Below are positions 1-64,000 of a stretch of 64,000 nucleotides of DNA, one piece after another. Location: the IMG/VR virus record IMGVR_UViG_3300025598_000024, positions 1 to 64,000 of that record, one strand, 5' to 3'. The notes beneath the pieces are model-generated. The model did not search any database. It saw only the letters and a list, made by a program, of their open reading frames with translations, and was not told where the DNA came from. A program made the translations under genes and the position numbers. Source of the stretch: a virus. The first letter of the stretch is position 1. Each line of letters starts with the position of its first letter.

Positions 1-3
1 TGC

Positions 4-78
4 TTGGCGCACAGATTCCGCGGATCTGATTGAACTGACGCCGAAAAATTTTTTTATGCCCTGGCTACATGTATAGCC
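4..78 (+). promoter_or_regulatory. Shared upstream element, copy A
   Basis: About 75 bases upstream of the first plus-strand gene closely resemble a second stretch at 11395-11468. Shared blocks in order are TTGGCGC, GCGGA/TCT, TTGAAC, GCCG, an A4-5T7 tract and GTATAG. The A/T tract followed 14-16 bases later by TATAG(C/G) looks like a promoter with an upstream element, but no good -35 box is seen. A short hairpin (CAGAT 12-16 with ATCTG 24-28) lies inside. A regulatory role is inferred from duplication and position. Confidence 0.5.
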
Positions 79-111
79 TGGGAATCAACCAACCCAACAA
101 GGGAGAGCAAC

Positions 112-447
112 ATGAGCAACAATGACACACTCTGCTACAGAGAGTACTACGATTGCCACTGTCACGGTCACGTACTGACTGTTGACATTGAAGCTTATGA
201 CAATGAGTTTTATGTGTCACTGGTGATGTACGAGCAGAGCTATCGAGATGCTGGACGCCTGGTTCGTGCCTGGCGTGCCTTGCGTGGTAAGGATCAGCTA
301 GTGAGTGATTTCGTGCTTGACTCTATGAGTTCAGCAGCTCTTGCCAATCAGATCCAAGAAGCCCTGCGAATTGCCAACAGTAACAATGGCCTGACCGGTG
401 AAGGTCTGGCCTACATCCACAAGTACCCTGACATCGAACCCATCTAG
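112..447 (+). CDS. Hypothetical protein
   Basis: A 111-residue soluble protein that I do not recognise. The start follows a clear GGGAG ribosome site at about 101-105. A Cys/His cluster, CHCHGH at residues 15-20, could bind metal. There are no membrane segments. It is the first gene of a plus-strand run and sits 7 bases before a small membrane protein, so the two are probably co-transcribed from the element at 4-78. Confidence 0.8.
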   Translation: MSNNDTLCYREYYDCHCHGHVLTVDIEAYDNEFYVSLVMYEQSYRDAGRLVRAWRALRGKDQLVSDFVLDSMSSAALANQIQEALRIANSNNGLTGEGLAYIHKYPDIEPI

Positions 448-454
448 GAGACAT

Positions 455-616
455 ATGCAGAGATACTTCTATCGATTCTTGCAGTTCTGGTTGGTATTGA
501 GCCTGGTTGCAGTATGTTTGGACCTGGCTCACCGCAAGTATGTTAACGCTGCATGCTTGTGTCTGGCAACAATAGGGATGGGTTTTTTTACCTATCTGAT
601 GAAAGATGAGGAATAA
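455..616 (+). CDS. Small membrane protein
   Basis: A 53-residue protein with two hydrophobic stretches (about residues 8-22 and 30-45) separated by a short basic turn, so probably a two-pass inner-membrane protein. It starts at the ATG after a TAGGAGAC ribosome site that overlaps the previous stop; a longer upstream reading frame would overlap the previous gene. It ends one base before the next start. A holin-like role is possible but unsupported. Confidence 0.65.
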   Translation: MQRYFYRFLQFWLVLSLVAVCLDLAHRKYVNAACLCLATIGMGFFTYLMKDEE

Positions 617-617
617 C

Positions 618-1028
618 ATGAAAGCTGTTATCATCCGCGCCAACAACTCCCGTGAACTGGTTGAGTTCACCAAGGAGACCAGCTACGGCATGATCAAAGC
701 TGCTGTTGATGGCATCTTTGACTGTGTTAGTCTGCCCAACTACGGGGTTGACATGTGGTGTAACGATGAGGGTCATATCATTGGCCTGGATCCCAACGAG
801 TTCGCCTCGGATCTGTACCTCAAGCACTACCCCTGGTTGCTCAAAGGGCTCAGCCCCAGCATCTATCAGTACGCTATCCGTGGTGACGTGATCATCACCG
901 GCATGGGTGATGAAGAGGGTTACACCATGGGCTTGACCGATCAGCAGGCTGAAATGCTGTTGAAGGGTGACGACAAATCCTTCTTCGAGCAGGGTCAAGA
1001 AGAAGTCCTGGAACGAGAGGAGTGCTGA
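618..1028 (+). CDS. Hypothetical protein with acidic tail
   Basis: A 136-residue protein of unknown function. I chose the ATG at 618 over the in-frame ATG at 606 because a GAGGA ribosome site lies at about 608-612, just inside the end of the previous gene. The last third is rich in Glu and Lys and looks helical. No catalytic motif is visible. Confidence 0.8.
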   Translation: MKAVIIRANNSRELVEFTKETSYGMIKAAVDGIFDCVSLPNYGVDMWCNDEGHIIGLDPNEFASDLYLKHYPWLLKGLSPSIYQYAIRGDVIITGMGDEEGYTMGLTDQQAEMLLKGDDKSFFEQGQEEVLEREEC

Positions 1029-1037
1029 TGGTATACT
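1009..1037 (+). promoter_or_regulatory. Candidate sigma-70-type promoter
   Basis: TGGAAC at 1009-1014, a 17-base spacer and TATACT at 1032-1037 just after the stop of the previous gene. It would drive the transglycosylase-like gene at 1096. Spacing is ideal and the -10 is good, but the -35 is only moderately close to consensus. Confidence 0.4.
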
Positions 1038-1095
1038 AAGAGTTCACGGATTGTTCACCAACAATCTACCGAAAGGACAGAGAGTGAGATAGCCT

Positions 1096-1608
1096 ATGAC
1101 TATCAACTGGGGGCGTGTTTTTAATCGAGGATCATTCGTACTGATTGTGATGTGGGCTTGGATGAGCCTGGCTGGCAACAGCCCGGTAGCATCAAGCACA
1201 GATCATCCAACTACTACCAGTGAGGCAGTTGTTGTTGTCAGTAGTGTGGTTCACCACCCTGTTCCGCCCAGGTCATTGACCCGGTGGGACACACGCTCAA
1301 CCGATCCACTTGCTAGTTGGCCCAGCAAGTATGACCCTATGTGGAGAGAACCATTCAGGGTACAGCTGGTGTTCGCATGCATCAGGTGGACAGAGTCACG
1401 CAACCACAGCACTGTCGTTGAACCGCACAGTCATGCTGGTGGTTGGTATCAGATCATGCCGCACGAATGGTGGTATGCCAGAAATAATATAGCTGGCTTA
1501 CCTGCTAGTGCTGCACAAGCCACTGGAGATCAACAGAGTACCGTTGCTCTCTGGTACTATCACAGAAACCATGGCTTCAGACCAGAGTGGTCTGACGGCT
1601 GCAAGTAA
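1096..1608 (+). CDS. Membrane-anchored lytic transglycosylase / Rpf-like protein
   Basis: 170 residues. An N-terminal hydrophobic segment (about residues 12-28) is a signal anchor, followed by a Ser/Thr/Pro-rich linker and a C-terminal lysozyme-fold-like domain from about residue 85. That domain has the pattern CIRWTESRNH (candidate catalytic Glu in WTES), GGWYQIMPHEWW, and a final cysteine that could pair with the first, as in actinobacterial resuscitation-promoting-factor and transglycosylase domains. It probably cleaves peptidoglycan outside the membrane. Whether it serves lysis or cell-wall remodelling is not shown by the sequence; it is not next to a classical holin. Confidence 0.75.
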   Translation: MTINWGRVFNRGSFVLIVMWAWMSLAGNSPVASSTDHPTTTSEAVVVVSSVVHHPVPPRSLTRWDTRSTDPLASWPSKYDPMWREPFRVQLVFACIRWTESRNHSTVVEPHSHAGGWYQIMPHEWWYARNNIAGLPASAAQATGDQQSTVALWYYHRNHGFRPEWSDGCK

Positions 1609-1620
1609 GAGGAGAAATCC

Positions 1621-2109
1621 ATGAGTAAGATCACCGACACCATCAAAAAGGTACAGGCCGCTACTGAAGCAGTGCTTGGCCGTGAGGTCAACACCGACGA
1701 GGTTCTCCAGACCATTGAAGCTATCGAGGTCTTGGTGAGTGCCAAAAAGCAGGCGGAGCAGCCTCAGCCTATCCCTACCACCTACGTGGTGACCAAGGGA
1801 ATGCCTCAGCCTGCTGTTGTTGAGCCAGTGATTGAGCATCCAGTTGTCAAGAAGGCTAACAGGTCTCGAAACCGTTCTTACACCAATCCGGTCCGTATCA
1901 TTGATTGGAAAGAACACCAGGAGTTTCTTGACCTGGTTCTCAACGGTCAGGTTCACGTGCTCAGCAACGACAGGCTGGCTGATGTCATGACCAACACCAC
2001 TCAGTTTGCTACCAAGCTGCGCAAGGAAGCCAGCCTGCGTGGTTACAAGATGGTTAACATCTGGAATGACAAGAAGAAGCGCACGGTGCGCATCCACGCA
2101 GTCAAGTAG
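1621..2109 (+). CDS. Hypothetical basic protein
   Basis: 162 residues with a strong GAGGAGA ribosome site. The N-terminal 50 residues look like a helical bundle, then comes a Pro/Val-rich linker (about 52-85) and a basic C-terminal half with the run KKANRSRNRS and several Lys/Arg-rich helices, which suggests nucleic-acid binding. I do not recognise the family. It lies 12 bases after the transglycosylase-like gene and ahead of the MoxR-type ATPase leader. Confidence 0.75.
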   Translation: MSKITDTIKKVQAATEAVLGREVNTDEVLQTIEAIEVLVSAKKQAEQPQPIPTTYVVTKGMPQPAVVEPVIEHPVVKKANRSRNRSYTNPVRIIDWKEHQEFLDLVLNGQVHVLSNDRLADVMTNTTQFATKLRKEASLRGYKMVNIWNDKKKRTVRIHAVK

Positions 2110-2169
2110 TACTGCGCAGTACCAGTAAATTTCAACGCATTGGAGCAGTGAGCCGCCTGTGCATTGAAT

Positions 2170-2190
2170 CTGGTACCACTCCGGTACCAG
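2170..2190 (+). promoter_or_regulatory. Leader hairpin before the MoxR-type gene
   Basis: A perfect 8-base stem, CTGGTACC (2170-2177) with GGTACCAG (2183-2190), and a 5-base loop in the 117-base leader of the ATPase gene. There is no T-tract, so it is more likely an RNA-stability or regulatory hairpin than an intrinsic terminator. Confidence 0.45.
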
Positions 2191-2208
2191 TGGGGCACCA
2201 CCCTTATA

Positions 2209-2224
2209 TTATCCTGGAGGATAA
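2209..2224 (+). promoter_or_regulatory. Ribosome-site-sequestering hairpin
   Basis: TTATCC (2209-2214) pairs perfectly with GGATAA (2219-2224) around the loop TGGA. The ribosome site CTGGAGG of the ATPase gene lies in the loop and 3' arm, three bases before the ATG at 2227. Folding would hide it, so translation may be controlled by a protein, ribosome movement or temperature. This is inference from the fold. Confidence 0.45.
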
Positions 2225-2226
2225 TC

Positions 2227-3177
2227 ATGGCTGACAACAACACTCCCAACGAGTTGTTGCAAGAGTTCCTCGCTAACCCTTTGGGTATCAGCAAGGACAC
2301 CGCTCAGGCAACTGAGCAAGCAGTGCCAGAATCCGTCTCGACGCACACCGCCGTGACGGCAGCCCCAACCACCCCTACCAAGGAGTACACCATGGAGCGC
2401 ATCTCCTACAACCCCGACGACTTCGGCGGTATCCCCGAGCCCGAGTGCTGGCGTGACCTGCGTGACATCATGAACGCAGGTGTCAACAAGGTCTTCCTCT
2501 CAGGCCCCCCAGGAATCGGTAAGTCCTTCGCTGGCATGTACTTCGGTGATGTCAGCCGTGGTGTCGAGCGCATGAGCTGCACCGAGGACATGACCAGTGC
2601 CGACGTTGACGGCTTCATGGGCATCACCAAGGACGGCACCTTCGACTGGCGTTACGGTGCTGCTAGCCGTGCCTGGATCAACGGCAGCCGTCTCATCATC
2701 GATGAGATCGACAAGGCTGGTAGCGATGTGCTCGCCAAGCTGTTGGCGTTCACCGACTCAGCTATGTCAGCTCGGTTTGTGATCGTTGCCACCGGCGAGA
2801 CCATCGTGCCTGCACCTGGTTTCTCCGTGGTGATGACCGCCAACATCACCAACATTGACGAGCTTGACTCGGACGCGCTCAAGGACCGTTTCCCTGCGCA
2901 CATCCAGATCAACGCTCCTCACCCGTCAGCTCTCATGCAGTTCCCTGAGAGACAGCGGATGTTGGCTGCCACGCTGATCAGCTCTCGTGCTGGTAACCTC
3001 AACGGTTACAGTCAGCGTGTGTCGCTGCGCAAGTTCGAGTACTTCAACCAGCTTCTTGCTGACCCGGCATTCGACCTTGACCGTGCTGCTGCGCTTGCGT
3101 TCGGTCCTCAGCTTGCTGAGGAGATCGTCCGTCACCTGCGCCTCGGCCTGCTCAACACCGGCGAAGTCAGCTTCTAG
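2227..3177 (+). CDS. MoxR-type AAA+ ATPase
   Basis: 316 residues. Walker A is GPPGIGKS at residues 93-100 and Walker B ends IIDEID with D159/E160. A sensor-like VVMTAN stretch and a later DRF match the MoxR/AAA_5 (CbbQ/NorQ-like) group, whose members remodel protein complexes together with a VWA-domain partner. The first 55 residues are a low-complexity Thr/Ala/Pro linker. The ATG at 2227 is chosen for its GGAGG site; an upstream in-frame start lies in the leader. The next gene, two bases away, encodes the expected VWA partner, so the pair probably acts as one chaperone machine. The target in this phage is unknown. Confidence 0.9.
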   Translation: MADNNTPNELLQEFLANPLGISKDTAQATEQAVPESVSTHTAVTAAPTTPTKEYTMERISYNPDDFGGIPEPECWRDLRDIMNAGVNKVFLSGPPGIGKSFAGMYFGDVSRGVERMSCTEDMTSADVDGFMGITKDGTFDWRYGAASRAWINGSRLIIDEIDKAGSDVLAKLLAFTDSAMSARFVIVATGETIVPAPGFSVVMTANITNIDELDSDALKDRFPAHIQINAPHPSALMQFPERQRMLAATLISSRAGNLNGYSQRVSLRKFEYFNQLLADPAFDLDRAAALAFGPQLAEEIVRHLRLGLLNTGEVSF

Positions 3178-3179
3178 TC

Positions 3180-4709
3180 ATGGCTAGCGAATCTAACCCG
3201 CAAGAGCCTCGGATCACGCCACTACCCAACGTAGTTGCGTCATACCGTGAGGATCTTGACCCGTCACTGCAGTGGGAAGTTGTTCCCAGTGTAGGTGACT
3301 TCAACACCGGTGTAGACTTCGCTAAGGGAATTGTGTCTGTCCCCCTCTCGGGGGACGACCATTCCCGGCTGGTTCGGCTGCGTGAGATGGTGCGTCTTCG
3401 TATCGCACCCACTGACGACAAGCTGTTCAAGCACATTGCAAGTAAGCATGGGGGTATCGTTACTGAGCACACGCTACGGCTTGCTGACCTCGGTCGTATC
3501 AACGCTGTCACTCGTCAGTATGCTGAAGCATTCGAGATTCCAATCGAGCCTGACGGCAGCGAGAAAGTTCTTGGCAAGCGGTTGGCTACCACCAACACGC
3601 CTCAAGCCTGGAACAAGTGCGTCGAGTTCACCGCTCAATACTTTGGCACCAAGGCGTTCGACAGCTTTGCTTCTGGCGTGCGCAGTGTCAACAGTGACTG
3701 GAGCAGTGGCTTGCGCAAGCTAGCCAAGGAGCTCAGTAGCTCATTCGATGACGACGTTGAGTCCATCGGTAACACTAAGCGTTTGAACTACGGGGATGAT
3801 GTCTACGGTCCTAGTGGTTTCAATCACTCAGTGTACGCAGCCAGTAGTATTGCCAACTACATGGCTGATGGTTATCGTGCTCCGCAACAGATCCGTCAGG
3901 AACTTGCTGAGAGCGAGGACAACCGTGCTAAGAACTACGGTGAACAGGATCCGGAAGAGATCCTGCGTGGTTACGAGCGCATTGATCCCGAGAGCCAGCT
4001 TGACACCAGTGACCTGCCTGATGACTTTGAGTTCATAACAGATCCTGATGAAGATGAAGACAGCGGCGACATATTCGGCCCTCTCATCTTCAATCACGAG
4101 CTGCCTCTCACCGTCGAGGTCAAGGGCTACATGGCACGCAAGCGCCGCGCCAACATCATTGGTCGCAGCATTGTGTACCCCAGCCGTCGTTACACTGACC
4201 CTGAGATGCGCATGTTTGCTAACAAGATGCGTACAAAGGGTGGTATCTACCTGCTGGATGTCAGTGGTAGTATGCACGTGGATCAGGATGACATTGAGGC
4301 TATCGTTGATGTTGCGCCTGCAGCTCTCATCATGGCTTACAGTGATCCTGACAACGGCGGCGGCCTGCCAAATGCACACATCCTGGCCAAGCGTGGCTGG
4401 CGTGTTAAGGGCTTCAAGGACGTGCAGCGTGGTGGCAACGGTGTCGATGGCACTGCTCTTACCTGGGCTATCCGTCACAAGAAGCCTGGCGAGGACATCG
4501 TCTGGGTTACTGACGGCCAGGTGTTCGGCATCCAGGGTTACGGTGGTCACGACCTGTCCATCCAGTGTGCCAAGCTGGTCAAGAAGCACCGGATCATCAT
4601 GATCCCCAGCATGCGCGAGGCCATCGCTGCTTGCAGGACTGGTAAGCCAATGCGTCAGTTCAACAAGCCATCTGGTCGCGTGCGCGACGCCCTGCTCGGC
4701 AAGTACTAA
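3180..4709 (+). CDS. VWA-domain protein, partner of the MoxR-type ATPase
   Basis: 509 residues. The C-terminal third is a von Willebrand A domain with the metal-ion-dependent adhesion site DVSGS at residues 360-364, followed by the expected later Thr (about GTALTW) and Asp (VTDGQ). The N-terminal two thirds are a long helical region with an acidic stretch before the domain (about residues 275-300). It is the classical gene partner of MoxR ATPases, which use the VWA protein to dock substrates. Such pairs occur in bacteria (CbbQ/CbbO, NorQ/NorD, RavA/ViaA) and are known in some large phages. Confidence 0.88.
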   Translation: MASESNPQEPRITPLPNVVASYREDLDPSLQWEVVPSVGDFNTGVDFAKGIVSVPLSGDDHSRLVRLREMVRLRIAPTDDKLFKHIASKHGGIVTEHTLRLADLGRINAVTRQYAEAFEIPIEPDGSEKVLGKRLATTNTPQAWNKCVEFTAQYFGTKAFDSFASGVRSVNSDWSSGLRKLAKELSSSFDDDVESIGNTKRLNYGDDVYGPSGFNHSVYAASSIANYMADGYRAPQQIRQELAESEDNRAKNYGEQDPEEILRGYERIDPESQLDTSDLPDDFEFITDPDEDEDSGDIFGPLIFNHELPLTVEVKGYMARKRRANIIGRSIVYPSRRYTDPEMRMFANKMRTKGGIYLLDVSGSMHVDQDDIEAIVDVAPAALIMAYSDPDNGGGLPNAHILAKRGWRVKGFKDVQRGGNGVDGTALTWAIRHKKPGEDIVWVTDGQVFGIQGYGGHDLSIQCAKLVKKHRIIMIPSMREAIAACRTGKPMRQFNKPSGRVRDALLGKY

Positions 4710-4715
4710 CAACCA

Positions 4716-4759
4716 GTACCCAGTGGGCCTGCAGCAATAACTGTTGGCTCACTGGGTAC
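4716..4759 (+). terminator. Strong intergenic hairpin after the ATPase-VWA pair
   Basis: A 14-base stem (4716-4729 with 4746-4759, one G-U pair) with a 16-base loop begins 6 bases after the VWA stop. There is no T-tract, so it is a weak candidate for intrinsic termination; it could also be an mRNA 3'-end stabiliser or processing site. The next ribosome site starts about 10 bases later. Confidence 0.45.
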
Positions 4760-4779
4760 ACAACCCGAAAGGTAACATC

Positions 4780-5076
4780 ATGACCACAAGCAAGCAAGAC
4801 TTCATTCGCATTGCTCAGGAAAAGATCGATGCTCACACTGACATCGAACAGCTGCGTGACTTGACAACCAAGTTGGTTACGCTGCTCGGTATTCAGGATG
4901 AGATGATCGAAGCCAACGACAAGGTTGTTACTCAGCTCAATAACCTGATCGACATGCAGAATACCATGATCAACAAGATGATTGGTCTGTGTGAGAGTTA
5001 CGATGTTCCATTGCCTGACAGCACACGGAACATTGCTAAGATGATCGCAGATCGTCCCAAGCAACCACAGCATTGA
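4780..5076 (+). CDS. Small coiled-coil protein
   Basis: 98 residues, almost wholly helical, with Leu/Ile heptads from about residue 20 to 70, so probably a coiled-coil oligomer. The ATG at 4780 follows GAAAGG; an in-frame upstream start would lie inside the 4716-4759 hairpin and is rejected. The function is unknown. It directly precedes the structured intergenic region. Confidence 0.75.
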   Translation: MTTSKQDFIRIAQEKIDAHTDIEQLRDLTTKLVTLLGIQDEMIEANDKVVTQLNNLIDMQNTMINKMIGLCESYDVPLPDSTRNIAKMIADRPKQPQH

Positions 5077-5081
5077 GGTCA

Positions 5082-5525
5082 AGTGTCTTTGAGCCCAGAC
5101 ACTCACAAAACATGGCTCACACTCACCATCAGGGGAAGCTGATGGAGGTATCCAATACCTACGTACAACATTGGGGCATCTTGTGGCCGGTACAAGAAGG
5201 TGTGATCCTTTCTCACTAATACTTCCTAGTTGGTATGATACAAAGGAACTAGGGTCGCTCTGAGCATAGCGACTGGAATCCTGCTTGAGGTTATGCATCA
5301 TTCGTTTGGTGCATAACCCCTGCTGTATCAGCTAGGCAACCAATATGCCCGCAAGTATGGGTTATCACAACCATCGACGCCGCTCTACGGCTCTGCCTAG
5401 TTGTTACACACTCAACACCAGGGGAAGCTGGTGTAGGCTAACTGTTCCTTTATACAGATCCCAGCGGAGGGTGAGAAGCTAATCTTGTCAGTTGGATGAG
5501 ACATGAGAACTGACTAGGTGCTGGG
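5082..5525 (+). ncRNA. Candidate structured RNA (multi-stem intergenic region)
   Basis: The 495 bases between two genes hold no open frame but many perfect stems: 5082-5088/5097-5103; 5126-5132/5139-5145; 5225-5231/5247-5253; 5254-5259/5268-5273; a 12-pair stem 5289-5300/5307-5318; a closing stem 5332-5338/5394-5400; 5415-5421/5428-5434; and nested stems 5460-5465/5520-5525 and 5487-5493/5508-5514. Two modules, each starting CACACTCA and carrying the identical loop GGGAAG, differ at two stem positions with compensatory changes on both arms. That is covariation within one molecule. It could be a phage-borne large RNA of the GOLLD/ROOL kind or a 5' leader control element; I cannot assign a family. 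Confidence 0.5.
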
Positions 5526-5571
5526 CATCACCGAAGATAAACTGCCCACCCCTACAACCAGGAGGTTAGCA

Positions 5572-6090
5572 ATGGCTGATGACTTCAGCGACCTTAACCT
5601 TGACATGGATGAAGCCTTTACTGTTCGCACACAGTTTGGCATTCACCTTGGCAAGCTCAAGGATTGGATTGTTATGATGGGTCAGTTGCCCATGGCAATT
5701 AACGACATGATGGGTGGATGCATGAAAGATGGCATCGATGGCATGAAGCCATGGACCAATGAAGAAGTTGTGTCTACCTTCTCAGACATGTATGACAATC
5801 TTACCAGAGGACTCGAGGTGCTTGCTGCGATGCTTCAGCAGTCAGCCGTCGATCTGTACGGTGAACCATTCTCAACCGATTCATTTGTGATCCCTGCCCT
5901 TGGCATTGGTCTCACAGTGGGTGGGCTTGAGCTCAGCGTCGACATGGACATCGACAAGGCTATCAATGATCTGCCTGAGGAAGTTCGTGACGCTGCAATT
6001 CGTGCACTCCGTGATGTGGTTGGCGATGATCGCCTGCCAGAGGAGTTTCGCGAGCGTATCCAACAGTTCCTTCGAGAGCAAGGAGAGTAA
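5572..6090 (+). CDS. Hypothetical protein
   Basis: 172 residues; the ATG at 5572 follows GGAGG at 5561-5565. Mostly helical in the first half, with a Gly-rich strand region near residues 105-120 (PALGIGLTVGG) and an acidic helical tail. I do not recognise it. It follows the structured intergenic region and may be its regulated target if that region is a leader. The next gene starts 3 bases after its stop. Confidence 0.8.
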   Translation: MADDFSDLNLDMDEAFTVRTQFGIHLGKLKDWIVMMGQLPMAINDMMGGCMKDGIDGMKPWTNEEVVSTFSDMYDNLTRGLEVLAAMLQQSAVDLYGEPFSTDSFVIPALGIGLTVGGLELSVDMDIDKAINDLPEEVRDAAIRALRDVVGDDRLPEEFRERIQQFLREQGE

Positions 6091-6092
6091 CA

Positions 6093-6527
6093 ATGGAAGA
6101 GATGAACCAAGAGCAGTTCGAGCAGATGCTTGGGTCTGAGTCAATTGATCATATGCAGTACATCGATCTGTTTGAACAATCACGCAAGCATGTCACCATG
6201 GATGCCGTGGTTGGACTCATGCTGCTTCGTACCATTCACGATCTCAATGATCTGTTTGATAAAATGGGTAAAGAGAAAGGGCTGGACATACTTGAAAGAT
6301 TGCTGCGAGCGATCACTGCGATGCACATGTCAGTGAGCAAAGACTTTGCTAGCAATGTGATCACAGAACACTTCAAGTATCTAAATCAGAATGAGATTAC
6401 TGTGGAAGACATGCTGCGACCTGGTGATCGTGAGCTGATCAACAGTGAGTTCAAGCGGCTCCTAGGCTGGGATGCCATGGCACTGTTTGACATGTTGATG
6501 GAAGAATCAGACGAGGAGGAAGAATAG
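6093..6527 (+). CDS. Hypothetical acidic helical protein
   Basis: 144 residues, largely helical and ending in a strongly acidic tail (EESDEEEE), a feature often seen in DNA-mimic or chaperone-binding phage proteins. No known domain is recognised. The AAGGAGAG ribosome site lies over the previous stop, so translation is coupled to the gene before. Confidence 0.8.
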   Translation: MEEMNQEQFEQMLGSESIDHMQYIDLFEQSRKHVTMDAVVGLMLLRTIHDLNDLFDKMGKEKGLDILERLLRAITAMHMSVSKDFASNVITEHFKYLNQNEITVEDMLRPGDRELINSEFKRLLGWDAMALFDMLMEESDEEEE

Positions 6528-6528
6528 T

Positions 6529-6954
6529 ATGAGACTGGTAGGTTGGCGTAGGGTAGATGACGGTTGGACAACACGTACCAACCGCATCTTCAACTACACT
6601 ACACGCAAGCGTGATAGTGTTGACATTGCTTTCTACTTACAAGAGGGCAATGAACTGGGTTTGCGCATCAAGTATCCTGTGCTCAATGTTGTTGGCATCA
6701 AAAATGACAGGATCAATCGCAATGATATCTTGATGAGTATCAATTGCAGAAGCAGTTGGCATGCTAAGGAACTGGTTGATTGCATGATGATGCTGGCTGT
6801 CCAACTTCAGACTAATGGCATTTCGGAAGAAGATGTCAGAAAGTGGGTGAATGTTCAACTCAAGTTGATGGATACTAGTATCAGTCATAGGGACAGGGAG
6901 CCAGCAGAATCCATTAATGCTACGCATAATCGTCGCTACTCAAGAACCTTCTAG
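6529..6954 (+). CDS. Hypothetical protein
   Basis: 141 residues that begin one base after the previous stop. Basic, with a beta-rich N-terminal half (FYLQEGNELGLRIKYPVLNVVG) and a helical C-terminal half. No family is recognised. It precedes a WhiB gene by 9 bases and is probably in the same transcript. Confidence 0.78.
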   Translation: MRLVGWRRVDDGWTTRTNRIFNYTTRKRDSVDIAFYLQEGNELGLRIKYPVLNVVGIKNDRINRNDILMSINCRSSWHAKELVDCMMMLAVQLQTNGISEEDVRKWVNVQLKLMDTSISHRDREPAESINATHNRRYSRTF

Positions 6955-6963
6955 GAGGAACAC

Positions 6964-7248
6964 ATGACTACAAGCATTGACAAGGATTTGATCAGGCCTC
7001 TGCTTGATTACAATCCTGGAGACTGGCGGGATCAAGCAGCCTGCAAAAACATGGACACAAATCTGTTCTTCACCGATACTGGTGATGGCGGTCAGGACCT
7101 GGACAAGATGCGCATTGCCCTGGAAGCCTGCCGCAACTGCCCTGTTGTAGCAGAGTGTTTGAAGTTTGGTCAGTCCAATGATCTCAGGTATGGTATCTAC
7201 GGTGGTCACCGTCGTACCCGCCGTGGTCAGTGGGTCAGCCTGATCTAA
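6964..7248 (+). CDS. WhiB-family transcriptional regulator
   Basis: 94 residues with the WhiB signature: a first Cys in DQAACKN, the trio CRNCPVVAEC that completes a 4Fe-4S ligand set, and the turn motif GIYGG followed by a basic tail (HRRTRRG). WhiB proteins bind the primary sigma factor and redirect host transcription, and phage copies are known to antagonise host WhiB2. TAGGAGG lies just before the ATG. This is the first of two WhiB proteins in the window and the strongest evidence for an actinobacterial host. Confidence 0.92.
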   Translation: MTTSIDKDLIRPLLDYNPGDWRDQAACKNMDTNLFFTDTGDGGQDLDKMRIALEACRNCPVVAECLKFGQSNDLRYGIYGGHRRTRRGQWVSLI

Positions 7249-7318
7249 TAACAACAATCAAGATCCCTGAGTCAGTGAGCCTCTGGGTATCTGTGCAGTA
7301 CCAGATGAAAGGAAAATC

Positions 7319-7519
7319 ATGAACACACTGTTGCCACTCGTGGACCAGCTCATTGCTTATGAGTCTGGTGAACTCGAGTTCTCAGATACTATCAAACTGT
7401 TTCAAGAGTTGATCGATACCGGTCACGCTTGGACCCTACAAGGTCACTACGGTCGTACAGCCATGCGACTGATTGAAGATGGGCTTTGCCATCACCCAGT
7501 GCAAGAAGAGGAAGAGTAA
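7319..7519 (+). CDS. Small conserved phage protein (DUF7417-like)
   Basis: 66 residues with the pattern IAYESGEL...[12 protein letters not shown]...[16 protein letters not shown], which I recall as a small protein found in many unrelated phages; its role is unknown. A similar, diverged copy seems to be at 13504-13737. The start is the ATG after GAAAGGAAAATC. No active-site residues are evident. Confidence 0.8.
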
Positions 7520-7520
7520 C

Positions 7521-7727
7521 ATGACATACCGTACAGCTATATACATCGAAGCAGACACCAGTCAGTTCTGGTGTGAAGCTTGCGTGAACCAGCGTGAGCA
7601 AAGTAATGTAGATGCGGATGGCTATCCAGTCGATGAATTGTTCTGGACCATCGGTTATCTTACCAACGGTGACAGCATCAACTGCACCCAGTGTGAAAGT
7701 GTGGTTGTAGATGAACTCCTCAGCTGA
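7521..7727 (+). CDS. Zinc-ribbon-like small protein
   Basis: 68 residues with two Cys pairs, C-x-x-C near residues 18-21 and CTQC near residue 57, spaced like a zinc ribbon. The ATG at 7521 follows the GAAGAGGAAGAG end of the previous gene. It overlaps the next gene by 17 bases. It is part of a run of Cys-rich miniproteins (7521-11125). Confidence 0.72.
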   Translation: MTYRTAIYIEADTSQFWCEACVNQREQSNVDADGYPVDELFWTIGYLTNGDSINCTQCESVVVDELLS

Positions 7728-7872
7728 TAGCAAAACCTGCCCGTTGTGCGGTTTAGAATACTCTGGGACTGGCGCCCTGAGTAGAACCGATAACACCACA
7801 GAGATCTGTAGCATCTGTGGTGTTGAGCAAGGGCTCAAGAGTTTCATCATGAACTACAAAGGAGAGCGATGA
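7711..7872 (+). CDS. Zinc-ribbon miniprotein
   Basis: 53 residues with CPLCG at residues 10-14 and CSICG at 33-37, separated by an ALSR segment. I recall this pattern from a widespread small zinc-ribbon family of phages and gut bacteria. It overlaps the genes on both sides (17 bases before, 4 after). The protein is too short for most gene callers but the pattern leaves little doubt. Confidence 0.75.
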   Translation: MNSSADSKTCPLCGLEYSGTGALSRTDNTTEICSICGVEQGLKSFIMNYKGER

Positions 7873-8039
7873 AAAACAAATACAAGCTCAAGCGTGCATA
7901 CCTGTACAAGGTAACTGACCGACGCTTTCTGTTGCCATGCCTGCGCAAGTATGACAATGATGGTTGGGTACTGGATGGCGTACTGTTTGGATGGTGCTTT
8001 GTATACAACTTCAGAGGTGGATACGATGATCATCGATAA
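7869..8039 (+). CDS. Hypothetical small basic protein
   Basis: 56 residues, very basic at the start (MKNKYKLKRAYLYK) and aromatic-rich. It starts with the ATG that overlaps the previous stop (ATGA), after GGAGAG. It overlaps the next gene by 14 bases. The function is unknown. Confidence 0.65.
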   Translation: MKNKYKLKRAYLYKVTDRRFLLPCLRKYDNDGWVLDGVLFGWCFVYNFRGGYDDHR

Positions 8040-8289
8040 TAAGTTTAGAGTCGGAGACAAGGTACGGATCATTGGTGAACCTGATTGGGGTACCTTTACC
8101 GTGACGCAAGTAGATACTGTGTGCACCATTATTGATTCTGTAGGCGTTGATGATGTTATGCTTGCGCATCAGCTGGCGTTCGCACCAGTATGTGGTCACA
8201 TTGATGGTGGAGAAATCCTTGATCCTGATGAAGGTACTAACATCTGGGTGAATTTCAAATACTGTCCAGAGTGTGGAGAGGCAATATAA
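8026..8289 (+). CDS. KOW/SH3-like protein with C-terminal zinc knuckle
   Basis: 87 residues. The first 40 have the beta-barrel rhythm FRVGDKVRIIGEPDWGTFTV, like KOW or small SH3 folds, and the end has CPECG. The ATG at 8026 follows AGAGGTGG. The last base of its stop is the first of the next start. The role is not known; it may bind RNA or protein. Confidence 0.7.
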   Translation: MIIDNKFRVGDKVRIIGEPDWGTFTVTQVDTVCTIIDSVGVDDVMLAHQLAFAPVCGHIDGGEILDPDEGTNIWVNFKYCPECGEAI

Positions 8290-8450
8290 TGGGATACTAC
8301 TCTGAAAGAACCTGCCCTGAATGTCTGAGCATACCCTGCGCCTGGTACTGTGGTGTTGAGTGCGAGTGCTCTGATGGCAATGAAGGAATTGATCACGATG
8401 AATGCACCGACGATGAGTGCGAGTGCCGACTACACGGAGATGGAGAATGA
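8289..8450 (+). CDS. Cys-rich acidic miniprotein
   Basis: 53 residues with nine cysteines in pairs (CPEC, CAWYC, CECSD, CTDDECEC), so probably a metal-binding miniprotein. Its ATG overlaps the previous stop and its end overlaps the next gene by 4 bases. It is not recognised as a known family. Strong overlap on both sides supports it being translated. Confidence 0.65.
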   Translation: MGYYSERTCPECLSIPCAWYCGVECECSDGNEGIDHDECTDDECECRLHGDGE

Positions 8451-8833
8451 ATCAGTATTCAAGAGACGCACTGCGTCGTGAGCATCATCTGTTTGTCTAT
8501 GAAGACAGGATGACAGGTGATGATGTAGAAGCCTGCGATGTATGTGGTGATGGCTATCCCTGCGATGTTATCTTTGTACTGGATGCTTGGGAGGCAGAGA
8601 AGCCACAAGAGAATGAGTCAGCACCCAAGTACTATCGTTGGGATGATGCCAAGCAGCTTACCGGCATTATGCCTGTGTTTGAAGCATACGAACGTGGTGA
8701 GCCAATCAATTTGGGCAACGGCGCAACACTTGTGAAGTGCGACCACGCCGACTGGACCAGCAATGCCTATTCTGAAGACATCTACGCTGACATGGGTTAT
8801 CGCTACTGCCCCAAGTGTGGAGAGAAACTATGA
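8447..8833 (+). CDS. Zinc-knuckle protein of the MNQ-RDAL family
   Basis: 128 residues. The N-terminus MNQYSRDALRREH and the motif CDVCGDGYPCD match the gene at 9396-9746 (MNQQERDALREKH, CRSCMHGWPCD), so the two are paralogues. A second Cys pair, CPKCG, ends the protein. The ATG at 8447 overlaps the previous stop. It is a putative metal-binding protein of unknown function. Confidence 0.75.
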   Translation: MNQYSRDALRREHHLFVYEDRMTGDDVEACDVCGDGYPCDVIFVLDAWEAEKPQENESAPKYYRWDDAKQLTGIMPVFEAYERGEPINLGNGATLVKCDHADWTSNAYSEDIYADMGYRYCPKCGEKL

Positions 8834-9396
8834 ACAACATCATCAGAAACAAGCCCTACTACAAGGGTGTCACAAAAGACCTGAAGTCACCAACACAGGC
8901 CAACAAACTTACCTACACGCCGGGAACGATTGTCGAAGCCGATGACCTCAACCTTGACCCAGACAAGGACTGCGGTGCAGGTATCAACTTCTGCTCAACC
9001 CTTGCCGGTGCGTTGAGGTGGGCTAGGTGTGGAACTGTGGTCACAGTGACGGTGCCGGACGGTGAACCCATCGTGGACACTGGCGACAAGTTGCGAGCCA
9101 AGCGAGTTCTCGTTGGCGAAGTGGTGAGCCTCAGTGGCGCATACCTCGTTGGCGCAGACCTCACGGACGCAGACCTCAGGGACGCAGACCTCAGTGGCGC
9201 AGACCTCACGGACGCAAACCTCAGGGACGCATACCTCACGGTCGCAGACCTCACGGACGCAAACCTCTGGGACGCAAACCTCGTTGGCGCATACCTCAGG
9301 GACGCAGACCTCAGGAACGCACGTGGCAACGACCGCACCATTCTTCCTAAGGGCTACAAGGTTGTAGATGGCTATGTCGTGAGGGAGGCAGAGTGA
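8830..9396 (+). CDS. Pentapeptide-repeat protein
   Basis: 188 residues. From about residue 100 to 160 there are about 12 consecutive A(D/N/Y)LxxA-type pentapeptide repeats, which fold into a right-handed square beta-helix. Some members mimic DNA and inhibit gyrase (MfpA, Qnr), but function cannot be read from the repeat. The DNA of the repeats is itself a near-perfect 15-base periodicity and more GC-rich than its neighbours. The N-terminal 95 residues form a separate domain. The ATG at 8830 overlaps the previous stop. Confidence 0.85.
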   Translation: MNNIIRNKPYYKGVTKDLKSPTQANKLTYTPGTIVEADDLNLDPDKDCGAGINFCSTLAGALRWARCGTVVTVTVPDGEPIVDTGDKLRAKRVLVGEVVSLSGAYLVGADLTDADLRDADLSGADLTDANLRDAYLTVADLTDANLWDANLVGAYLRDADLRNARGNDRTILPKGYKVVDGYVVREAE

Positions 9397-9746
9397 TGAA
9401 CCAGCAAGAGCGAGATGCCCTGCGAGAGAAACACCGTTGCCTTGAGAGCAAGGTTGGCCCGTGGTGTCGTTCCTGTATGCACGGTTGGCCCTGCGACACC
9501 ATCCACGCACTCAACCTCTACGACGACCTCGTGGACAACGCTCGGTTCATGCTCAAAGAGGTCACGCCTAGCGAATACGGTTCCGCCTACGCACACGGCT
9601 ACCGAGTGGCACTCCAAGACATGATTAGTGAGGACGACCTGTATGGGGAGCGTTTAGCCGAAGCAGTTTCCACCACCGGGCCAGCGGAAGTTCACGGCAG
9701 CAGTGAAGTATCCGCTACTCGTGAAGTATGCGAGCGCGTCCAATGA
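9396..9746 (+). CDS. Zinc-knuckle protein, paralogue of the 8447 gene
   Basis: 116 residues starting at the ATG in the TGATG stop-start overlap. MNQQERDALREKH and CRSCMHGWPCDTIHAL match the gene at 8447-8833; the C-terminal part differs and lacks the second Cys pair, so it may be a diverged or truncated paralogue. The base composition is higher in GC than in the genes before 8830, like the block 8830-10065 as a whole. Confidence 0.72.
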   Translation: MNQQERDALREKHRCLESKVGPWCRSCMHGWPCDTIHALNLYDDLVDNARFMLKEVTPSEYGSAYAHGYRVALQDMISEDDLYGERLAEAVSTTGPAEVHGSSEVSATREVCERVQ

Positions 9747-9810
9747 CAAGCCGAGCAAACACTGACGGCATCAACGACAACGCAGTACAACATAACAAGG
9801 GAGACAAGCA

Positions 9811-10065
9811 ATGAGCAAAGTGAGAAACCTACGAGCATGGCTGGCAACGCTGCCGGACGACGCGGAGATCACCTGTGAGATCCGAACTAGGGCGGACGCC
9901 GACGAGCACTTGGAGGATCTGGCAGCGCGCGACGGCGTTGACTTCGTGCCGCTGACAGACGAGCAGTGGCGGAGCATCGTCGTCCAATACGAGGACACGG
10001 GCGAACTCGATGACTTCTACGAAGTAGTTCGTTGGAAGGTCGGCGGTTGGGAGGTATCAGAATGA
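9811..10065 (+). CDS. Hypothetical acidic protein
   Basis: 84 residues with an ACAAGCA leader and a weak GGGAGA ribosome site about 10 bases upstream. Rich in Asp/Glu and GC-rich in sequence; the pattern LRAWLATLPDDAEI is typical of small phage proteins with a helix then a strand. No family is assigned. It overlaps the next gene by 4 bases. Confidence 0.7.
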   Translation: MSKVRNLRAWLATLPDDAEITCEIRTRADADEHLEDLAARDGVDFVPLTDEQWRSIVVQYEDTGELDDFYEVVRWKVGGWEVSE

Positions 10066-10391
10066 ATCAGCAAGAGAGAGATGAATACATCAGTCGGCGC
10101 TGGACTGGCCCAGGCTGGAAGCAACTGATTCTGGACTGTGACAGAGAGATGGCCCAGATAGACCCTGACTATACTATCCTGCAGATCAAGGAGAAGTTCG
10201 GCGGGTTGCGATACTATGTAGAAGGCCACCAGGATCTGTTTGAGATCGAAAGAAAGTACGAGGAATTAAGTTACAGTACTTGTGAAAAGTGTGGTAGCAC
10301 AGAGCATGTGCTTGTTGGTACCAACAATAACAGCTACTGGGTCAAGAGTCTTTGCAACGACTGCAGAGCAGAAGGAGAAAGCAATGAGTGA
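10062..10391 (+). CDS. Zinc-ribbon protein with MNQQERD start
   Basis: 109 residues. The start MNQQERDEY resembles the two paralogues at 8447 and 9396, but the body differs: a middle KEKFGGLRYYV segment and two Cys pairs, CEKCG and CNDC, forming a C-terminal zinc ribbon. I recall KEKFGGLRYY from many phage and bacterial small proteins of unknown role. The ATG at 10062 overlaps the previous stop. Confidence 0.75.
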   Translation: MNQQERDEYISRRWTGPGWKQLILDCDREMAQIDPDYTILQIKEKFGGLRYYVEGHQDLFEIERKYEELSYSTCEKCGSTEHVLVGTNNNSYWVKSLCNDCRAEGESNE

Positions 10392-10782
10392 TGAACAGCA
10401 CAGTGCAAGCCTGAGCCCCCGGTACAAGCCGGGTGATCGGGTGATGACCAACTGGGGTGAAGAGATAGTTATCGAAGGCATCTCGGTGTACACCAGTATA
10501 ACTTATGAAGCTAACGGTACAATCTGGTCTGACACTGAACTGCGTCCAGTCCCGGACAACTCTGGCAAGACCATTGTAAAGAGCAGGAAGTGCCTGGTGC
10601 ATGAACAGGTTGAGCACGAGTACACCGACTCATTCCGGTGGTGTCCGGAGTGCTGGCATGTTTTCCAGACAACTGACGACATCCGTCTGTTGCTCTGGGA
10701 TGAGATCGGGATCATTCCCGAAGATGAAGGCTGGCGGGTGGAAGACATGAAGAGTTGCCCACTCTGCCAACACGACTGGTAA
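10384..10782 (+). CDS. Zinc-ribbon protein with SH3-like N-terminus
   Basis: 132 residues. The N-terminal part, YKPGDRVMTNWGEEIVIEGI, has the look of a KOW/SH3 barrel; the second half has CPEC and CPLC pairs. It starts at the ATG at 10384 within the end of the previous gene, after GGAGAAAGCA. It resembles the domain order of the gene at 8026. The function is unknown. Confidence 0.7.
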   Translation: MSDEQHSASLSPRYKPGDRVMTNWGEEIVIEGISVYTSITYEANGTIWSDTELRPVPDNSGKTIVKSRKCLVHEQVEHEYTDSFRWCPECWHVFQTTDDIRLLLWDEIGIIPEDEGWRVEDMKSCPLCQHDW

Positions 10783-10791
10783 AGGAGAGAG

Positions 10792-10938
10792 ATGGACAAG
10801 ACACAACTGGGTGAACGTTTGATTCACCTGCAGACCGAACTCAGCTGGTTGAAGGCACAGCGCAAGGGAGTCAAGCAGGAGATCAAGCACACCATGAGAC
10901 TGATCAAGGAGCTGGGACCAGATGAAACACTGTCCTAG
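10792..10938 (+). CDS. Small coiled-coil protein
   Basis: 48 residues, one long amphipathic helix (LGERLIHLQTELSWLKAQRK...). AAAGGAGAGAG lies directly before the ATG, the best ribosome site nearby, and the frame overlaps the next gene by 17 bases. The function is unknown. Confidence 0.65.
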   Translation: MDKTQLGERLIHLQTELSWLKAQRKGVKQEIKHTMRLIKELGPDETLS

Positions 10939-11125
10939 CTGCGGTGCCCCGGAAGACTGGAGAGAAAAAATTGGCTCGAGCATCACTGATGAGCGCACTC
11001 GTTTTCCTTGGAATAGTACATCTGATGAAGAACTGGTAGACTGTTCCAGTTGTGAGTTGCCGGCCCTGTTCCGTGACGAACTGGGCAACCCCACCTGCAT
11101 TGACTGCTGGAAGGATTCAGAATGA
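10922..11125 (+). CDS. Zinc-ribbon miniprotein
   Basis: 67 residues with three Cys pairs, CPSCG (4-8), CSSC (about 41-44) and CIDC (about 59-62), typical of small phage zinc-ribbon proteins. The ATG lies inside the end of the previous gene and the stop overlaps the next ATG. Confidence 0.72.
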   Translation: MKHCPSCGAPEDWREKIGSSITDERTRFPWNSTSDEELVDCSSCELPALFRDELGNPTCIDCWKDSE

Positions 11126-11382
11126 AATATATCATTCAAGACTGGATGAGCAACCGGCTCTGGCCGGAGCAGGTCTTCGATAGTTTTGAACAGGGTTGGG
11201 AATGGATCTACACCAATGATCCTGAGCCGGATCCTGCTAGTGACCTGTGGCTGGACGGTTGGTACGATGATTACTATGTCATGCCCTTGCACGAGTGTAC
11301 CTGTGAGATGGGAACCTGCGCCTATCATGCCGGTTACCAGGATGGTGTTCGTGACAGCACACGTGGGACAACTGCACGATAA
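11122..11382 (+). CDS. Hypothetical acidic aromatic protein
   Basis: 86 residues, rich in Trp, Tyr and Asp, with a C-terminal CTCEMGTC cluster. It is the last gene of the first plus-strand run; the next 220 bases are non-coding and hold regulatory elements. No family is recognised. Confidence 0.7.
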   Translation: MKYIIQDWMSNRLWPEQVFDSFEQGWEWIYTNDPEPDPASDLWLDGWYDDYYVMPLHECTCEMGTCAYHAGYQDGVRDSTRGTTAR

Positions 11383-11394
11383 GCATTTGCCTGA

Positions 11395-11468
11395 TTGGCG
11401 CTGCGCGCGTGCGGAATCTCTTTGAACAGAGGCCGGGAAAATTTTTTTATATATACTATTAGTATAGG
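11395..11468 (+). promoter_or_regulatory. Shared upstream element, copy B
   Basis: This is the second copy of the element at 4-78, with the same ordered blocks and the same A4T7 tract followed by GTATAG. Here a small hairpin, CTCT/AGAG around TTGAAC, lies in the middle. It begins a 224-base gene-free stretch before the gene at 11607, so it probably starts a transcription unit. Confidence 0.5.
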
Positions 11469-11469
11469 C

Positions 11470-11498
11470 TTGTGTTCAAGTATCAAGTAAGATATAGT
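11470..11498 (+). promoter_or_regulatory. Candidate sigma-70-type promoter
   Basis: TTGTGT (11470-11475), a 17-base spacer and TATAGT (11493-11498), directly downstream of copy B of the shared element. It would give a leader of about 100 bases before the GTG at 11607. Confidence 0.42.
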
Positions 11499-11537
11499 GT
11501 TCTTATCCCACTAGTACAGTGAGTTCCTGTGGGTTGT

Positions 11538-11571
11538 GAGCATTGGTCATGCTCATGTAATAGAATGACCA
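11538..11571 (+). promoter_or_regulatory. Mutually exclusive hairpins in the leader
   Basis: GAGCAT (11538-11543) can pair with ATGCTC (11549-11554), or TGGTCAT (11544-11550) can pair with ATGACCA (11565-11571). The two folds share bases, so only one can form. This is the arrangement of an attenuator or RNA switch, though no terminator T-tract follows. Confidence 0.4.
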
Positions 11572-11606
11572 TGTAGTATATCCATCCCTAGTAAGGAGGC
11601 TTGGCT

Positions 11607-12281
11607 GTGAAGCCAATCATCTGGGTTGCCAGACCCGACAAAACTGGCTGGAATGCCACTCGAGCTCGTGATCGTGTGGATTATTCCTTCTGTGTGTATC
11701 GCGAAGACTCTGCTACTGGCAATCCTGCCCGGCTGGTTGTTCGTGAGACCTATACCGATAAACCTGAGGCTCGCGCCAGAAAGGTTATCGGTGAGTTCAT
11801 GTTTGACACCGCCAAGCGTGCCAAGGATGCTGTGGTTAACTCTCTTATTATGTACAATGATGAGGCTCGCTACCCGCCTGCCACGGTTACGCGTGAGGTG
11901 TTGCGTGACAAGTTCTTGCGCACCATGCAGTGGGACAGCGAGCAGGACAGCCTGTTCTACAGCACTATGAACTGGTTTGACAGTCCGGTTAGTGGTGCTG
12001 GTGCTCGTCCTGTGCCAGTTGTCAACCCTGCACCAGAGACTGTCCCGCCAGCCACGTTGATGGATCAGGCCAACAACCAGTTTGCAGCTGATTCTGGGCA
12101 CAACATGACTGGTATTGACTCTATCGCAAGTGATGTGATTGAGGCAATGCAGATGCTTGAGCAGGTTGAGCAGATGGTTGAACCCGTGTTCGACCCCGAG
12201 AACTGGTCACCTGGTGATGCGGTGCCCGCAGGTTGGGCTATTATCGGTGGCAAGCCAGTCCAGTTCAGCTGGCCCAAGTAG
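11607..12281 (+). CDS. Hypothetical protein
   Basis: 224 residues with a GTG start, chosen because AAGGAGG at 11593-11599 is correctly spaced from it; a TTG at 11601 is too close. There is a folded N-terminal domain of about 110 residues (KPIIWVARPDKTGWN...), then a Pro/Ala-rich linker, a helical segment and a C-terminal SPGDAVPAGWAIIGGKPVQF motif. I do not know the family. Confidence 0.78.
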   Translation: MKPIIWVARPDKTGWNATRARDRVDYSFCVYREDSATGNPARLVVRETYTDKPEARARKVIGEFMFDTAKRAKDAVVNSLIMYNDEARYPPATVTREVLRDKFLRTMQWDSEQDSLFYSTMNWFDSPVSGAGARPVPVVNPAPETVPPATLMDQANNQFAADSGHNMTGIDSIASDVIEAMQMLEQVEQMVEPVFDPENWSPGDAVPAGWAIIGGKPVQFSWPK

Positions 12282-12347
12282 TAGCACACTCCTGGGCATG
12301 AGTATAAACTGCCCAATCATACAACAACTATCAAAGGAGCTTGTCCC

Positions 12348-12950
12348 GTGGGACTCGACCAATACGCATTTGCTGTACATCCACACCCCGATAACACCGA
12401 TTTTTATATCGGTTGGGATAACAGTGAACGATACGATGGTAAAGACATCCAAGAGAACATGTGCAGGTTCGCTGTGTGGCGTAAGCACCCCAACCTGCAA
12501 GGTTGGATGGAGAAGCTGTTCAATCACAAGGCCAACATGCAGAACTACCGTGGTGAAGTTAAGCCAGGTGGTATGGGTGATGACATTGGATTCACCAGCA
12601 TTGTTCTGGATCCTGAGACAGGTGAGGAACAAGAGATGACTGATGAGATCCGTGAAGCACTAGCAGGATTGCAGAAGGAAATCAACGAGAACATGCCTGA
12701 TGCACTGCGTCAGTCTCTTCTCAGTGCTCCTGCTCAACGAGTGTTCAACTGTCAGCCAATCCGCTTGACTCTTAGTGATCTCGAGCAGCTGGAGACGGCC
12801 ATCAATCGTGGTCATCTGCCCGCAACATCAGGGTTCTTCTTCGGTGACTCTGCCGATGATGAGAACAAGGAATACGACCTGGAGTTCATCACTGCTAGCC
12901 GGGAGGCTATCAAGAACGGACTCGATGTCTACTACAACAGCTGGTGGTAA
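12348..12950 (+). CDS. MGLDQYA-type phage protein
   Basis: 200 residues with a GTG start and AAAGGAG about 9 bases upstream. The MGLDQYA start and the WRKHPNLQGWM segment recur in a family of phage and bacterial proteins of unknown function (some entries carry a doubtful phosphoglycerate-kinase label). The end, DLEFITASREAIKNGLDVYYNSWW, is typical of the family. No catalytic residues can be named. Confidence 0.78.
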   Translation: MGLDQYAFAVHPHPDNTDFYIGWDNSERYDGKDIQENMCRFAVWRKHPNLQGWMEKLFNHKANMQNYRGEVKPGGMGDDIGFTSIVLDPETGEEQEMTDEIREALAGLQKEINENMPDALRQSLLSAPAQRVFNCQPIRLTLSDLEQLETAINRGHLPATSGFFFGDSADDENKEYDLEFITASREAIKNGLDVYYNSWW

Positions 12951-12953
12951 ATC

Positions 12954-13511
12954 ATGCCAAATCACGTATATAACTCAGTCACATTCAATGGTGACGCACA
13001 TGCATTGACCAGGATCATGAAGAAGCTGGGTATGCCACACACACTGAGTGAGGGCATGCCGCAGTTCAACTTCTATAACCTGATCGAGCCCAGCGACATT
13101 GCATGGTACAAGTCAACCGATGAAGGTCATACAGATAACTGGTACAACTGGCGCATTGCGAACTGGGGAACCAAGTGGAATGCTTACGATGTTAACATGT
13201 GCCGTTCTGACGACAATCAGGCGCTTGCCTATGACTTCTCTACAGCCTGGAGTCAACCTACTGGTATCATCATGGCACTGGTAGACTACATGGTTGAAGA
13301 AAGGTTCGATGTCAGCATGGACTGGATCTTCGAAGAAGAGCAGGGATGGGGTGGTGAATATCACTATGACCTGGCTACTGGTATGAGCGTGGTTCAAGAA
13401 TGGGATATACCAGAAACCCATCATGAACTTGTAGAGCGTAAAGGGACCTGCTATTGTGAGGGGGAAAATCCAATATTCTATGACTGCCCAGGAGCACAAC
13501 AAGATGAATGA
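12954..13511 (+). CDS. Api92/DUF1281-like ferredoxin-fold protein
   Basis: 185 residues. MPNHVYNSVTFNGD at the start, FNFYNLIEPS, and a central WYNWRIANWGTKWNAYDV are the hallmark segments of the Api92/YubB (DUF1281) family found in phages and plasmids. Their function is not established. A Cys-rich tail (CYCEGENPIFYDC) is extra. It lies 3 bases after the MGLDQYA-type gene; the two families often neighbour each other in phages. Confidence 0.85.
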   Translation: MPNHVYNSVTFNGDAHALTRIMKKLGMPHTLSEGMPQFNFYNLIEPSDIAWYKSTDEGHTDNWYNWRIANWGTKWNAYDVNMCRSDDNQALAYDFSTAWSQPTGIIMALVDYMVEERFDVSMDWIFEEEQGWGGEYHYDLATGMSVVQEWDIPETHHELVERKGTCYCEGENPIFYDCPGAQQDE

Positions 13512-13737
13512 AGAAGAAATAGCTGAAATGCACAGCAAGTTAGCAGCACAATTCAAGAGTTGGGAAGATGGCAGTTTGTTAGAGCCCAAGATGCTAAAAA
13601 TCTATCAGACCATTATCGATGATGGTATGGAGCACGGCTTGGGCATGATGATAACTAGCACTTGCAATCTGCTGATCCATCATGGGGCTTGCACACCTTA
13701 CAAACCGCGACAACTACCACCAAAAAGAGAGGAGTAA
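13504..13737 (+). CDS. Small protein, diverged copy of the 7319 gene
   Basis: 77 residues. Its SWEDGSLL..KMLKIYQTIIDDG....LLIHHGACTP pattern parallels the DUF7417-like protein at 7319 ([18 protein letters not shown]....[10 protein letters not shown]), so they look like paralogues. The ATG at 13504 lies within the end of the previous gene. The function is unknown. Confidence 0.7.
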   Translation: MNEEEIAEMHSKLAAQFKSWEDGSLLEPKMLKIYQTIIDDGMEHGLGMMITSTCNLLIHHGACTPYKPRQLPPKREE

Positions 13738-13952
13738 TGCAGTATAACTATGTAATCAGTTGGACCCTGGAAGAAGGATGGAAGATCGACTGGGAGACAA
13801 CAATGGCTAAATTTCCAGAGGGGAACATTTACATTCCCAATATGGATAAATGGATAGACGTGGGGGACACAAGCAGTGAGACTTATGTTACCGAGACCGT
13901 CATTACGGACGACCTTGAAGATGTATTCGAAGGCATGCGGGAGAACTGTTAG
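13737..13952 (+). CDS. Hypothetical acidic protein
   Basis: 71 residues, beginning at the ATG in a TAATG stop-start overlap after GAGAGGAG. Alternating strands and an acidic tail; not recognised. About 100 bases of non-coding sequence with two GGGAGG purine runs follow. Confidence 0.68.
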   Translation: MQYNYVISWTLEEGWKIDWETTMAKFPEGNIYIPNMDKWIDVGDTSSETYVTETVITDDLEDVFEGMRENC

Positions 13953-14053
13953 CGGACTGCATCCATCAACAATTTTTAACAGGCAAAAAAATGAAGGGAG
14001 GGTATGTTCATCATCAACGGTTCTCAAAGCACAGAAAAATCAAGGGAGGATAA

Positions 14054-14746
14054 GTGGATTCATTGAGCAATATAATCGATAGAATTCAGAAGTGTCTTAA
14101 CCTTGCACACGGCAGCAACTTTCTTGGTGAACGTGAAGCTGCCCAAGCTATGGCCCAACGTCTTATCACCAAGTATCAGATTGACGATCTACAGCTTAAG
14201 GCTCTGAGTAAAGCTGGTAACTCATACGTCACCCAGGACTTTGTCAGTATAAAGACAAACCAGACTATGAACAGTATCTTACTCGATACTATCGCCAAGC
14301 ATAACTTCTGTAGAGTGCTACGTGGCAACGGTTATTGTATTGTGTACGGTTATGACGACGATATTCAGATTGTTATCAGTATGTACTCTATACTATCTCT
14401 ACACATGCAATCAGAGCATGATGAAAAGATAGAATCAGCTACATCTAATAGCAGGTCTGATGCTCGTCAGTGGAGCAAGTCATTCTATATCGGTTATTGC
14501 TCAGGTGTAGACGAGCGTATCCGTGAAGCACGACAGTCAACAATTAATACTATCATATCACATGATAAGTCTGTTGCTATCTATGTCAAGGACAAGCAGC
14601 ATGCAGTAGAAGAATACTTCCAGTCACAAGCTTATGATCTGCGTCCCGGTCCCAACCATGAAGTCAATATGCTCAGCTCAGGTTACATTGCAGGTCATGC
14701 CAGCGGTCGTAACTCAGACATCGGTCAGACACGGATTGAACAATGA
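14054..14746 (+). CDS. DUF2786-like protein
   Basis: 230 residues from a GTG start behind GGGAGGA. The first 45 residues, IIDRIQKCLNLAHGSNFLGEREAAQAMAQRLITKYQID, match the helical DUF2786 domain found in phages and bacteria. The middle is an alpha/beta region and a later stretch, VKDKQHAVEEYF, is basic. The function of the family is unknown. It overlaps the next gene by 4 bases. Confidence 0.8.
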   Translation: MDSLSNIIDRIQKCLNLAHGSNFLGEREAAQAMAQRLITKYQIDDLQLKALSKAGNSYVTQDFVSIKTNQTMNSILLDTIAKHNFCRVLRGNGYCIVYGYDDDIQIVISMYSILSLHMQSEHDEKIESATSNSRSDARQWSKSFYIGYCSGVDERIREARQSTINTIISHDKSVAIYVKDKQHAVEEYFQSQAYDLRPGPNHEVNMLSSGYIAGHASGRNSDIGQTRIEQ

Positions 14747-14937
14747 ACTTAGCTTACGTTCTACAGTATGATACTGGACAGGATAACTATGAGATCTCAG
14801 GTGTGTACTCGAGTCTAAAGTCAGCTATGAATGCTGTTACAGTTGAGTGGAAACAGAATGAAGAGCTGGCTCTTTGGGAAGGCTACCATCCTGAAGGTGG
14901 TATGTGGAGTATTGAAGTTTATCCAATACTAGATTAG
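14743..14937 (+). CDS. Hypothetical small protein
   Basis: 64 residues, the last plus-strand gene. Its end overlaps by 9 bases the stop of the convergent minus-strand gene, so there is no room for a separate terminator. No family is recognised. Confidence 0.65.
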   Translation: MNLAYVLQYDTGQDNYEISGVYSSLKSAMNAVTVEWKQNEELALWEGYHPEGGMWSIEVYPILD

Positions 14938-15690
14938 TGATACGTTTTCTTTATCAACTTTTACATTAGTATTGATGTGTTGAATATCTTCTGGGGTCCA
15001 CATTGACCAGTTACCTGGGCTGGTAGGATAGTTATAAAGCCCATTGTATGAGTGCCATCCAACTCGTCTGCCGAGTTCTTCATGATAGCGCTGAGCATTC
15101 TCACGCGTTCGTTGCTGTGGTCTACCCCATTTATCATCGCTGTTTTCACGAGAATAAACTTGTGAATTAATGCCTAAATTATTAGGTGCAAGATGATGTT
15201 TGATTAGTGCATGGTTCATTGCGGTAGCAGCGCCCGGGTGTATTGATGTAGCAGAATTTATAAAGGCTAGCTCTGGCCAATTTTTATTTTGACTAGCTCT
15301 TAATGAACCAACTATATTACCGCCATGCATGGCAAGAATGAACCTAGAGTTTTGTTCTTCTGGATACGAAAGCGTATATGATCCATCACGGTATGCATTT
15401 GATAGTGCTTGCGCGTTAGAGATAGTATTTGCAATAGCCGTTTCATGCGTAGCATCTTTAGGTTTAATTGTTTTTAACGTTGCTATCTGTTTTTCTAAGC
15501 TAGCATGCTTGTCAACATCTGGCTCTTTTATGCTATCCATATCATGGATCTCTATACTGCCGCCGCCTTCGTAAAAGCTATTAGTTTTACCCTGGACGCC
15601 TTCTAGTATTCCAGGGAGCTTTACTCTGCTGTTAGGTTTGTAAACAGCAATAGCATAACGCTCACTAGCGTATCTTATAGACCAGTTCAT
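14929..15690 (-). CDS. Tagged GNAT-like protein
   Basis: 253 residues. The N-terminus MNWSIRYASERYA carries the tag also seen at 17108, 20325 and 25416. The centre (about residues 115-180) has the GNAT-like order of a strand, a VGSLRA segment and an NSATSIHPGAATAMNHALIKHHL helix, suggesting an acetyltransferase fold, but the acetyl-CoA loop is not convincing. It overlaps the amidase by 4 bases. It may be a virion-associated modifying enzyme, which is inference. Confidence 0.7.
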   Translation of the reverse strand: MNWSIRYASERYAIAVYKPNSRVKLPGILEGVQGKTNSFYEGGGSIEIHDMDSIKEPDVDKHASLEKQIATLKTIKPKDATHETAIANTISNAQALSNAYRDGSYTLSYPEEQNSRFILAMHGGNIVGSLRASQNKNWPELAFINSATSIHPGAATAMNHALIKHHLAPNNLGINSQVYSRENSDDKWGRPQQRTRENAQRYHEELGRRVGWHSYNGLYNYPTSPGNWSMWTPEDIQHINTNVKVDKENVSLI

Positions 15691-17108
15691 AGTATATCTT
15701 CAAACCCTTCATAGCCAGGAGCAAGCTGTCGCCATGGGTAAGCCCGTTGAAACTTGTTAGCTATATTAATCAGCCTATTGTCCTGATAGTGCAGCGCTGT
15801 TACCTGCAAACCGAACGGCAAGCCATTAGAACACGCACCGAACGGTATGGATATTGCAGGCACACCTGTGACATTTTGCATTGACTCGTTATAGTCTTTT
15901 GCTGGTGGATTATAGCTACCATCAGCAGCGAAGCCAGGGTTTGGATTGGTTGGCGTAAGCAGCAGTCCATCGCTGCCAAGGAGATCATCAAGATTTTTAA
16001 TATACATAAACCTCTTGCGTCGAAGATCCATGTATTCTTGTAGGTCTACACCCTTACCTATAGTTAAAAAGTCTTTACCAGATTTAGTTAGTTTGTCCCA
16101 GTGCTTGTCTACCCACTGCTTGCCAAATTTAGTATACTGATCTGCTGACACAGCATTGTACCACTCAAGATCCGGATTGCCCTCTGGGAAAACATCCCGT
16201 GGCTCTATCCATATCACTTCGCGCTTCATTAGCTTACCAAATGCTTCTGCTGCCTCTTTAAACTTTTTAGCAGTCTCTGTTGGCAGCTTTCCAAATGGTG
16301 ACGTTCTTTCAGCTGCGTATATCTTACCGACACCATATTCTTTATTGTCCAAGAAGTTAACAGCGTCCAATGGCAAGCTTGCTGGGTCACCAGGAGTAGG
16401 TGTTTTAAGGATGTTATACATTAGTTGTAAATCGTCAGCAGAGTTAGCTAGAATACCATCAGTGGAGTAATCTATCCAATCTTGTGCAGGCCACCGGCCT
16501 ATCATGCCATTGGTTGGCTTCAGCCCAAGCAGCCCACAGTAACCTGCTGGTGTGCGAATAGATCCGCCACCGTCTGTACCTGTAGCTGAAAAGACCAGGC
16601 CAGCAGATAGCGCAGCAGCGCTACCACCACTACTACCACCCGGAGCTAGCTTAATATTCCAGGGGTTAGTTGTTACTCCTGTTAGATCATTGGCTGTGTA
16701 GCCATTGCAACCAAACTCGGGTAGTGTGCTTTTGCCAACAAAAATAAACCCACTAGCTCTCATCTTTGCTGGAGTAGCATCGTCTTGCTCCTCTGGCTTT
16801 GCATTCTTAAATGCAACGCTGCCCTTTTTAGTTGGCATGCCTTTAACATTCTGCAGATCTTTTATCAGTGCTGGTACACCATGGATTGCTCTAGTAGCTT
16901 GACCACTATCAAACATTTTAGCTTGTTGGAGCGCGTCATCATATGCTTCGTGTGCAATGACATTAAGATCTTTGTTATACTTTTCTATATTACTTATACT
17001 TTTTTCTACCAGCTGGGTAGATGTGACTTTGCCAGACTGTAGAGCAGTAACAGCGCGTGTCAATGGACCAGAATTTTTACTAGATGAATAGCGTTGTGAC
17101 CAGTTCAT
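15687..17108 (-). CDS. Amidase-signature hydrolase with N-terminal tag
   Basis: 473 residues, full length for the amidase-signature family. The catalytic triad is visible: Lys83 (VPALIKDLQ), cis-Ser159 (PGGSSGGSAAA) and nucleophile Ser183 (GTDGGGSIRTP). The family hydrolyses carbon-nitrogen bonds, as in GatA, fatty-acid amide hydrolase and peptide amidases. A GatA role is unlikely because GatB and GatC partners are absent. It carries the N-terminal tag MNWSQRYSSSK. A phage-borne amidase of this class is unusual; the substrate may be a host cell-envelope amide or a virion component, but this cannot be decided here. Confidence 0.88.
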   Translation of the reverse strand: MNWSQRYSSSKNSGPLTRAVTALQSGKVTSTQLVEKSISNIEKYNKDLNVIAHEAYDDALQQAKMFDSGQATRAIHGVPALIKDLQNVKGMPTKKGSVAFKNAKPEEQDDATPAKMRASGFIFVGKSTLPEFGCNGYTANDLTGVTTNPWNIKLAPGGSSGGSAAALSAGLVFSATGTDGGGSIRTPAGYCGLLGLKPTNGMIGRWPAQDWIDYSTDGILANSADDLQLMYNILKTPTPGDPASLPLDAVNFLDNKEYGVGKIYAAERTSPFGKLPTETAKKFKEAAEAFGKLMKREVIWIEPRDVFPEGNPDLEWYNAVSADQYTKFGKQWVDKHWDKLTKSGKDFLTIGKGVDLQEYMDLRRKRFMYIKNLDDLLGSDGLLLTPTNPNPGFAADGSYNPPAKDYNESMQNVTGVPAISIPFGACSNGLPFGLQVTALHYQDNRLINIANKFQRAYPWRQLAPGYEGFEDIL

Positions 17109-17416
17109 TTCTCATCATATCCTTTGATGTTCTCATCTGACCATTTAGTAGCACGCTCGGTTGTTATCTTGCCTACTAAACCAATAGGCAGAATAAACAG
17201 CCAGCCTATCCAGCCCAGGTGCATTAGCTGTACACCTGAACATGAAGCTAGTACTATACTAACCACGTCACCGATGCCATCCATGTTTCCTGCCAGCTTG
17301 TGACGGCCATTAGCTATAGCATCTGTTAGTACAGTGCCGACAATATCTTTAACGACCATGCAGGCACAGCCTAATAAACTATATAATGATGCTTGTAATA
17401 GTATGTTCCAGCTCAT
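17105..17416 (-). CDS. Small membrane protein, possible holin
   Basis: 103 residues with two or three hydrophobic segments (about 8-32, 48-65, 66-86) and a charged C-terminal tail. Size and topology suit a holin and it lies between terminase and amidase, but no lysin is adjacent. Overlaps of 4 bases on both sides show it belongs to the terminase operon. Confidence 0.6.
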   Translation of the reverse strand: MSWNILLQASLYSLLGCACMVVKDIVGTVLTDAIANGRHKLAGNMDGIGDVVSIVLASCSGVQLMHLGWIGWLFILPIGLVGKITTERATKWSDENIKGYDEK

Positions 17417-20151
17417 CGCCCACGCCCTCTGTTCATGCCACCGTAGTCTCTTTGGCTGCGTACTGCTCCGAATGTTTTTAATTTATCTCTAGAACTAAGC
17501 TGACCCCATCCGGGTACAGCGCCAGTGTGGTACCCGCCATGAGCACCCAGGTGTAGATCTGTATTCTTCAGGCGCTCGCGCATCTCTATCTTGATAAAGT
17601 TATCCTCGAGCAGAGCATCCACACACACCATCAGACAGTCACTGATATCACTGGTACGGATGGGTCCAAACTTCTGCTTGTCCACACGACCATTAATCTC
17701 CTGGAGGAACTTAAGCTCTTGTTCCAGCAAGCTGGTTCCGTTGGGGCCGTATTCATCCTTGTATGAGTGTACCCAGCCCATGCCCAGAGCACTCTTGAAC
17801 CGTTCGGCACGGCGCATGTTGCTTTCCTTGGTGAACTTGGTTTCCTTTACGGTTACCTTGTGTGGTTGCTTGAGCTGCTTGAGCCTGCGCTTGAGCCGTG
17901 GCAGGGTAACGAATGCACCGTACTGGTCAAAGCTAAACGTCTTGGTGGTACGGTATCGCGAAAGAATATCTACCAGCTCTTCTTCGATCTCTTCATAGTC
18001 TAGTTCCCCATCAGTGTAGTCATCGGGGTTCCAGACCTTCATCCAGTCAACAATAATATGGTACCACTCTTCACCATCATCAGGGTCAGCCATCTTTTCC
18101 ACATGGCAAATCATGCTGGCTGTGTTGGCACCACTCTTGCTGGGGTCACAGTGTCCATAATAAGTTATATTGAACATGCCCTCTGGTTGCATTTCTAGCA
18201 CGCGTGTCTCACCTGTGCTGTCAACGAACGGATCGAACATCCTCTCAACCATCTTGGGATTAAGATAGGCATTGGTTACTTCAGCCCACTGGCTCTTACG
18301 CTCCACCCTAAAGGTGTCAGGCTCACGCTTCTCGAGCAGCTTCATCTCGTTGTCGTACTCCTGTGGAGCACGATTGAACTTAAATCCACCGAAGGTTGCG
18401 CGTGGATCTGCCCAGTCCTCGTATGGCCCCCAGCTGGGCAGCTGTATCATCATCATGTTGGGATAGCTGGGTGTCTTATCATCCTCTAGGCTAAGTGCAG
18501 ATTCATATAGATCGTACGCCTTGCCGATTTTCGTATTATGGCTAAACATGCCAGCTGCAAGCAATGTGCTAGTAGAGGTGCCCAGAGCGACAACATCACG
18601 ATTACCAGCATCCTCTATCGACTCAACAGTAACGTACTTAGAAGTCTTATCATAAATTCTTGTGCCATAGAACTGATCGGTAAATTTAGCAAGCAATCGG
18701 CGTGGGCGAATTGATCCAAGGAACTTCATCTTTTCTGATGAACCACCATTAACAGTAATATCGATGCAGTCTCTACCCTCTTCCTTAAGAGTAGTGCTAA
18801 TATCGCATCCTCGTTCAATCATCATTTCAACTAAGTTATCCAGCACTGGACCTTTGTTCTGAGCAATTCCGAGCAGGCCATGTTTAGAATAATACCCTTC
18901 ACCGTCAAACATACCAGACAGGTATCCTGCATCATATGATTTGTCTATTTCCCATGTATCTGTATAACGGATCATGTCACCAGGCTTAAGATTCTTTGTC
19001 TTTACCCAGTTTAATTGAGAGGCATATGGTTTCTTTGTTAACCAAAGGTGTTCACCCGTGCAAACGACCTCTGGGCCATCTGTTTTTAGTTTAAGCGTTG
19101 GTGCATTAATGATAGAAGTTTCTTCAACAATTGCTTGCCGCCAGCTTCTTCCATTACCCTTGCCGCCAGGTGCGTACTCATCAAAACCAATTAATTTATC
19201 TCCGACCTTCAATGAACCAACAGGGGCCCATGTTAAATCTTCTAGAAGAACTGGTGTTTCTGGTACTAGGCAGAACGGGCTTGTCGGTATATAGATAAAC
19301 CCATCCTTGCCGAATTGGTCAAGGGCAGGAGTGATAGCACTGTATACCTGCTCACTGGTACGGCTACCGTCAGTTCCTACAAGCATGTGTGCGAACTCGT
19401 CAAACATCACACTAAAAGCAGCAGCACCACGACTGGCTTTACTGTTACTGGTCACAGCCATGTTACGGATACTAGCGATCAATCGGTTGGGTCGAATGCC
19501 ACGGCTCTCGAACGTGGCAATCCTGCGAATGTCACTGGGTGTACGCAGTGCCAGGAAGTGGTCCTTGGCGTCAGCAATATATGGCTGGAAGCATGGAGCG
19601 TCAATGATGGTGTTAGAAAGGTCAGCAAACTGATACTGTTTGGCCTGCTGGATGTTGGTGGCCACACAGAACAGGTACATGTCCTTGCTCTTGTCAATGC
19701 CGTAGTGGTACTGTGGGTCATCCAGCATGAGCAGCTGCCAGTTTATATATGCTCCCTGAATGCCACCGATGTGGCCCTTGCCACCACGACGACCAGTGAT
19801 ATTAATAACTTCTTTGAAGTGGTTGTAGCCATCTGCCTTGAGTATCTTGGCACGCTCCATGATGTCAGGGCTAATGCCAATGCATTCGCCGCCATCCTGG
19901 TAGAAGTTTTTCGTCCAGCCTTCTATAACTTCCATGTCATAGTCAGTTAGGTTATCAAGCTCCAGGTTGATGAGCTTTAGCAGGGTGCGCTGGCGTGGGA
20001 ACAGTGGCTTGCCCAAGAACTCTGTGTGCTCTGTGAACGTGACGATATCAGGTATATCTTTATCATCGCGCAGGCTCTTCTTGGCAATCTCAAAAAAATC
20101 CTGTTGCCCCTTCAGGATATTTGCGTTGCCCTTCTTGGTTACTCTTGGCAT
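17413..20151 (-). CDS. Terminase large subunit with intein
   Basis: 912 residues as encoded, 666 after removal of a 246-residue intein. Walker A-like TGRRGGKG is at 119-126 and Walker B VMFDEF has D251/E252. The coupling motif IPTSPF at about 288-293 is where the intein sits. After the intein, the RuvC-like nuclease part has HCDPSKSG, FSFDQYG and SDCLMVCVD with acidic metal ligands. The enzyme cuts concatemeric DNA and pumps it into the prohead. The N-extein lysine-rich start follows the tagged miniprotein by 3 bases. Splicing is needed to restore the ATPase-coupling motif. Confidence 0.95.
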   Translation of the reverse strand: MPRVTKKGNANILKGQQDFFEIAKKSLRDDKDIPDIVTFTEHTEFLGKPLFPRQRTLLKLINLELDNLTDYDMEVIEGWTKNFYQDGGECIGISPDIMERAKILKADGYNHFKEVINITGRRGGKGHIGGIQGAYINWQLLMLDDPQYHYGIDKSKDMYLFCVATNIQQAKQYQFADLSNTIIDAPCFQPYIADAKDHFLALRTPSDIRRIATFESRGIRPNRLIASIRNMAVTSNSKASRGAAAFSVMFDEFAHMLVGTDGSRTSEQVYSAITPALDQFGKDGFIYIPTSPFCLVPETPVLLEDLTWAPVGSLKVGDKLIGFDEYAPGGKGNGRSWRQAIVEETSIINAPTLKLKTDGPEVVCTGEHLWLTKKPYASQLNWVKTKNLKPGDMIRYTDTWEIDKSYDAGYLSGMFDGEGYYSKHGLLGIAQNKGPVLDNLVEMMIERGCDISTTLKEEGRDCIDITVNGGSSEKMKFLGSIRPRRLLAKFTDQFYGTRIYDKTSKYVTVESIEDAGNRDVVALGTSTSTLLAAGMFSHNTKIGKAYDLYESALSLEDDKTPSYPNMMMIQLPSWGPYEDWADPRATFGGFKFNRAPQEYDNEMKLLEKREPDTFRVERKSQWAEVTNAYLNPKMVERMFDPFVDSTGETRVLEMQPEGMFNITYYGHCDPSKSGANTASMICHVEKMADPDDGEEWYHIIVDWMKVWNPDDYTDGELDYEEIEEELVDILSRYRTTKTFSFDQYGAFVTLPRLKRRLKQLKQPHKVTVKETKFTKESNMRRAERFKSALGMGWVHSYKDEYGPNGTSLLEQELKFLQEINGRVDKQKFGPIRTSDISDCLMVCVDALLEDNFIKIEMRERLKNTDLHLGAHGGYHTGAVPGWGQLSSRDKLKTFGAVRSQRDYGGMNRGRGR
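18535..19272 (-). other. Intein within the terminase gene
   Basis: 246 residues, terminase residues 294-539. It begins with Cys294 (CLVPETPVL) and ends AAGMFSHN with Thr540 as the +1 residue. Block B is CTGEHLWLT and the terminal His-Asn is intact, so splicing should work. A LAGLIDADG-like motif, AGYLSGMFDGEG, lies in the middle, but only one such copy is clear and the insert is short, so homing activity may be reduced. The sequence is more AT-rich than the exteins, in keeping with a mobile origin. Confidence 0.9.
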
Positions 20152-20154
20152 AGT

Positions 20155-20325
20155 TTATCCGTGCTTGTTGGCCATCATTGCAGAGAAAGAAGCATCGGCT
20201 TTTTCTTTGCTGTCATGATGGCTCAGCACGTCACCTTCTTTGTTTAGAACAACCCACTTGTCGCCTTGTTGCTTAACGTATTGATTGGCAGTCTTTTCAG
20301 CAGCATAACGTTCATTGAAGCTCAT
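20155..20325 (-). CDS. Tagged miniprotein
   Basis: 56 residues beginning MSFNERYAAEKTANQY, the clearest copy of the N-terminal tag also found at 25416 (MNWNNRYENEKTAN). After about 15 residues it has a small beta-rich body (GDKWVVLNKEGDVLSHHDSKEKAD) like a DUF2188-type fold. It is too short for many gene callers. It overlaps the gene before by 4 bases and precedes the terminase by 3. Confidence 0.75.
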   Translation of the reverse strand: MSFNERYAAEKTANQYVKQQGDKWVVLNKEGDVLSHHDSKEKADASFSAMMANKHG

Positions 20326-20963
20326 TTCTTATCCTTTGTAGAATCAGGAAACTCCATAATTTTACGAACAGAATCAATAGCTTTTTGTATTGCTTCTCCA
20401 GCTCTTTCATGAGCATACATTTCTTCTTTTTGTTCCATAGCAGCATGCCAACCAGTTCCACCTTGCACTTCTTTGAGCAACTCAGATAAATTACCAAGAT
20501 GGCCTTCCCATTCGCTATTACTAGGCCATGCTCCAGCAGTGACAGCACTGCCTTCCTTCTTCTTGCTCTCGCTGTCCTTGTCACCGTGATCACGCATGAT
20601 ACCGTTGGCCCAGGCACGACCTGCGTCGCCACCCCATGCCAGCCAGGCTACCTTACCGGGGCTGTCGCTATCCCAGTCCTTGCCCTTCTTGTCAACAGCA
20701 TGACGAGCAAAATAGCTGTGCATCTTCTTGATAACAGCCAGACTGACTGCCTCACCATTAGCTAGTTGATGAGCACGACCACGACCTACACTGGTGAAAC
20801 CATCGCCAGCCTTGCCATCCTCAATAAGCTGTAGTGCATGGCGAGCAGCACTCTGCACACCCTTGGGTGGCTTGAATGTTTTCTCTCCGCCTTCGTCCTT
20901 CTTCTCAGCGGTACGCATGTTAACCCAGGGGTTAAACTCTTCTGCTCTAGATACTTTACGCAT
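20322..20963 (-). CDS. Conserved phage protein with GRAHQLANGE domain
   Basis: 213 residues. The segment from about residue 34 to 125 (GVQSAARHAL...GRGRAHQLANGEAVSL...PGKVAWLAWGGDAGRAWA) is a domain I recall from many actinophage and other phage genomes, often near head genes; it may be DNA- or capsid-associated. The C-terminal part is helical and charged. No enzymatic motif is visible. It is between the terminase block and the exonuclease gene. Confidence 0.78.
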   Translation of the reverse strand: MRKVSRAEEFNPWVNMRTAEKKDEGGEKTFKPPKGVQSAARHALQLIEDGKAGDGFTSVGRGRAHQLANGEAVSLAVIKKMHSYFARHAVDKKGKDWDSDSPGKVAWLAWGGDAGRAWANGIMRDHGDKDSESKKKEGSAVTAGAWPSNSEWEGHLGNLSELLKEVQGGTGWHAAMEQKEEMYAHERAGEAIQKAIDSVRKIMEFPDSTKDKK

Positions 20964-20974
20964 TGTTTTCTCCT

Positions 20975-22120
20975 TTACATACCTTGGTGCACTTTCATTA
21001 TCTCTTTAACTTTTCCAGACTTTGCTGGGTCTTCATGAGATAATGCTACTTCATTAAGATGGTTACAGAATCCACAGACTGGACCAAAACATGGGCCACC
21101 CATTGTATAATTTATGCCCAGTGCACTGGCTTCTACGCCAGACAGCTTGAACGATGTTCGCTGAGTTGCGCTTGAATCAATAATGCTCTTTATGAATGGG
21201 ATTTGCCCCTCGATGAACACTCTTCCTGCTGCAATAGAGTCATGCAATGCTCGGTGACCACCAGCTTCTATACCATAGTGATCTGCCAGTGATGATAGAG
21301 ACCTGCTGCGTGGATCTAATTCTTTTGGTTGGATAGACTCATCATGCTTGATAACATCTACCAGCCTCATGGAACCAGGGTTCCACCCTGTTATCTGCAC
21401 AGGGCTACCACTGTTCTCTCGCTCCCAGGTATTCTTTATACATTCTGTGTCGTATGTTGGGTTAGCTCCCACAAATACAAAGCCTTGCTTTTGTAAGTTA
21501 GACATGACCCGAACAATCTTGCTTATGCCTATGCCCAGTGGGACAGCAGGAGGCAGATCGATATCTTCCTGAGTTATTGCAGGCGCTATCTGTTTGTGCT
21601 TGATGTCAACGAATGGCTGCCCGTTTCTTATATATGGTGCACCAACTTCGAATCGCGTGTCAAACATCTTTTTCTTGTCACGCTTTGATGCCCACTCGTT
21701 GTATTCATCCTTATGCTTGCCTAGATCTTGCAACCTAACGCTCTGCACAGTTGGCCAGGTTTGTTCTGTTGTATCTGGCTTGATGCCATAGCGGTGCTGT
21801 GAAAGAGCGAGGTCTGTCCAGCCATGTGTTTCAAATGCTCCCAGCTCAACACTCTTGCGTGGATCTATAAGAAAGTGTTGTGACTCTGGCTCTGACAGGT
21901 TTCCGTTCCTGAAAATTGCAAGACCAAACGAGATTGGCTCTGGATCATTCAGCCCAGTTGTTTCCAGGTCGAAGCTTGCGATCATGGGCGGAACATCTGA
22001 CCATAATTTATTGGTAGACTTTTTTATGTTAGGCTCAAGGCTACTAGGATCCCAACCGATGTCAGCAGCACGCCGTGCATCCATTATTGGTTTGGATTGT
22101 TGTGATGCGTTGAAATACAT
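20975..22120 (-). CDS. DnaQ-like 3'-5' exonuclease domain protein
   Basis: 381 residues. DEDDh motifs are complete: ExoI SFDLETTGL (D51, E53), ExoII NPTYDTE (D224) and ExoIII HRALHDSIAAG (H289, D294). The C-terminal PCFGPVCGFCNHLNE has a Cys trio that could bind metal. A long insert (about 85-195) separates ExoI from ExoII. The start is MYFNASQQSK, loosely like the tag of neighbours. It lies far from the replication genes, so it may act in packaging or ejection rather than proofreading. Confidence 0.88.
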   Translation of the reverse strand: MYFNASQQSKPIMDARRAADIGWDPSSLEPNIKKSTNKLWSDVPPMIASFDLETTGLNDPEPISFGLAIFRNGNLSEPESQHFLIDPRKSVELGAFETHGWTDLALSQHRYGIKPDTTEQTWPTVQSVRLQDLGKHKDEYNEWASKRDKKKMFDTRFEVGAPYIRNGQPFVDIKHKQIAPAITQEDIDLPPAVPLGIGISKIVRVMSNLQKQGFVFVGANPTYDTECIKNTWERENSGSPVQITGWNPGSMRLVDVIKHDESIQPKELDPRSRSLSSLADHYGIEAGGHRALHDSIAAGRVFIEGQIPFIKSIIDSSATQRTSFKLSGVEASALGINYTMGGPCFGPVCGFCNHLNEVALSHEDPAKSGKVKEIMKVHQGM

Positions 22121-23376
22121 TATACTTTATGCCTATCAGGATCATATGAGTATGGGAACAAACCACTTTCAGCAACATTGATAGCTGCATCAAGCTTACG
22201 CCTGGTTGATATAAAATTAGCTACAGTGCTGGGAGATACTAGACCTTCTGATATTGGCTGCTTGCCAGGATCATAGCATGAACTAAACAGTTGTGCTGTA
22301 TAGTGATCAATCAATCTGCTTGACATTTTCTGGTAGCAGTCCAATGTGTGCAGGCCATCAGTGCTTCCACAGCTACAGTGAGGAGAACCCAGCAGCTCAT
22401 GTGGGATCATTGATGTTAAACCATTATTCTGATGAAGAAAAGCTATCTGTTTTCTTATTTCTTCTTCATCCGGATCATCAGGCACTTCAACAGTTCTACC
22501 GTATCCTCCGGATACAGCGGACACCCTGTCACCACGGAAGGTTCTCCAGCTGCCCTTGTTGCCATGTTCATCAATAGTATGAGGATCATATGCTCTTATG
22601 TATAGAGAATCATACTTTGGGTGGTGATAAATATAGGTTGGCACAATCGATCTAACACGTGGAGCGAAATCATTATTGCCACGATAAGTTATATCTAGCT
22701 GACCACCATCATTAATTATTTTATGAATGTGCCTGAACAGACCACTGCGGCTATCCCCACTAAGATCTTGTGGGTTTTCAATACCAGGTATGGTCATGAC
22801 ATTGCCAGATTTTATACGTGCTATCTCTGACTGTATCCAGTGGTGAGCACCTGGATAGTCCTTGCTATTCCAATCCTCTACTCTGTCTATTATTCCAAGC
22901 CTGTCAGATGGAGAGAAACCTGAAGAACCAATTACCCTATCGAATAATTGCGATGATTCAGGCAGTGTATCAGGCCTGGATGCCAGATGTTCATGATGGC
23001 TGGACAGGCTATCGCATATAGCATCATGGTCTTCTTGCGACAAAAGACCTGAGAGCATTGTTCTAAAGCTGGATGCATTGTTAACAGTTCTAGACTGTCT
23101 GTGATTCAACTGCGTCTGCAAAAGATCTCTGTCAAGATATGATTCAGCTTCCGGTACAGCATAGTCATAGTCACCATTGTTATTGACCAGGGCGGTTAGC
23201 AGGTGCTCCGGTGGTATACCAACGCCGTGACGCTGTGCATTAGGCTGCATGGCTTCCATGATTTCATCGTGTGAGATGTGTTTGCGCAGCTCTTTGTATA
23301 CAGAGCTATCAAACGTGCCAGGGTCTACGTCAGCAGAGCGAGCTTGTTCAATCTCTGTTGATTTATTTTCAGGCAT
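22120..23376 (-). CDS. WYL-like domain protein
   Basis: 418 residues. Residues 226-289 (LDITYRGNNDFAPRVRSIVPTYIYHH...LYIRAYDPH...RTFRGDRVSAV) have the strand order of a WYL domain, a nucleic-acid or ligand sensor found in PafBC and CRISPR or phage-defence regulators. No helix-turn-helix is evident; the N-terminal 200 residues are helical, and a CSCGST...LDC Cys cluster follows. Its gene starts on the base where the exonuclease gene ends. A virion or signalling role is open. Confidence 0.7.
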   Translation of the reverse strand: MPENKSTEIEQARSADVDPGTFDSSVYKELRKHISHDEIMEAMQPNAQRHGVGIPPEHLLTALVNNNGDYDYAVPEAESYLDRDLLQTQLNHRQSRTVNNASSFRTMLSGLLSQEDHDAICDSLSSHHEHLASRPDTLPESSQLFDRVIGSSGFSPSDRLGIIDRVEDWNSKDYPGAHHWIQSEIARIKSGNVMTIPGIENPQDLSGDSRSGLFRHIHKIINDGGQLDITYRGNNDFAPRVRSIVPTYIYHHPKYDSLYIRAYDPHTIDEHGNKGSWRTFRGDRVSAVSGGYGRTVEVPDDPDEEEIRKQIAFLHQNNGLTSMIPHELLGSPHCSCGSTDGLHTLDCYQKMSSRLIDHYTAQLFSSCYDPGKQPISEGLVSPSTVANFISTRRKLDAAINVAESGLFPYSYDPDRHKV

Positions 23377-23379
23377 GCT

Positions 23380-24444
23380 CTAGCTACCACTGTTAAACGA
23401 TGGAACAACATTAGCAGATAATGCTTTCGCAGATGGCTGTTGTATGCCAACTATCCTGCCAGCATTAACATTCCTTGATTGCATATAACCTCTGTTTAAG
23501 AAAAGATCTTCCTGCTCCGCTGGTGAAAGTTCTCTTCTGATTCTATAGGCCTGCTGAGCTACAGCTTGATCTCTTATTGCTTCGTTCCAAAGTGTTGGGA
23601 CTGCACGCAGTTCTCTATCAACAACCTCAGTACCTCTTGGTTTTTCCATCATGTTTCTTGCAAGGAAGCTATGAGGGTCAAGATGCTGTGCTCCGGGATG
23701 CGCTGCTTCAATCTCTGGGCTTGGGTGGCTGAGCAGGTAGTACGTTGTATCCTGGTAGGGTTCGGCTGATCCGGGAGTGAGATTGCGTAGTGTAACAAGA
23801 TGGCCTGGTTGAACAATGCTTTCTGTTCTGAAGGCTTCATTCTGATTAACAACGTAGCTATTATCTATTTTACTTTTTACTTCTTGCAGCTGACTTTTTA
23901 ACTGTTTGCTTTTGTCTTTAGCAATACGATAGTCTTCATCGGTAGGTTCAGAAAGAGGGTCAAGAGGATTTTGGTTCAGGTGGTTCCTCAGCATCTGCGA
24001 TACAACTTCTGATGCTTCTTGATGTTGTTTTTCTACATGTGGTAGAACATTACTCTTCAGATTCTCCAGGTGCGAAGCGGTGCAAAAGAACTTGCGTTCA
24101 TTGGCTCGGGTTCTTGGGGAATATGCCTCACCGTATGTGTTAGGAGATGCAGATGCACGCGCTGCTGCTGCAAGATCCCTGGACGACCAGCCTCCGAATG
24201 TTTTGCTAGGTCTGGTCTGTATGTTTATATTTTTGCTTGGCAGTGGTGGATCAAATTCTGGTTCATAATCTTGATATGCCAATGGCAACAGGGAGTGTTG
24301 TCTGGGAACATCTTCTCCCATGTATCGACTGCGCAGTACCCACTGACCTCCAGTAGTATCAGTAAAAACAGGCTCATTGTCACTGTTCACTGTCATATTG
24401 CTGACAGGAGCTGCTGTTTTGCTATTAAAACGTGGGATGCGCAT
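23380..24444 (-). CDS. Hypothetical protein with tag-like start
   Basis: 354 residues. The ATG at 24444 follows AGGGAGA and avoids overlap with the previous gene; a longer upstream frame is rejected. The start MRIPRFNSKTAAP resembles the shared tag (R-aromatic-x-S-K-T-A). The body is soluble, with a long charged helix at about 150-190. No domain is recognised. Confidence 0.75.
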   Translation of the reverse strand: MRIPRFNSKTAAPVSNMTVNSDNEPVFTDTTGGQWVLRSRYMGEDVPRQHSLLPLAYQDYEPEFDPPLPSKNINIQTRPSKTFGGWSSRDLAAAARASASPNTYGEAYSPRTRANERKFFCTASHLENLKSNVLPHVEKQHQEASEVVSQMLRNHLNQNPLDPLSEPTDEDYRIAKDKSKQLKSQLQEVKSKIDNSYVVNQNEAFRTESIVQPGHLVTLRNLTPGSAEPYQDTTYYLLSHPSPEIEAAHPGAQHLDPHSFLARNMMEKPRGTEVVDRELRAVPTLWNEAIRDQAVAQQAYRIRRELSPAEQEDLFLNRGYMQSRNVNAGRIVGIQQPSAKALSANVVPSFNSGS

Positions 24445-24445
24445 G

Positions 24446-24925
24446 CTATCTCCCTGGTATGATAAGTTTCTTTTGAGTGCCCATCTGTGCACGCTTCATG
24501 TCGTAGTATCTGTCAGCAACACCCTTGCCGATCTCGTAACGGTTCTGCTCTGGGTTGTAGTCGTTGCCGCTCAGACGCCCAACGATTGTGATGGTTGGTG
24601 GTTGCTGCTGTTGCATGATGCCTGGTAGCACCCAGTCAACAACAACCTGCAGGCCAATCTTTTCGAACAGCTCATCGGCCTCACCCTTCAGGCTCACCAG
24701 GTTTTCGTGGCTGGCCTTGCGATAGCCATACTTGTTCTGTAGCTGCTCGAGAACCTTCCAGGCACCCATGATCTCTGATTCCATAAGCTCAAGAGGTTCT
24801 TCTTTACCCAGGCGCTCTTCCTCAGCACGTTGCTCTGCCAGGTAGGCATCGATCTGTGCCTGCTGGAATGGCGTGTGCTTTACATCTTCTGGCCTGATGC
24901 CTGGGATTTCATTGGAGTTGGTCAT
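24446..24925 (-). CDS. Hypothetical charged helical protein
   Basis: 159 residues, acidic N-terminal helices and a beta segment (PPTITIVGRLSGNDYNP). It overlaps the gene before by 4 bases and ends just before the next ATG. The absence of the tag sets it apart from neighbours. No function is assigned. Confidence 0.75.
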   Translation of the reverse strand: MTNSNEIPGIRPEDVKHTPFQQAQIDAYLAEQRAEEERLGKEEPLELMESEIMGAWKVLEQLQNKYGYRKASHENLVSLKGEADELFEKIGLQVVVDWVLPGIMQQQQPPTITIVGRLSGNDYNPEQNRYEIGKGVADRYYDMKRAQMGTQKKLIIPGR

Positions 24926-25416
24926 TTGTTTTTATTTCTTTCGATAGAGTCCGCGACGAGTTTTTCTCTCAATTCAGGATACCCCATATCTGTGCGGTTA
25001 ACAACCTTATTCACCGCATGCCCAAGACCAGCTCTTGCAACTCCAGTAGCAGTGCCTGGCTCATAGCCAATAAATTCTTTTGCTTTATTAATAAGCCCTC
25101 TGGCTCCAAGCCCAGCAGCTGCTAGGCCTACTGCATCTGCGCCAGCACCAATGAGACCTTGAGCGTCGTGAGAATGAGTGTTAACATAAGTTGATAGAGT
25201 AGGATCATAATCGATTGACGGTACCTGATTGGCTAGATCAACTCCTTGCTGATAGCTTGTTCCAGGGTCCCAACGATCTTGAAATGGGTGAGCCATGCCG
25301 CGCAGTACATAATGTGCTACGTCCTTTACTGCATCCACACCAGAATTAAGCACGTGTTGTACTGCCTGACCAATGTTTGCTGTCTTTTCATTTTCGTATC
25401 TGTTATTCCAGTTCAT
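24922..25416 (-). CDS. Tagged protein with Gly/Ala-rich segment
   Basis: 164 residues. The start MNWNNRYENEKTANIGQAV is a clear copy of the shared tag. Residues about 88-112 (GLIGAGADAVGLAAAGLGAR) form a Gly/Ala-rich hydrophobic stretch that could insert in a membrane or pack against capsid. No known fold is recognised. The tag and the membrane-active-looking segment would suit an ejected internal virion protein, which is inference. Confidence 0.75.
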   Translation of the reverse strand: MNWNNRYENEKTANIGQAVQHVLNSGVDAVKDVAHYVLRGMAHPFQDRWDPGTSYQQGVDLANQVPSIDYDPTLSTYVNTHSHDAQGLIGAGADAVGLAAAGLGARGLINKAKEFIGYEPGTATGVARAGLGHAVNKVVNRTDMGYPELREKLVADSIERNKNK

Positions 25417-25424
25417 GATATAAC

Positions 25425-27857
25425 TTATTTCTTTCTAGTCCGATTCGGTTTATTTTTGCCTTTAGCCTGTTGCTTTTCTGTTGGTGTTATTGCCCTTACC
25501 TCTGCATCTGTTGCGCCCAGCAGATCTCGTGGCCCACCGTCTGTAACCATGCCACCAGTACCAATATAGTTACCATTGATATCTGTGTCACCCATGCCTT
25601 CGTTGTATCTGGCTGCAGCTGCGCCCAACTCACGGATGAGACCGGTTCTATCGTCCCTGTACTTTAAAGCATCAATATTTTCCAGGGCTTCATCATATTT
25701 TGCCTGTATCATTGGCCTGTCTTCTGCCTTTAACAGACGAGATCTCCTGGACAGTACGGCAGTAATATTACCTTCACTGTCGAACTCGTGGCCGTCATGC
25801 TCGATGCATTCATGCTTGGTAAGAGGTGAGAAAGAATCACCCTGGGGTACAAGAGGAGTTGTGAAAGCTCTGGATACAACTGACGTTGGCTCACCATCTG
25901 GGCTTTGTTCAGCTACCAGTTCACCGTGGCATGCAACGCTGTCTCTTTGTGACTTGCTGATCGGAGTGCGAATCATTTCATCAATATCAAACCCAGCGCC
26001 CCTCTTTAATATATAAGCATCTCTTCTATTTAATACTATTGGCTGATCTTCCAGAGGCTGTGTTCGAGTGCTGTTCTCTCGAGTTGCATAGTTCTTAGGG
26101 TAAGGAACCCTCATGAAGTGAGTCTGAGGGATCGGTTCACCCTTGGCATTCAGCCGTGTGCGCTGGTGAAATTTTATAAGCTCTTTACCAGTATCGATTG
26201 TGACAATCTCACCAGGATCAATCTTGGACAGGTCAATCAAACGATAGTTATCTTCTACTGTTGGATCGGTACGAGCCTTATCTCTCAGACCTTTAAGAGC
26301 ACGTTCTGTAGCTGCAGGGTTATCCCAGCTGCCAGCAACATGCCAGCCCTCAGAACTTTTATCCGATACAGTCACTCTGGGGAATTCAAGAGCGTTTCTT
26401 TTCTTGCCTCTGAGGCCTGAGTTACCTCTCTTGCATAGGATAGTGCCAGACAATGGCTTGATTTTCTCACGCTTGATCATTCTATCAGCGACGTAACCCA
26501 GACCACTGGCACGAAGCTGATCCTGGTAGTCATACAGCTTGCTGAGATCTACATCAATTGGCTTGTACTCATCTGTATGAACATCGTATTGCCTATCAGG
26601 AATATTAAACTGTGATGCAACATGACTCCATGCCTGTGCAATAGCATCGTCTTGAAAAGTGTCAACAAAGCTTTTGCCACGCAGCTGGATGATTGAACCA
26701 TCTGGCATGCCATTAACACGCTTGTTGTATTCATTGTGCCAGGCCTGTGACTTACGGTTACCACTACCTGGTTCTGGCTCTTCTAGTACTGTTCTAAAGC
26801 CAGCAATTCTAGATTGTTCAGGATCCTCGTGAGCTTCACCGTACATGTGGCCGCTATCACGCCACTCATCCAGCTGTTGAACTGCTCTTTGGATAAAATT
26901 ATGAGCGTTAGAGGGTGGTCTGTAACCAAACCTGTGTCCTTCTTCTGCATCAGACCATTCCTTTAACGCTGCATGCATCTTTTCAGGATCACCGCCAGTT
27001 ATTCTAGAAACAGAATCGTAGTAGCCATCCCATAGTCTTTGCATTTCGTTTTCATGCGAAATACAGGTAGCGCAGTGCGCTTGTGGTTCTTCCTCAACGT
27101 TTTTAACAACCTTAGTATTATCACTCAATGTCTGAAGCGCTGATTGATTGGCTTGCTGTTGGCTGGTGCTATAGTTCTCACCAACTCTTGATGGGTGAAT
27201 GCCCAGCTCTGGTAGAGTTATTCCAGCAGACTTTCTGTGAACATCCAGCATGGTCATGATGTCTCCACCATGTTGTTCTGCCATTTGCTCTAGCATAGAT
27301 AGGCCAGCTGAACGATGCAAGAACGGGTTGGTTTCTGATACTGGATTTCCAGAATCACCTGGCATGCTGGGAGCTGTTCCCAGCTTCATTATAGTATTCA
27401 CCAAAGCATGATGGAAACTCCTGCGGGCTTCACTTGTTTCGCCTGTTGACTTTAGAGTGCCTCTACTGGCAACGATGGTGCGAGTATCGTCATCATGGTA
27501 TTCAGGACCAAGCTCATTAATTTTTTTAGCAATAACGTCTGCACACCCGCACTGCTCATCATGTGGTAGATAAGCTGTTTCAAGTGGTATCCTGGTGGGT
27601 TGTTGGGTTAATGAACCATGAGTACAGGCGCGACCATGGTCTTCAGCACTGTGCCCGCACCAGGTGCAGTTGCTTAGGCCATCAATACCATAAAAATCTG
27701 CAACGCCATTCATAGCGTCAATCTGCTCTCGAGATGCATCACAGTTGCATGCATCGCGATCTACTACCTTTACTGGCTCAGCTGTTCTGAACTGCTCTGG
27801 GAATGCAGTTTCACCGCTAGCTACCTTGGGCTGCTTGAATATATCACTGAGTTTCAT
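25425..27857 (-). CDS. Large protein of unknown function with Cys clusters
   Basis: 810 residues. An N-terminal Cys-rich region (CNCDASREQ...NCTWCGHSAEDHGRAC, about residues 37-83) probably binds zinc; another pair, CATC, lies near residue 265. The C-terminal third has an ETVTIDTG-like strand region and ends very basic (KGKNKPNRTRKK). I do not recognise it. Its size and its place in the tagged-protein operon suggest a virion or genome-associated protein, but this is not shown. Confidence 0.75.
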   Translation of the reverse strand: MKLSDIFKQPKVASGETAFPEQFRTAEPVKVVDRDACNCDASREQIDAMNGVADFYGIDGLSNCTWCGHSAEDHGRACTHGSLTQQPTRIPLETAYLPHDEQCGCADVIAKKINELGPEYHDDDTRTIVASRGTLKSTGETSEARRSFHHALVNTIMKLGTAPSMPGDSGNPVSETNPFLHRSAGLSMLEQMAEQHGGDIMTMLDVHRKSAGITLPELGIHPSRVGENYSTSQQQANQSALQTLSDNTKVVKNVEEEPQAHCATCISHENEMQRLWDGYYDSVSRITGGDPEKMHAALKEWSDAEEGHRFGYRPPSNAHNFIQRAVQQLDEWRDSGHMYGEAHEDPEQSRIAGFRTVLEEPEPGSGNRKSQAWHNEYNKRVNGMPDGSIIQLRGKSFVDTFQDDAIAQAWSHVASQFNIPDRQYDVHTDEYKPIDVDLSKLYDYQDQLRASGLGYVADRMIKREKIKPLSGTILCKRGNSGLRGKKRNALEFPRVTVSDKSSEGWHVAGSWDNPAATERALKGLRDKARTDPTVEDNYRLIDLSKIDPGEIVTIDTGKELIKFHQRTRLNAKGEPIPQTHFMRVPYPKNYATRENSTRTQPLEDQPIVLNRRDAYILKRGAGFDIDEMIRTPISKSQRDSVACHGELVAEQSPDGEPTSVVSRAFTTPLVPQGDSFSPLTKHECIEHDGHEFDSEGNITAVLSRRSRLLKAEDRPMIQAKYDEALENIDALKYRDDRTGLIRELGAAAARYNEGMGDTDINGNYIGTGGMVTDGGPRDLLGATDAEVRAITPTEKQQAKGKNKPNRTRKK

Positions 27858-27865
27858 AGCGTTAT

Positions 27866-28960
27866 CTACCGCATTCCTAGTGTGTTCTTACGCTTTGGTT
27901 TGCCTGTGCCAGTTGGAACTTCTGGGAATACTATGCTGTCACGGGTCCAACCCATGGCTGACGTGTCAATGAACTTGCTCTCTCTTACAGCTGCAGGCAC
28001 ACTCTTTAATCTGGAGTGTGTTGCAACCATGATAGGGTCCAGGTGCAAAACCCCTCCCGGCAGGCCAAGCCTTCTAGCATCTTGCCAGTCCATACCAGCA
28101 GAATTTCTCAGAACCTTTGAAGTAAGTTGTAGAAAAGAACTGGCATTATTATGGCCCATACCATGATCGGTAAAGAACGGATGGGCCTTTGTATCTTCGC
28201 TGCTTCCCATTTCCAGCAGGTGTAAACCACCTATATGGCAAGCAGTAATTAAGTTACGAACATGTACTGGTGCTGCTGATGCTACGTGCGGTGTTCGGCG
28301 GCTTGGCAGCAGATGTTCCAGTGAGTTTCCTATTATTCTTCCGACAGAATGGCATACGGCACAGCCGCTATCTTCTACTCCTGAACAGATACCATCATGG
28401 CATGTAGCAAAGAACGGTGAATAGTCTTCTGTTCGTTGATTTTCTCCTCTATGCCAGCCGTGCATGTGGCTGAGTTGTGTCTGGTGCAGATCATTTATTG
28501 CTTTAAGAGTTGGGGTACCAGTTCTGGAAAAGTCTTCTCGTAGCAGCTCATGATAGCTTGGGAATTTATCAGTGATATCTCTTGCGATTCCATCGGCACC
28601 AGTTATTCGATATTTATGCTCGTTTGGGATCATCAAACATCCATTAGGCTGTAGTCCTACGGCTTCATATATCGAGTACAAAGGCATTGCAAGTTGACTG
28701 GTTGCAACGCTTAAGCGTGGTGAGTTGGTCAGGTTAAGCCTGCCTTGATCGTATGAGCTATCAAGTGCTGGGAAGGTTCCCTGCTTGAACTTTCTCATGT
28801 CATCAGCATTCTGAGCTGTGTTAAGAAAAAGATTGATAAGGTGTGGCTTTTCATAGCTTTCATCCGGCAAGGATGCAGCGTTTTCTAGCATCTCGCTAGA
28901 GTCATTAAACAGCTTTTCAATATGACTGTCAGTAAATTTACTGGAGCTAAATCTATTCAT
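27866..28960 (-). CDS. Hypothetical protein with tag-like start
   Basis: 364 residues. The ATG at 28960 after GGAGAAGATAGCG is preferred to a longer frame overlapping the previous gene by 180 bases. It starts MNRFSSSKFTD, similar to the RYSSSK core of the tag. A CHDGICSG...CAVCHSVGR cluster (Cys/His) and a second His-rich region could bind metal; the CxxCH motif is heme-like but isolated. The tail is basic. The function is unknown. Confidence 0.75.
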   Translation of the reverse strand: MNRFSSSKFTDSHIEKLFNDSSEMLENAASLPDESYEKPHLINLFLNTAQNADDMRKFKQGTFPALDSSYDQGRLNLTNSPRLSVATSQLAMPLYSIYEAVGLQPNGCLMIPNEHKYRITGADGIARDITDKFPSYHELLREDFSRTGTPTLKAINDLHQTQLSHMHGWHRGENQRTEDYSPFFATCHDGICSGVEDSGCAVCHSVGRIIGNSLEHLLPSRRTPHVASAAPVHVRNLITACHIGGLHLLEMGSSEDTKAHPFFTDHGMGHNNASSFLQLTSKVLRNSAGMDWQDARRLGLPGGVLHLDPIMVATHSRLKSVPAAVRESKFIDTSAMGWTRDSIVFPEVPTGTGKPKRKNTLGMR

Positions 28961-29648
28961 CGCTATCTTCTCCAGAATCAGGACGTGGTAGAGCTCTACC
29001 TGCCTTGCAGTATTGTTTATACATGGGGGCACACTGCCAACGCCCTTCGTTCCTGTTCCATTCCACATGCCTAGCAGGGAAGTTACCGCCACACTTATCA
29101 CAGTGTCTTGCTTTACCCATCGAAGCGAGCACGGCACCGGACCAGCGCTGTCTCTTTTCGTTGATGGTCATCATGACTCTGCTCAATCGATCAGAAAAAG
29201 TTTTATATTCTGTGTTTTTTACACGCGTTAGGCTCTGGAATGCTGGGTGCTGTGTGTTCAGGTCATACTGATGGCTGTAGTCATTGATCAGGCCGTTGGT
29301 CTCTCGCCTGATAGATTCATCAGTATCGTTGGGGAACAGCTGGTGCTGCGCACTGTGCCCAGTTCTTTGTATCTGACTGTCTCCAGAGTTTATAGACTCT
29401 ACTGAGTCTGGACCATACAGATAGACGTGAGTTGTTGGTACAATTTTTCTTCTGCTGGAATCAACCAGGCCTACCTCAACTGTCCTGGTTGGCTCAAGGA
29501 TATTTGTTGTTGTAAAAATATTTAGTGGCGTTGACTGACCACTGGCTGGCTCAAGAGGATCTATTCTTGGTTGAGCTGGGGCACCGTAGTTTGGGTCAGC
29601 ACTGTTAAACGGTGCACGCAATGATTCATCGTTTTTTCCGTCAGCCAT
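28953..29648 (-). CDS. Hypothetical protein with C-terminal zinc finger
   Basis: 231 residues. The N-terminal half is Pro/Asn-rich and beta-prone; the C-terminal part has CDKCGG and two later cysteines in a treble-clef-like arrangement, then an acidic tail. It is the first gene of the operon that leads to the terminase; a 59-base AT-rich gap precedes it. Confidence 0.75.
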   Translation of the reverse strand: MADGKNDESLRAPFNSADPNYGAPAQPRIDPLEPASGQSTPLNIFTTTNILEPTRTVEVGLVDSSRRKIVPTTHVYLYGPDSVESINSGDSQIQRTGHSAQHQLFPNDTDESIRRETNGLINDYSHQYDLNTQHPAFQSLTRVKNTEYKTFSDRLSRVMMTINEKRQRWSGAVLASMGKARHCDKCGGNFPARHVEWNRNEGRWQCAPMYKQYCKAGRALPRPDSGEDSDE

Positions 29649-29707
29649 ACAGGTCCCTTACACTCACATACTCCTACAAAATAACAGTGTTTTTACATTA
29701 AAATATA

Positions 29708-30436
29708 CTAGAAGTCCTCTTCTAGATCGGCATCAATGTACTCTTCACCGCTCTCCAGTTCAGCCTGACTGGACCGTGAACGCTTCTTTCGGGCACCCGA
29801 TTCTCCCTGGTAATCTTCAATCTTTTTGAACAGTGCTTGCTTCATATCTGGTGGTAGCACATCACGGATGGCCAGCAGAATCATATCAAGCTGTTGCAGC
29901 AGATCTTCTGGGCGGTAGTCGCTGCTCTCTTCCTTCTCGATGGCCCTGAGCATCTCCATGGCATGCATGGTCTGAGTGAGCGTGGGTTTTTCATACCCCA
30001 TTGCCAGCTCTTCCCAGCCCTTGGCCAGGATAACTTCATAGAATGCCTCAGCTGTGAGCATTCTCTGGCTGGCATCCAGGATACTGATGTTCTTTTCCCT
30101 GGCTCTGCGCTCTACTACCTCACGAACCATACGCTTTTCGAACGGCAGATGGTTCTTCTGGTGGTTGCGGATGTTCTCATAGTTAATCCGCTCCTCCTTG
30201 GGCATGTTCAGCTTCTCTTGCAGAGGCTCAATGGCCCGGAGAACTTCCTTGTAGCTCTTTGGGAACAACAGCAGAGAGTCAACTATGCCACGCAGGTCAT
30301 CGCTGGTGTTGCAGATCTTGCATTGTGGAGAACGCTTGTAAAGATAAAGTTCACCATCGATCTCTTCTGTAAGAAGGTCCTCGGTGGTAGGCGTCATCTT
30401 GACTAGCTCTTTGTATTCACGTGTTCTTCTGTCCAT
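29708..30436 (-). CDS. Cys/HTH protein, possible terminase small subunit
   Basis: 242 residues. CKIC at about 38-41 followed by a helix-turn-helix ending IRNHQKNHLPF is a pattern I recall from phage small-terminase-like and DNA-binding proteins. The second half is helical with a very charged tail (ARKKRSRSS, then acidic). It lies upstream of the terminase large subunit gene, though nine genes intervene, so the small-subunit assignment is tentative. Confidence 0.6.
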   Translation of the reverse strand: MDRRTREYKELVKMTPTTEDLLTEEIDGELYLYKRSPQCKICNTSDDLRGIVDSLLLFPKSYKEVLRAIEPLQEKLNMPKEERINYENIRNHQKNHLPFEKRMVREVVERRAREKNISILDASQRMLTAEAFYEVILAKGWEELAMGYEKPTLTQTMHAMEMLRAIEKEESSDYRPEDLLQQLDMILLAIRDVLPPDMKQALFKKIEDYQGESGARKKRSRSSQAELESGEEYIDADLEEDF

Positions 30437-30776
30437 CTTCAGTGCCTTTTTCTATATTGTTTCCAGTCAACAGGGTCCTGGGGTCCACATAAGTTCTATA
30501 GAAGTTGCCGCCAGTTGGTGGTACAGTATCCCAACCGTCCAGCTTGCTGTATACCTCACGCCTGCGCCTTCGATCAATCTGATAGTCACTCATGAAGCCC
30601 CACTCCTTGGCGGCTTCGTTGCCATCACGCTGACGGATATCTTCTCTGGTATCCAGCAGCATCCTGTGAGCAAACCACTCTAACTGTTGAGAATAACTTA
30701 GTTCATCCCAGTGCTTTGGCAGCCGCTCGGCGTACAGCTCGAGCAGATCATCAAAGCTGCTGGAGCTGTTGATCAA
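30417..30776 (-). CDS. Hypothetical protein
   Basis: 119 residues from a TTG start that overlaps the previous stop by 4 bases (TTGA), with GAGGAG upstream. The frame stays open further (to an ATG at 30911), but that would overlap the sigma-like gene by 139 bases and add a low-complexity Ser/Glu run, so the short form is preferred. Helical, acidic then basic (DRRRRREVY). No family is recognised. Confidence 0.6.
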   Translation of the reverse strand: MINSSSSFDDLLELYAERLPKHWDELSYSQQLEWFAHRMLLDTREDIRQRDGNEAAKEWGFMSDYQIDRRRRREVYSKLDGWDTVPPTGGNFYRTYVDPRTLLTGNNIEKGTEDGQKNT

Positions 30777-31147
30777 CTCTCCTCGTAGTTCTTCCACACC
30801 GTCTCGCACAGATTCTTCAGAGCTTTCCTCTTGTACATGCCCACCTGGCTGCTCCACTTCTGGAACCCCATGATCCTGGCCACTTCCACTTCTTTCCTGT
30901 TCTCCAGACATGATAACACCACAGCCTGTTTCTGACGAGGAGGCAGGCTTTCTATACCTTTCATTAGATCATATATATTAACAGTGACACCATTCAACAG
31001 ATGCAAGTCAGGGTTGCCAGTCTTGAGATAGACCTGTTGCCATTCCATATAATTATTCAGCAGGCGTTCCAGGATCTGCCAGGTCATCTGTCCCTGGATT
31101 ACTTCTTGCTTGCGTGATTTTCTAGGCTTTGGTGCCGGTTCTTCCAT
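30773..31147 (-). CDS. Sigma-factor region-4-like HTH protein
   Basis: 124 residues. The C-terminal half, GIESLPPRQKQAVVLSCLENRKEVEVARIMGFQKWSSQVGMYKRKALKNL, has the region-4 pattern of sigma-70 proteins (LPPRQ..., helix, turn, recognition helix). Region 2 is absent, so it is not a complete sigma factor. It could be a transcription regulator that binds RNA polymerase, or a terminase-type DNA-recognition protein. It lies 1 base after the previous gene. Confidence 0.7.
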   Translation of the reverse strand: MEEPAPKPRKSRKQEVIQGQMTWQILERLLNNYMEWQQVYLKTGNPDLHLLNGVTVNIYDLMKGIESLPPRQKQAVVLSCLENRKEVEVARIMGFQKWSSQVGMYKRKALKNLCETVWKNYEES

Positions 31148-31148
31148 G

Positions 31149-31706
31149 TTACCCTCGTCTATACAATTGGTTTTGTATATAACGCTGCGAGGCCTTCATG
31201 CTCTGAACCTTGTCGTTGATCATACGCCAGGCTGCATACTGTACAAAATAAAACTGTCTGTCACTCTGTGTTTCGATCTTGGCAACAGCTTCAAGATCCT
31301 TTTGTGTTCCACTACTAGGTTTACGCCAGGCAGTCCAGTACTTGTCATCCAGCATGTACCAGGCGTACTGCGCCTTGAGATACCGTCTGGTAACTTCTTC
31401 TTCGATAGCAGTGATAGCACTCTGTAGGTTCAGGAACAAACGGTCCTGCTCATCAACTGTCATGCTCTTGTCGGTGTTGAACCTGGCGATGATAACCTCA
31501 GCCGGGCGCATGTAGTCCGCCATGAACTGATCTACAACCTGTTCGATACTATCTAGCAGTGACAGGTCTTCCTGTTTTGTCTTCCAGGTGAATGCACGCA
31601 CAGCAAACTCATGCATCTCACTGAACCTGTCGTCATGGTTAGAGCCCAGCTCAGGCTCAGGTGCTGTCTCTAGTGGTGCAAGGCCTCTCTTGAAATTATT
31701 GCTCAC
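31149..31706 (-). CDS. Hypothetical helical protein
   Basis: 185 residues, almost entirely helical, with many aromatic residues (YAWYMLDDKYWTAW). It is the first gene after the candidate promoter at 31740-31768 and opens the block that includes the sigma-like protein and the terminase. The function is not recognised. Confidence 0.78.
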   Translation of the reverse strand: MSNNFKRGLAPLETAPEPELGSNHDDRFSEMHEFAVRAFTWKTKQEDLSLLDSIEQVVDQFMADYMRPAEVIIARFNTDKSMTVDEQDRLFLNLQSAITAIEEEVTRRYLKAQYAWYMLDDKYWTAWRKPSSGTQKDLEAVAKIETQSDRQFYFVQYAAWRMINDKVQSMKASQRYIQNQLYRRG

Positions 31707-31739
31707 AGTTTTTCTCCTAAGAGTTCTCTACATAAAAAG

Positions 31740-31768
31740 AGTATATCATATTTATATATCCATTACAA
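31740..31768 (-). promoter_or_regulatory. Candidate promoter for the terminase-side operon
   Basis: On the minus strand TTGTAA (31763-31768), a 17-base AT-rich spacer and TATACT (31740-31745). It overlaps the end of the HNH gene and points to the gene starting at 31706. Confidence 0.5.
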
Positions 31769-32411
31769 ATCCATGATGTTGGCATGGAGGATTTTCTAAA
31801 TAATCCGCGGCTTTTCGTAATATATTAGCATCTTCTTTAGCACCACCGAGCACTCTATGATTACATCTTGAGCATAATAAGCCCCGTATTTGCCCTGTAG
31901 CATGATTGTGGTCTACGGCTAGTCTTTTTTTCTTTGGTATCATTGAACAAATCGCGCACGCTCCACCTTGCTCATCAAGCATCATATTGTAGTCGTCAGC
32001 TGTTATGCCAAAAACTCTTTTTAATCTGTTCGAATGCCCCTCAACAGATCTGCACTCTTTACAGTACCCAGATGGCTTGCCTTTCCTGTAATGAAATTTT
32101 GATACTGGCAAATATTCCTGGCATTTAGTGCAAAAATATTTTCCTGGTGGCATTTCCACTGACAAACGAGGATCAGATTTTTTTCTTCTTGTTTCATTAG
32201 AGCTATCCATTGTGGCTCTACGTATATCTTCTCTGCATTTTAAACAATATTTACTTTTGCTAGATGATGATTTTTCACCACAGGAATAGCATTTGTCGTT
32301 ACCAAAAGGCCTATGTCCCCTAATGTATTCAGCATTACGATTAGCAGGACTACCGCCACACCCACATGCACAAATGTTTTTAAAACCCTTAGCCTTTTGT
32401 GGTGTTGTCAT
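31752..32411 (-). CDS. Endonuclease VII-like HNH nuclease
   Basis: 219 residues. Several Cys pairs (CACGCGG, CYSCGE, CLKC, CTKC, CKEC) are followed by the endonuclease VII domain: FGITADDYNMMLDEQGGACAIC, then VDHNHATGQIRGLLCSRCN, with the His-Asn-His-type core. Such genes are often free-standing homing nucleases in phages. It is more AT-rich than its neighbours and overlaps the previous gene by 23 bases. A Holliday-junction resolvase role, as in T4 gp49, is possible but the extra Cys-rich front suggests homing. Confidence 0.85.
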   Translation of the reverse strand: MTTPQKAKGFKNICACGCGGSPANRNAEYIRGHRPFGNDKCYSCGEKSSSSKSKYCLKCREDIRRATMDSSNETRRKKSDPRLSVEMPPGKYFCTKCQEYLPVSKFHYRKGKPSGYCKECRSVEGHSNRLKRVFGITADDYNMMLDEQGGACAICSMIPKKKRLAVDHNHATGQIRGLLCSRCNHRVLGGAKEDANILRKAADYLENPPCQHHGFVMDI

Positions 32412-33159
32412 TCTCGCTCCATCGTTCGCAGATGCTCTTGGCAGGGCATACAGTGAACTCTTCAGTGGTCGGACCATTGCAGCAGCTCTTCAGCTCTGAC
32501 GGATCATTGTTACGGATTGCTACCCGTACTCTGCTCCACTTATCATATAACTTATTTAGTTCATCAGGATCAGGCTGTACTTCTATCGCACGCAGCCTGT
32601 GAGGATAACTCTTCTCTACAAACAGCAGAGCCATGCGCTCGGGTGCATCCGGGTGAACGTCCTGGTAAACGCGCAGCTGCATGCTGTAGGTGTGGCTGGC
32701 TTCCAGTGGCAGCTTGTTGCAGGTCTTGATATCAACCAGGAATCTCTCACCATTAGGCATGGTCAGTTCCAGGATATCAATAGCTCCGGCAATCATCCGC
32801 TCTTCGTCACGGATGCGCACCTCTACACTGTCCTCACTGGTGAACCCCAGGTGGATAAGCATGCTCTGCATCATGCTGTGCAGTGCGCTGCCAATCTGGA
32901 AGGTCATCTGCAGGGTGGGGCTGATGCGTTCTTCCTTGTAGAAAGCCCTGAGCTCCGGGTGAAACTTATAGTACAGGTGCATCTCACCCTTGGTGATGTC
33001 TGTGCTGGGGTGATACATGTTATCGAACTTGCGTTCTTTGTTGTACACCCGGATAGGGTATTCTTCTGGCCAGTCGGCATGGATCAATGCCTCTTCGATG
33101 TATGGGGTGATGATCTCATTGCGCTGGTAGCTGGCCAGTGTTCTCTCAAGAAATGTCAT
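32389..33159 (-). CDS. PD-(D/E)XK exonuclease, RecB/Cas4-like
   Basis: 256 residues from the ATG at 33159. GAIDILELTMPNGERFLVDIKT supplies D128 and D143-x-K145 of the PD-(D/E)XK core. A C-terminal Cys set (CCN...CPAKSIC) recalls the iron-sulphur cluster of Cas4 and AddB-type nucleases, though no N-terminal partner Cys is seen. It likely processes DNA ends in recombination with the RecA further upstream. Confidence 0.82.
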   Translation of the reverse strand: MTFLERTLASYQRNEIITPYIEEALIHADWPEEYPIRVYNKERKFDNMYHPSTDITKGEMHLYYKFHPELRAFYKEERISPTLQMTFQIGSALHSMMQSMLIHLGFTSEDSVEVRIRDEERMIAGAIDILELTMPNGERFLVDIKTCNKLPLEASHTYSMQLRVYQDVHPDAPERMALLFVEKSYPHRLRAIEVQPDPDELNKLYDKWSRVRVAIRNNDPSELKSCCNGPTTEEFTVCPAKSICERWSENDNTTKG

Positions 33160-33301
33160 TGAGTGCCCTGTCGAACATCTCCGCGATTTCTTCTTCAGAA
33201 GCCATTGGGCCATCCTCCAGAAGGTTCGTTGAGCCGAGCACAACGGGACGCATCTCGTTGGGGTTGTCTACTTCAAACTCTAGTTCAATTTTCTTTTCCA
33301 T
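33146..33301 (-). CDS. Hypothetical acidic miniprotein
   Basis: 51 residues, acidic, ending in EEEIAEMFDRALNDIS. A good AAGGAGAGAC ribosome site precedes the ATG, and the stop overlaps the exonuclease start by 14 bases, so the two are likely coupled. No family is assigned. Confidence 0.65.
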   Translation of the reverse strand: MEKKIELEFEVDNPNEMRPVVLGSTNLLEDGPMASEEEIAEMFDRALNDIS

Positions 33302-33309
33302 GTCTCTCC

Positions 33310-33462
33310 TTAAAGGTCCACTCGGCGTTCGATGGCTTCGATCTGTCGGTCTGACAGCATCTTGTTTCTCATAAGCTTTTCAATCTTCAGCTGCAGATCC
33401 TCTACCTTGCGCTCGAGAACCTCAATACGCTTTTCAAAGTACTGCGGTGTGCTCTGCATCAT
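33310..33462 (-). CDS. Coiled-coil miniprotein
   Basis: 50 residues, one heptad-repeat helix (FEKRIEVLERKVEDLQLKIEKL). AAGGAGA lies before twin ATGs at 33462 and 33459; either may be used. It overlaps the previous gene by 4 bases. Confidence 0.68.
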   Translation of the reverse strand: MMQSTPQYFEKRIEVLERKVEDLQLKIEKLMRNKMLSDRQIEAIERRVDL

Positions 33463-33872
33463 GCTTCTCCTTTTAATCTAAGATATTCATCGTAGAACTC
33501 CAGCCAGTCATTCAGCTGCATCACCACAAGGTCTTCAACAACCTCTAGGGATTCAGGGGTATGGACTCGTGTACCCCAGCTTTCTTCAACTTCTGTTTGA
33601 CCATACAAACGCACTGCCAGTATTGGCCTGGCGTTCCAGGATCTGTCCTGGGCATGCTGCTTGATGGTATCCCACACTTCTTTTGTGATGCTGTACGACT
33701 TCTTTTGTGTGCACTTGCATTCGATATCAAAGGTGATATTGTAAAGCTCAGCTGTCTTTACATCACCCTTCTCGTACTTGGCACCGCTAGCGATGGTACG
33801 TTTGCCCGCTGGCCAGAGATCTTCGATATCTTTCTCGTGCCTGTTGCTCATCCTGCGCTGGAATTCACCCAT
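33459..33872 (-). CDS. PD-(D/E)XK nuclease, Holliday-junction-resolvase-like
   Basis: 137 residues. Residues 36-53, GDVKTAELYNITFDIECK, give the D...E-x-K arrangement (D37, E51, K53) of archaeal Hjc-like and other small PD-(D/E)XK nucleases. The length suits a resolvase. An internal ATG at 33851 is an alternative start. It would resolve branched DNA before packaging; substrate specificity is not shown. Confidence 0.68.
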   Translation of the reverse strand: MGEFQRRMSNRHEKDIEDLWPAGKRTIASGAKYEKGDVKTAELYNITFDIECKCTQKKSYSITKEVWDTIKQHAQDRSWNARPILAVRLYGQTEVEESWGTRVHTPESLEVVEDLVVMQLNDWLEFYDEYLRLKGEA

Positions 33873-34059
33873 CTAGCATCGACTCCACCCAGTTGAGCAG
33901 CTTGATGGCATCACAATCTCCCTCGTACGAACTGATCTCAACAGACTTCTTATCTCCCCTGCCCTTGATCTCAAACTTACGGCACACAGGACAAGAATTG
34001 TTGCCGGTATGACGCTTGCGGATTCTATCACGTTCAGCTTTTGTGATTGCCTTGACCAC
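33865..34059 (-). CDS. Zinc-binding small basic protein
   Basis: 64 residues with a basic N-terminus (KAITKAERDRIRKRH), a CPVC pair and a later Cys near an acidic helix. It probably binds metal and nucleic acid. It overlaps the nuclease gene by 8 bases. The function is unknown. Confidence 0.7.
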   Translation of the reverse strand: MVKAITKAERDRIRKRHTGNNSCPVCRKFEIKGRGDKKSVEISSYEGDCDAIKLLNWVESMLDG

Positions 34060-34062
34060 TCT

Positions 34063-34389
34063 TTATCCTTTGCTGTACTTCTCTCTGAACAAACACAGTG
34101 CAATGATGCTGTACACAGCCATATCCATTAGTGAATCCTCAACGCTCTCGTTCTTGAGAGAGTCAGGACCCTGACGTGCAGCCTTCTGCAGCCTGCGCAT
34201 CTTGTCATTGGCACGAACGGTAGCTCCAACCCAACCGTCAATGCCAAAGTCTTCGCTGGCTCTTACGTTAGCGAACGGGTCACCCTGTTCAACTCTGCCG
34301 TAGTCTGCCTGCTTCTTGTCATGCAGTGCAGTGATCTCATCGATCACCTTCTGGAACTCAGTCTTCCCAGAACGAGAGTTGGCTGCCAT
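34063..34389 (-). CDS. MazG-like nucleotide pyrophosphohydrolase family protein
   Basis: 108 residues. The order FQKVIDEITALHDKKQADYG...DPFANVRASEDFG...DKMRRLQK...ESVEDSLMDMAVYSIIAL fits small all-alpha MazG/DUF1599-like pyrophosphohydrolases, which act on dNTPs, and the E-x2-E/E-x2-D metal ligands can be placed. It may clean or skew the nucleotide pool alongside ThyX. AAAGGTGA precedes the ATG. It overlaps the gene before by 32 bases. Confidence 0.75.
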   Translation of the reverse strand: MAANSRSGKTEFQKVIDEITALHDKKQADYGRVEQGDPFANVRASEDFGIDGWVGATVRANDKMRRLQKAARQGPDSLKNESVEDSLMDMAVYSIIALCLFREKYSKG

Positions 34390-34561
34390 CTTGCTTCACC
34401 TTTCTAGTCAGTCCTTCAAGAGACCAAACAGGGTCTGCAATGATCTTGAGATTTTTGTTCTCATAGTCAACCATGAATGTCTTGTCAGCAATCCTGACAC
34501 CAGCCAGCTCATCCGGCCAGTCTTCGACACTGATGTTAATTTCTACGCCCTCTTCTTCCAC
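34358..34561 (-). CDS. Hypothetical small acidic protein
   Basis: 67 residues from a GTG start behind AAGGAT. Beta-prone (VEINISVEDWP, FMVDYENKNLKIIADP). The family is unknown. Confidence 0.65.
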   Translation of the reverse strand: MEEEGVEINISVEDWPDELAGVRIADKTFMVDYENKNLKIIADPVWSLEGLTRKVKQDGSQLSFWED

Positions 34562-34563
34562 AA

Positions 34564-34668
34564 TTAATCCTTATCAATCTCTCCGCAATGCTTGCAGTGG
34601 TCTTCTCCAAGTATATACCGTTTTCCACAGGTTGCGCAACGGTATTCAACAGGATTTTCTTCTACCAT
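34564..34668 (-). CDS. Zinc-ribbon microprotein
   Basis: 34 residues with CATCGKRY and CKHCGE, a minimal two-knuckle zinc ribbon. It overlaps the previous gene by 7 bases and is followed after 2 bases by the next gene. It is too short for usual gene calling, but the Cys spacing and packing support it. Confidence 0.6.
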   Translation of the reverse strand: MVEENPVEYRCATCGKRYILGEDHCKHCGEIDKD

Positions 34669-34799
34669 TCTACACCAAATATTTTCTTACCCAGGTTAAT
34701 GTATACACCACGAGATCCAAAGATAGTTCTGTCATTAATGAACTCAAGACCGAACATGTAGCTATCCCGTGTTTCTCTTAACAGATTGATGGTAATCAT
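34662..34799 (-). CDS. Hypothetical miniprotein
   Basis: 45 residues, beta-prone (MITINLLRETRDSYMFGLEFINDRT). It overlaps the gene before by 4 bases and the next by 7. It is supported only by packing and continuity. Confidence 0.5.
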   Translation of the reverse strand: MITINLLRETRDSYMFGLEFINDRTIFGSRGVYINLGKKIFGVEW

Positions 34800-35074
34800 A
34801 GCACGTCCGTAACACAAATACCCGAAACATAGTTTACCAAGATCGGCTTGGGGATCGCTCTGCCTTGTGGGTCAGCTCGCAAGATGAACTCAGTCTTTCC
34901 ATGCATCTGCTTGCTCGTAGTCTGAACATGACCGTTGGAATACCGGTACCAGGTGACCAGCTTTCCTGCATGACAGGACCGGACTCCATCATTAACCACA
35001 CGTGCTGGTGAACTAGCGCCCACACTGGATGCTGACAATAACATAGCAATTACTGTAACAATAATCTTCTTCAT
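34796..35074 (-). CDS. Secreted small protein with signal peptide
   Basis: 92 residues from the ATG at 35074 (ATGA overlap with the gene before). The N-terminus MKKIIVTVIAMLLSASSVGA is a classic signal peptide with a cleavage site near residue 20. The mature part has two cysteines that could form a disulfide. It would be exported from the infected cell; a superinfection-exclusion role is one possibility. Confidence 0.72.
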   Translation of the reverse strand: MKKIIVTVIAMLLSASSVGASSPARVVNDGVRSCHAGKLVTWYRYSNGHVQTTSKQMHGKTEFILRADPQGRAIPKPILVNYVSGICVTDVL

Positions 35075-35265
35075 GACATCATCTTTCTCTTCCATACTTC
35101 CAGGTCAAGTCCAACAAACAACAGGCCAATCTGCAGACCAAAATGCCTGCGGCTGATGTGCAACTTCGCACCGAGAGTCAATGAGGTTAAGCTAGCCCAG
35201 AAAGTAAAGTCACTTGACCACTTGTTGTGCTGTGTGTACTTGCCCCACTCTAGTGGCTTTGCCAT
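35071..35265 (-). CDS. Hypothetical small protein with hydrophobic segment
   Basis: 64 residues from the ATG at 35265, directly after the RecA stop. It contains a hydrophobic stretch (FGLQIGLLFVGLDL) flanked by basic residues. A longer frame running into the RecA gene is rejected. The function is unknown. Confidence 0.62.
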   Translation of the reverse strand: MAKPLEWGKYTQHNKWSSDFTFWASLTSLTLGAKLHISRRHFGLQIGLLFVGLDLEVWKRKMMS

Positions 35266-35266
35266 A

Positions 35267-36382
35267 TCATACCTCCGGGTCGTGGATGTCATCCGTATCG
35301 GCTGTAAGCGGCCTGCCGAAGAAACTGTCTGCGGTATCCGCTTCAACAATAGTATTGCCACGCTTGGTAGCTGTAATGATCTCCGCTTCGAACTCTTCAG
35401 TGCGTCCGCTATTCCATACCAGCTCAAAGAAACTGTCACGGCCCTGAGCTCTCAGGTCTTTCCAGCTGAACCATGATCCCTGACGCTGAACAACTCCCAG
35501 CAGGATACCCATCCTGGCAAGATCTCTACGGGTATCAACGCCTGGGTGATCCAGGAAGACACATGGCTGGTTGTAGAAGTCTGTCCAGCCCTCACGGAAT
35601 GGTGGGCCGTAGCTGTTCTTCACAGTCTTCATCACAACAGGGAAACCAACCTGAGTGTTCTCACCGTTGATCTTGTCAAAGTACTTGTCACTGCCAGGGC
35701 GAAGGTAGATGCGCACACTCATGGCATGCTTGACAGCGTGACCACCAGGGGTCATGGGTCTGTTGTATCCATCCATGTCAGCACGCAACTGGTTAAGATA
35801 GAAACAGGTGACACCGTACAGGTTGGCCAGCGGAGCAACGGTCTGAACGTTACGCTTCATCACTGCAGCGTTGCCACCAACTCGGTCACCCTTATCGGTC
35901 AGCTGTTGCATGCTGTGCTTGGTGGCTGCTGCACCAGTGCTATCCCATACGATTGAACAGATCTCTTTGCTCTTGATCAGGCTAACCATCATGTCAGTTC
36001 CTGTCTCAGCATCCGGTGGCTGTACAACAATAATGTCCTTATCGATTCTCAGCCCCAGCTTCTCTGCCCACTCAGGGTTGAATCGGTGCTCAAGATCGAT
36101 ATAAGCTACCATCTTCTCTCCACCGTAGTAGTCGTAGCAGTCTTTAAGAGCCAAAAGCCCAAAGCTACTCTTGCCACTGTGCTCCTTGCCAAAGAACTCA
36201 ATAAGCTTCCCCTCTGGCCAGCCACCGATAGCCAGCAGGTGTGCCAGCGAAGGTGTAAAGCATGGGATGGCAGTGATTCGCTCCAGCTGATCACCGCGCA
36301 GAACCACTGGCTTGTTGCTGCCCTCAGGAGTGAACTTGTTCAGGTCCTTGATCAGCTTATCGATTGCTTCTTGCTTACCCAT
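35267..36382 (-). CDS. RecA/UvsX-like recombinase
   Basis: 371 residues. Walker A is GKEHSGKS at 65-72; YIDLEHRF and the strand SIVWDSTGAA (Walker B) follow; FYLNQLRADMDG matches the L1/L2 side and MTPGGHAVKHAMSVRI the RecA core. It is a phage strand-exchange protein for recombination-dependent replication and repair. The C-terminal 60 residues are acidic. It lies downstream of DnaE in the same transcript. Confidence 0.93.
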   Translation of the reverse strand: MGKQEAIDKLIKDLNKFTPEGSNKPVVLRGDQLERITAIPCFTPSLAHLLAIGGWPEGKLIEFFGKEHSGKSSFGLLALKDCYDYYGGEKMVAYIDLEHRFNPEWAEKLGLRIDKDIIVVQPPDAETGTDMMVSLIKSKEICSIVWDSTGAAATKHSMQQLTDKGDRVGGNAAVMKRNVQTVAPLANLYGVTCFYLNQLRADMDGYNRPMTPGGHAVKHAMSVRIYLRPGSDKYFDKINGENTQVGFPVVMKTVKNSYGPPFREGWTDFYNQPCVFLDHPGVDTRRDLARMGILLGVVQRQGSWFSWKDLRAQGRDSFFELVWNSGRTEEFEAEIITATKRGNTIVEADTADSFFGRPLTADTDDIHDPEV

Positions 36383-36494
36383 ATGTTTCCTCTAGTATGT
36401 CGATGATTATTTCTTCTACGGTATATCTACTATTTACTGCTTGCTTCTCCAGGCTGTTGTATAGATAGTCTGGAATGTCAATCGTTATTTCCAT
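36375..36494 (-). CDS. Ribbon-helix-helix-like microprotein
   Basis: 39 residues. MEITIDIPDYLYNSLEKQAVNSRYTVEEIIIDILEE has the strand-helix-helix pattern of ribbon-helix-helix DNA-binding proteins. It overlaps RecA by 8 bases and the gene before by 17. It could be a local repressor. Confidence 0.62.
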   Translation of the reverse strand: MEITIDIPDYLYNSLEKQAVNSRYTVEEIIIDILEETYG

Positions 36495-36771
36495 AGTGCT
36501 CTTCCTCTGTAGCAAAACGGATACAGCACGCATCACAATCGTGATCCATTACAAAGTCACTGATCATTGCATAAGGGTCATCCGGATCAGGGTGCTTGAT
36601 CTCATGCGAGCATACTCTTGCCATGATCTTCTTGTCAAACATATAAAACTGTCTGAAGTTCCTCATGTGGTGAGGTGTGCGCCTGTGAATAGCACACACA
36701 GGTTCAGTGCATTGGAATGATGTGTGAGTATTGATACTCACTTGCGAGTGTTCTAGCTGTGCGTAGCTCAT
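36478..36771 (-). CDS. Cys/His protein of the HPDPDD family
   Basis: 97 residues from the ATG at 36771 (ATGA overlap). CAIHRRTPHHMRNF, MARVCSHEIKHPDPDDPY and HDCDACC are shared, with changes, by the gene at 50558-50947 (CTIHNMSDHSMRSF, MERICTHGIGHPDPDEY, HGCDGCC), so the two are paralogues. The Cys/His spacing suggests a metal site. The function is unknown. Confidence 0.72.
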   Translation of the reverse strand: MSYAQLEHSQVSINTHTSFQCTEPVCAIHRRTPHHMRNFRQFYMFDKKIMARVCSHEIKHPDPDDPYAMISDFVMDHDCDACCIRFATEEEHYGNND

Positions 36772-36905
36772 ACCTCTTCCTCCCATTGAGTAAAACGGTT
36801 TCTATTCTTGATACATCTGTGAGAGACCTCACTAGCAATAGCCGTGATCTCTTGCTCACACTTAGGGCACTTCCATGTCTTTGGGTTTACAACTTGCTTG
36901 GCCAT
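36768..36905 (-). CDS. Small zinc-finger protein
   Basis: 45 residues with CPKCEQE and a later HRC, giving a C2HC-type site. It lies 1 base after the DnaE stop and overlaps the next gene by 4 bases. Confidence 0.62.
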   Translation of the reverse strand: MAKQVVNPKTWKCPKCEQEITAIASEVSHRCIKNRNRFTQWEEEV

Positions 36906-36906
36906 G

Positions 36907-39900
36907 TCATGCACTTTCCTTTAGTAGATCCAGTCTGAACAGCCCACGCATGCTCAGCCCTTCCTTGAGCTTTTCTACCTCTGCGATCACTGGCTTTCCA
37001 GTCTCAAGATCTTTCTTGATCCTCTTGTAGGCCTCAGGGAACACAACGATCTGTACGCTCTCATCCTTGCTGGAGCTATCGCCATCTTCATCAGCGAAGT
37101 AGTCATCCTCTTCCTGGTGTAGCGGCAACTCTACCCAGACCTGGCACATCTCTGCGCCAGGGTTCTTGCCCTTCTTGGTGATCAGCTTCTTGATCTTGAC
37201 CACGATACCGCCCAGCATAGCACGCTCGCCCTGGAACATCAGCTTCTCTCCGGGGTAGTTGTGTTCGTCCTCAATCACTGCGATGTAGTCAGCGAGCGGG
37301 TCAACACTGACCATAGTACCAAGCAGCTCTTGCTCATGGTATCCACGGTCTTCAATCTTTTCTTGGTAATACGCGTAGCAATCATAGGTACTGACGGTGC
37401 TGCCACAGTGCTGGCATCCTATATTGCACCAGAATTCAGGGTTCTTGATCTCTTTCCTGATCGTACAGAACTCTTTGAGAGCTGTAGCACTATCACCACA
37501 GATGCTGTCAAACACTCCGCACTTGATCATTGCTAGCACAGCTCGCTTGTTCACCTTGCGAGCTGGCACGCGGTCAAGGAAGTCCTGCATGCTGGTGTAC
37601 GGACCCAGGTTACGGATCTCTACCGATGCACTGGCAACGTACTTGACACTGCTCAGGCCGTAGCGGATGCTACCACTCTTGGTGAGAGTGAAGTTGTCAC
37701 CGCTTTCGTTGATGTCAGGACCAAGAACCTTGATGCCCATGCGTCGTGCCTCACGGGTGTATACAACGTTCTCTGCGGGGTTGGTACGGAACAGTGCAGT
37801 CATGTACTCACGGGGGTAGTAGTGCTTCATCCAGGCTGTCCAGTAGGACAACATGCTGTAGCCATAGCCGTGGCTCTTGTTGAATCCATACATACCGAAC
37901 GCTCGCATGTCATCAAAGATTGACTGTGCTGTCTTCTCTTCAATGCCACGCTCCACACACTTGGAGATGAACACTGCTGCTTCTTCCAACATGTCTTCGT
38001 AGTTGGACTTGGATACTGCCTTGCGAACACGGTCAGTCTCAGGGATGGTGTAACCCGCCAGGATATGACAGGTCTCCATGATCTGCTCCTGGTACACAAA
38101 GCTGCCGTAGCTCACACCCAGGATCTTCTCCAGCTCCGGGTGCTTGTAGGTGACCTTCCTACGCCCCTCACGCTTCTGCATGTACATCTCGAGCAGGTTA
38201 AGACCTGTCTCAGGATCGAACGCTCTGGTGATACCCGGACGGTAGATGGCAATCATGGTACACAGGTCTTCGATGCTACGCGGCTGGAACCTCTTGACCA
38301 ATGCACGCAGACTGGATGTTTCGATCTGGAAGCAGCCGATGTTGTGACCAGTACAGATGCTGTCCCATACCGCTGGGTCATCGTAGTACTTGGCCCAGTG
38401 CTTGTTCCATTCATAGAAGTGATCGAACGGCAGTACGCCACCATTGTTCTCTTGAATCAAGCGTAGTGTCTCCATGAGTGTACTAAGAGTGCGCAGGCCC
38501 AACAGATCGATCTTGACAAAGCCCAGCTCATCTACCTCGTTCATATCAAACTGAGTGCGCACATCGTTCTTGGCAAAGCGCAGTGGCATAGAACCAATAA
38601 GTGACTCTTTACTAAGAACAATGCCAGCTGCATGAGCGCTGGTGTGGCGCAGATGGTTGACAAACTCTGGCAGGTTCTCGAACAGATCTGGATACTTGTT
38701 CATCCATGGTGTGTACTCACGGCTGTACTGCTTTACTACCTGTTCCCAGGTTGCACCACGGTTCTTAATGTTCCAATCATCATCGATAATGTCACACATC
38801 TTTTGTGTGTCATCACGATCAATCGCCAGGCCACGACAGATATCCTTGATGGCTTGCTTTGGGCCAAGGGTGTTGATGGTACCAATGCTGGCGATGTTGT
38901 ACTTGCCGTACTTGTTCTCCAGATGCTCACGCACCAGGTGACGCTCGTTCTTTGGCATGTCGATGTCAATATCGGGCATGCTAACCCGTTCGGGGTTCAG
39001 GAACCTCTCGAACAATAGGTTAGCAGGGATGGGATCAACAGTAGTAATGTCAAGACAATAAGCTAGTAGGCTACCACCAACACTGCCACGGCTGGGTCCT
39101 ACCAGGAAGCCTTCCCGCTTGCTCCATGAAATAATATCCTGCACTGTTAAGAAGTAACCAGGGAATCCTCGTGTGATAATAACATCCAGCTCGTAGTCCA
39201 AACGGTCACGGTACTGCTGCAGCATGTCTTCTGGCACACTGCCAACGATCTTCTCCTGAAAGCCAGCCTCTACATACTCTCGCAGCTTGCGCTCGTCCAT
39301 CTCAGGAGTAGAGAAGAACACTGGCATCTTTCTGGCACCAGGGATTCTTGCGTCACACATCTGTGCAATCTCATTGGTCCTGTTGATGGCCTGATCGACC
39401 AACACCTCTGGCAGGTACTCCAGCCGTTGGCGTGTCTCATGCTCTGAGAAGATGCACAGCTGGTTGGGGCCATAGTGGAAGCGTGTGGGATCATGTACAG
39501 TCTTACCCATCTGCACAGCTGTCATAAGTTCGTGTGCGAACCACTGCTCAGGGCGTGCGTAGTGACTGTCACTCACCGCCAGCAGTGGAACACTGAAGTC
39601 AACCGCTGCCTCAGCAACACGACGATTCCATTCAGCACTATCAGGATCCATGTAGGTGTGCAGCTCCAGGTGGAAACGCTCACCAAAGATAGCTTGAAAC
39701 CTGCCAATACGCTCTACTGCCTTCTCGTATCTGCCATCGGTTTGCAGGTGCTTTCCAATACATCCACCCATGCAACCACCGGTGACGATCAAGCCCTCCT
39801 GGTAACGCTCAATAAGTTCCCAGTCAAACCTGGGGTTACCGTAGTAGGTACCCTCGAGGTATGCCATACTGCTGAGTGCCCACAGGTTACGCAAGCCGGT

Positions 39901-40188
39901 GTCGTTTAGAGCGATCACCGTCATGTGATCGTAGAGCTCACCCTTCTTGCCACTCTTATCAAAGCGATCATCGGTGAAGTAACCTTCCATACCAAAGATT
40001 GGCTTGATGCCAGCCTTGTCAGCGGCGTGCTGCAGGCGAAGGTGGCCACCGCATTCTCCGTGGTCAGTGATGGCTACTGCTTCTTGATCAAGCTCAACTA
40101 CTCTGGCAATGACCTGGTCTACTGTGCTGAGCCCGTCCAGGGCTGAGTGCTCACTGTGGGTGTGCAGATGCACGAGCGAGTCTGACAT
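36907..40188 (-). CDS. dnaE: DNA polymerase III alpha subunit (DnaE-like)
   Basis: 1093 residues, close to bacterial DnaE length. The N-terminal PHP domain starts VHLHTHSEHSALDG with ITDHGECGG; the palm domain has SMPDIDIDMPKNERH (catalytic aspartates near residue 405), and the fingers have KSHGYGYSMLSYWTAWMKHYYP. An OB-like region and a short C-terminal end follow, without a clear tau-binding tail. It replicates the phage genome. A separate proofreading subunit is not adjacent; the DnaQ-like protein at 20975 lies 15 kb away. Confidence 0.95.
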   Translation of the reverse strand: MSDSLVHLHTHSEHSALDGLSTVDQVIARVVELDQEAVAITDHGECGGHLRLQHAADKAGIKPIFGMEGYFTDDRFDKSGKKGELYDHMTVIALNDTGLRNLWALSSMAYLEGTYYGNPRFDWELIERYQEGLIVTGGCMGGCIGKHLQTDGRYEKAVERIGRFQAIFGERFHLELHTYMDPDSAEWNRRVAEAAVDFSVPLLAVSDSHYARPEQWFAHELMTAVQMGKTVHDPTRFHYGPNQLCIFSEHETRQRLEYLPEVLVDQAINRTNEIAQMCDARIPGARKMPVFFSTPEMDERKLREYVEAGFQEKIVGSVPEDMLQQYRDRLDYELDVIITRGFPGYFLTVQDIISWSKREGFLVGPSRGSVGGSLLAYCLDITTVDPIPANLLFERFLNPERVSMPDIDIDMPKNERHLVREHLENKYGKYNIASIGTINTLGPKQAIKDICRGLAIDRDDTQKMCDIIDDDWNIKNRGATWEQVVKQYSREYTPWMNKYPDLFENLPEFVNHLRHTSAHAAGIVLSKESLIGSMPLRFAKNDVRTQFDMNEVDELGFVKIDLLGLRTLSTLMETLRLIQENNGGVLPFDHFYEWNKHWAKYYDDPAVWDSICTGHNIGCFQIETSSLRALVKRFQPRSIEDLCTMIAIYRPGITRAFDPETGLNLLEMYMQKREGRRKVTYKHPELEKILGVSYGSFVYQEQIMETCHILAGYTIPETDRVRKAVSKSNYEDMLEEAAVFISKCVERGIEEKTAQSIFDDMRAFGMYGFNKSHGYGYSMLSYWTAWMKHYYPREYMTALFRTNPAENVVYTREARRMGIKVLGPDINESGDNFTLTKSGSIRYGLSSVKYVASASVEIRNLGPYTSMQDFLDRVPARKVNKRAVLAMIKCGVFDSICGDSATALKEFCTIRKEIKNPEFWCNIGCQHCGSTVSTYDCYAYYQEKIEDRGYHEQELLGTMVSVDPLADYIAVIEDEHNYPGEKLMFQGERAMLGGIVVKIKKLITKKGKNPGAEMCQVWVELPLHQEEDDYFADEDGDSSSKDESVQIVVFPEAYKRIKKDLETGKPVIAEVEKLKEGLSMRGLFRLDLLKESA

Positions 40189-40239
40189 GTTGCTCCGTTC
40201 ATACTTACTTGTGGTTTACTAAACAGCATATCAACTAAA

Positions 40240-40310
40240 GGGTGGGTCAGTGGTAGCCAGCACCATTACTGGTTCAAAGTAACTGGCTACCACTGACGGA
40301 TAACCCACCC
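40240..40310 (-). terminator. Large hairpin between ssDNA-binding-like gene and DnaE
   Basis: A 15-base perfect stem (40246-40260 with 40283-40297), extended by GGGTGG/CCACCC (40240-40245 with 40305-40310), begins 4 bases after the stop of the upstream gene. There is no T-tract. It probably reduces read-through into DnaE or protects the 3' end of the ssDNA-binding-like message, so that this protein is made in excess of polymerase. Confidence 0.6.
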
Positions 40311-40314
40311 AGTT

Positions 40315-41121
40315 CTACCTGTTGGCCATCTTTCGTGCAAGACGCTCAGCAGTAGTTTCCTCATCGATAGTAGCGTAGTCGTCGTCAGCGTACTCTTCAT
40401 CGTCAGAGATAGAAGCAGCCGTACTGGCAGTCTCCTTCTCCTTAACAATGCCGTGCAGCTGTGCGTCGTAATACTCTTGGCTACCAATGCGGTTCAGGAA
40501 CCCCTCAACGTCAGGGGCAAACTTGGCATAACGTTCAGCCATTCCTTCAATCGGCTTTTCCTGCATGGCAATAGCCATGTAGGTGGTGTCGGTGCCAGCA
40601 CCGGTACGCATGATCTCGATCTCACGATCAGCAAGACTACCGAACTTCTCATTGATCACTGCGATCTGGTTCCAGAAGTTGCGCATGCCCTGGCTGACAA
40701 TGCCGACCCAAGGCTTGCGCTTGGTAACAGTCTTGCCATCGACAACTGCTTCGTAGGTGCTGGTCACGTCACGGTATCCGGTGAGCTTGCGCTGACCGTC
40801 AACCTCTTCGTAGACCTCTTCACGCAGCACGGCAACGCCGTACCCCATGTCACGCTTGTATGCCTTGGCTGCACACAGCTCGCAGCTGGCATCGAATGCG
40901 CTACGGCAAACGAACGTCTTGTTCTTGCCATCAACTGCCTTGACATTCTCGTGCACTGGCACAACAAAGATGTCGTTGGCATCAGTCAGGAAGCGGAGAG
41001 CCTTAGTCTCTCCGGCTCGCCAGTAGAACCAGTTGGTTTCGGTGTATGTCTTCGGCCCGCTGCTCCGCTGTGAACGCTCAATGCTTTCACGAACAGCTGC
41101 CATGCCCTTTTTCAGTGCCAT
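40315..41121 (-). CDS. Probable single-stranded-DNA-binding protein
   Basis: 268 residues. The arrangement is that of phage gp32-like proteins: a basic N-terminus, a core with a Cys set (CRSAFDASCELC, about 68-79) and a strongly acidic tail (DDEEYADDDY), then a basic last helix. Position between DnaE and primase and its own strong promoter fit an abundant ssDNA-binding protein. An OB fold cannot be proved by eye. Confidence 0.72.
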   Translation of the reverse strand: MALKKGMAAVRESIERSQRSSGPKTYTETNWFYWRAGETKALRFLTDANDIFVVPVHENVKAVDGKNKTFVCRSAFDASCELCAAKAYKRDMGYGVAVLREEVYEEVDGQRKLTGYRDVTSTYEAVVDGKTVTKRKPWVGIVSQGMRNFWNQIAVINEKFGSLADREIEIMRTGAGTDTTYMAIAMQEKPIEGMAERYAKFAPDVEGFLNRIGSQEYYDAQLHGIVKEKETASTAASISDDEEYADDDYATIDEETTAERLARKMANR

Positions 41122-41177
41122 TGTTTTGGTTTCCTTGTGTTGTAGGTGTGTTTTGGTTTGGCGGTTACTGCTCTACC

Positions 41178-41206
41178 ATTATAAACGACTGCTGTCGCTG
41201 TGTCAA
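41178..41206 (-). promoter_or_regulatory. Perfect consensus sigma-70 promoter
   Basis: On the minus strand TTGACA (41201-41206), a 17-base spacer and TATAAT (41178-41183): both boxes match the housekeeping-sigma consensus exactly at ideal spacing. It lies in the gap after the primase gene and gives a leader of about 50 bases to the ssDNA-binding-like gene. Confidence 0.88.
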
Positions 41207-42234
41207 GCACCAACCGAACTGATTTGCCAGGCCAGTGAACCCACTGATTCTGGCACCTGCTCCAGTGTAGCAGGGTCATGCCCATCGGGTGTGTCAATCA
41301 CTCGCACCCTGGTGTATGAGGATAGCTCACGCACCAAATTCCGTGTAGACTTTCTGCCTGCCTCGTCACCATCCATGAAGATGGTAACACTAGAGAACTT
41401 GCGCAACAAATCAATCTGCTTGCCTTCCACCTTAGCACCAAACGTTGCTACCACGTTGTTAATGCCTCGGCTCTTCAAGACTAGCACACTCATCGGGCTC
41501 TCTACCACATAGATATCTTCCATGCTTTGCACGTTATCCATGTTGTACAGCCATGCTCCGCGAGGGAATCCCTTGCTGTTGCGATACTTGGGCAAGCCTT
41601 CTACATCCTGGATCTTTCTAGCGACCCAGCCGATCAACTTGCCATTCATGAAGTGTGGCAAAACAACCCTGTCCACTCTCACGCTGTGCTCCCCAGCATA
41701 TGAACGAGATACCTCAATCCTGTCACGGTCAACGCCGGTACGCATCTCTGCTTGTACCTGCTCGCTCACGCCACGATCAGTAAGGTAATCACAGGGCATC
41801 ACCCATCTGTTGATAATGGTATCACTATAGACTGGGATTTCTTCGCGCTTAACCGGTTCCTTATCGAAGACCCCCTTGAGGCGATTGGTGAATTCTTCTG
41901 TAGGAACAAGCCTTGATCCTTGCGACTCATTCCGTAGTAGTGCAACGGCATCGCTACGTGGCATTCCGAGCACGTTTGACACCAGCCAAGCCAGATCCCC
42001 TCCTCCGCACGTAAAGCAGTTGAAGAGAAGGCTGGATAGGTTAAGACTAGCTGATGGATTTGTATCTCCGTTTCGGTGGTTACCGAATGGTAGTGGGCAA
42101 CTATGTACGAGCTCGTCTCCTGATGGCGTGATATTTTGAGCACCGATAATATTGACAAGCACACTGTATCCATCCAGACCCGAAAGGTCTTCTTTAGGTG
42201 CTTTATCATATCGGTTACTCGCTAGCGTCTTCAT
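41203..42234 (-). CDS. DnaG-like primase
   Basis: 343 residues from the ATG at 42234. The zinc domain has C46, H53, C73 and C76 (SCPLPFGNH...FNCFTCGGGD), as in CHC2 primases. The TOPRIM domain has VVESPMSV and FMDGDEAGRKS. It lacks the helicase-binding C-terminal domain of DnaG, so it resembles short phage primases. It overlaps the helicase gene by 20 bases. Confidence 0.88.
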   Translation of the reverse strand: MKTLASNRYDKAPKEDLSGLDGYSVLVNIIGAQNITPSGDELVHSCPLPFGNHRNGDTNPSASLNLSSLLFNCFTCGGGDLAWLVSNVLGMPRSDAVALLRNESQGSRLVPTEEFTNRLKGVFDKEPVKREEIPVYSDTIINRWVMPCDYLTDRGVSEQVQAEMRTGVDRDRIEVSRSYAGEHSVRVDRVVLPHFMNGKLIGWVARKIQDVEGLPKYRNSKGFPRGAWLYNMDNVQSMEDIYVVESPMSVLVLKSRGINNVVATFGAKVEGKQIDLLRKFSSVTIFMDGDEAGRKSTRNLVRELSSYTRVRVIDTPDGHDPATLEQVPESVGSLAWQISSVGA

Positions 42235-43498
42235 ACTCACGAACCACTCTTAGTGCAGTGCTATCACGAAGCTCGAATGCCATCATCCAGCTCTTTAAGT
42301 TACTACGTCGACTCTTCAGGATATCCAGTACCAGTGCTTCGTTAGCCTTCATCTCCTTGGTGCATCCAATTCCGAATGCCCAGTCAACGATCTGCTCTAC
42401 CTGGCTGCTCAAACCAATGTTCGCCAGGCCACCACGGCCCTTCTTGCTCTTCATGGCTTCACGGTTGAACTGAGCCAGCCAGACACTGGCCATGCCCATC
42501 TCTCGATTCACACTAGCAACATCAGTGATTACCTCTGCCATCTGCAGGCTCTGGAAGTTGTTGGCTGTACCGTAGTTCTTCTCAGTTGTGATCCAACTTA
42601 GCTGGTCACCCACCATCAGGTCAGCTCCCCAGTGCTTGGCCTTGCTGTACAGCTCCATAACACTACGTTCGTTCTTCTTGCTGGGGCTGTCGATCAACAG
42701 GTACTCACCGTACTCCATGACCTCTTCTCGAGCTTCCTTAAGTAACTTAAGTTCAGCAGGAGTAAGTTGTCCTCGCTCGTATCGACCATAGGGTACACCA
42801 CTGGCCAGACAGTCCAATCGCATCAGGGTAAGCTCCTTGCGCAGCTCCAGGCTGGCAAAGTACACACGCTGCTTGCGTCGTGCTGCTTCCAGTGCAATCT
42901 GTGCACCCACCCAGCTCTTACCAACGTTCGGGATACCAACCACCACAGCCAGCTCACCCTTCTGGATGCCGTACATGTGGTCATTAAGTTCATCCCAGCC
43001 AAAGTAGATGCCACGCTTTTCGGTAGAAGAGTTAGCAACGTTGTCGATGTACTCGTTGACCCGTCGCTCGTATCCCTGACCGTAGATCTCAATGCGCTCA
43101 CGGGTGCTGGTGTCGCTCTGGATCTTGGTCAGGCTGCTGAGTGCAATGTTGATGCCCTCTTCTGGACTCTCTTCCAGCGCGTTAGCTGCCTTGAGCAGCA
43201 CGCTCTGTGTCATTGCCTTGCGGTACTTGGCCATTAGTTCTTCGATCAGAACACCCACCAGGTACTCCTGCTCTGGCCATTCGTTCCTGGCAAAGTAGTC
43301 AGCGAACTTGGTCTTTAGGAAATCTTCTGTGATGGTCTGCTTGAACTCGCTACGGATGTAGTAGTCCAGGCTGTAATCGAACAACTCCTTCACTCCTTCA
43401 TCGAAGAAGTGTTCACTGCGCACGCCCTTATTCCAGATATCGTTGAACGATTCCAGGTTGACAAAGTGTCTAACAAGGCTCTTCTCAATGTCTGCCAT
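42215..43498 (-). CDS. DnaB-like replicative helicase
   Basis: 427 residues. An N-terminal helical domain (1-110), then a RecA-type motor with Walker A GIPNVGKS at 188-195, Walker B LMVGDQLSW and a DnaB-like VWLAQFNRE segment. It is a hexameric 5'-3' helicase at the fork. It sits between loader and primase, and starts on the last base of the loader stop. Confidence 0.9.
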   Translation of the reverse strand: MADIEKSLVRHFVNLESFNDIWNKGVRSEHFFDEGVKELFDYSLDYYIRSEFKQTITEDFLKTKFADYFARNEWPEQEYLVGVLIEELMAKYRKAMTQSVLLKAANALEESPEEGINIALSSLTKIQSDTSTRERIEIYGQGYERRVNEYIDNVANSSTEKRGIYFGWDELNDHMYGIQKGELAVVVGIPNVGKSWVGAQIALEAARRKQRVYFASLELRKELTLMRLDCLASGVPYGRYERGQLTPAELKLLKEAREEVMEYGEYLLIDSPSKKNERSVMELYSKAKHWGADLMVGDQLSWITTEKNYGTANNFQSLQMAEVITDVASVNREMGMASVWLAQFNREAMKSKKGRGGLANIGLSSQVEQIVDWAFGIGCTKEMKANEALVLDILKSRRSNLKSWMMAFELRDSTALRVVREYEDASE

Positions 43499-44298
43499 CA
43501 GATAATCTTTCTTACTTGTCCGGTCTTAATCTCATCCAGCGTACGGTTGCGTGCAAACTCTCTGTAGTCCACACCATCCATGTTGTGTACGATCATGCGT
43601 TCCTTGAGCAAGGAGAAGATAGCACTACCATAGCCCTCGTTCAACTCTTCGATGGTCATGTTGGTGGTGATGAACGTTGGACGGTTGTCTAGCGCACGCT
43701 GACGCAACACATGATCAAAGGTTGCTTCGCTCAGGTTGTTCTTGGTACGAAACTCCTTACCAATGTCATCCAGGAAGAACACGTCGCTCTTGACCACCTT
43801 GGCCTCAAAACGCATCTTGTCCTCGTTGCTACCCCAACCACGTGTGAACTCGTCAACCATCTGAGTGAACGTGGCGAAGTATACATCATAGCCAAGCTTG
43901 ACCATCTCCTTGGCAATCAGGCTGCTGAGCAGTGTCTTGCCAGTGCCCCAGCTGCCGGTGTACATTACACCCATACCACCCTTGATGAAGTCACGGTGCT
44001 GGCTAAGGTAAACCTGTGCAAGATCACGTGCCTTCTGGTCACCGTGGAAGTCAGACCATCCCAGGCGCTGGTAGTTCAGGCCAATACCTGCCAGTAGATA
44101 GTGCTTGTACAACTGCAGCTGTGCCTTGCAATCGCCGCAGATTCTGTCCTCACAAGTAGGGCACCCAGCCTTACTAAAACTATCAAACTGTGGGTACTTT
44201 TGCTCTAGGTAATCCTTGTCACCATCGTTCAAGAACTGATACGTGAGATCCACGTAGTCCTTGCCCCAATCAAATAGCGAATCTGTTAAGGAACTCAT
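43498..44298 (-). CDS. DnaC-like helicase loader
   Basis: 266 residues. A Cys4 site, CPTCEDRICGDC (46-57), precedes an AAA+ core with Walker A GSWGTGKT at 115-122, Walker B FFLDDIGKE and a sensor-1-like TTNMT. This is the layout of DnaC/DnaI loaders. It overlaps the upstream gene by 29 bases. Confidence 0.88.
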   Translation of the reverse strand: MSSLTDSLFDWGKDYVDLTYQFLNDGDKDYLEQKYPQFDSFSKAGCPTCEDRICGDCKAQLQLYKHYLLAGIGLNYQRLGWSDFHGDQKARDLAQVYLSQHRDFIKGGMGVMYTGSWGTGKTLLSSLIAKEMVKLGYDVYFATFTQMVDEFTRGWGSNEDKMRFEAKVVKSDVFFLDDIGKEFRTKNNLSEATFDHVLRQRALDNRPTFITTNMTIEELNEGYGSAIFSLLKERMIVHNMDGVDYREFARNRTLDEIKTGQVRKII

Positions 44299-44734
44299 CG
44301 GTTGCCATTATCCCTTCTGTACTAACCCTGTTTTCTTTCTTGATCCGGTTCTGCTGCAGCTCGATGTACAGCTTGTCCTGAATCCACTTGCTGCCCTTGG
44401 TGAAAGCTGTGACTGTCAATACCATGTTGTCCAGTTTGCCAGCATGCTTGTCAAACAACAGCTCGATCATTGGCCCAGCGTCAGCGCCGTAGCGTTCGAT
44501 AAAGCTCTTGAAGATAGCGATCTCCTTCACCCACTCTACAATGTACTCGAAGCCGTGTGCTTCCTTGTAGCGGTTGGCAAAATATAGCAGCAGCTCTTTG
44601 GCTGTAGGCGCTGCCAGCGATACTTCAGTTACCAGCTGTTGGATGTTGTCGGGCTGTTCCAGCTCTTCATAGTCATCATAGCTGTCGCTGTCGTAATCGC
44701 CGGGCTGTCCATCAAACGTTTTCTCGCTTACCAC
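44270..44734 (-). CDS. Hypothetical replication-region protein
   Basis: 154 residues with an acidic front (DYDSDSYDDYEELEQ) and a helical body. By place it could act as a helicase-loading or origin protein of the DnaD type, but no motif proves it. Confidence 0.72.
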   Translation of the reverse strand: MVSEKTFDGQPGDYDSDSYDDYEELEQPDNIQQLVTEVSLAAPTAKELLLYFANRYKEAHGFEYIVEWVKEIAIFKSFIERYGADAGPMIELLFDKHAGKLDNMVLTVTAFTKGSKWIQDKLYIELQQNRIKKENRVSTEGIMATDEFLNRFAI

Positions 44735-45083
44735 GGTTCGTGCTCCTTACTGCGTTGAACTCACTTGACCTGCCTGCAAACGTACTGATCTTATCATTGA
44801 TCCAGTTGCGCGTCTCACTGTCATAGTCATCCAGGTCACGGCCTGTCGGACCAATCGCTGACACATTACCACGGCTGATCAGCATGAAGCGCCACTTTAC
44901 CTCAGGCACTTCACGGTCTAGCTCTTCGTGCCCATAGATCTGAATCCAGTTCTCGTCCAGCCCACACAAGAAACCCTCGTAGATGAAACCATCGCTGAAC
45001 ACTCTGATCTCTTTCTTGCGTGATGACATGATGGCCAGATTCCTTTCGAACATCTGATCATCGGGTTGTGCTAACTTACTCAT
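44712..45083 (-). CDS. LSm/Hfq-like small protein
   Basis: 123 residues. Residues about 22-80 (KKEIRVFSDGFIYEGFLCGLDENWIQIYGHEE...WRFMLISRGNVSAIGP) have the strand order and the Dx2G/IS.xNIxxI-like segments of Sm-fold proteins. If true, it may bind RNA. The C-terminal part is basic. The call is pattern-based. Confidence 0.5.
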   Translation of the reverse strand: MSKLAQPDDQMFERNLAIMSSRKKEIRVFSDGFIYEGFLCGLDENWIQIYGHEELDREVPEVKWRFMLISRGNVSAIGPTGRDLDDYDSETRNWINDKISTFAGRSSEFNAVRSTNRGKRENV

Positions 45084-45088
45084 GATAT

Positions 45089-45343
45089 TTACTTTCCTTC
45101 CGGGTTTTCCCAGTTGATGTTACCGAACCACTTGTCGAATACATCTGGACCAAGATCAAAGTCCAGCTTTTTTACTCTGCTGTTTGTTTGCTTTGGCTTG
45201 TAGATGTGCTCAACAAGATTGTATGCAGCTACAAATGGCAGCACAACAATGAACACTGGCAGAGTGATGATGAATAGCAACGTCATAACCACCACCAACC
45301 ATACCTTGATTATTGCACTGTTCTTTTCTAGCATCTTAAGCAT
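45089..45343 (-). CDS. Small membrane protein
   Basis: 84 residues with two hydrophobic segments (about 12-28 and 30-48) and a soluble acidic tail. GAGGAGGAATAG before the ATG is the best ribosome site in the region; the site overlaps the stop of the gene before. The function is unknown. Confidence 0.7.
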   Translation of the reverse strand: MLKMLEKNSAIIKVWLVVVMTLLFIITLPVFIVVLPFVAAYNLVEHIYKPKQTNSRVKKLDFDLGPDVFDKWFGNINWENPEGK

Positions 45344-46387
45344 CTATTCCTCCTCATATTTTACATAGATTTCAAAATCATCAACAATATCATACTGTTC
45401 AAAAAAGTCTGGGAACTGCATGTCACCGATCTCACAAACTCTTGGCAACATCATATCACACACCTCATCGAATGTATCGTCATCATCGTAGTGCACTGCA
45501 ACAGTGCTGATACTGTCCCTGTATTTTACAATGAACTCTTTGATTTCTTCAAGGTCATTCACCTGTACCAGCCTGACATCACCATATAGTGGTTCAAACA
45601 GATCCTTATCACTCAACCTGCTGACTCTCAAATAGTATGACGCATACTTGGAGTTAATATATTTTTCTGTGAAGTCGCTCTTACGAGTAAATGGCAGCTT
45701 ATCTCTGTACTCTTCTACAGCAGTAGAAAATACTGTGACCATACATCCGCTTATCATCTTGATAATATCTTTTGTTATGGGTCCAATGACAAAATAAAAC
45801 TTTGGAGCAAGACGACCATGGCCATAGTAAGCCACGAAATCAAAACAGATCTCAGCAGATAGAACGTAACTTATATCCTCAGACTTGATAATGCCAAACG
45901 AAAATCGCTCCGGGTATTCCCACACAGCTCTGTCAACTGTTTCATAATCACGGTACATGCTTACAGTATTTTCATTACCATAAACAATAATATCTGTCGC
46001 ACGCTGCAGAGCGTTGAACCATCTGTCACTCAGGGCCATGCCTTCGAAGAATGGTGTGTGAACATTATATTCTATTCCATCAGCATGATGCTCTAGAACA
46101 TTCTGTGCCAGGAACATATCATCCAGGTGAGGGCTTCTGATGTCAATGCTCTCAGCACCAGATAACTTAGCACAAAGAAAGATGCTCTTAGCGAATACGC
46201 CTGGGTTCTCGTCGCCACCAACAATAACAAATCTTCTGCCTGACGGGGTGAGGTCCTCTTCAAAGATGCTTGGTACTTCTAAGCTTTCAAAAAGCACGCG
46301 GTAGTCAGACGAAAGAAACCTGCCATACTGTTCTAAGACAGTTGCCATGTCTAGTGAAGGGTTGACGACCCAGCTGCTATTCAGCAT
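45344..46387 (-). CDS. LuxC/aldehyde-dehydrogenase-like protein lacking the catalytic Cys
   Basis: 347 residues. Three stretches match the acyl-CoA reductase (LuxC-type ALDH) plan: GGDENPGVFAKSIFLCAKLSGAESIDIRS (about 57-85), TDIIVYGNENTVSMYRDY (131-148), and RFSFGIIKSEDISYVLSAEICFDFVAYYGHGRLAPKFYFV (161-200). In the family the last stretch carries the nucleophilic Cys in a GxGCLSP loop; here it is GHGRLAP, with Arg192 in place of Cys. So it is either a non-redox paralogue with a retained NAD or CoA site, or my alignment is mistaken. It overlaps the UV endonuclease gene by 11 bases. Confidence 0.55.
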   Translation of the reverse strand: MLNSSWVVNPSLDMATVLEQYGRFLSSDYRVLFESLEVPSIFEEDLTPSGRRFVIVGGDENPGVFAKSIFLCAKLSGAESIDIRSPHLDDMFLAQNVLEHHADGIEYNVHTPFFEGMALSDRWFNALQRATDIIVYGNENTVSMYRDYETVDRAVWEYPERFSFGIIKSEDISYVLSAEICFDFVAYYGHGRLAPKFYFVIGPITKDIIKMISGCMVTVFSTAVEEYRDKLPFTRKSDFTEKYINSKYASYYLRVSRLSDKDLFEPLYGDVRLVQVNDLEEIKEFIVKYRDSISTVAVHYDDDDTFDEVCDMMLPRVCEIGDMQFPDFFEQYDIVDDFEIYVKYEEE

Positions 46388-47360
46388 CCAGGTGGCCTAG
46401 CTCACGAAGGAACCGGTCACGTGACAGGTTCTTTGCCTTGCTCTCTGTCTGGATATCGAACTGTGGCATGAAGGTGCCAGCCCACTGGACCAGCGCACTG
46501 TTGGTGTAGTACTGGCTGTGTGCTCGCATTGCCATGCGGTTGTGACCATCGCTGAGCATTTGTGCGTGGTCTGGAAGAGCATCGGCACGGTAGTTATCAA
46601 GAATGTTTTCACGAGGCGAGCTGAAGTGGATCACTGGTCGTTGACCACGCCAGCTATCGATAACCATCTGCACACGTGGGTCATCCGGCTGAATGAACTC
46701 TGCTTCCTTGACCCAGTGGTGGTGGATATCCAGCACCAGTGCGCAGTGCTCTGCCAGCTTGAGCGATTCGTCAAGACCCCAGCTGATCTCGTCATTCTCG
46801 ATGGTGATCACGTTGCGTGCTTCTGTTGACAAACGTGGGAGAACATCGATAATGCCCTGTGCACCCTGCGCGCCGCTGATGTGCACGTTGCACTTGAAGT
46901 CCTGGAACTTTTGTCCGTATCCCATCCAGCGGATCATGTCACAGTGGTACTCGAACTCATGGATGGAACGCTCTACCACATCTTGCTTGTCACTGGCAAG
47001 CACGGTGAACTGACCTGGGTGGAATGACAGGCGAACGTCAAGCTCACGTGCCAGGTCACCGATCTGCTTGAACCTGTCAGCAAGAATGACTTGAATGTCT
47101 GGCTTCTGCCAGAACTTCTGCCAAACCTCGTGAGTATACATGGGCAGAATGTCACTGCCCAGGCGAACCATACGGGTGATCTCTGGCCCTGCGCCAACGT
47201 TACGGATCAGCTTCTCAATGGCTGCCAGGTTGTGGTGCATGATCTCACGCATACGGATCTCAGCATCACGCATGGTCTGGCGGTTAAGCCAGGCAACTGT
47301 GGTGGAGCGCATGTTGCACTCGTCGTCACCGATGTACTTACAACAGAATCCTACTCGCAT
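46377..47360 (-). CDS. UV-damage endonuclease (UVDE/UvsE)
   Basis: 327 residues, full length. A TIM-barrel with VRLSFHPGQFTVLAS, HISGAQG, TIENDEISWG, LDIHHHWV and HFSSPRE carrying the metal-binding His/Glu/Asp residues of UvdE. It nicks DNA 5' to UV photoproducts. Phages of sunlit habitats sometimes carry it. MRVGFCCKY is the usual family start. Confidence 0.93.
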   Translation of the reverse strand: MRVGFCCKYIGDDECNMRSTTVAWLNRQTMRDAEIRMREIMHHNLAAIEKLIRNVGAGPEITRMVRLGSDILPMYTHEVWQKFWQKPDIQVILADRFKQIGDLARELDVRLSFHPGQFTVLASDKQDVVERSIHEFEYHCDMIRWMGYGQKFQDFKCNVHISGAQGAQGIIDVLPRLSTEARNVITIENDEISWGLDESLKLAEHCALVLDIHHHWVKEAEFIQPDDPRVQMVIDSWRGQRPVIHFSSPRENILDNYRADALPDHAQMLSDGHNRMAMRAHSQYYTNSALVQWAGTFMPQFDIQTESKAKNLSRDRFLRELGHLDAE

Positions 47361-47365
47361 GTCCT

Positions 47366-47716
47366 CTACTCCATCACGTTCCGGCCCTTGCGGTAACGCA
47401 GTCGGTGTTTCTTGACTGGTTCCTTGAAGGCATCTACTCTTAGCACTATCAGCCTGAGCTGTCTGTCCGTCATCTTATCAGCTCTTCGCAGAGCGTGTGC
47501 AATCCTGAGGATATCGTTCAGACTGTACCTACGGCGATTGCTTTCGGTGCGGTGAGCGACAATGGGATTGGCCTGATTATCAAACAGGTACTTCTCTTTC
47601 TTTCTGAGGGCGTTGGCTGTCATGTCAAAGAATGCAGCAGCCATCGTGGTGTTGAACAGCAGTTCATCATCCCGAATGGGGATGACCCTCTTTCTACTAC
47701 TTGAGCTTTCTGACAT
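47366..47716 (-). CDS. MerR-like winged-helix DNA-binding protein
   Basis: 116 residues from the ATG at 47716. LFNTTMAAAFFDMTANALRKKEKYLFDNQANPIVAHRTESNRRRYSLNDILRIAHAL has the helix-turn-helix and wing of MerR-family heads (RRYS-D). There is no effector domain, and the tail is basic. It could be a repressor or a plasmid-type DNA-binding factor. Confidence 0.78.
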   Translation of the reverse strand: MSESSSSRKRVIPIRDDELLFNTTMAAAFFDMTANALRKKEKYLFDNQANPIVAHRTESNRRRYSLNDILRIAHALRRADKMTDRQLRLIVLRVDAFKEPVKKHRLRYRKGRNVME

Positions 47717-48371
47717 ACACAGCCGTCTTGATCTTGCCAGGCGTAGCTGCCTTGACAATCTGCTCCATGCCAACTGTGCCCAGGGCCAGTTGCTTTTCCA
47801 GAGCTTCTTCATTGAGCTCGTACGTGGTGGTCTTGCTCATCTCAACACTACCATCAGCGAACTCAGTGGTGGTGTGAGTAGTGACCATATTGGTCACGCT
47901 CTTGAACTGTTCTGCATCCAGCACGGTCTTGAGCAGATCAACATCCACAGTAAGCTTGCCACCGCTGACTTCCTTGCTGATCTTGATACCGTTATCAGGA
48001 CTGACCAGAAAGCCACTCTTCTCTGATGGGTCATCTCCGGTAGCACTGATGCGGTAGTTGATAATATCAGTGGCATACGCCTTGAGTGCGCTCTCACGGC
48101 CTTCGATTAAATCCTTGGCATTACGCACTGCGACAAGTTCTTCTGCCATGAGATCGATCTGCACTGGCGTGGCATTGCTGACAATGGTGGTATCAGTCAT
48201 GCCGATGATCTCGTACACGCTGGTAAGCACACCATCAATGTCAGCCAGGTTCACGTTCTCTTCGCTGAGCTTGCGGTTTGCAGCACGACTGGTGAGTGTT
48301 GATTCTTCTGGTACCAAGCTTGGGATCAGCGACAGCTTTTCGTCCTTGCGCTTTGGCATGATGTACTTCAT
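47697..48371 (-). CDS. Hypothetical protein
   Basis: 224 residues with GGAGAAAACA before the ATG. The N-terminal part is helical (NLADIDGVLTSVYEIIG), with a beta-rich middle and an acidic/basic end. No domain is recognised. It is coupled to the MerR-like gene (overlap 20 bases) and follows the proteasome-like gene. Confidence 0.75.
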   Translation of the reverse strand: MKYIMPKRKDEKLSLIPSLVPEESTLTSRAANRKLSEENVNLADIDGVLTSVYEIIGMTDTTIVSNATPVQIDLMAEELVAVRNAKDLIEGRESALKAYATDIINYRISATGDDPSEKSGFLVSPDNGIKISKEVSGGKLTVDVDLLKTVLDAEQFKSVTNMVTTHTTTEFADGSVEMSKTTTYELNEEALEKQLALGTVGMEQIVKAATPGKIKTAVYVRKLK

Positions 48372-48381
48372 TGTTTTCTCC

Positions 48382-48951
48382 TTACTGGATTTGCTCTACT
48401 TGTAGAGACCTTGTAGTAGTAACCCACAACGGGCCACCAACTCCTAGTGCTGTCAGTGTAGCACGTCTTGCTGCTTCAATCACATCACCCTTGGTCCATG
48501 GCCCGGTGTTACCCAGGCTTCCAAGGGCTTCGCTGATGCCACTACCGATAGCATAGCGCCCACTGGCAGGGATTGCAACACCAAAGGAATCATCAATCAC
48601 TGCCAGGTTGTTTTGCCAGGCCATGATGATGCTACCATCAAAACTCTCGGTGCGCTTGCTCACTGACATAGCTCCATGATACTGCAGTGCTTCACGCATC
48701 CTGGTGACAACTTCTTTCACCATAAACTCTTCAACGTCATGGTCATCACGGAAGTGTGGCCAGTCTACCCAGTGCTTGATCACCTGCATGGAACGTACGT
48801 TACCACAGCCACCAAAGATAAACCGATGCTGCGGTGCTACCCACAGCTTGCTCGAACCATCATCATCCTTGGTGTAGTCCCAGGTTAGTTCGGAATCACC
48901 AACGATAACAACACCATCTTTACGCGTGATTGCAGCAGCGATAACAGTCAT
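48382..48951 (-). CDS. Proteasome beta-subunit-like Ntn hydrolase
   Basis: 189 residues. The start is MT-VIAAAITRKDGVVIVGDSELTW...SSKLW: removal of Met exposes a Thr nucleophile, with Asp and Lys at the places of proteasome D17 and K33. IFGGCGNVRSMQV and YAIGSGISEALGSL complete the beta-subunit pattern. It may form a small self-compartmentalised peptidase. Actinobacteria have their own proteasome, so this could act with or against it; no alpha subunit or ATPase of that system is adjacent. Confidence 0.85.
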   Translation of the reverse strand: MTVIAAAITRKDGVVIVGDSELTWDYTKDDDGSSKLWVAPQHRFIFGGCGNVRSMQVIKHWVDWPHFRDDHDVEEFMVKEVVTRMREALQYHGAMSVSKRTESFDGSIIMAWQNNLAVIDDSFGVAIPASGRYAIGSGISEALGSLGNTGPWTKGDVIEAARRATLTALGVGGPLWVTTTRSLQVEQIQ

Positions 48952-49784
48952 AGGTATTCCTTCTTTAACCTTTCCAGGTATACTCTACAATAGTCTACGT
49001 TTTCTTCTTTAGCAGTCAGGCAACCGTACACCCTACGGTTATCAATGATCTGTGGTATGCCATAGATTCTCAGATTGTAAGCAAACGTTATGTACTCGCA
49101 ACCTTCGGGATGACCATTCTGGTAGCTGACTCTGTCAAACACATCACTGCGTATAAGATATGTACAGTGTACTATACCCACCTCGAACAGTCCAATAATC
49201 TGCCGTTGCAAAATAGTATAGTAAAACGTATCAAAGTCACCGTTTGTATTGTGGGTATCCCCACAGTCCATCACAGTTACATCAAAGTTGCTGTATGTAG
49301 AGTTACTGGGGAACGGGCCGGACGCTTCATTCTCATCGCATGCATAGCTTAGCATGGGAGCGATCACAGGCATGTTGGCTTCTACCATAGCATCCAGGGT
49401 TTCTGGAACCAGGAAATTGTCAACGTCGCTAGTAAAATAATAATCACAGCCTTCTTCTACAGCTGCGATAAAGCCTTTGGTACGCACGGCTCGCATAACA
49501 CGCTGCCTGTCAGCATTCCATTCATGAGTGGTGTATTTAGTTATAGGAGCTTGTAGATCATAGTCTTCAAATATAACTTTTTTGTACAGGTCAGACACTT
49601 TGGCTGTCCACTCTGACAGGATCTCACGACTTCTATCCTGGTTGTTATTAGTCTTAACATAGAGAATGATCCTATCCTTAGGATAGGACCACTGCTCTAA
49701 TGTTTCCAGGTAGAACGGTAGTGTATGTTCCTTGTCCTTCACTAGGACATGGACAAGCACTAACGGTTTAGTACTCATAGTCAT
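48948..49784 (-). CDS. Glycosyltransferase, GT-A fold
   Basis: 278 residues from the first ATG, or 276 from the ATG at 49778. KPLVLVHVLVKDKEHTLPFYLETLEQW, NNQDRSREIL and YYFTSDVDNFLVPETL (DxD at DVD) match collagen-galactosyltransferase-like GT-A enzymes. The GCEYITFAYNLR end is part of the family. It likely adds sugar to a protein or glycan. It stands apart from the main sugar cassette at 56148-62280. Confidence 0.82.
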   Translation of the reverse strand: MTMSTKPLVLVHVLVKDKEHTLPFYLETLEQWSYPKDRIILYVKTNNNQDRSREILSEWTAKVSDLYKKVIFEDYDLQAPITKYTTHEWNADRQRVMRAVRTKGFIAAVEEGCDYYFTSDVDNFLVPETLDAMVEANMPVIAPMLSYACDENEASGPFPSNSTYSNFDVTVMDCGDTHNTNGDFDTFYYTILQRQIIGLFEVGIVHCTYLIRSDVFDRVSYQNGHPEGCEYITFAYNLRIYGIPQIIDNRRVYGCLTAKEENVDYCRVYLERLKKEYL

Positions 49785-50070
49785 CCGTCACTGGTGCCAG
49801 GTCACTGTCGGGGTTGCGTTCGACGGGAGCTGGTTCGCTAGCAACAGCTGGCTGCTGCTCACTTATAAGTTCTTTGACAACGCTGGCGAACTGTGGCCCA
49901 ACAACGTCATCCCACATGGCAGAGAACTGGTCTTGCAAAGCATCGACTACGATCTCACCATCAACCAGCTTGATCTCACAGCCAACCTCTGGCTTGATCC
50001 AGTCCCACTCACCTTTGGAGTTGCGCACCTGAAGAGTTGCGCCAATACTTACATTAAGCTTCAGTTCCAT
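49768..50070 (-). CDS. Small protein with MELKLNVSIGATLQV domain
   Basis: 100 residues from the ATG at 50070. The first 30 residues recur, diverged, in the broken gene at 52420-52524 (MEIKLSVSIGATLQVKN). The rest is helical with a Pro/Ala linker and an acidic end. It probably folds as a small beta barrel plus helix. The function is unknown. Confidence 0.75.
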   Translation of the reverse strand: MELKLNVSIGATLQVRNSKGEWDWIKPEVGCEIKLVDGEIVVDALQDQFSAMWDDVVGPQFASVVKELISEQQPAVASEPAPVERNPDSDLAPVTDDYEY

Positions 50071-50437
50071 TTTCTTCCTCTGTTCCTTTGACGTAGTTGA
50101 TGAGGCTAAGGGCATACAGTGCCCTGTCGATGATATCACCATCAGGGGTAGGACAGTGCTCAAGGTATCTATCCAACAGTTCTGAGAGTGAACTCTCCAG
50201 CTTTTGGATGCCTGCCTCATAGAAAACGTATTCGTTAACAGTAACTATCTGCTGGTCTTCTGGTAGTTCAGAAAAATCTTCTGGCTCTTCCAGAAGAAAT
50301 TCTTTTTGGTTCTTGCTCATCTTTCTGATCTTGTTGAATAAATAGATGCCAGCAATGCTTTTGCCAATGCCTTCCATCTTGCCCTTCACGTCAGCTGGCT
50401 TGTAATCCATGTCCAGCTCATACTTGTATGGTTCCAT
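50054..50437 (-). CDS. Hypothetical helical protein
   Basis: 127 residues, acidic and helical. It begins just after a tRNA-Ser gene and overlaps the next gene by 17 bases. No family is recognised. Confidence 0.72.
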   Translation of the reverse strand: MEPYKYELDMDYKPADVKGKMEGIGKSIAGIYLFNKIRKMSKNQKEFLLEEPEDFSELPEDQQIVTVNEYVFYEAGIQKLESSLSELLDRYLEHCPTPDGDIIDRALYALSLINYVKGTEEENGTEA

Positions 50438-50465
50438 GTTGCTCCTTACTTGTTGTTAATGCTGG

Positions 50466-50552
50466 CGGAAGCAGTGGGATTCGAACCCACGGAGCGCTTG
50501 CACACTCAACGGTTTAGCAAACCGTCCCATTAGGCCACTCAGGCATGCTTCC
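50466..50552 (-). tRNA. tRNA-Ser (GCT)
   Basis: An 87-base class II tRNA with a 7-pair acceptor (GGAAGCA/TGCTTCC), anticodon loop with GCT, a long variable arm and a normal TTCGAAT T-loop. No CCA is encoded. It reads AGC/AGU. Confidence 0.93.
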
Positions 50553-50557
50553 AGACT

Positions 50558-50947
50558 TTAGTCGCAGCAGCTGTCCCGCCAGCCACATCCACCACACTTG
50601 TAGTGAGCATGCTCTGGCTTGAGGTCTGAACCACACTGTGGACAGTCCATGAAAACTGCGAGGGGGTTATGCTGCTGCTTGTCCCACTCTACACTACCAC
50701 AGCACCCATCGCAACCGTGCACGCTGGTCTCTTTGAGCTCTGTGATCCTGTACTCATCTGGATCAGGATGACCAATACCATGAGTGCAGATGCGTTCCAT
50801 GATACCACGGTCAGTTCTCCAGTGCTGTGGAAAAGACCGCATGGAATGATCAGACATGTTGTGAATGGTGCACTGTTGCCCATTGCACTGATCGCTGTCA
50901 TGAACCATCAAGTAGACATCAGAGTTTTCTAACTGAACACGTTCCAT
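50558..50947 (-). CDS. Cys/His protein of the HPDPDD family, paralogue of the 36478 gene
   Basis: 129 residues from the ATG at 50947, after AAAAGGAT. It shares CTIHNMSDHSMRSF, MERICTHGIGHPDPDEY and HGCDGCC with 36478-36771 and adds a second zinc ribbon (CPQCGS, CGGCG). A longer frame would run into the tRNA-like sequence and is rejected. It is probably metal-binding; the function is unknown. Confidence 0.78.
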   Translation of the reverse strand: MERVQLENSDVYLMVHDSDQCNGQQCTIHNMSDHSMRSFPQHWRTDRGIMERICTHGIGHPDPDEYRITELKETSVHGCDGCCGSVEWDKQQHNPLAVFMDCPQCGSDLKPEHAHYKCGGCGWRDSCCD

Positions 50948-50965
50948 ACTAATCCTTTTTACTGC

Positions 50966-51034
50966 AGTGGACATTGAGGGACTCGAACCCCCGACCCTCT
51001 GGATGTAAGCCAGATGCTCTAACCAACTGAGCTA
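50966..51034. repeat. Direct repeat, copy 1
   Basis: 69 bases identical to 52544-52612. They cover the tRNA-Val from the D-arm to its 3' end. Together the two copies flank a 1.5-kb GC-rich block. Confidence 0.9.
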
Positions 51035-51041
51035 CCAAGGC
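50968..51041 (-). pseudogene. Chimeric tRNA-Val (TAC) pseudogene
   Basis: The body from the D-arm on is identical to the intact tRNA-Val at 52546-52619, including anticodon TAC, but the 5' acceptor arm is GCCTTGG, which does not pair with the 3' arm AATGTCC. The 5' arm belongs to another tRNA. It looks like the product of recombination between two tRNA genes. Confidence 0.8.
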
Positions 51042-51051
51042 CTATAGTTCT

Positions 51052-51080
51052 AGTATAGTGGTTACCTTGTTCGAGTGCAA
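51052..51080 (-). promoter_or_regulatory. Candidate promoter before the chimeric tRNA
   Basis: On the minus strand TTGCAC (51075-51080), a 17-base spacer and TATACT (51052-51057). It points towards the chimeric tRNA and the gene at 50947. A 6-pair hairpin (ACTCTT/AAGAGT, 51080-51094) overlaps its -35 and might end the upstream transcript. Confidence 0.45.
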
Positions 51081-51154
51081 CTCTTAGCAAGAGTAGAGAT
51101 TGACCACTATGCCATTGACCTTAAGGATTTCCACGGCCTTGTTTGATGAAGCCG

Positions 51155-52423
51155 TTAAATCGACAGAATGCCACCTTGCCTCGGGCCATCCTTGATTGCG
51201 ATCAAGTTGGCGTTCACGTAGCTTATGTCGTGTTCACGGTGCCAATCATTCGGGAAGAACGTAATCAGGCGACTTACCTGGAATCGGCACGTGATCTGGG
51301 GCACGAAGTTGGCGTAGTTGCGATCCGTGAAGTACCAAAAGCTGTTCTCGTTGTAGAACGCTACGTGGGTGGGGTCTTGGAATGCACCACGACCGTCCGT
51401 GCTGGGAGTCAAGGAGAGCAGGATGCCACCGTGTGCGAGCACTCGGTAAAGCTCGTTGAACAACGTCACCTTGTCGGGAATGTGCTCGAGGAAGTCACGA
51501 GCTCGAATGACGCCGACCGAGTTATCAGGCAGCGGGATGCCCTTCGTCACATCAGCCACGATGTCGACACCCGGCCGCTCGTACTGATCCACACCGACGT
51601 ACTGGGGGTGCTTGTTGTGGGCCGCACCGAGGTCGAGGGCGAGCAGGCCCTCACGCTTCGCCCACGCCAGCGCATTGCCTTCGACGTAGGAGTCATACAG
51701 GGCAACCGTGTCGGTTTGGATCGCCTGGTTGATCGTGGGGTCAGACTGGGTATTCCTCGAGTGGACCCGCTGGAGGTAGAGGCACTGGTCGATGAGGTGG
51801 AACGCCGTGTGCTGGAACAGCCGGCACATCAGGTCTTGGTCGTCAAGCACCGTCAGCTCAGGGTTGTACCCACCAGCTGCGTCGTAGGTGGTCTTGCGAA
51901 AGGCTCGGAGGTGGTTCGGTGCGTACCAGATGTAACTAACGTTTTGTGGATACGGCAACATTGAGTTGCACTGCAACACTGATTGGCCGTTCACCTCGAC
52001 TTCGGTGTACTCCCAACCGTGGGCCGGGTTGAAACGCTGATCGTTTCGTGAACCATCTTCATTAATCTGTGCACATTGGCTATAGACGAAACCAACCGAT
52101 GGGTTGGCATCAAAAGCAGCGACCACTTCAGCCAAGGCTTCTTGAGCCAACAAGTCATCGTGGTCGAGTTCCAACAAGAACTCACCACGAGTTTGCTCGC
52201 AGGCATAACGCTTTGCTGCTCCAACACCATGCAGATCGTTGTTCTGCAACACTCGAACCCGAGGATCAGCAACCGGCGGACGCCAGTTGGCTCCATTGTT
52301 CATCACAACAACCCACTCCCAATCGGAGAAGGTCTGAGCTACGAGGCTGTCAAAACATTCATTCAGGAACGTTGGACGGTGGCTCGGCGTGAAGACGCTG
52401 ATGCGCGGTTCGGTGGGGCTCAC
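51155..52423 (-). CDS. Glycosyltransferase-methyltransferase fusion
   Basis: 422 residues from a GTG start that overlaps the stop of a truncated reading frame (GTGA). Residues about 7-215 are a GT2-type glycosyltransferase (ISVFTPSHRPTFLNECFDSL, LELDHDDLL, a late VLDDQDLMCRL). Residues about 255-400 are a SAM-dependent methyltransferase (LALDLGAAHNKHPQYVGVDQYE, ADVTKGIPLPDNSV, FLEHI). The gene is plainly more GC-rich than its neighbours and flanked by the 69-base tRNA repeat, so it was probably acquired. Likely role: modification of a surface glycan. Confidence 0.85.
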   Translation of the reverse strand: MSPTEPRISVFTPSHRPTFLNECFDSLVAQTFSDWEWVVVMNNGANWRPPVADPRVRVLQNNDLHGVGAAKRYACEQTRGEFLLELDHDDLLAQEALAEVVAAFDANPSVGFVYSQCAQINEDGSRNDQRFNPAHGWEYTEVEVNGQSVLQCNSMLPYPQNVSYIWYAPNHLRAFRKTTYDAAGGYNPELTVLDDQDLMCRLFQHTAFHLIDQCLYLQRVHSRNTQSDPTINQAIQTDTVALYDSYVEGNALAWAKREGLLALDLGAAHNKHPQYVGVDQYERPGVDIVADVTKGIPLPDNSVGVIRARDFLEHIPDKVTLFNELYRVLAHGGILLSLTPSTDGRGAFQDPTHVAFYNENSFWYFTDRNYANFVPQITCRFQVSRLITFFPNDWHREHDISYVNANLIAIKDGPRQGGILSI

Positions 52424-52524
52424 TTCTTCGGACGCAGAATGGCCGGCTTAATCCAGTCCCACTCTCCTTTGGCATTCTTGACCTGGAGAGTTGCTCCTAT
52501 ACTGACGCTGAGTTTAATTTCCAT
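52420..52524 (-). pseudogene. Truncated paralogue of the 50070 gene
   Basis: 34 codons. The first 26 residues, ending IKP, match the start of the intact gene at 49768-50070 (DNA diverged, so an old paralogue); the frame then enters the GC-rich block and stops after 8 foreign residues. The stop is overlapped by the GTG of the glycosyltransferase gene, so this remnant may now serve as its translation leader. Confidence 0.75.
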
Positions 52525-52543
52525 GTTTTCCTTTCTTACTTGG

Positions 52544-52612
52544 AGTGGACATTGAGGGACTCGAACCCCCGACCCTCTGGATGTAAGCCAGATGCTCTAA
52601 CCAACTGAGCTA
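52544..52612. repeat. Direct repeat, copy 2
   Basis: 69 bases identical to 50966-51034, within the intact tRNA-Val gene. Recombination between the copies would delete about 1.58 kb including the glycosyltransferase gene. Confidence 0.9.
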
Positions 52613-52619
52613 AATGTCC
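52546..52619 (-). tRNA. tRNA-Val (TAC)
   Basis: 74 bases, perfect acceptor GGACATT/AATGTCC, normal D- and T-arms (TTCGAGT loop), anticodon TAC. No encoded CCA. It is the intact partner of the chimeric copy at 50968. Confidence 0.94.
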
Positions 52620-52628
52620 TAAAAATTG

Positions 52629-52787
52629 CTACTCTTCAGGTGGAGAAAAGAGATACAATTCTTCTGTGTCATAAGCCTGTAAATCATCTGGGAATGATGA
52701 AAACTCTACTACTGCTTTACCATCAGAAGTAAAGCCAATAATCTTTCCAATTTCGATTGCTACGTAATCACCAGCTTTTAATGTCAT
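52629..52787 (-). CDS. Small KOW/SH3-like protein
   Basis: 52 residues: MTLKAGDYVAIEIGKIIGFTSDGKAVVEFSSFP, a compact beta-barrel pattern, then an acidic tail. It lies between tRNA-Val and the 52803 gene. AAAGG precedes the ATG. The function is unknown. Confidence 0.68.
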   Translation of the reverse strand: MTLKAGDYVAIEIGKIIGFTSDGKAVVEFSSFPDDLQAYDTEELYLFSPPEE

Positions 52788-52802
52788 TTGTTTGCCTTTC
52801 TT

Positions 52803-53027
52803 TTAGTTGACGTACGTGATCTTACCACGTTCTGCATCAGTGTCAAACTCTAGTGGGATCTCTGTGAGCAGGTCCCAGATCTGCACTGCATCGCATGGCC
52901 ATGAGATATTGTACACGCCGTTTGGCCCTGCGCAACCACGGCACAGGCTAACGCTAGTGCCAGCGCCTTGTGCCTGGATCATTGGTGAGTGCTTCATTAC
53001 CAGTTCGTATGGTGCATAGTTGTTCAT
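52803..53027 (-). CDS. Small Cys-pair protein
   Basis: 74 residues. CRGCAGPNGVYNISWPCDAVQIWDLL contains a Cys trio of the type C-x2-C...PC-D, as in the small zinc-knuckle proteins of the plus-strand region. It overlaps ThyX by 4 bases. Confidence 0.72.
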   Translation of the reverse strand: MNNYAPYELVMKHSPMIQAQGAGTSVSLCRGCAGPNGVYNISWPCDAVQIWDLLTEIPLEFDTDAERGKITYVN

Positions 53028-53701
53028 GGTGCGACCCTACCATTCTCGTTCCATGCCTCGTATGTTACCGGCATGGCTTGTTTAAAAAACTCTTCGACAG
53101 CACGAGCATAGTCCTGAATCTCCTGTTGTGCATGCCGCTCTGCTCTAAGGCTCAAGAACGCCATCAATGACCTGGCGTTCACTGTCCAGATCCATTCAGT
53201 GTATGCGTTCACTGGCAGTACAATGCGTGCCAGCTCTGGTGCTACCCCACATGCTAGCAGAGTTTTGTAGCCCTGGAATGCACTGCTTGACGCTGAGTCA
53301 ATCAGCCCTGCGATAGCAGGTTCATTCATGACTTCGTACTCGTAGGCTCCTGGCTTGCCAACACGCTTGCGGATGTGATCACGGTCAGGAACATAGTAGC
53401 CCATGTCGATCTCGGTGTAACGACCGCTCACCTCATTGAATGAGTTGCCAATACGATGACGGATCCATTCCCTGGCCACAAAGATTGGCAGGCGAACACA
53501 GAACTTGAAGTAGGTGTGTTCGAATGGTGAACCATGCCGGTTACGCATAAGGTAACCGATCAGTTTGTCATCGCCAGGTTCCATCTGTTCATGGCTGGTA
53601 TGGAAAGACACGCGTGCAGCGTTAACCACGTCCAGGTCACTGGCACTGCTGTCTAACAGTGTGACGAACCCATCGTTATGTACTTTGATTGTATTTTCCA
53701 T
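53024..53701 (-). CDS. thyX: FAD-dependent thymidylate synthase ThyX
   Basis: 225 residues from the ATG at 53701. The ThyX motif RHRxxSxNExSxR appears as RHRIGNSFNEVSGRY (81-95). The flanking RNRHGSPFEH and late NARSLMAFLSLRAERHAQQEIQ, with the Arg that binds dUMP, are present. It makes dTMP from dUMP for phage DNA. A longer frame into the tRNA is rejected. Confidence 0.95.
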   Translation of the reverse strand: MENTIKVHNDGFVTLLDSSASDLDVVNAARVSFHTSHEQMEPGDDKLIGYLMRNRHGSPFEHTYFKFCVRLPIFVAREWIRHRIGNSFNEVSGRYTEIDMGYYVPDRDHIRKRVGKPGAYEYEVMNEPAIAGLIDSASSSAFQGYKTLLACGVAPELARIVLPVNAYTEWIWTVNARSLMAFLSLRAERHAQQEIQDYARAVEEFFKQAMPVTYEAWNENGRVAP

Positions 53702-53703
53702 GG

Positions 53704-53777
53704 AGCCGAGAGTGGGATTCGAACCCACGACATCTTTATTACAAGTAAAGCACTCTGACCAACTGAGCTATCTCGGC
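53704..53777 (-). tRNA. tRNA-Thr (TGT)
   Basis: 74 bases, acceptor GCCGAGA/TCTCGGC, anticodon stem CTTTA/TAAAG with loop CTTGTAA, T-loop TTCGAAT. It lies 2 bases before ThyX on the same strand. Confidence 0.94.
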
Positions 53778-53782
53778 GGGTG

Positions 53783-53855
53783 TACCCCTGGCACGAATCG
53801 AACGCGCAACCTAGTGGGTAGAAACCACTTGCTCTATCCATTGAGCTACAGGGGC
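53783..53855 (-). tRNA. tRNA-Arg (TCT)
   Basis: 73 bases, acceptor GCCCCTG/CAGGGGT with G1-U72, anticodon stem AGTGG/CCACT and anticodon TCT. The T-stem GCGCG/CGTGC holds one mismatch-like pair but the T-loop is normal. It reads AGA/AGG. Confidence 0.9.
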
Positions 53856-53860
53856 ATATT

Positions 53861-54037
53861 CTAGTGGGTGATGTCATGCTCCTTGTCGAACTGCTTGTGA
53901 ATCTTCTGCCAGATCCGTTTACGACCCAGGTAGTAACCCAGTGTGAACACAATGATCTCTTCTATCACACTCACAATGCTTTCCGCAATCAGATGATTGG
54001 GATCGGTGAGAATGCTCCACCAGGTCTCGTGATGCAT
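53861..54037 (-). CDS. Small single-pass membrane protein
   Basis: 58 residues with a hydrophobic stretch (LIAESIVSVIEEIIVFTLGYYLG) and a basic tail. It lies between tRNA-Arg and the gene at 54040 and is too short for usual gene calling. Confidence 0.6.
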   Translation of the reverse strand: MHHETWWSILTDPNHLIAESIVSVIEEIIVFTLGYYLGRKRIWQKIHKQFDKEHDITH

Positions 54038-54039
54038 GG

Positions 54040-54279
54040 CTAACTCCCTGTGTCGTAGATGTTATCGCTGATCCCGTTCTGCCGCAAGATCTCGATTGCC
54101 TCATAGTAGTACGGGTTGCTCATCACACTAGCAGCCGGTGCTGCTGTCTTCAACACACTCTTCACCCACATCTTGTTAGCGTCATAGTTTACGAATGCAT
54201 CGATCAGCTTGGGCTGTACCGGTACCTTGGCCAGTTCCAGGATGATCCTTGCTGCCCATCGTATATCTTTAGTTGTCAT
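54040..54279 (-). CDS. Hypothetical protein
   Basis: 79 residues, helical, with ASVMSNPYYYEAIEILRQNG near the end. It sits 12 bases from a tRNA 3' fragment. No family is recognised. Confidence 0.68.
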   Translation of the reverse strand: MTTKDIRWAARIILELAKVPVQPKLIDAFVNYDANKMWVKSVLKTAAPAASVMSNPYYYEAIEILRQNGISDNIYDTGS

Positions 54280-54290
54280 TGTTACCTCCG

Positions 54291-54322
54291 TACCCTGAGG
54301 GGGACTTGAACCCCCACCCCAT
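54291..54322 (-). pseudogene. tRNA 3' half
   Basis: A T-arm with a perfect stem GGGGG/CCCCC and loop TTCAAGT, then acceptor 3' arm TCAGGGT and discriminator A. No 5' half is adjacent. Its acceptor can pair over 7 positions (one G-U) with the orphan 5' half at 54926-54961. Confidence 0.75.
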
Positions 54323-54333
54323 GGAGTATACCA

Positions 54334-54783
54334 TTATTTTTTCTTGTGTGCTGCTGTTTTCAATGCATGGCAGTTAGGGCACAAAATTTGTAAGTTCTCC
54401 AAAGAATTATCAAAATGATCACTGTTGATATGGTCTAGCTCTAGCGGTGCTGGTTGCCCCAACCATTCTGTTATCCCACAGACCTCACAAATGGCTTCTT
54501 TAATACCCTCCTTGATAAGTTTTAACCTTAACTTCCCAGAATGGATTGGCTGCCTATTAGATAGGTACTCTTCGATATCAACTTTATTCCTGGCTGGTCT
54601 TCCTTTTGTAAAGCTTTTGCCAACAAAATGTGAGTAATCAATACCTGCTTTTACAGCCCTATTTTTTAAATGGGTTTGTGACCCAGTCATTGGTTTTACG
54701 CCTATTTTTCTGCATGTATCAGCCCATGTAGTAGATGAAGCCACTGCATCAGCCAACTGTTGATCTGTATATCTATGTTTCAT
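54334..54783 (-). CDS. HNH homing-type endonuclease
   Basis: 149 residues. N-terminal HTH-like basic part, then CEVCGITEWLGQPAPLELDHINSDHFDNSLENLQILCPNCHALKTAAHKKK with the two zinc knuckles and the H-N-H core. AT-rich compared with the genome. It lies between a tRNA-Leu gene and an orphan tRNA 3' half, so it probably targets or once targeted a tRNA locus. Confidence 0.9.
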   Translation of the reverse strand: MKHRYTDQQLADAVASSTTWADTCRKIGVKPMTGSQTHLKNRAVKAGIDYSHFVGKSFTKGRPARNKVDIEEYLSNRQPIHSGKLRLKLIKEGIKEAICEVCGITEWLGQPAPLELDHINSDHFDNSLENLQILCPNCHALKTAAHKKK

Positions 54784-54837
54784 GTATACTATAACACCAC
54801 GTATACACTTTTACATTGTTTACATTGTTTTATATTG

Positions 54838-54921
54838 TGCCCCCGGTCAGACTCGAACTGACAAGACCTTACGGTCATTACCTCCTAAGGGTAACGTGTT
54901 TACCTATTTCACCACGGGGGC
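54838..54921 (-). tRNA. tRNA-Leu (TAG)
   Basis: 84 bases, acceptor GCCCCCG/CGGGGGC, anticodon stem TTACC/GGTAA with anticodon TAG, class II variable arm (GACCGTAAGGTC) and T-loop TTCGAGT. Confidence 0.92.
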
Positions 54922-54925
54922 ATAT

Positions 54926-54961
54926 CAAACCTGGCGCGTCTGCCTATTCCGCCATCAGGGC
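54926..54961 (-). pseudogene. tRNA-Leu 5' half
   Basis: GCCCTGA acceptor arm, TG, then GCGGAATAGGCAGACGC and the 5' side of an anticodon stem, ending before the loop; this is the 5' half of a tRNA-Leu. The tRNA-Leu (TAG) gene starts right after. The likely 3' half is at 54291-54322. Confidence 0.72.
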
Positions 54962-54965
54962 TCTG

Positions 54966-55039
54966 TGCCCCAGGTGGGATTCGAACCCACACTACAAGGA
55001 TTTTAAGTCCTCCTCCTCTGCCTGTTGGGATACTAGGGC
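54966..55039 (-). tRNA. tRNA with TAA anticodon (Leu-type, short variable loop)
   Basis: 74 bases, acceptor GCCCTAG/CTGGGGC, anticodon stem GAGGA/TCCTT with loop CTTAAAA and a normal T-arm. The anticodon TAA would read UUA (Leu), but the variable loop is short, unlike normal tRNA-Leu, and the D-stem is weak. Identity by charging is therefore uncertain. Confidence 0.75.
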
Positions 55040-55044
55040 TTCTG

Positions 55045-55126
55045 TGGGCCAGGTAGGATTCGAACCTACGTAGCTTTACGCGGCGGTTTTACAGACCGCT
55101 TCCTTTGGCCGCTCGGACACTGACCC
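55045..55126 (-). tRNA. tRNA-Tyr (GTA)
   Basis: 82 bases, class II, acceptor GGGTCAG/CTGGCCC (one G-U), anticodon stem GCGGT/ACCGC with loop CTGTAAA, variable arm, T-loop TTCGAAT. Confidence 0.93.
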
Positions 55127-55137
55127 ATTCTACTGCG

Positions 55138-55211
55138 TCGGAATGACAGGATTCGAACCTGCGACATCTGCGTCCCAAACGCAGCGCTCTACCAAGCTGA
55201 GCTACATTCCG
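55138..55211 (-). tRNA. tRNA-Pro (TGG)
   Basis: 74 bases, acceptor CGGAATG/CATTCCG, anticodon stem CTGCG/CGCAG with loop TTTGGGA, T-loop TTCGAAT. Confidence 0.94.
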
Positions 55212-55221
55212 TATACTGTTG

Positions 55222-55292
55222 TCCTCCTGGAGGGTACCGCCCCCTCTTTTCAGGATTAAAAGTCCCGTACATCACTTTAATGTTTCAGGAGG
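55222..55292 (-). tRNA. Aberrant tRNA-Lys-like cloverleaf (TTT)
   Basis: 71 bases fold with exact tRNA geometry: acceptor CCTCCTG/CAGGAGG (7), 2 linker bases, D-stem ACAT/ATGT (4) with a 7-base loop, 1 base, anticodon stem CGGGA/TCCTG (5, one G-U) with loop CTTTTAA, 4-base variable loop, T-stem GAGGG/CCCTC (5) with a 7-base loop, then a discriminator A. But the T-loop is GGCGGTA, not TTCxAxT, and the D-loop lacks GG, so standard finders would probably miss it. The 5' arm overlaps the stop of the HNH gene at 55285. A functional charge is unproven. Confidence 0.55.
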
Positions 55293-55770
55293 TTAAATAT
55301 TCTTCTATTGATTCTTTCTTTTTTTCATACCATCCTAGTCTGATGTTGCAACTATAGCACAGTAACCCTCTAACGCTACCAGTTTTGTGATCGTGATCAA
55401 CACAAAAGTTTTTACCAGTAGAGCACCTATCGATCTTGCATATTCCACAGCGATGGTTTTGACCCTCTAGCATACTGTAGTAATCAGCAATAGTCAAACC
55501 AAATTTTCTAGTAGCAGATTTTATATTAAAACAATTTCTACAATATGCATTTTTATTGTTATCACCTTTGTAGGCACCACAGTATAAACATGGTTTTGGT
55601 GATGGTACATAACTGGAGTACCTAACTGAATGCTGTGCTCTAGCTGCGCAGCTTTGAGAACAGTATAATCCTATATTCTTTTTTACTTGATAGGCATATC
55701 TTTTATATACATTGCTACAGTCAGTTCTACTGCATATTACTTGCTCTGATGTTCTAGTAGTCATAGTCAC
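55285..55770 (-). CDS. Endonuclease VII-like HNH nuclease
   Basis: 161 residues (or 159 from an ATG at 55764). Three Cys pairs (CSRTDC, CSQSC, CLYC) precede FGLTIADYYSMLEGQNHRCGIC and VDHDHKTGSVRGLLCYSCN of the endonuclease VII/HNH fold. It lacks the long front of its relative at 31752. AT-rich; inserted between a tRNA 5' half and the cloverleaf at 55222. Probably a homing nuclease of tRNA loci. Confidence 0.85.
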   Translation of the reverse strand: MTMTTRTSEQVICSRTDCSNVYKRYAYQVKKNIGLYCSQSCAARAQHSVRYSSYVPSPKPCLYCGAYKGDNNKNAYCRNCFNIKSATRKFGLTIADYYSMLEGQNHRCGICKIDRCSTGKNFCVDHDHKTGSVRGLLCYSCNIRLGWYEKKKESIEEYLTS

Positions 55771-55802
55771 TCTCCTGTGGCTACTAGTGCAAGTACAAGT
55801 AT

Positions 55803-55837
55803 GAATTAAATCACTCTACCAACTGAGTTACAGGGGC
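55803..55837 (-). pseudogene. tRNA 5' half
   Basis: GCCCCTG acceptor arm, TA, an intact D-arm (ACTC/GAGT) and the start of an anticodon stem; then it is lost into the leader of the HNH gene. The upstream gene at 55828 ends inside it (stop TAA at 55828-55830), so its last codons derive from tRNA sequence. Confidence 0.75.
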
Positions 55838-56145
55838 ATGTAATCGTACTCCCAATCATCCATGCTACCCAACCTTACCAGATGCATGCAAGGATCGTCA
55901 CCTCTATCCCAGGCCTGCTCTTCAGTGGGATGCACAGGGTACCCATCGTGTGTGTTGCAGAACTGCTCACTACAGTAGCCGTTCTCCACGCCATAGTTCA
56001 ACCACTGCTCAAAGTCCATCCTGGCATCTCGCTGCTCTTGACAGGTGCAGTACCAGTCAAAGTGAATACGGAATGCCTGTCGCCTGCAGTTCAGGCAGTG
56101 CTTGACGCCTTCGCTGTCTGTGTCTACTTCAGTCTTGTGTACCAT
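55828..56145 (-). CDS. Cys-rich hypothetical protein
   Basis: 105 residues from the ATG at 56145. CLNCRR, CTCQEQ, CSEQFCNTHDGYP and a late CMH are shared, in part, by small phage zinc proteins. Its last residues MPL lie in a tRNA 5' half, so the true C-terminus may have been lost when the HNH gene came in. Confidence 0.68.
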   Translation of the reverse strand: MVHKTEVDTDSEGVKHCLNCRRQAFRIHFDWYCTCQEQRDARMDFEQWLNYGVENGYCSEQFCNTHDGYPVHPTEEQAWDRGDDPCMHLVRLGSMDDWEYDYMPL

Positions 56146-56147
56146 TT

Positions 56148-56783
56148 CTACCAACGCCCCGGTTCATAATAGTTAAAAAGAACTGCGATATCATCACAGT
56201 ATATCACGTTCTCTTTGGTTTGATAAGCAATAACCTCATCTATAAATATACCATCACCCGATGGGTGAAGCGGTACCCTGAACTGTTTGAGAATCTTTCC
56301 AGTCAGAAAGATCTGTTCAATACTAACATGATCTCTCCTGGCCGACTCAGGGGTTGCGTTAAGACGTGTCGGAGGGTGAGCGCTCTCTGGTGCATGACCT
56401 TCAGGCAGCCTGTACCCTCTTTCCATTGCTGTGATAATAACGTCAGATGCTTTACCCTGTGACTTGACAAGATTTATTCTGTCTGCTAGGTCTTTGAAAA
56501 ACGTAGGGTCGTATGCATCATCATCATTTAAAAAGCACCAGTACTCATCGTCTTTAACATGATTAGCAATAAACCAATTTAATGACGTGTTGCTACGCGC
56601 CCAAAATTCTGTTGCATCATTGGGGCAACGATACGATATAATCCAGTCCTCATCGAACTGAAGACCAAATCCAAGATCATCATCAACTATTACGTGCCAG
56701 ATAACGTCATGCATACTGAGCATATGTTTTAGAAGAGGTATGTTTTTGAACCTCATCATTGGCGTTACAACATTAAAACGCAT
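56148..56783 (-). CDS. Glycosyltransferase, GT-A fold
   Basis: 211 residues. FNVVTPMMRFKNIPLLKHML, VIVDDD, and YWCFLNDDDAYDPTFF (DxD) are marks of a GT-A enzyme. A late IFIDEVIAYQTK gives the acid/base region. It overlaps the methyltransferase gene by one base and is the last gene of the sugar cassette. Confidence 0.82.
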   Translation of the reverse strand: MRFNVVTPMMRFKNIPLLKHMLSMHDVIWHVIVDDDLGFGLQFDEDWIISYRCPNDATEFWARSNTSLNWFIANHVKDDEYWCFLNDDDAYDPTFFKDLADRINLVKSQGKASDVIITAMERGYRLPEGHAPESAHPPTRLNATPESARRDHVSIEQIFLTGKILKQFRVPLHPSGDGIFIDEVIAYQTKENVIYCDDIAVLFNYYEPGRW

Positions 56784-58003
56784 CAGTGCCCGATGATCTC
56801 AAACTTTGGGCAAGGCACAATAAACTTGCCACCATCCCGCAAGTAATCCTGTTCACGCGCCACAAATTCATTGATGAAGTGCCATGGTAATACCAGCAGG
56901 TAGTCGGGCTTGGCTGCTCGCATCTCTTCTTCACTGTAGATAGGGATCTCAGTGCCTACCGTCTTCAGGCCAAACTTGTAGTGGCTACGCTCAGCGATAC
57001 CATCAATAAGAGTGTGATCTAGACCAAAGTATTGTAGAAGGGTGTTACCCTTGGTGCTTGCACCATAACCCCAGACGGTCTTGCCCTCAGCTTTTGCCTG
57101 CTTGATAAAGCTATAGGTCTGCTCCTTGAGATCCAGCAAACGCTGATAGAACTCGCTCCATACTTCAGGAGTGTTATACCCCTTTGCTTCTTCATACTCT
57201 AGCAATGAGTTGACACGGTAGTTGCACACATCACGGTATGGTTGAGTACCAAAGCGTGTGATATCAGCTCCACTCTTCATGGCATAAACACGGAAAGAAC
57301 CACCGTTGATATCATTCAGCTGAGTATCTATGATCTGAAAACCGTTCTCATTAAACAGTTTCTTTATCGATGCTAGCGAATGATAGTACAGGTGCTCATG
57401 ACAAATATTATCAAAAGCCATCTGCTCAATCATGAGTGGTGTGTAGCTCATCTGCACAACCAGCAGTCCATCATCATTCATGACGCTGGCAAGGTCCTGT
57501 AGAAATACGTCAGGGTGCTCCAGGTCATAAAACATTGCAATGATAGTAACCACGTCAGCCTTGGTGTGACCAAGGGGCGAGTTGCGATATGCTTCAGCAG
57601 AAAAATAATCCTGAATAATCAGATCAGCATGATGTGAGGACTCTGCCTTGAACGTGTCATCTACCGGATCGATACCAATTCGGGTATATCCACCAGGAAC
57701 AAAGCTGAGCAGGGTGCCATCATTACAAGCGATATCTAGCCACACAGGTGATTCAGGCATCTTGTATGTTGAATGAATAGACTCTACAATGCCCTTAAGC
57801 TCATTAGTCATTGTTGCATTAATGCCAGACCGGTACCAGTAGCGACCATACATAAACTCGCCGGGTGTTACTTCTTCCAGCCGTGCAGCCTTACGTTGTT
57901 CATCAAACACCATCTTTAGACCGACGCGACCAGCACGGTAGTCTTCACCAGGCTTGACGAAGTCTGATACGTACAATTCACCTAGGTCGAATAGTTCTTT
58001 CAT
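56783..58003 (-). CDS. SAM-dependent C-methyltransferase-like protein
   Basis: 406 residues. VWLDIACNDGTLLSFVPGGYTRIGIDP is the SAM motif; FDNICHEHLYYHSLASIKKLFNENGFQI and the C-terminal domain with VWGYGASTKGNTLLQYFGL match NDP-hexose C-methyltransferases (TylCIII/NovU type). The N-terminal zinc site of that family is reduced. It may make a branched sugar that the neighbouring transferases use. Confidence 0.86.
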   Translation of the reverse strand: MKELFDLGELYVSDFVKPGEDYRAGRVGLKMVFDEQRKAARLEEVTPGEFMYGRYWYRSGINATMTNELKGIVESIHSTYKMPESPVWLDIACNDGTLLSFVPGGYTRIGIDPVDDTFKAESSHHADLIIQDYFSAEAYRNSPLGHTKADVVTIIAMFYDLEHPDVFLQDLASVMNDDGLLVVQMSYTPLMIEQMAFDNICHEHLYYHSLASIKKLFNENGFQIIDTQLNDINGGSFRVYAMKSGADITRFGTQPYRDVCNYRVNSLLEYEEAKGYNTPEVWSEFYQRLLDLKEQTYSFIKQAKAEGKTVWGYGASTKGNTLLQYFGLDHTLIDGIAERSHYKFGLKTVGTEIPIYSEEEMRAAKPDYLLVLPWHFINEFVAREQDYLRDGGKFIVPCPKFEIIGH

Positions 58004-58617
58004 ATGTTAACTTCTCCTAATATATCGGTACGAACGTACCAGTCTTCATACGGCTTCTGATAATATAGAGGGTTTGTATCCAGGCATGGTGCATCTTCTA
58101 CAACACGAGTAAACCCATTAGTGGTTAAAAGATCATATAGTTTATTTTTGTTTGTGTCTCCCCAGCAGTACAGATTGTGTTCTACCGTTAATGCTCCGAT
58201 CTTCCAGCGATAGAAGTCAAAGCACTTTAATATATCATACTCATGACCCTCTACGTCAATAGATAAATAGTCAATAAACTCAGGAGCATCATACTGTTCG
58301 AGTACAGTATTCAACATCATGCATGGAACTTCTGATCCATACTCAGAGATAGAATCACTACCAAAACGTATGGTGCCATCATAATCACTTACGGCTGCAA
58401 ACACATTTTGACTGGTTCTATTCCCAACAAGCCTGTCGTAGGCACCACGATTCGCTTCGATACAGATACCAGTCCAACCTAGTTCTTTTTCTAGGAAAGC
58501 TGTGTTGCTGCTCTGCAAACCATCATATGCACCAATGTCTAAGAACGTACCTCTACGTTTTCCATTGAATATCTTATTTACCCATTCATCCTGACCGGAC
58601 TGAGCGTAGTATGTCAT
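58000..58617 (-). CDS. FkbM-family methyltransferase
   Basis: 205 residues. SQDEWVNKIFNGKRRGTFLDIGAYDGLQSSNTAFLEKELGWTGICIEAN and LSIDVEGHEYDILKC are FkbM family marks. Likely O-methylates a sugar or lipid-linked glycan. It overlaps both neighbours by 4 bases. Confidence 0.87.
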   Translation of the reverse strand: MTYYAQSGQDEWVNKIFNGKRRGTFLDIGAYDGLQSSNTAFLEKELGWTGICIEANRGAYDRLVGNRTSQNVFAAVSDYDGTIRFGSDSISEYGSEVPCMMLNTVLEQYDAPEFIDYLSIDVEGHEYDILKCFDFYRWKIGALTVEHNLYCWGDTNKNKLYDLLTTNGFTRVVEDAPCLDTNPLYYQKPYEDWYVRTDILGEVNI

Positions 58618-59534
58618 AATAGCTCCAGCACTCTGTTAACAGTAGAGCAGACAGACTCATCGCTCCACTCAGATTTTAGCACTTCGTTCACTGTCGTTCC
58701 CTGATTGATGATTGATTCAAGGCTGAAATTATCACAATTAATCTCTGGGAATCTGTTGTTGATATGCCTGAACATGTCAGAACTATTAACAGCAAATGGT
58801 GAAGTTGTCCTTGGCATATAATCAATAACTGATGACAATCCATTGCCAGGAAGTGGATGGTATGTGAATACATTAATATCATTAGCACATAGAAAATCCA
58901 TAAGCTGCTGATCTGTAACGAACTCAGTATTGATGTTTAGCTGAATGCCTGGTTTGATAATCGCAGCACGACAACTATCAATCACTGAAGAAAGCAGGCT
59001 ACCATTAGGATCAATAAATTCTGACCGTGTCATGTGTAAGTTAATAACTGCCTCATCGTACTGGTCTTGCACAAGATTGCATAGATCATTAAAGCCCTTG
59101 TGGTGGAACGCCAGACCAAAGCTACCAATATTTATAATGCTATTCTTTACTCTTCGGTTCTCTAATGTTACATCTGGCATTGGTCTTGGCAGTGCGAACT
59201 GCATGCTCGATTCGTTCGCAGTCATATCAGTCATCAAGAATGCATCATGCTTCAAGTGCACTGGCAGGCCAGCATCATGGTAAACATAGACCTGCTTGGC
59301 ATTGATCTGGTTTGTTAATGTGGTTGTTACCCAGTTAGCAGTAATATTGTTATAGTTATAGATGACCACATCAGGTTGATAAATATTTAATTCTTCAAGA
59401 AAAAAATCTTGCGACTGTGTCTCAATAAGATAGAAACGGTCTTCATCAGAGTTACACAGTATTTCAAAAAGCCTGTTTCCATACTGATATACACCACAAC
59501 CTTTCTGGTAGTGGTTGACTAGCATCACCTTCAT
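58614..59534 (-). CDS. Glycosyltransferase, GT-B-like
   Basis: 306 residues. GCGVYQYGNRL near the start, the INIGSFGLAFHHKGFNDL strand-turn of the GT-B second domain, and DINVFTYHPLPGNGLSSVIDYM as the sugar-nucleotide site support a GT4-like enzyme, though the usual E-x7-E is not clean. AT-rich. Confidence 0.72.
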   Translation of the reverse strand: MKVMLVNHYQKGCGVYQYGNRLFEILCNSDEDRFYLIETQSQDFFLEELNIYQPDVVIYNYNNITANWVTTTLTNQINAKQVYVYHDAGLPVHLKHDAFLMTDMTANESSMQFALPRPMPDVTLENRRVKNSIINIGSFGLAFHHKGFNDLCNLVQDQYDEAVINLHMTRSEFIDPNGSLLSSVIDSCRAAIIKPGIQLNINTEFVTDQQLMDFLCANDINVFTYHPLPGNGLSSVIDYMPRTTSPFAVNSSDMFRHINNRFPEINCDNFSLESIINQGTTVNEVLKSEWSDESVCSTVNRVLELL

Positions 59535-60298
59535 TACAAACCTTTAATAAGATGTTTTAATATGTGTTGATTATTACGAATGTACTCAGGGTATCTCTCA
59601 TCGATTGGCACAACCTCGAGAACATTGTTTCGACCAAAGATATCGGCATTGTTATTAATATTATCTTCTATACTGTTCAACACACCGTCATGGTTGAACT
59701 CACTATGGGCATAAGAAATGATCTTTTTTCTGACGAGATCTTTACCACCCAAAAATGACCAGTGCCAGCCAGCATCTTGCACCATAATCGGATGATAGTT
59801 AATGATACCCCAATCTCCTCGTAACGACTGCAGGTCTATAGAGTTATAGTTGCTTATGCTTAGAGCTCGAGTGCCTGACCACTGTTCTGTTGTATTCACA
59901 TTGTTTAAATAGTACTGATGCATGGTCTGTTCAAAAGCATAGTAATATTGTGGGTCCCAAAGCTCATCTCTGATAATCTTTAGCTTTACAGGGTCAGGCA
60001 CCTCATCAATATCACTGATCATAACCATATCATCATGGCTGTATTCACTAAGATCAACCTTGTATTGACGTTGATAGTTTTCTCTACCCCAGTTGTCCAG
60101 GCCGTCAGGGAATCTTATTGTAATCAGATGGACACGATCATCAGGGTATGATTGTAAGCATCCCTTATCATCACCCTGGTGAGTCTTATCTGCTTGGATG
60201 ATGTAAAAAGCATCAACGATATCATTCAATATATTAATCCTGAGATCAAGCATCTCAATCTCATTATTGAACATTGCAACATCAATGATCTTTGGCAT
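59534..60298 (-). CDS. Glycosyltransferase family 17-like
   Basis: 254 residues. VAMFNNEIEMLDLRINILNDIVDAFYIIQADKTHQG and DDMVMISDIDEVPDPVKL match GT17 (beta-1,4-GlcNAc transferases that act on mannose). A GWHWSFLGG segment is also typical. It is one base before the 58614 gene. Confidence 0.85.
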   Translation of the reverse strand: MPKIIDVAMFNNEIEMLDLRINILNDIVDAFYIIQADKTHQGDDKGCLQSYPDDRVHLITIRFPDGLDNWGRENYQRQYKVDLSEYSHDDMVMISDIDEVPDPVKLKIIRDELWDPQYYYAFEQTMHQYYLNNVNTTEQWSGTRALSISNYNSIDLQSLRGDWGIINYHPIMVQDAGWHWSFLGGKDLVRKKIISYAHSEFNHDGVLNSIEDNINNNADIFGRNNVLEVVPIDERYPEYIRNNQHILKHLIKGL

Positions 60299-60301
60299 GA
60301 T

Positions 60302-61573
60302 CTATCGCTTTTTAAGCAGGTTAGCAGTCTTTGACTTGTTTGCAGCACGGTTGAATACATCGATCCACTGCTTGCATACCTCTTGCCAGGTGTTATGCTT
60401 GACCCACTTGTATGCATTCTCCGCACGCTGCTTGGCTTGAGCAGGATTGTTCTTGATGAACTCGATTGCATCAGCTGCAGCCTGTACATCCATGAGCGGA
60501 CGCATGCGCTCGTTATCATTCTCCTTGATGATCCAGTGGCTGGGAGTATGTCCACTGGGTACTCGCCAGCCTCTGTCATCGCCCAAGATCTCAGGAACAC
60601 TGGTGTTATCTGGTGCTACTACTGGCAGCTTGGTTGCCATGGCCTCAGTGATTGTAAGGCCCCAACCCTCACCGTGTGTTGTAGTCAAGAAAACATCACT
60701 GGAATTATAGATGCTGTTCAACATCTCTATAGGGAAACCACTGTGCGCACTGAACTGCTGAGGGTTAGGGATTGTGAAGTCCTGCTCGAACTGAACACCA
60801 ATAGACCTTGCCATCTCCAGCACGCTACCGCCAAAGTCTGTCTCCTGCATGTGCATGTAGAAGTAGATATCTTCGTGTCCACGATCCTTTAGCTCCTTTA
60901 AGATCATGAGGGTTCGTGAGATGTCCTTGCGCCCCTGGTTGCGGTTCACGTTTGTAACAATAAACTTGTCCTGAAGCTGTGGTGGGAACACTGTGCTGCG
61001 GGCTGTGCGCTTTTGGACATCATGCAGAACGTAGAAGTCGCTGATGTTGGTGCCATGGTAGATTACATCCTGCTTGTCCGCCAGACTGCCAATGAACTTT
61101 CTGCTCTCTTCCTTGGCATACTCTGTGTATGCGACTGGGAAGTCAAAGGCAGCGACACACTGAGTTACCCACTCTTCCCTGGGAGCACAGTCAAACGGGT
61201 AGTAGAAGATGGTGCTGAACGAATGTTGCTTGGTGCGCTGCAGCTCGAGTAGGTGCTGTACGATTGGTAGCACAATGAATGTATCCTGAACAATGAACAC
61301 AACATCGTAGTCGCCCTGGTTCAACAGGTCCAGGAACACCTGTCGGCCAAACACATCGCCGTATGGTCCCTGAGTGCGTAGTGCACTGATTGCTGGCCAC
61401 AAACGGCCTGGCCACTTGTTTGTGTCATAAGGTCCACCATCATAGTTAACACCAACCACATCGATATCGTACTTGCCCGTAGCGTTAAGGTTGGTCATGA
61501 TGTTACGCATGACCGTACCAAACCCGGTGCCACATGCATAGTCACCCCATGCAAGCACTCGTGTTTTACTCAT
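60302..61573 (-). CDS. Glycosyltransferase family 4-like
   Basis: 423 residues from the ATG at 61573 (ATGA overlap). A GT-B enzyme: GDYACGTGFGTVMRNIM near the start, FIVTNVNRNQGRKDI, and TTHGEGWGLTITEAMATKLPVVAPD with the E-x7-E motif. It transfers sugar from a nucleotide donor with retention. Confidence 0.9.
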   Translation of the reverse strand: MSKTRVLAWGDYACGTGFGTVMRNIMTNLNATGKYDIDVVGVNYDGGPYDTNKWPGRLWPAISALRTQGPYGDVFGRQVFLDLLNQGDYDVVFIVQDTFIVLPIVQHLLELQRTKQHSFSTIFYYPFDCAPREEWVTQCVAAFDFPVAYTEYAKEESRKFIGSLADKQDVIYHGTNISDFYVLHDVQKRTARSTVFPPQLQDKFIVTNVNRNQGRKDISRTLMILKELKDRGHEDIYFYMHMQETDFGGSVLEMARSIGVQFEQDFTIPNPQQFSAHSGFPIEMLNSIYNSSDVFLTTTHGEGWGLTITEAMATKLPVVAPDNTSVPEILGDDRGWRVPSGHTPSHWIIKENDNERMRPLMDVQAAADAIEFIKNNPAQAKQRAENAYKWVKHNTWQEVCKQWIDVFNRAANKSKTANLLKKR

Positions 61574-62280
61574 AGTTGTCTCCATTCAATCGGGCTAAGG
61601 TCAGGACTATTATATGGTGTTTTGTATAGCTCATTCAAGTTCTTGTTAGCACTACCCCATTTTTGGATGTAGTAGTTACCACTTTTGATTGAGTTGACAG
61701 GCTGTGTCAGCTTCTTGGTTGTCTGGTGTCTGCGGTGAACGTATGGGATCTGTGTCTGCACAGCGTTCAACCCCAGCAGGTGAATACGGTACTTCATGTC
61801 CGTGTCTTCCCACCAGGCTGGATCAAAGTTCTCATCAAAGGCTCCGCACCTATCAAAGAAATCGCTCTTGATGATAAAGCAAGAGTAACTCTGATCTTCG
61901 ATGGCCTGAGTGGTGAACTCTTGACCTTCTACAAACAAAATATCATAGTCATCTGTCAGGTCATCTTTCACATCCACCGGGTACATCATCACAGTGGATC
62001 TATCGACGTGCTTTGTGAACCTGTCAACCAGATCATCTATGGTTTGTGGAGCAAATATAACGTCATCATTGCTCACAATGATATAGTCACAAGAGCCATC
62101 CAGTGCCTGGCGGATGCCATTGTTCCAGGCTGCTGCTAGTGGGACCTGGAACAGATACTGTGGCTGAATATAGATCCTTAGATCATGTCGTGTCTTGGCA
62201 GAGTAGATCAGATCTATCGCCTGATCAAAGTTATTCAGCACTGGTACTACCAGGCCAACGCGCAGTGCTCCGTCAGTCAT
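61570..62280 (-). CDS. Glycosyltransferase family 2-like
   Basis: 236 residues from the ATG at 62280. LRVGLVVPVLNNFDQAIDLI, YIIVSNDDVIFAP (DD acidic pair) and AWWEDTDMKYRIHLLG are GT2 marks. It is the first gene of the sugar cassette and overlaps the WhiB gene by 8 bases, tying the two into one transcript. Confidence 0.87.
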   Translation of the reverse strand: MTDGALRVGLVVPVLNNFDQAIDLIYSAKTRHDLRIYIQPQYLFQVPLAAAWNNGIRQALDGSCDYIIVSNDDVIFAPQTIDDLVDRFTKHVDRSTVMMYPVDVKDDLTDDYDILFVEGQEFTTQAIEDQSYSCFIIKSDFFDRCGAFDENFDPAWWEDTDMKYRIHLLGLNAVQTQIPYVHRRHQTTKKLTQPVNSIKSGNYYIQKWGSANKNLNELYKTPYNSPDLSPIEWRQL

Positions 62281-62773
62281 AGTAAAACATATCCTCAAAA
62301 GTTATTTCATCAGGATAGTAATAGTTACTAACCAATTCGCTAGTGTTCATTATAGTTGGTAGCGCCGAACGAGTCAAGGACTGTTGCAACATAGCTTTTT
62401 CTAGCAGGTTCTGACGCTCCAGGAAATCAAAGTTAATTGGCTGAAGTTGTACGCCTGTCTCCTTGCGGATCTTTTCACGCTGTACAGGGTTAGTGCCAGC
62501 CCAGTATCCGTACTCTTCATGCTCAAGCGCATGCTGAAGGCAATCAGGCTTTACCGGGCAAGATAAGCATGCATCAACAACTTGCTGGCATACCTTCTGA
62601 CCACGACCAACATAGAACTTGTCGGTATCAAGATCCTTACAGGCTGACAGATCGTGCCAGTCGTAATCAATGGAGCTGGAAGGGCCTCGGGAGGAGTCTA
62701 GGTCAGACGCCGACTGCAACTCCCGAGGAAGACCAGGCCCTTCGAGGAGGGGGAACCCCTCGTTACTTGGCAC
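62273..62773 (-). CDS. WhiB-family protein with C-terminal extension
   Basis: 166 residues from a GTG start. The WhiB core (about 38-105): ACKDLDTDKFY, CQQVVDACLSCPVKPDCLQHAL and GYWAGT; four cysteines for the cluster. The GxWGG turn is GYWAG here. About 35 extra residues lie before and 60 after the core. The DNA of the first 35 codons contains nested inverted repeats (62680-62686/62736-62742 and 62685-62693/62720-62728). It is the second WhiB of the window. Confidence 0.88.
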   Translation of the reverse strand: MPSNEGFPLLEGPGLPRELQSASDLDSSRGPSSSIDYDWHDLSACKDLDTDKFYVGRGQKVCQQVVDACLSCPVKPDCLQHALEHEEYGYWAGTNPVQREKIRKETGVQLQPINFDFLERQNLLEKAMLQQSLTRSALPTIMNTSELVSNYYYPDEITFEDMFYYD

Positions 62774-62981
62774 GGGTCTTACCCATCTTTACATTGCTGC
62801 GCCGGTAATTTTCAGCAGATTTAATCAGGTCAACAATGTACTCTGCGTACTGTCTTGCCTTATGCTCATCATCAGGCTTGTGACCAACAGTGAACTGCAT
62901 GCCTACCAGAGTACTGTGTGTTTGACCACTGGTGATGTACTCCGTGATGTCATCAACGATCTGCTGCTGTGTCTTGTTCAT
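62763..62981 (-). CDS. Hypothetical small helical protein
   Basis: 72 residues, helical, with a basic end (RRSNVKMGKTRAK). It overlaps the WhiB gene by 11 bases. No family is recognised. Confidence 0.7.
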   Translation of the reverse strand: MNKTQQQIVDDITEYITSGQTHSTLVGMQFTVGHKPDDEHKARQYAEYIVDLIKSAENYRRSNVKMGKTRAK

Positions 62982-62991
62982 TGCACTCTCC

Positions 62992-64000
62992 TTAGAACAG
63001 TAAACCTTGTGGGGTCATGTCAACTGTATCATCCATGTCTACCAGCTCGTCAACCACCCCACGGATGGCTGCTGCTTCTGCTCTGCGACGCAGCACCTTG
63101 CTGTCAACACGCTCTTCAATGGTATCACTCGCAACTGCACGGTATGTCCAGGTGTGACTGATGCCTTTGCTCTTGCTGTCTGCACGATTGATCCTGTCCT
63201 TGCGCTGCTTGTATTCAGCATAAGTCCTGGGAATCTCAATGTTCCACAGATATGGTGCATACAGGTTAGCACCCTCTTGTAGAACATCACTGGTGATCAG
63301 GATAGCACCACCACGGGTCTCATTAAACGTCTTGATATTTCTGGCAGCTGTTTCAGTATCCATACCAACTCCCCAGATTGCCAGCACCGGGATGTCACCA
63401 CCAAAACGACGCTTGAGCTCTTCATAGTAGGGGAACAGTGTGCCGTTGGTCCAGAAGCTGAACAGCACTGCCTTTTCACCATTCTCGATATAGCTCTCCA
63501 TGCTGTTCTCAATCAACTGGTACTTGGCACTGTGCTGAATATCCAGCTGATCACCAAACTGTGCATGAATCTCTTTGGCAAACTTGCCATCACTGGTCTT
63601 TAGTCCAGCTGTGGTGTTACAGATCATTCTGAGCGTATCAATGCTGGACCAGCTGGCAGCAACGTTATCAGGGTTGTAACGCTCACGTGCAACACGTTCT
63701 GCCCAGTCGTAAATCTCGCGGTCACTATCGCTGAGATCGTAAATAACACGCTTGGCAATGTTTTCTGGGAACTGAGCACGGATTGTTGGATCACTCTTCA
63801 TTGCGATGTGTGTCCAGTCTTCATGCTTTTTACCGAGCAATGGAAGCTTGGCACGATCCCATTCCTTTACGTACATCTCATTAACATAACCATTTCGGTA
63901 ATAGCTGATTTCTTTACCGTAAAAGAGTTTGAAAGCATCTCTTGAGAGGTTACTAACGTCTGGAATACCAGGAGCGATAACTTCAAAAATGTTCCTGATG
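62992..64000 (-). CDS. SF2/SNF2-type helicase, C-terminal part (runs off the window)
   Basis: 336 codons are visible; the frame is open to the right edge, so the N-terminal motor half lies outside. The second RecA-like domain is seen: VLFSFWTNGTLFPYYEELKRRFG (motif IV), AILITSDVLQEGANLYAPYLWNIEIPRTYAEYKQRKDRINRADSKS (motifs V and VI, with Q...R). This is the SNF2/DEAD-like arrangement in phages. It likely remodels DNA or protein-DNA complexes. Confidence 0.88.
   Translation of the reverse strand, partial: IRNIFEVIAPGIPDVSNLSRDAFKLFYGKEISYYRNGYVNEMYVKEWDRAKLPLLGKKHEDWTHIAMKSDPTIRAQFPENIAKRVIYDLSDSDREIYDWAERVARERYNPDNVAASWSSIDTLRMICNTTAGLKTSDGKFAKEIHAQFGDQLDIQHSAKYQLIENSMESYIENGEKAVLFSFWTNGTLFPYYEELKRRFGGDIPVLAIWGVGMDTETAARNIKTFNETRGGAILITSDVLQEGANLYAPYLWNIEIPRTYAEYKQRKDRINRADSKSKGISHTWTYRAVASDTIEERVDSKVLRRRAEAAAIRGVVDELVDMDDTVDMTPQGLLF

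Follow-up and report, generated by a model that had tools for sequence, protein, structure and literature searches.

The window analysed here is a stretch of 64,000 nucleotides of viral DNA (positions 1 to 64,000 of IMG/VR record IMGVR_UViG_3300025598_000024). The operon of interest is anchored by the gene for the terminase large subunit (17413..20151, minus strand), which is 39% identical to Bixzunavirus terminases and contains an in-frame insertion (intein), giving 912 amino acids versus 663 in a relative without the insertion (L007). The terminase is itself untagged, but four other genes of the same strand start with a common peptide (tag A, or simply the tag) joined to unrelated bodies. 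All four N-termini described previously were found in place, and independent gene calling picks identical starts. The tag reads MNWSIRYASE (15661..15690) on a GNAT-like protein of 253 amino acids (14929..15690), MNWSQRYSSSK (17076..17108) on an Amidase-signature (AS) family enzyme of 473 amino acids (15687..17108), MSFNERYAAEKTAN (20284..20325) on a 56-residue miniprotein (20155..20325), and MNWNNRYENEKTAN (25375..25416) on a Gly/Ala-rich protein of 164 amino acids (24922..25416).

Among the matches listed for the AF2 model of the GNAT-like protein (pTM 0.63), 50/50 PDB entries carry an acetyltransferase annotation or are similar GNAT-fold proteins, with probabilities of 0.87-1.00 but E-values of only ~1e-3 to 1e-2. 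A homologue in a related contig (L100:1887-2675) keeps MNWS[IL]RYA at 30% overall identity, and a search of IMG/VR for further homologues returned only this one, already known. The amidase is readily recognized (Pfam Amidase, E 1.1e-70), and its motifs GGSSGGSAAA and GTDGGGSIRTPA match solved AS enzymes in alignment. Its sole cellular relative found, from an actinomycete (37% identity over 470 amino acids), lacks the 11-residue tag and begins where it ends, so that the phage must have captured a cellular amidase and placed the tag in front of it. The miniprotein has a phrog_3684-like body (PHROG 3684, E 1.1e-7) without relatives in the phage collection; its tag recurs as an internal copy (VEFNERYASEKTANQ) in L007 and as MKFNERYANEKTANQ in G008. 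For the Gly/Ala-rich protein no family was found in Pfam or PHROG, and a similar body in another contig (G016 24634) has the tag in an internal position (SFDERYAIEKEAG). Pfam and PHROGs searches likewise assigned no family to most other tagged bodies. Several tagged bodies are nucleic-acid or zinc-ribbon proteins; one body (L209:587), judged ADP-ribosyltransferase-like by eye, was dropped from that class, as PHROGs give 'ParB C-terminal domain'.

Two neighboring genes on the minus strand are linked to the tag through their relatives. The first (20322..20963; PHROG 2859, E 2e-31) has a second shared start, 'tag B' (MRKVSRAEEFNPWVNMRTA), and in three relatives (L007 9638, L008 8540, L012 8934) the same phrog_2859 body carries tag A, beginning M(M)SFNERYAKE. 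The second encodes a DnaQ-like exonuclease (20975..22120; Pfam RNase_T, E 8.4e-8), which in relatives begins MFNSRYASA, MYNSRYAN or MFNAKYAN, the tag core without N2; the start in the window, MYFNASQQ, is degenerate. Two looser versions of the tag had also been proposed. The one at 24444 (MRIPRFNSKTAA; 24409..24444, minus strand, core F-N-S-K-T-A) fits a general core, [WF][NS]x[RK][YT]A, seen again in relatives, where further proteins have it in the forms FNSKTA, FNSKYA, FNAKYA and FNSRYA. This core is enriched in the clade and is absent from the sister contig G014 and from distant genomes; the FNSKTA/FNSRYA forms probably belong to the tag as well. The one at 28960 (MNRFSSSKF) departs from the core and is unsupported.

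On the window's own contig, [WF]xxR[YF] occurs within residues 2-11 of four called proteins, where 0.19 would be expected and 300 shuffles gave at most 2. A scan of the genome and its relatives, as suggested in the preliminary description, yielded 68 such N-termini among 1,964 proteins of 17 related contigs (2.0 expected; maximum 5 in 200 shuffles). As both counts far exceed those of the shuffles, chance is excluded as the source of the tag. The 71 copies collected fall into 38 body clusters, so that the tag is present on at least 38 unrelated body families, and adding a scan of IMG/VR brings this to 53 body clusters from 107 copies; the system is far larger than the four proteins first described. 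A match on the opposite strand in one contig (MNWSTRYDDS, G005 87708) is coincidental, as its homologues are without the motif. The pattern ATGAA[CT]TGG..RYA matched only 66 stretches in all of IMG/VR. The majority are tagged genes, frequently several to a contig, and come from freshwater contigs of this same series. N-terminal tag enrichment was absent from the sister contig G014 and from three distant genomes that were read whole, and in distant contigs related to Bixzunavirus the tag-coding pattern did not exceed its control. The tag is confined to one clade of uncultured lake phages, whose genomes include a gene for a head maturation protease.

From the aligned copies the tag can be refined to M-[NSD]-[WF]-[NS]-x-R-Y-A-x-[DE], approximately ten residues with the typical form MNWNxRYAxE. 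This retains the core of the consensus proposed before, M-[NS]-[WF]-[NS]-x-R-Y-x3-K, but not its strict ending, since Ala8 occurs in 74%, D/E10 in 50% and K11 in 27% of body families. The N-terminal placement likewise holds for most copies, but about ten lie inside the protein or some way behind its first residue. A-x-E is found in 24/71 copies and A-x-[DE] in 34/71, and N-termini within the clade show an enrichment of both [RK][YT]A and A-x-[DE]. Together with the internal copies, which lie at junctions of domains that form separate genes elsewhere, this could indicate that the tag is mainly a site for the prohead protease or another protease, or a linker, which separates or trims proteins and has no part in targeting. 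We consider this improbable: the best-conserved part of the tag is the aromatic/Asn block ahead of the possible cut, and trimming alone leaves unexplained why unrelated cytosolic enzymes gained the peptide at their N-termini. Nor is there a universal cleavage site, as half of the body families are without an acidic residue 10 and no cut residue is invariant, those of A-x-E and [RK][YT]A included.

Several observations show that selection works on the peptide and that the tag is a module conserved at this level. Arg6 is encoded by five codons, Tyr7 by TAC 35 and TAT 33 times, and Asn2 by AAC and AAT 23 times each; synonymous sites in the tag are thus close to saturation, but the residues are held, with conservative W/F and N/S exchanges. 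Furthermore, internal copies persist at domain junctions after loss of the start Met, where they may be relics of gene fusion, and among relatives the tag is swapped between bodies. The preliminary description had regarded loss of the tag from conserved bodies as evidence against it; the comparison mostly favors the tag, the exceptions being another or decayed N-terminus on some bodies.

These data also bear on the proposal that the tag results solely from duplicated 5' gene ends, or is a translation-initiation element, and is functionless as a peptide. The tag must have travelled by duplication and recombination. In favor of this origin, nine bases (ATGAACTGG) are common to three copies in the window, and a tagged gene of one relative contains 17 residues identical to the C-terminus of the window's terminase, a trace of recombination. 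As the whole explanation, however, we reject this origin and give a functionless peptide very little credence, because synonymous codons vary freely, the W/F and N/S exchanges are conservative, internal copies have no start codon, and the GNAT-like pair retains the tag at 30% identity. We regard as equally improbable a role of the tag in controlling protein folding or lifetime, as a signal for a chaperone or for degradation. Its short N-terminal location would suit such a signal, and in T4 it is the N-terminus of the head protein that guides proteins to GroEL, according to a study listed as reference 29 of PMC10052503; the retention of internal copies is, however, contrary to an N-degron, and confinement to one clade is contrary to a general host receptor.

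With respect to gene order, 66/67 tagged genes are on the terminase/head strand. As 83% of all genes are on that strand anyway, this argument for a link with the head is modest. Half of the tagged genes flank the terminase gene. This position, the nucleic-acid and zinc-ribbon bodies, the variant tag of the exonuclease, and the nature of the tag, a short aromatic/Arg/Tyr peptide usable at internal sites too, as is typical of docking motifs in general, would agree with recruitment to a complex other than the head, such as the replication or transcription machinery of phage or host, a phage compartment or the terminase itself, where diverse enzymes would be tethered during infection. We consider such a destination unlikely, on the basis of two findings that argue against it but are not decisive. 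First, tag-like starts occur in the portal/core gene block, on large proteins whose genes directly precede that of the portal, and on the product of the gene between the protease and the MCP, which has a different start in the untagged sister G014. Second, the phrog_2859 body is found inside proteins of other phages annotated as capsid maturation protease (DSL-LC01) or major capsid protein (S-CBS1).

The head maturation protease was identified by PHROG 18299 (E 4.8e-25) and by a homologue annotated as such in a Pseudomonas phage; with its AF2 model (pTM 0.65, too weak) Foldseek gave no PDB fold match, T4 gp21 included. The MCP shows no obvious tag and no long propeptide. The genes between protease and MCP are located at 95887-97329 and 97326-98045 of the contig. 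A gene for 239-247 amino acids adjoining the protease is present in the tagged contigs that were compared and was not detected in G014; its product is a candidate receptor for the tag peptide. The N-termini of MCP and protease contain [RK][YTF]A, which may be coincidence, since it is present also in distant phages without the tag. As G014 is without the cargo as well as without the tag, it cannot separate the two.

Taken together, the best-supported reading is that of an autonomous address comparable to the capsid-targeting sequence (CTS) of T4 and to the DarB signal of P1. For the comparison made in the preliminary description, the peptide module on unrelated cargo is borne out by the varying codons, the tagged amidase, the tag kept on the GNAT-like pair and the tag swaps, and the head as its destination remains the more conditional part. 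We lean towards a portable head-targeting signal. This is supported by the strand shared with head genes, the encoded head maturation protease and the similarity of A8-x-[DE]10 to prohead protease sites, as well as by the tag-like N-termini beside head genes and the occurrence of the phrog_2859 cargo domain in head proteins of other phages. Against it stand the ~30% of tagged genes located 15-25 kb from the terminase gene, the MCP without an obvious tag, the possible origin of internal copies in gene fusion, and the cargo, none of whose functions proves a role in the head. In this model, late in infection the tag would dock cargo onto the prohead (at the core, the shell interior or the portal side) before DNA packaging, so that the cargo would end up inside the capsid and probably be delivered along with the DNA. 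The phage's own head maturation protease would probably trim some copies of the tag. More tentatively, these lake phages related to actinophages may possess an undescribed, clade-specific cargo-loading code, in which a peptide of 7-10 residues, N-terminal or inside polyproteins, would load the head with dozens of exchangeable proteins, be processed there by the prohead protease and thereby provide each phage with a large, fast-evolving injected set.

If the tag is a head-loading signal, it would be a short portable peptide for loading proteins into a phage head, and would list packaged cargo straight from the genome, making the injected proteins of uncultured phages predictable. A T4-CTS-like strategy would then exist in Bxz1-related phages too, with a far larger cargo set that includes amidase, acetyltransferase-like, SET, ParB-like and metalloprotease-like proteins. 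Even with another destination, it is unusual for one phage clade to have a single short peptide, held by selection at the protein level, on dozens of proteins unrelated to one another, and such a peptide needs a receptor.

The closest parallel is the T4 CTS (of IPI, IPII, IPIII and Alt), also an N-terminal peptide of about ten residues on otherwise unrelated, fast-changing proteins (PMC9026906, PMC3012670) of a phage that encodes a head maturation protease. In T4, residues 4 and 7 serve in targeting and residues 8 and 10 in processing (PMC9026906); the tag has a parallel geometry, with two key positions, about four residues from the start and at 7, and with aromatics at 3 and 7, Ala at 8 and an acid at 10. 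A short conserved peptide on several unrelated mature parts is thus common to both, but the L/I-x-E cleavage motif of T4 at residues 8-10 is not found in the tag, where residue 8 is mostly Ala. The tag further differs in its sequence, in its dozens of cargo families versus a handful, in its internal copies at domain junctions and in its hosts, phages related to Bxz1 and not to T4. Bixzunavirus (Bxz1-like mycobacteriophages) and its distant uncultured relatives share homologous terminases (~39%) and head proteases (~47%), with the MCP at 64-67% in the closest distant contigs, but the three distant genomes read whole show no tag enrichment.

In the phiKZ-like phage SPN3US, many proteins are packaged and the prohead protease cuts after A-X-E (PMC10052503). 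The Ala8-x-[DE]10 of the tag resembles this site, about a third of the copies having A-x-E at that place, but SPN3US has long propeptides, for which no description speaks of a single short peptide common to unrelated enzymes. Finally, the N-terminal signal of DarB, a cargo protein of the Dar system of the myophage P1, is enough to bring a reporter protein to the P1 capsid (PMC9024508). In P1, ~30 residues are known to be sufficient for one protein, whereas the tag is a 7-10 residue core common to dozens of proteins.

A shared start on four proteins with unrelated bodies had been claimed in the preliminary description, and all four N-termini were found on the minus strand at the starts of good ORFs: MNWSIRYASE at 15690 (GNAT-like protein), MNWSQRYSSSK at 17108 (amidase), MSFNERYAAEKTAN at 20325 (56-residue miniprotein) and MNWNNRYENEKTAN at 25416 (Gly/Ala-rich protein). 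The window belongs to a contig of 105,159 bases, and the remaining 41 kb were included in the reading. Near the contig end, outside the window, lie the genes for the major capsid protein (MCP; 94309–95319; PHROG 2522, E 2.5e-108), a head maturation protease (98099–98719; PHROG 18299, E 4.8e-25) and the portal (99760–103143, minus strand). The protease family was assigned by PHROG profiles and annotation; its structural model yielded no fold match. The terminase (17413–20151, minus strand) shares 39% identity with its counterpart in Bixzunavirus (Bxz1-like) mycobacteriophages, and carries an in-frame insertion of approximately 250 residues. This insertion, which begins CLVPETPVLLEDL and ends near AAGMFSHN, looks like an intein and is absent from the terminase of the compared contig L007. 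The portal has 1,127 aa versus 785 aa in the relative G018, and its extra part matches helicase/primase PHROGs, suggesting that an intein or comparable insertion is present here too. The window also contains a cluster of nine tRNA genes (50463–55211, minus strand) and an ORF (31752–32477, minus strand) with a Cys/His pattern, spotted by eye, typical of HNH endonuclease VII-like proteins.

Close relatives in IMG/VR were found by scans with the 56-residue protein and by terminase alignments, giving a comparison set of 14 whole contigs and parts of 2 more, most of them fragments, on which genes were called with a simple caller. Scanning the genome and these relatives bore out the N-terminal motif far above chance: [WF]xxR[YF] within residues 2–11 occurs in 68 of the 1,964 proteins from 17 contigs, against 2.0 expected (maximum of 5 in 200 shuffles), and 4 times in the window's contig, against 0.19 expected (maximum of 2 in 300 shuffles). 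A broader core, [WF][NSDT]x[RK][YT][AS], sought in the first 28 residues, was present 1–9 times per tagged genome (≤0.11 expected); the sister G014 (terminase 65%) and three distant genomes had none. Across all of IMG/VR, ATGAA[CT]TGG..RYA retrieved 66 stretches. Most are tagged genes from the same freshwater series, in which a contig has several of them; the others are short ORFs that probably match by chance. The recurrence of the tag is not due to chance.

With equal weight per body cluster, Asn occupies position 2 in 73% and Asn/Ser position 4 in 78%, Ala position 8 in 74%, Asp/Glu position 10 in 50% (5–25% at neighbouring positions) and Lys position 11 in 27%; as the search pattern imposed W/F3, R6 and Y/F7 and limited positions 2 and 4, only position 8 onward provides independent evidence. 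Synonymous codons vary freely, for Arg6 (CGT 30, AGA 27, CGC 9, AGG 3, CGA 2), Tyr7 (TAC 35, TAT 33) and Asn2 (AAC 23, AAT 23). This variation excludes a DNA or RNA element, and likewise recent copying as the sole origin of the tag. Selection is on the peptide itself.

The tag is also a module separable from the bodies that follow it. The sole cellular relative of the amidase that was found, from an actinomycete metagenome-assembled genome (37% identity over 470 residues), has the start MTTGELAALAD, and its alignment with the window enzyme opens at residue 12 of the latter; the tag is therefore an 11-residue addition. This amidase-signature enzyme (15687–17108, minus strand) sits in the phage late gene block and is of probable actinomycete origin; a copy in the compared contig G013 is identical at 469 of 473 residues. 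Both GNAT-like proteins keep MNWS[IL]RYA despite 30% identity, and two bodies sharing 63% identity over 303 residues (G017_31228 and G010_977) start MSTWKLRYASELEG and MPFIEDMWSKKTAST, with the core retained and the flanks diverged. The miniprotein body is tagged in the window, L023, L035 and G008, has an internal tag in L007, and in L008 starts with a second tag, MRKISRAQDYITPLNLKTA. This tag B (MRKVSRAEE...LNxRTA) is an N-terminus shared by bodies that differ but are encoded in syntenic positions (window 20322–20963, minus strand; L007 9289; L008 near 9900; G018 97402). Several internal copies of the first tag, mostly lacking Met (VEFNERYASEK, ASFNERYASEQ, ANWNERYASEN, KWSERYAIAN), lie at junctions between domains that are separate genes elsewhere.

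Other arrangements were noted among the relatives. A 41-residue ORF, MNFNERYAKEDGKKKEASFDERYVNDDSDWRNDYFNLDSDW (L011 9872–9997; G003 62801–62926), comprises little beyond two tags and a shared tail, as if cargo had been deleted. That C-terminal tail, D.xDWRN[DE]Y..LD[AS]DW, closes several tagged proteins with the miniprotein body (L007 10234, G003 62926, G010 104842, G017 58762, G018 98469). In a tagged gene at L093 11984–12316 (minus strand; G013 51984), 17 residues (WGQLSSRDKLKTFGAVR) match the C-terminal part of the window terminase exactly, a relic of recombination.

By BLAST, the 71 tag copies fall into 38 body clusters, and with the IMG/VR scan into 53 (107 copies, a few chance hits among them). 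The bodies include an amidase-signature enzyme (Pfam E 1.1e-70), a predicted GNAT-like fold (structure-based), a SET domain (E 4.2e-8), a cupin (weak match), ParB-like domains (weak Pfam; PHROG 2579), a protein with a HELGH zinc-protease motif (by eye), miniproteins and proteins with a zinc ribbon; for most bodies no family was matched. The untagged sister G014 lacks the cargo too. Within the window's cargo block lies a WYL-like protein (22120–23376, minus strand; Pfam E 3.5e-4, just under cut-off), whose relative at G009 1780 starts MGWINSLFTKTAS.

Of 67 tagged genes, 66 are encoded on the same strand as terminase and head genes (background 83%); the single gene on the opposite strand was rejected as a coincidental motif match. 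For approximately half, the start is no more than 5 kb from that of the terminase; approximately 30% lie 15–25 kb downstream. Tag-like starts (FNSKYA, FNAKYA, FNSKTA) are also borne by large proteins encoded immediately upstream of the portal; a GreA/GreB N-terminal domain (Pfam E 2.1e-6) was recognised in one protein encoded upstream of the portal (L095 9432–13121, plus strand; 1,229 aa, start MYNSAYS). Between protease and MCP lies a gene with the start MSRFDNEMSRYADN or MSRFDNELTKTAEN, and MSRFDNELIKQAEN in the window's contig; the corresponding gene of G014 starts differently. A phrog_2859 domain, tagged in relatives and bearing tag B in the window, is contained in a DSL-LC01 protein annotated as capsid maturation protease and an S-CBS1 protein annotated as major capsid protein.

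A limited search of the open-access literature found no description of the tag; this is a weak indication that it has not been described. Several known systems offer parallels. For the capsid targeting sequence (CTS) of phage T4, ten N-terminal residues are enough; targeting depends on residues 4 and 7 and processing on 8 and 10, and Asp at 10 stops processing with targeting unaffected (PMC9026906). The T-even internal proteins are described as very diverse defence proteins conserved only in the CTS (PMC3012670), the first 30 residues of P1 DarB target a reporter to the capsid (PMC9024508), and the SPN3US prohead protease cleaves after A-X-E (PMC10052503). The tag has aromatic residues at positions 3 and 7, Ala at position 8 and an acidic residue at position 10, with A-x-E in 24 of 71 copies and A-x-[DE] in 34; in the AF2 model of the GNAT-like protein, residues 3–10 form a helix, with very low confidence. 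As the L/I-x-E feature of the T4 CTS is absent from the tag, the relation would be an analogy of function and not membership of that class. The best reading of the tag is as a head-targeting signal that would direct cargo proteins to the phage head in the manner of the T4 CTS; their binding, packaging, ejection and cleavage are inferred.
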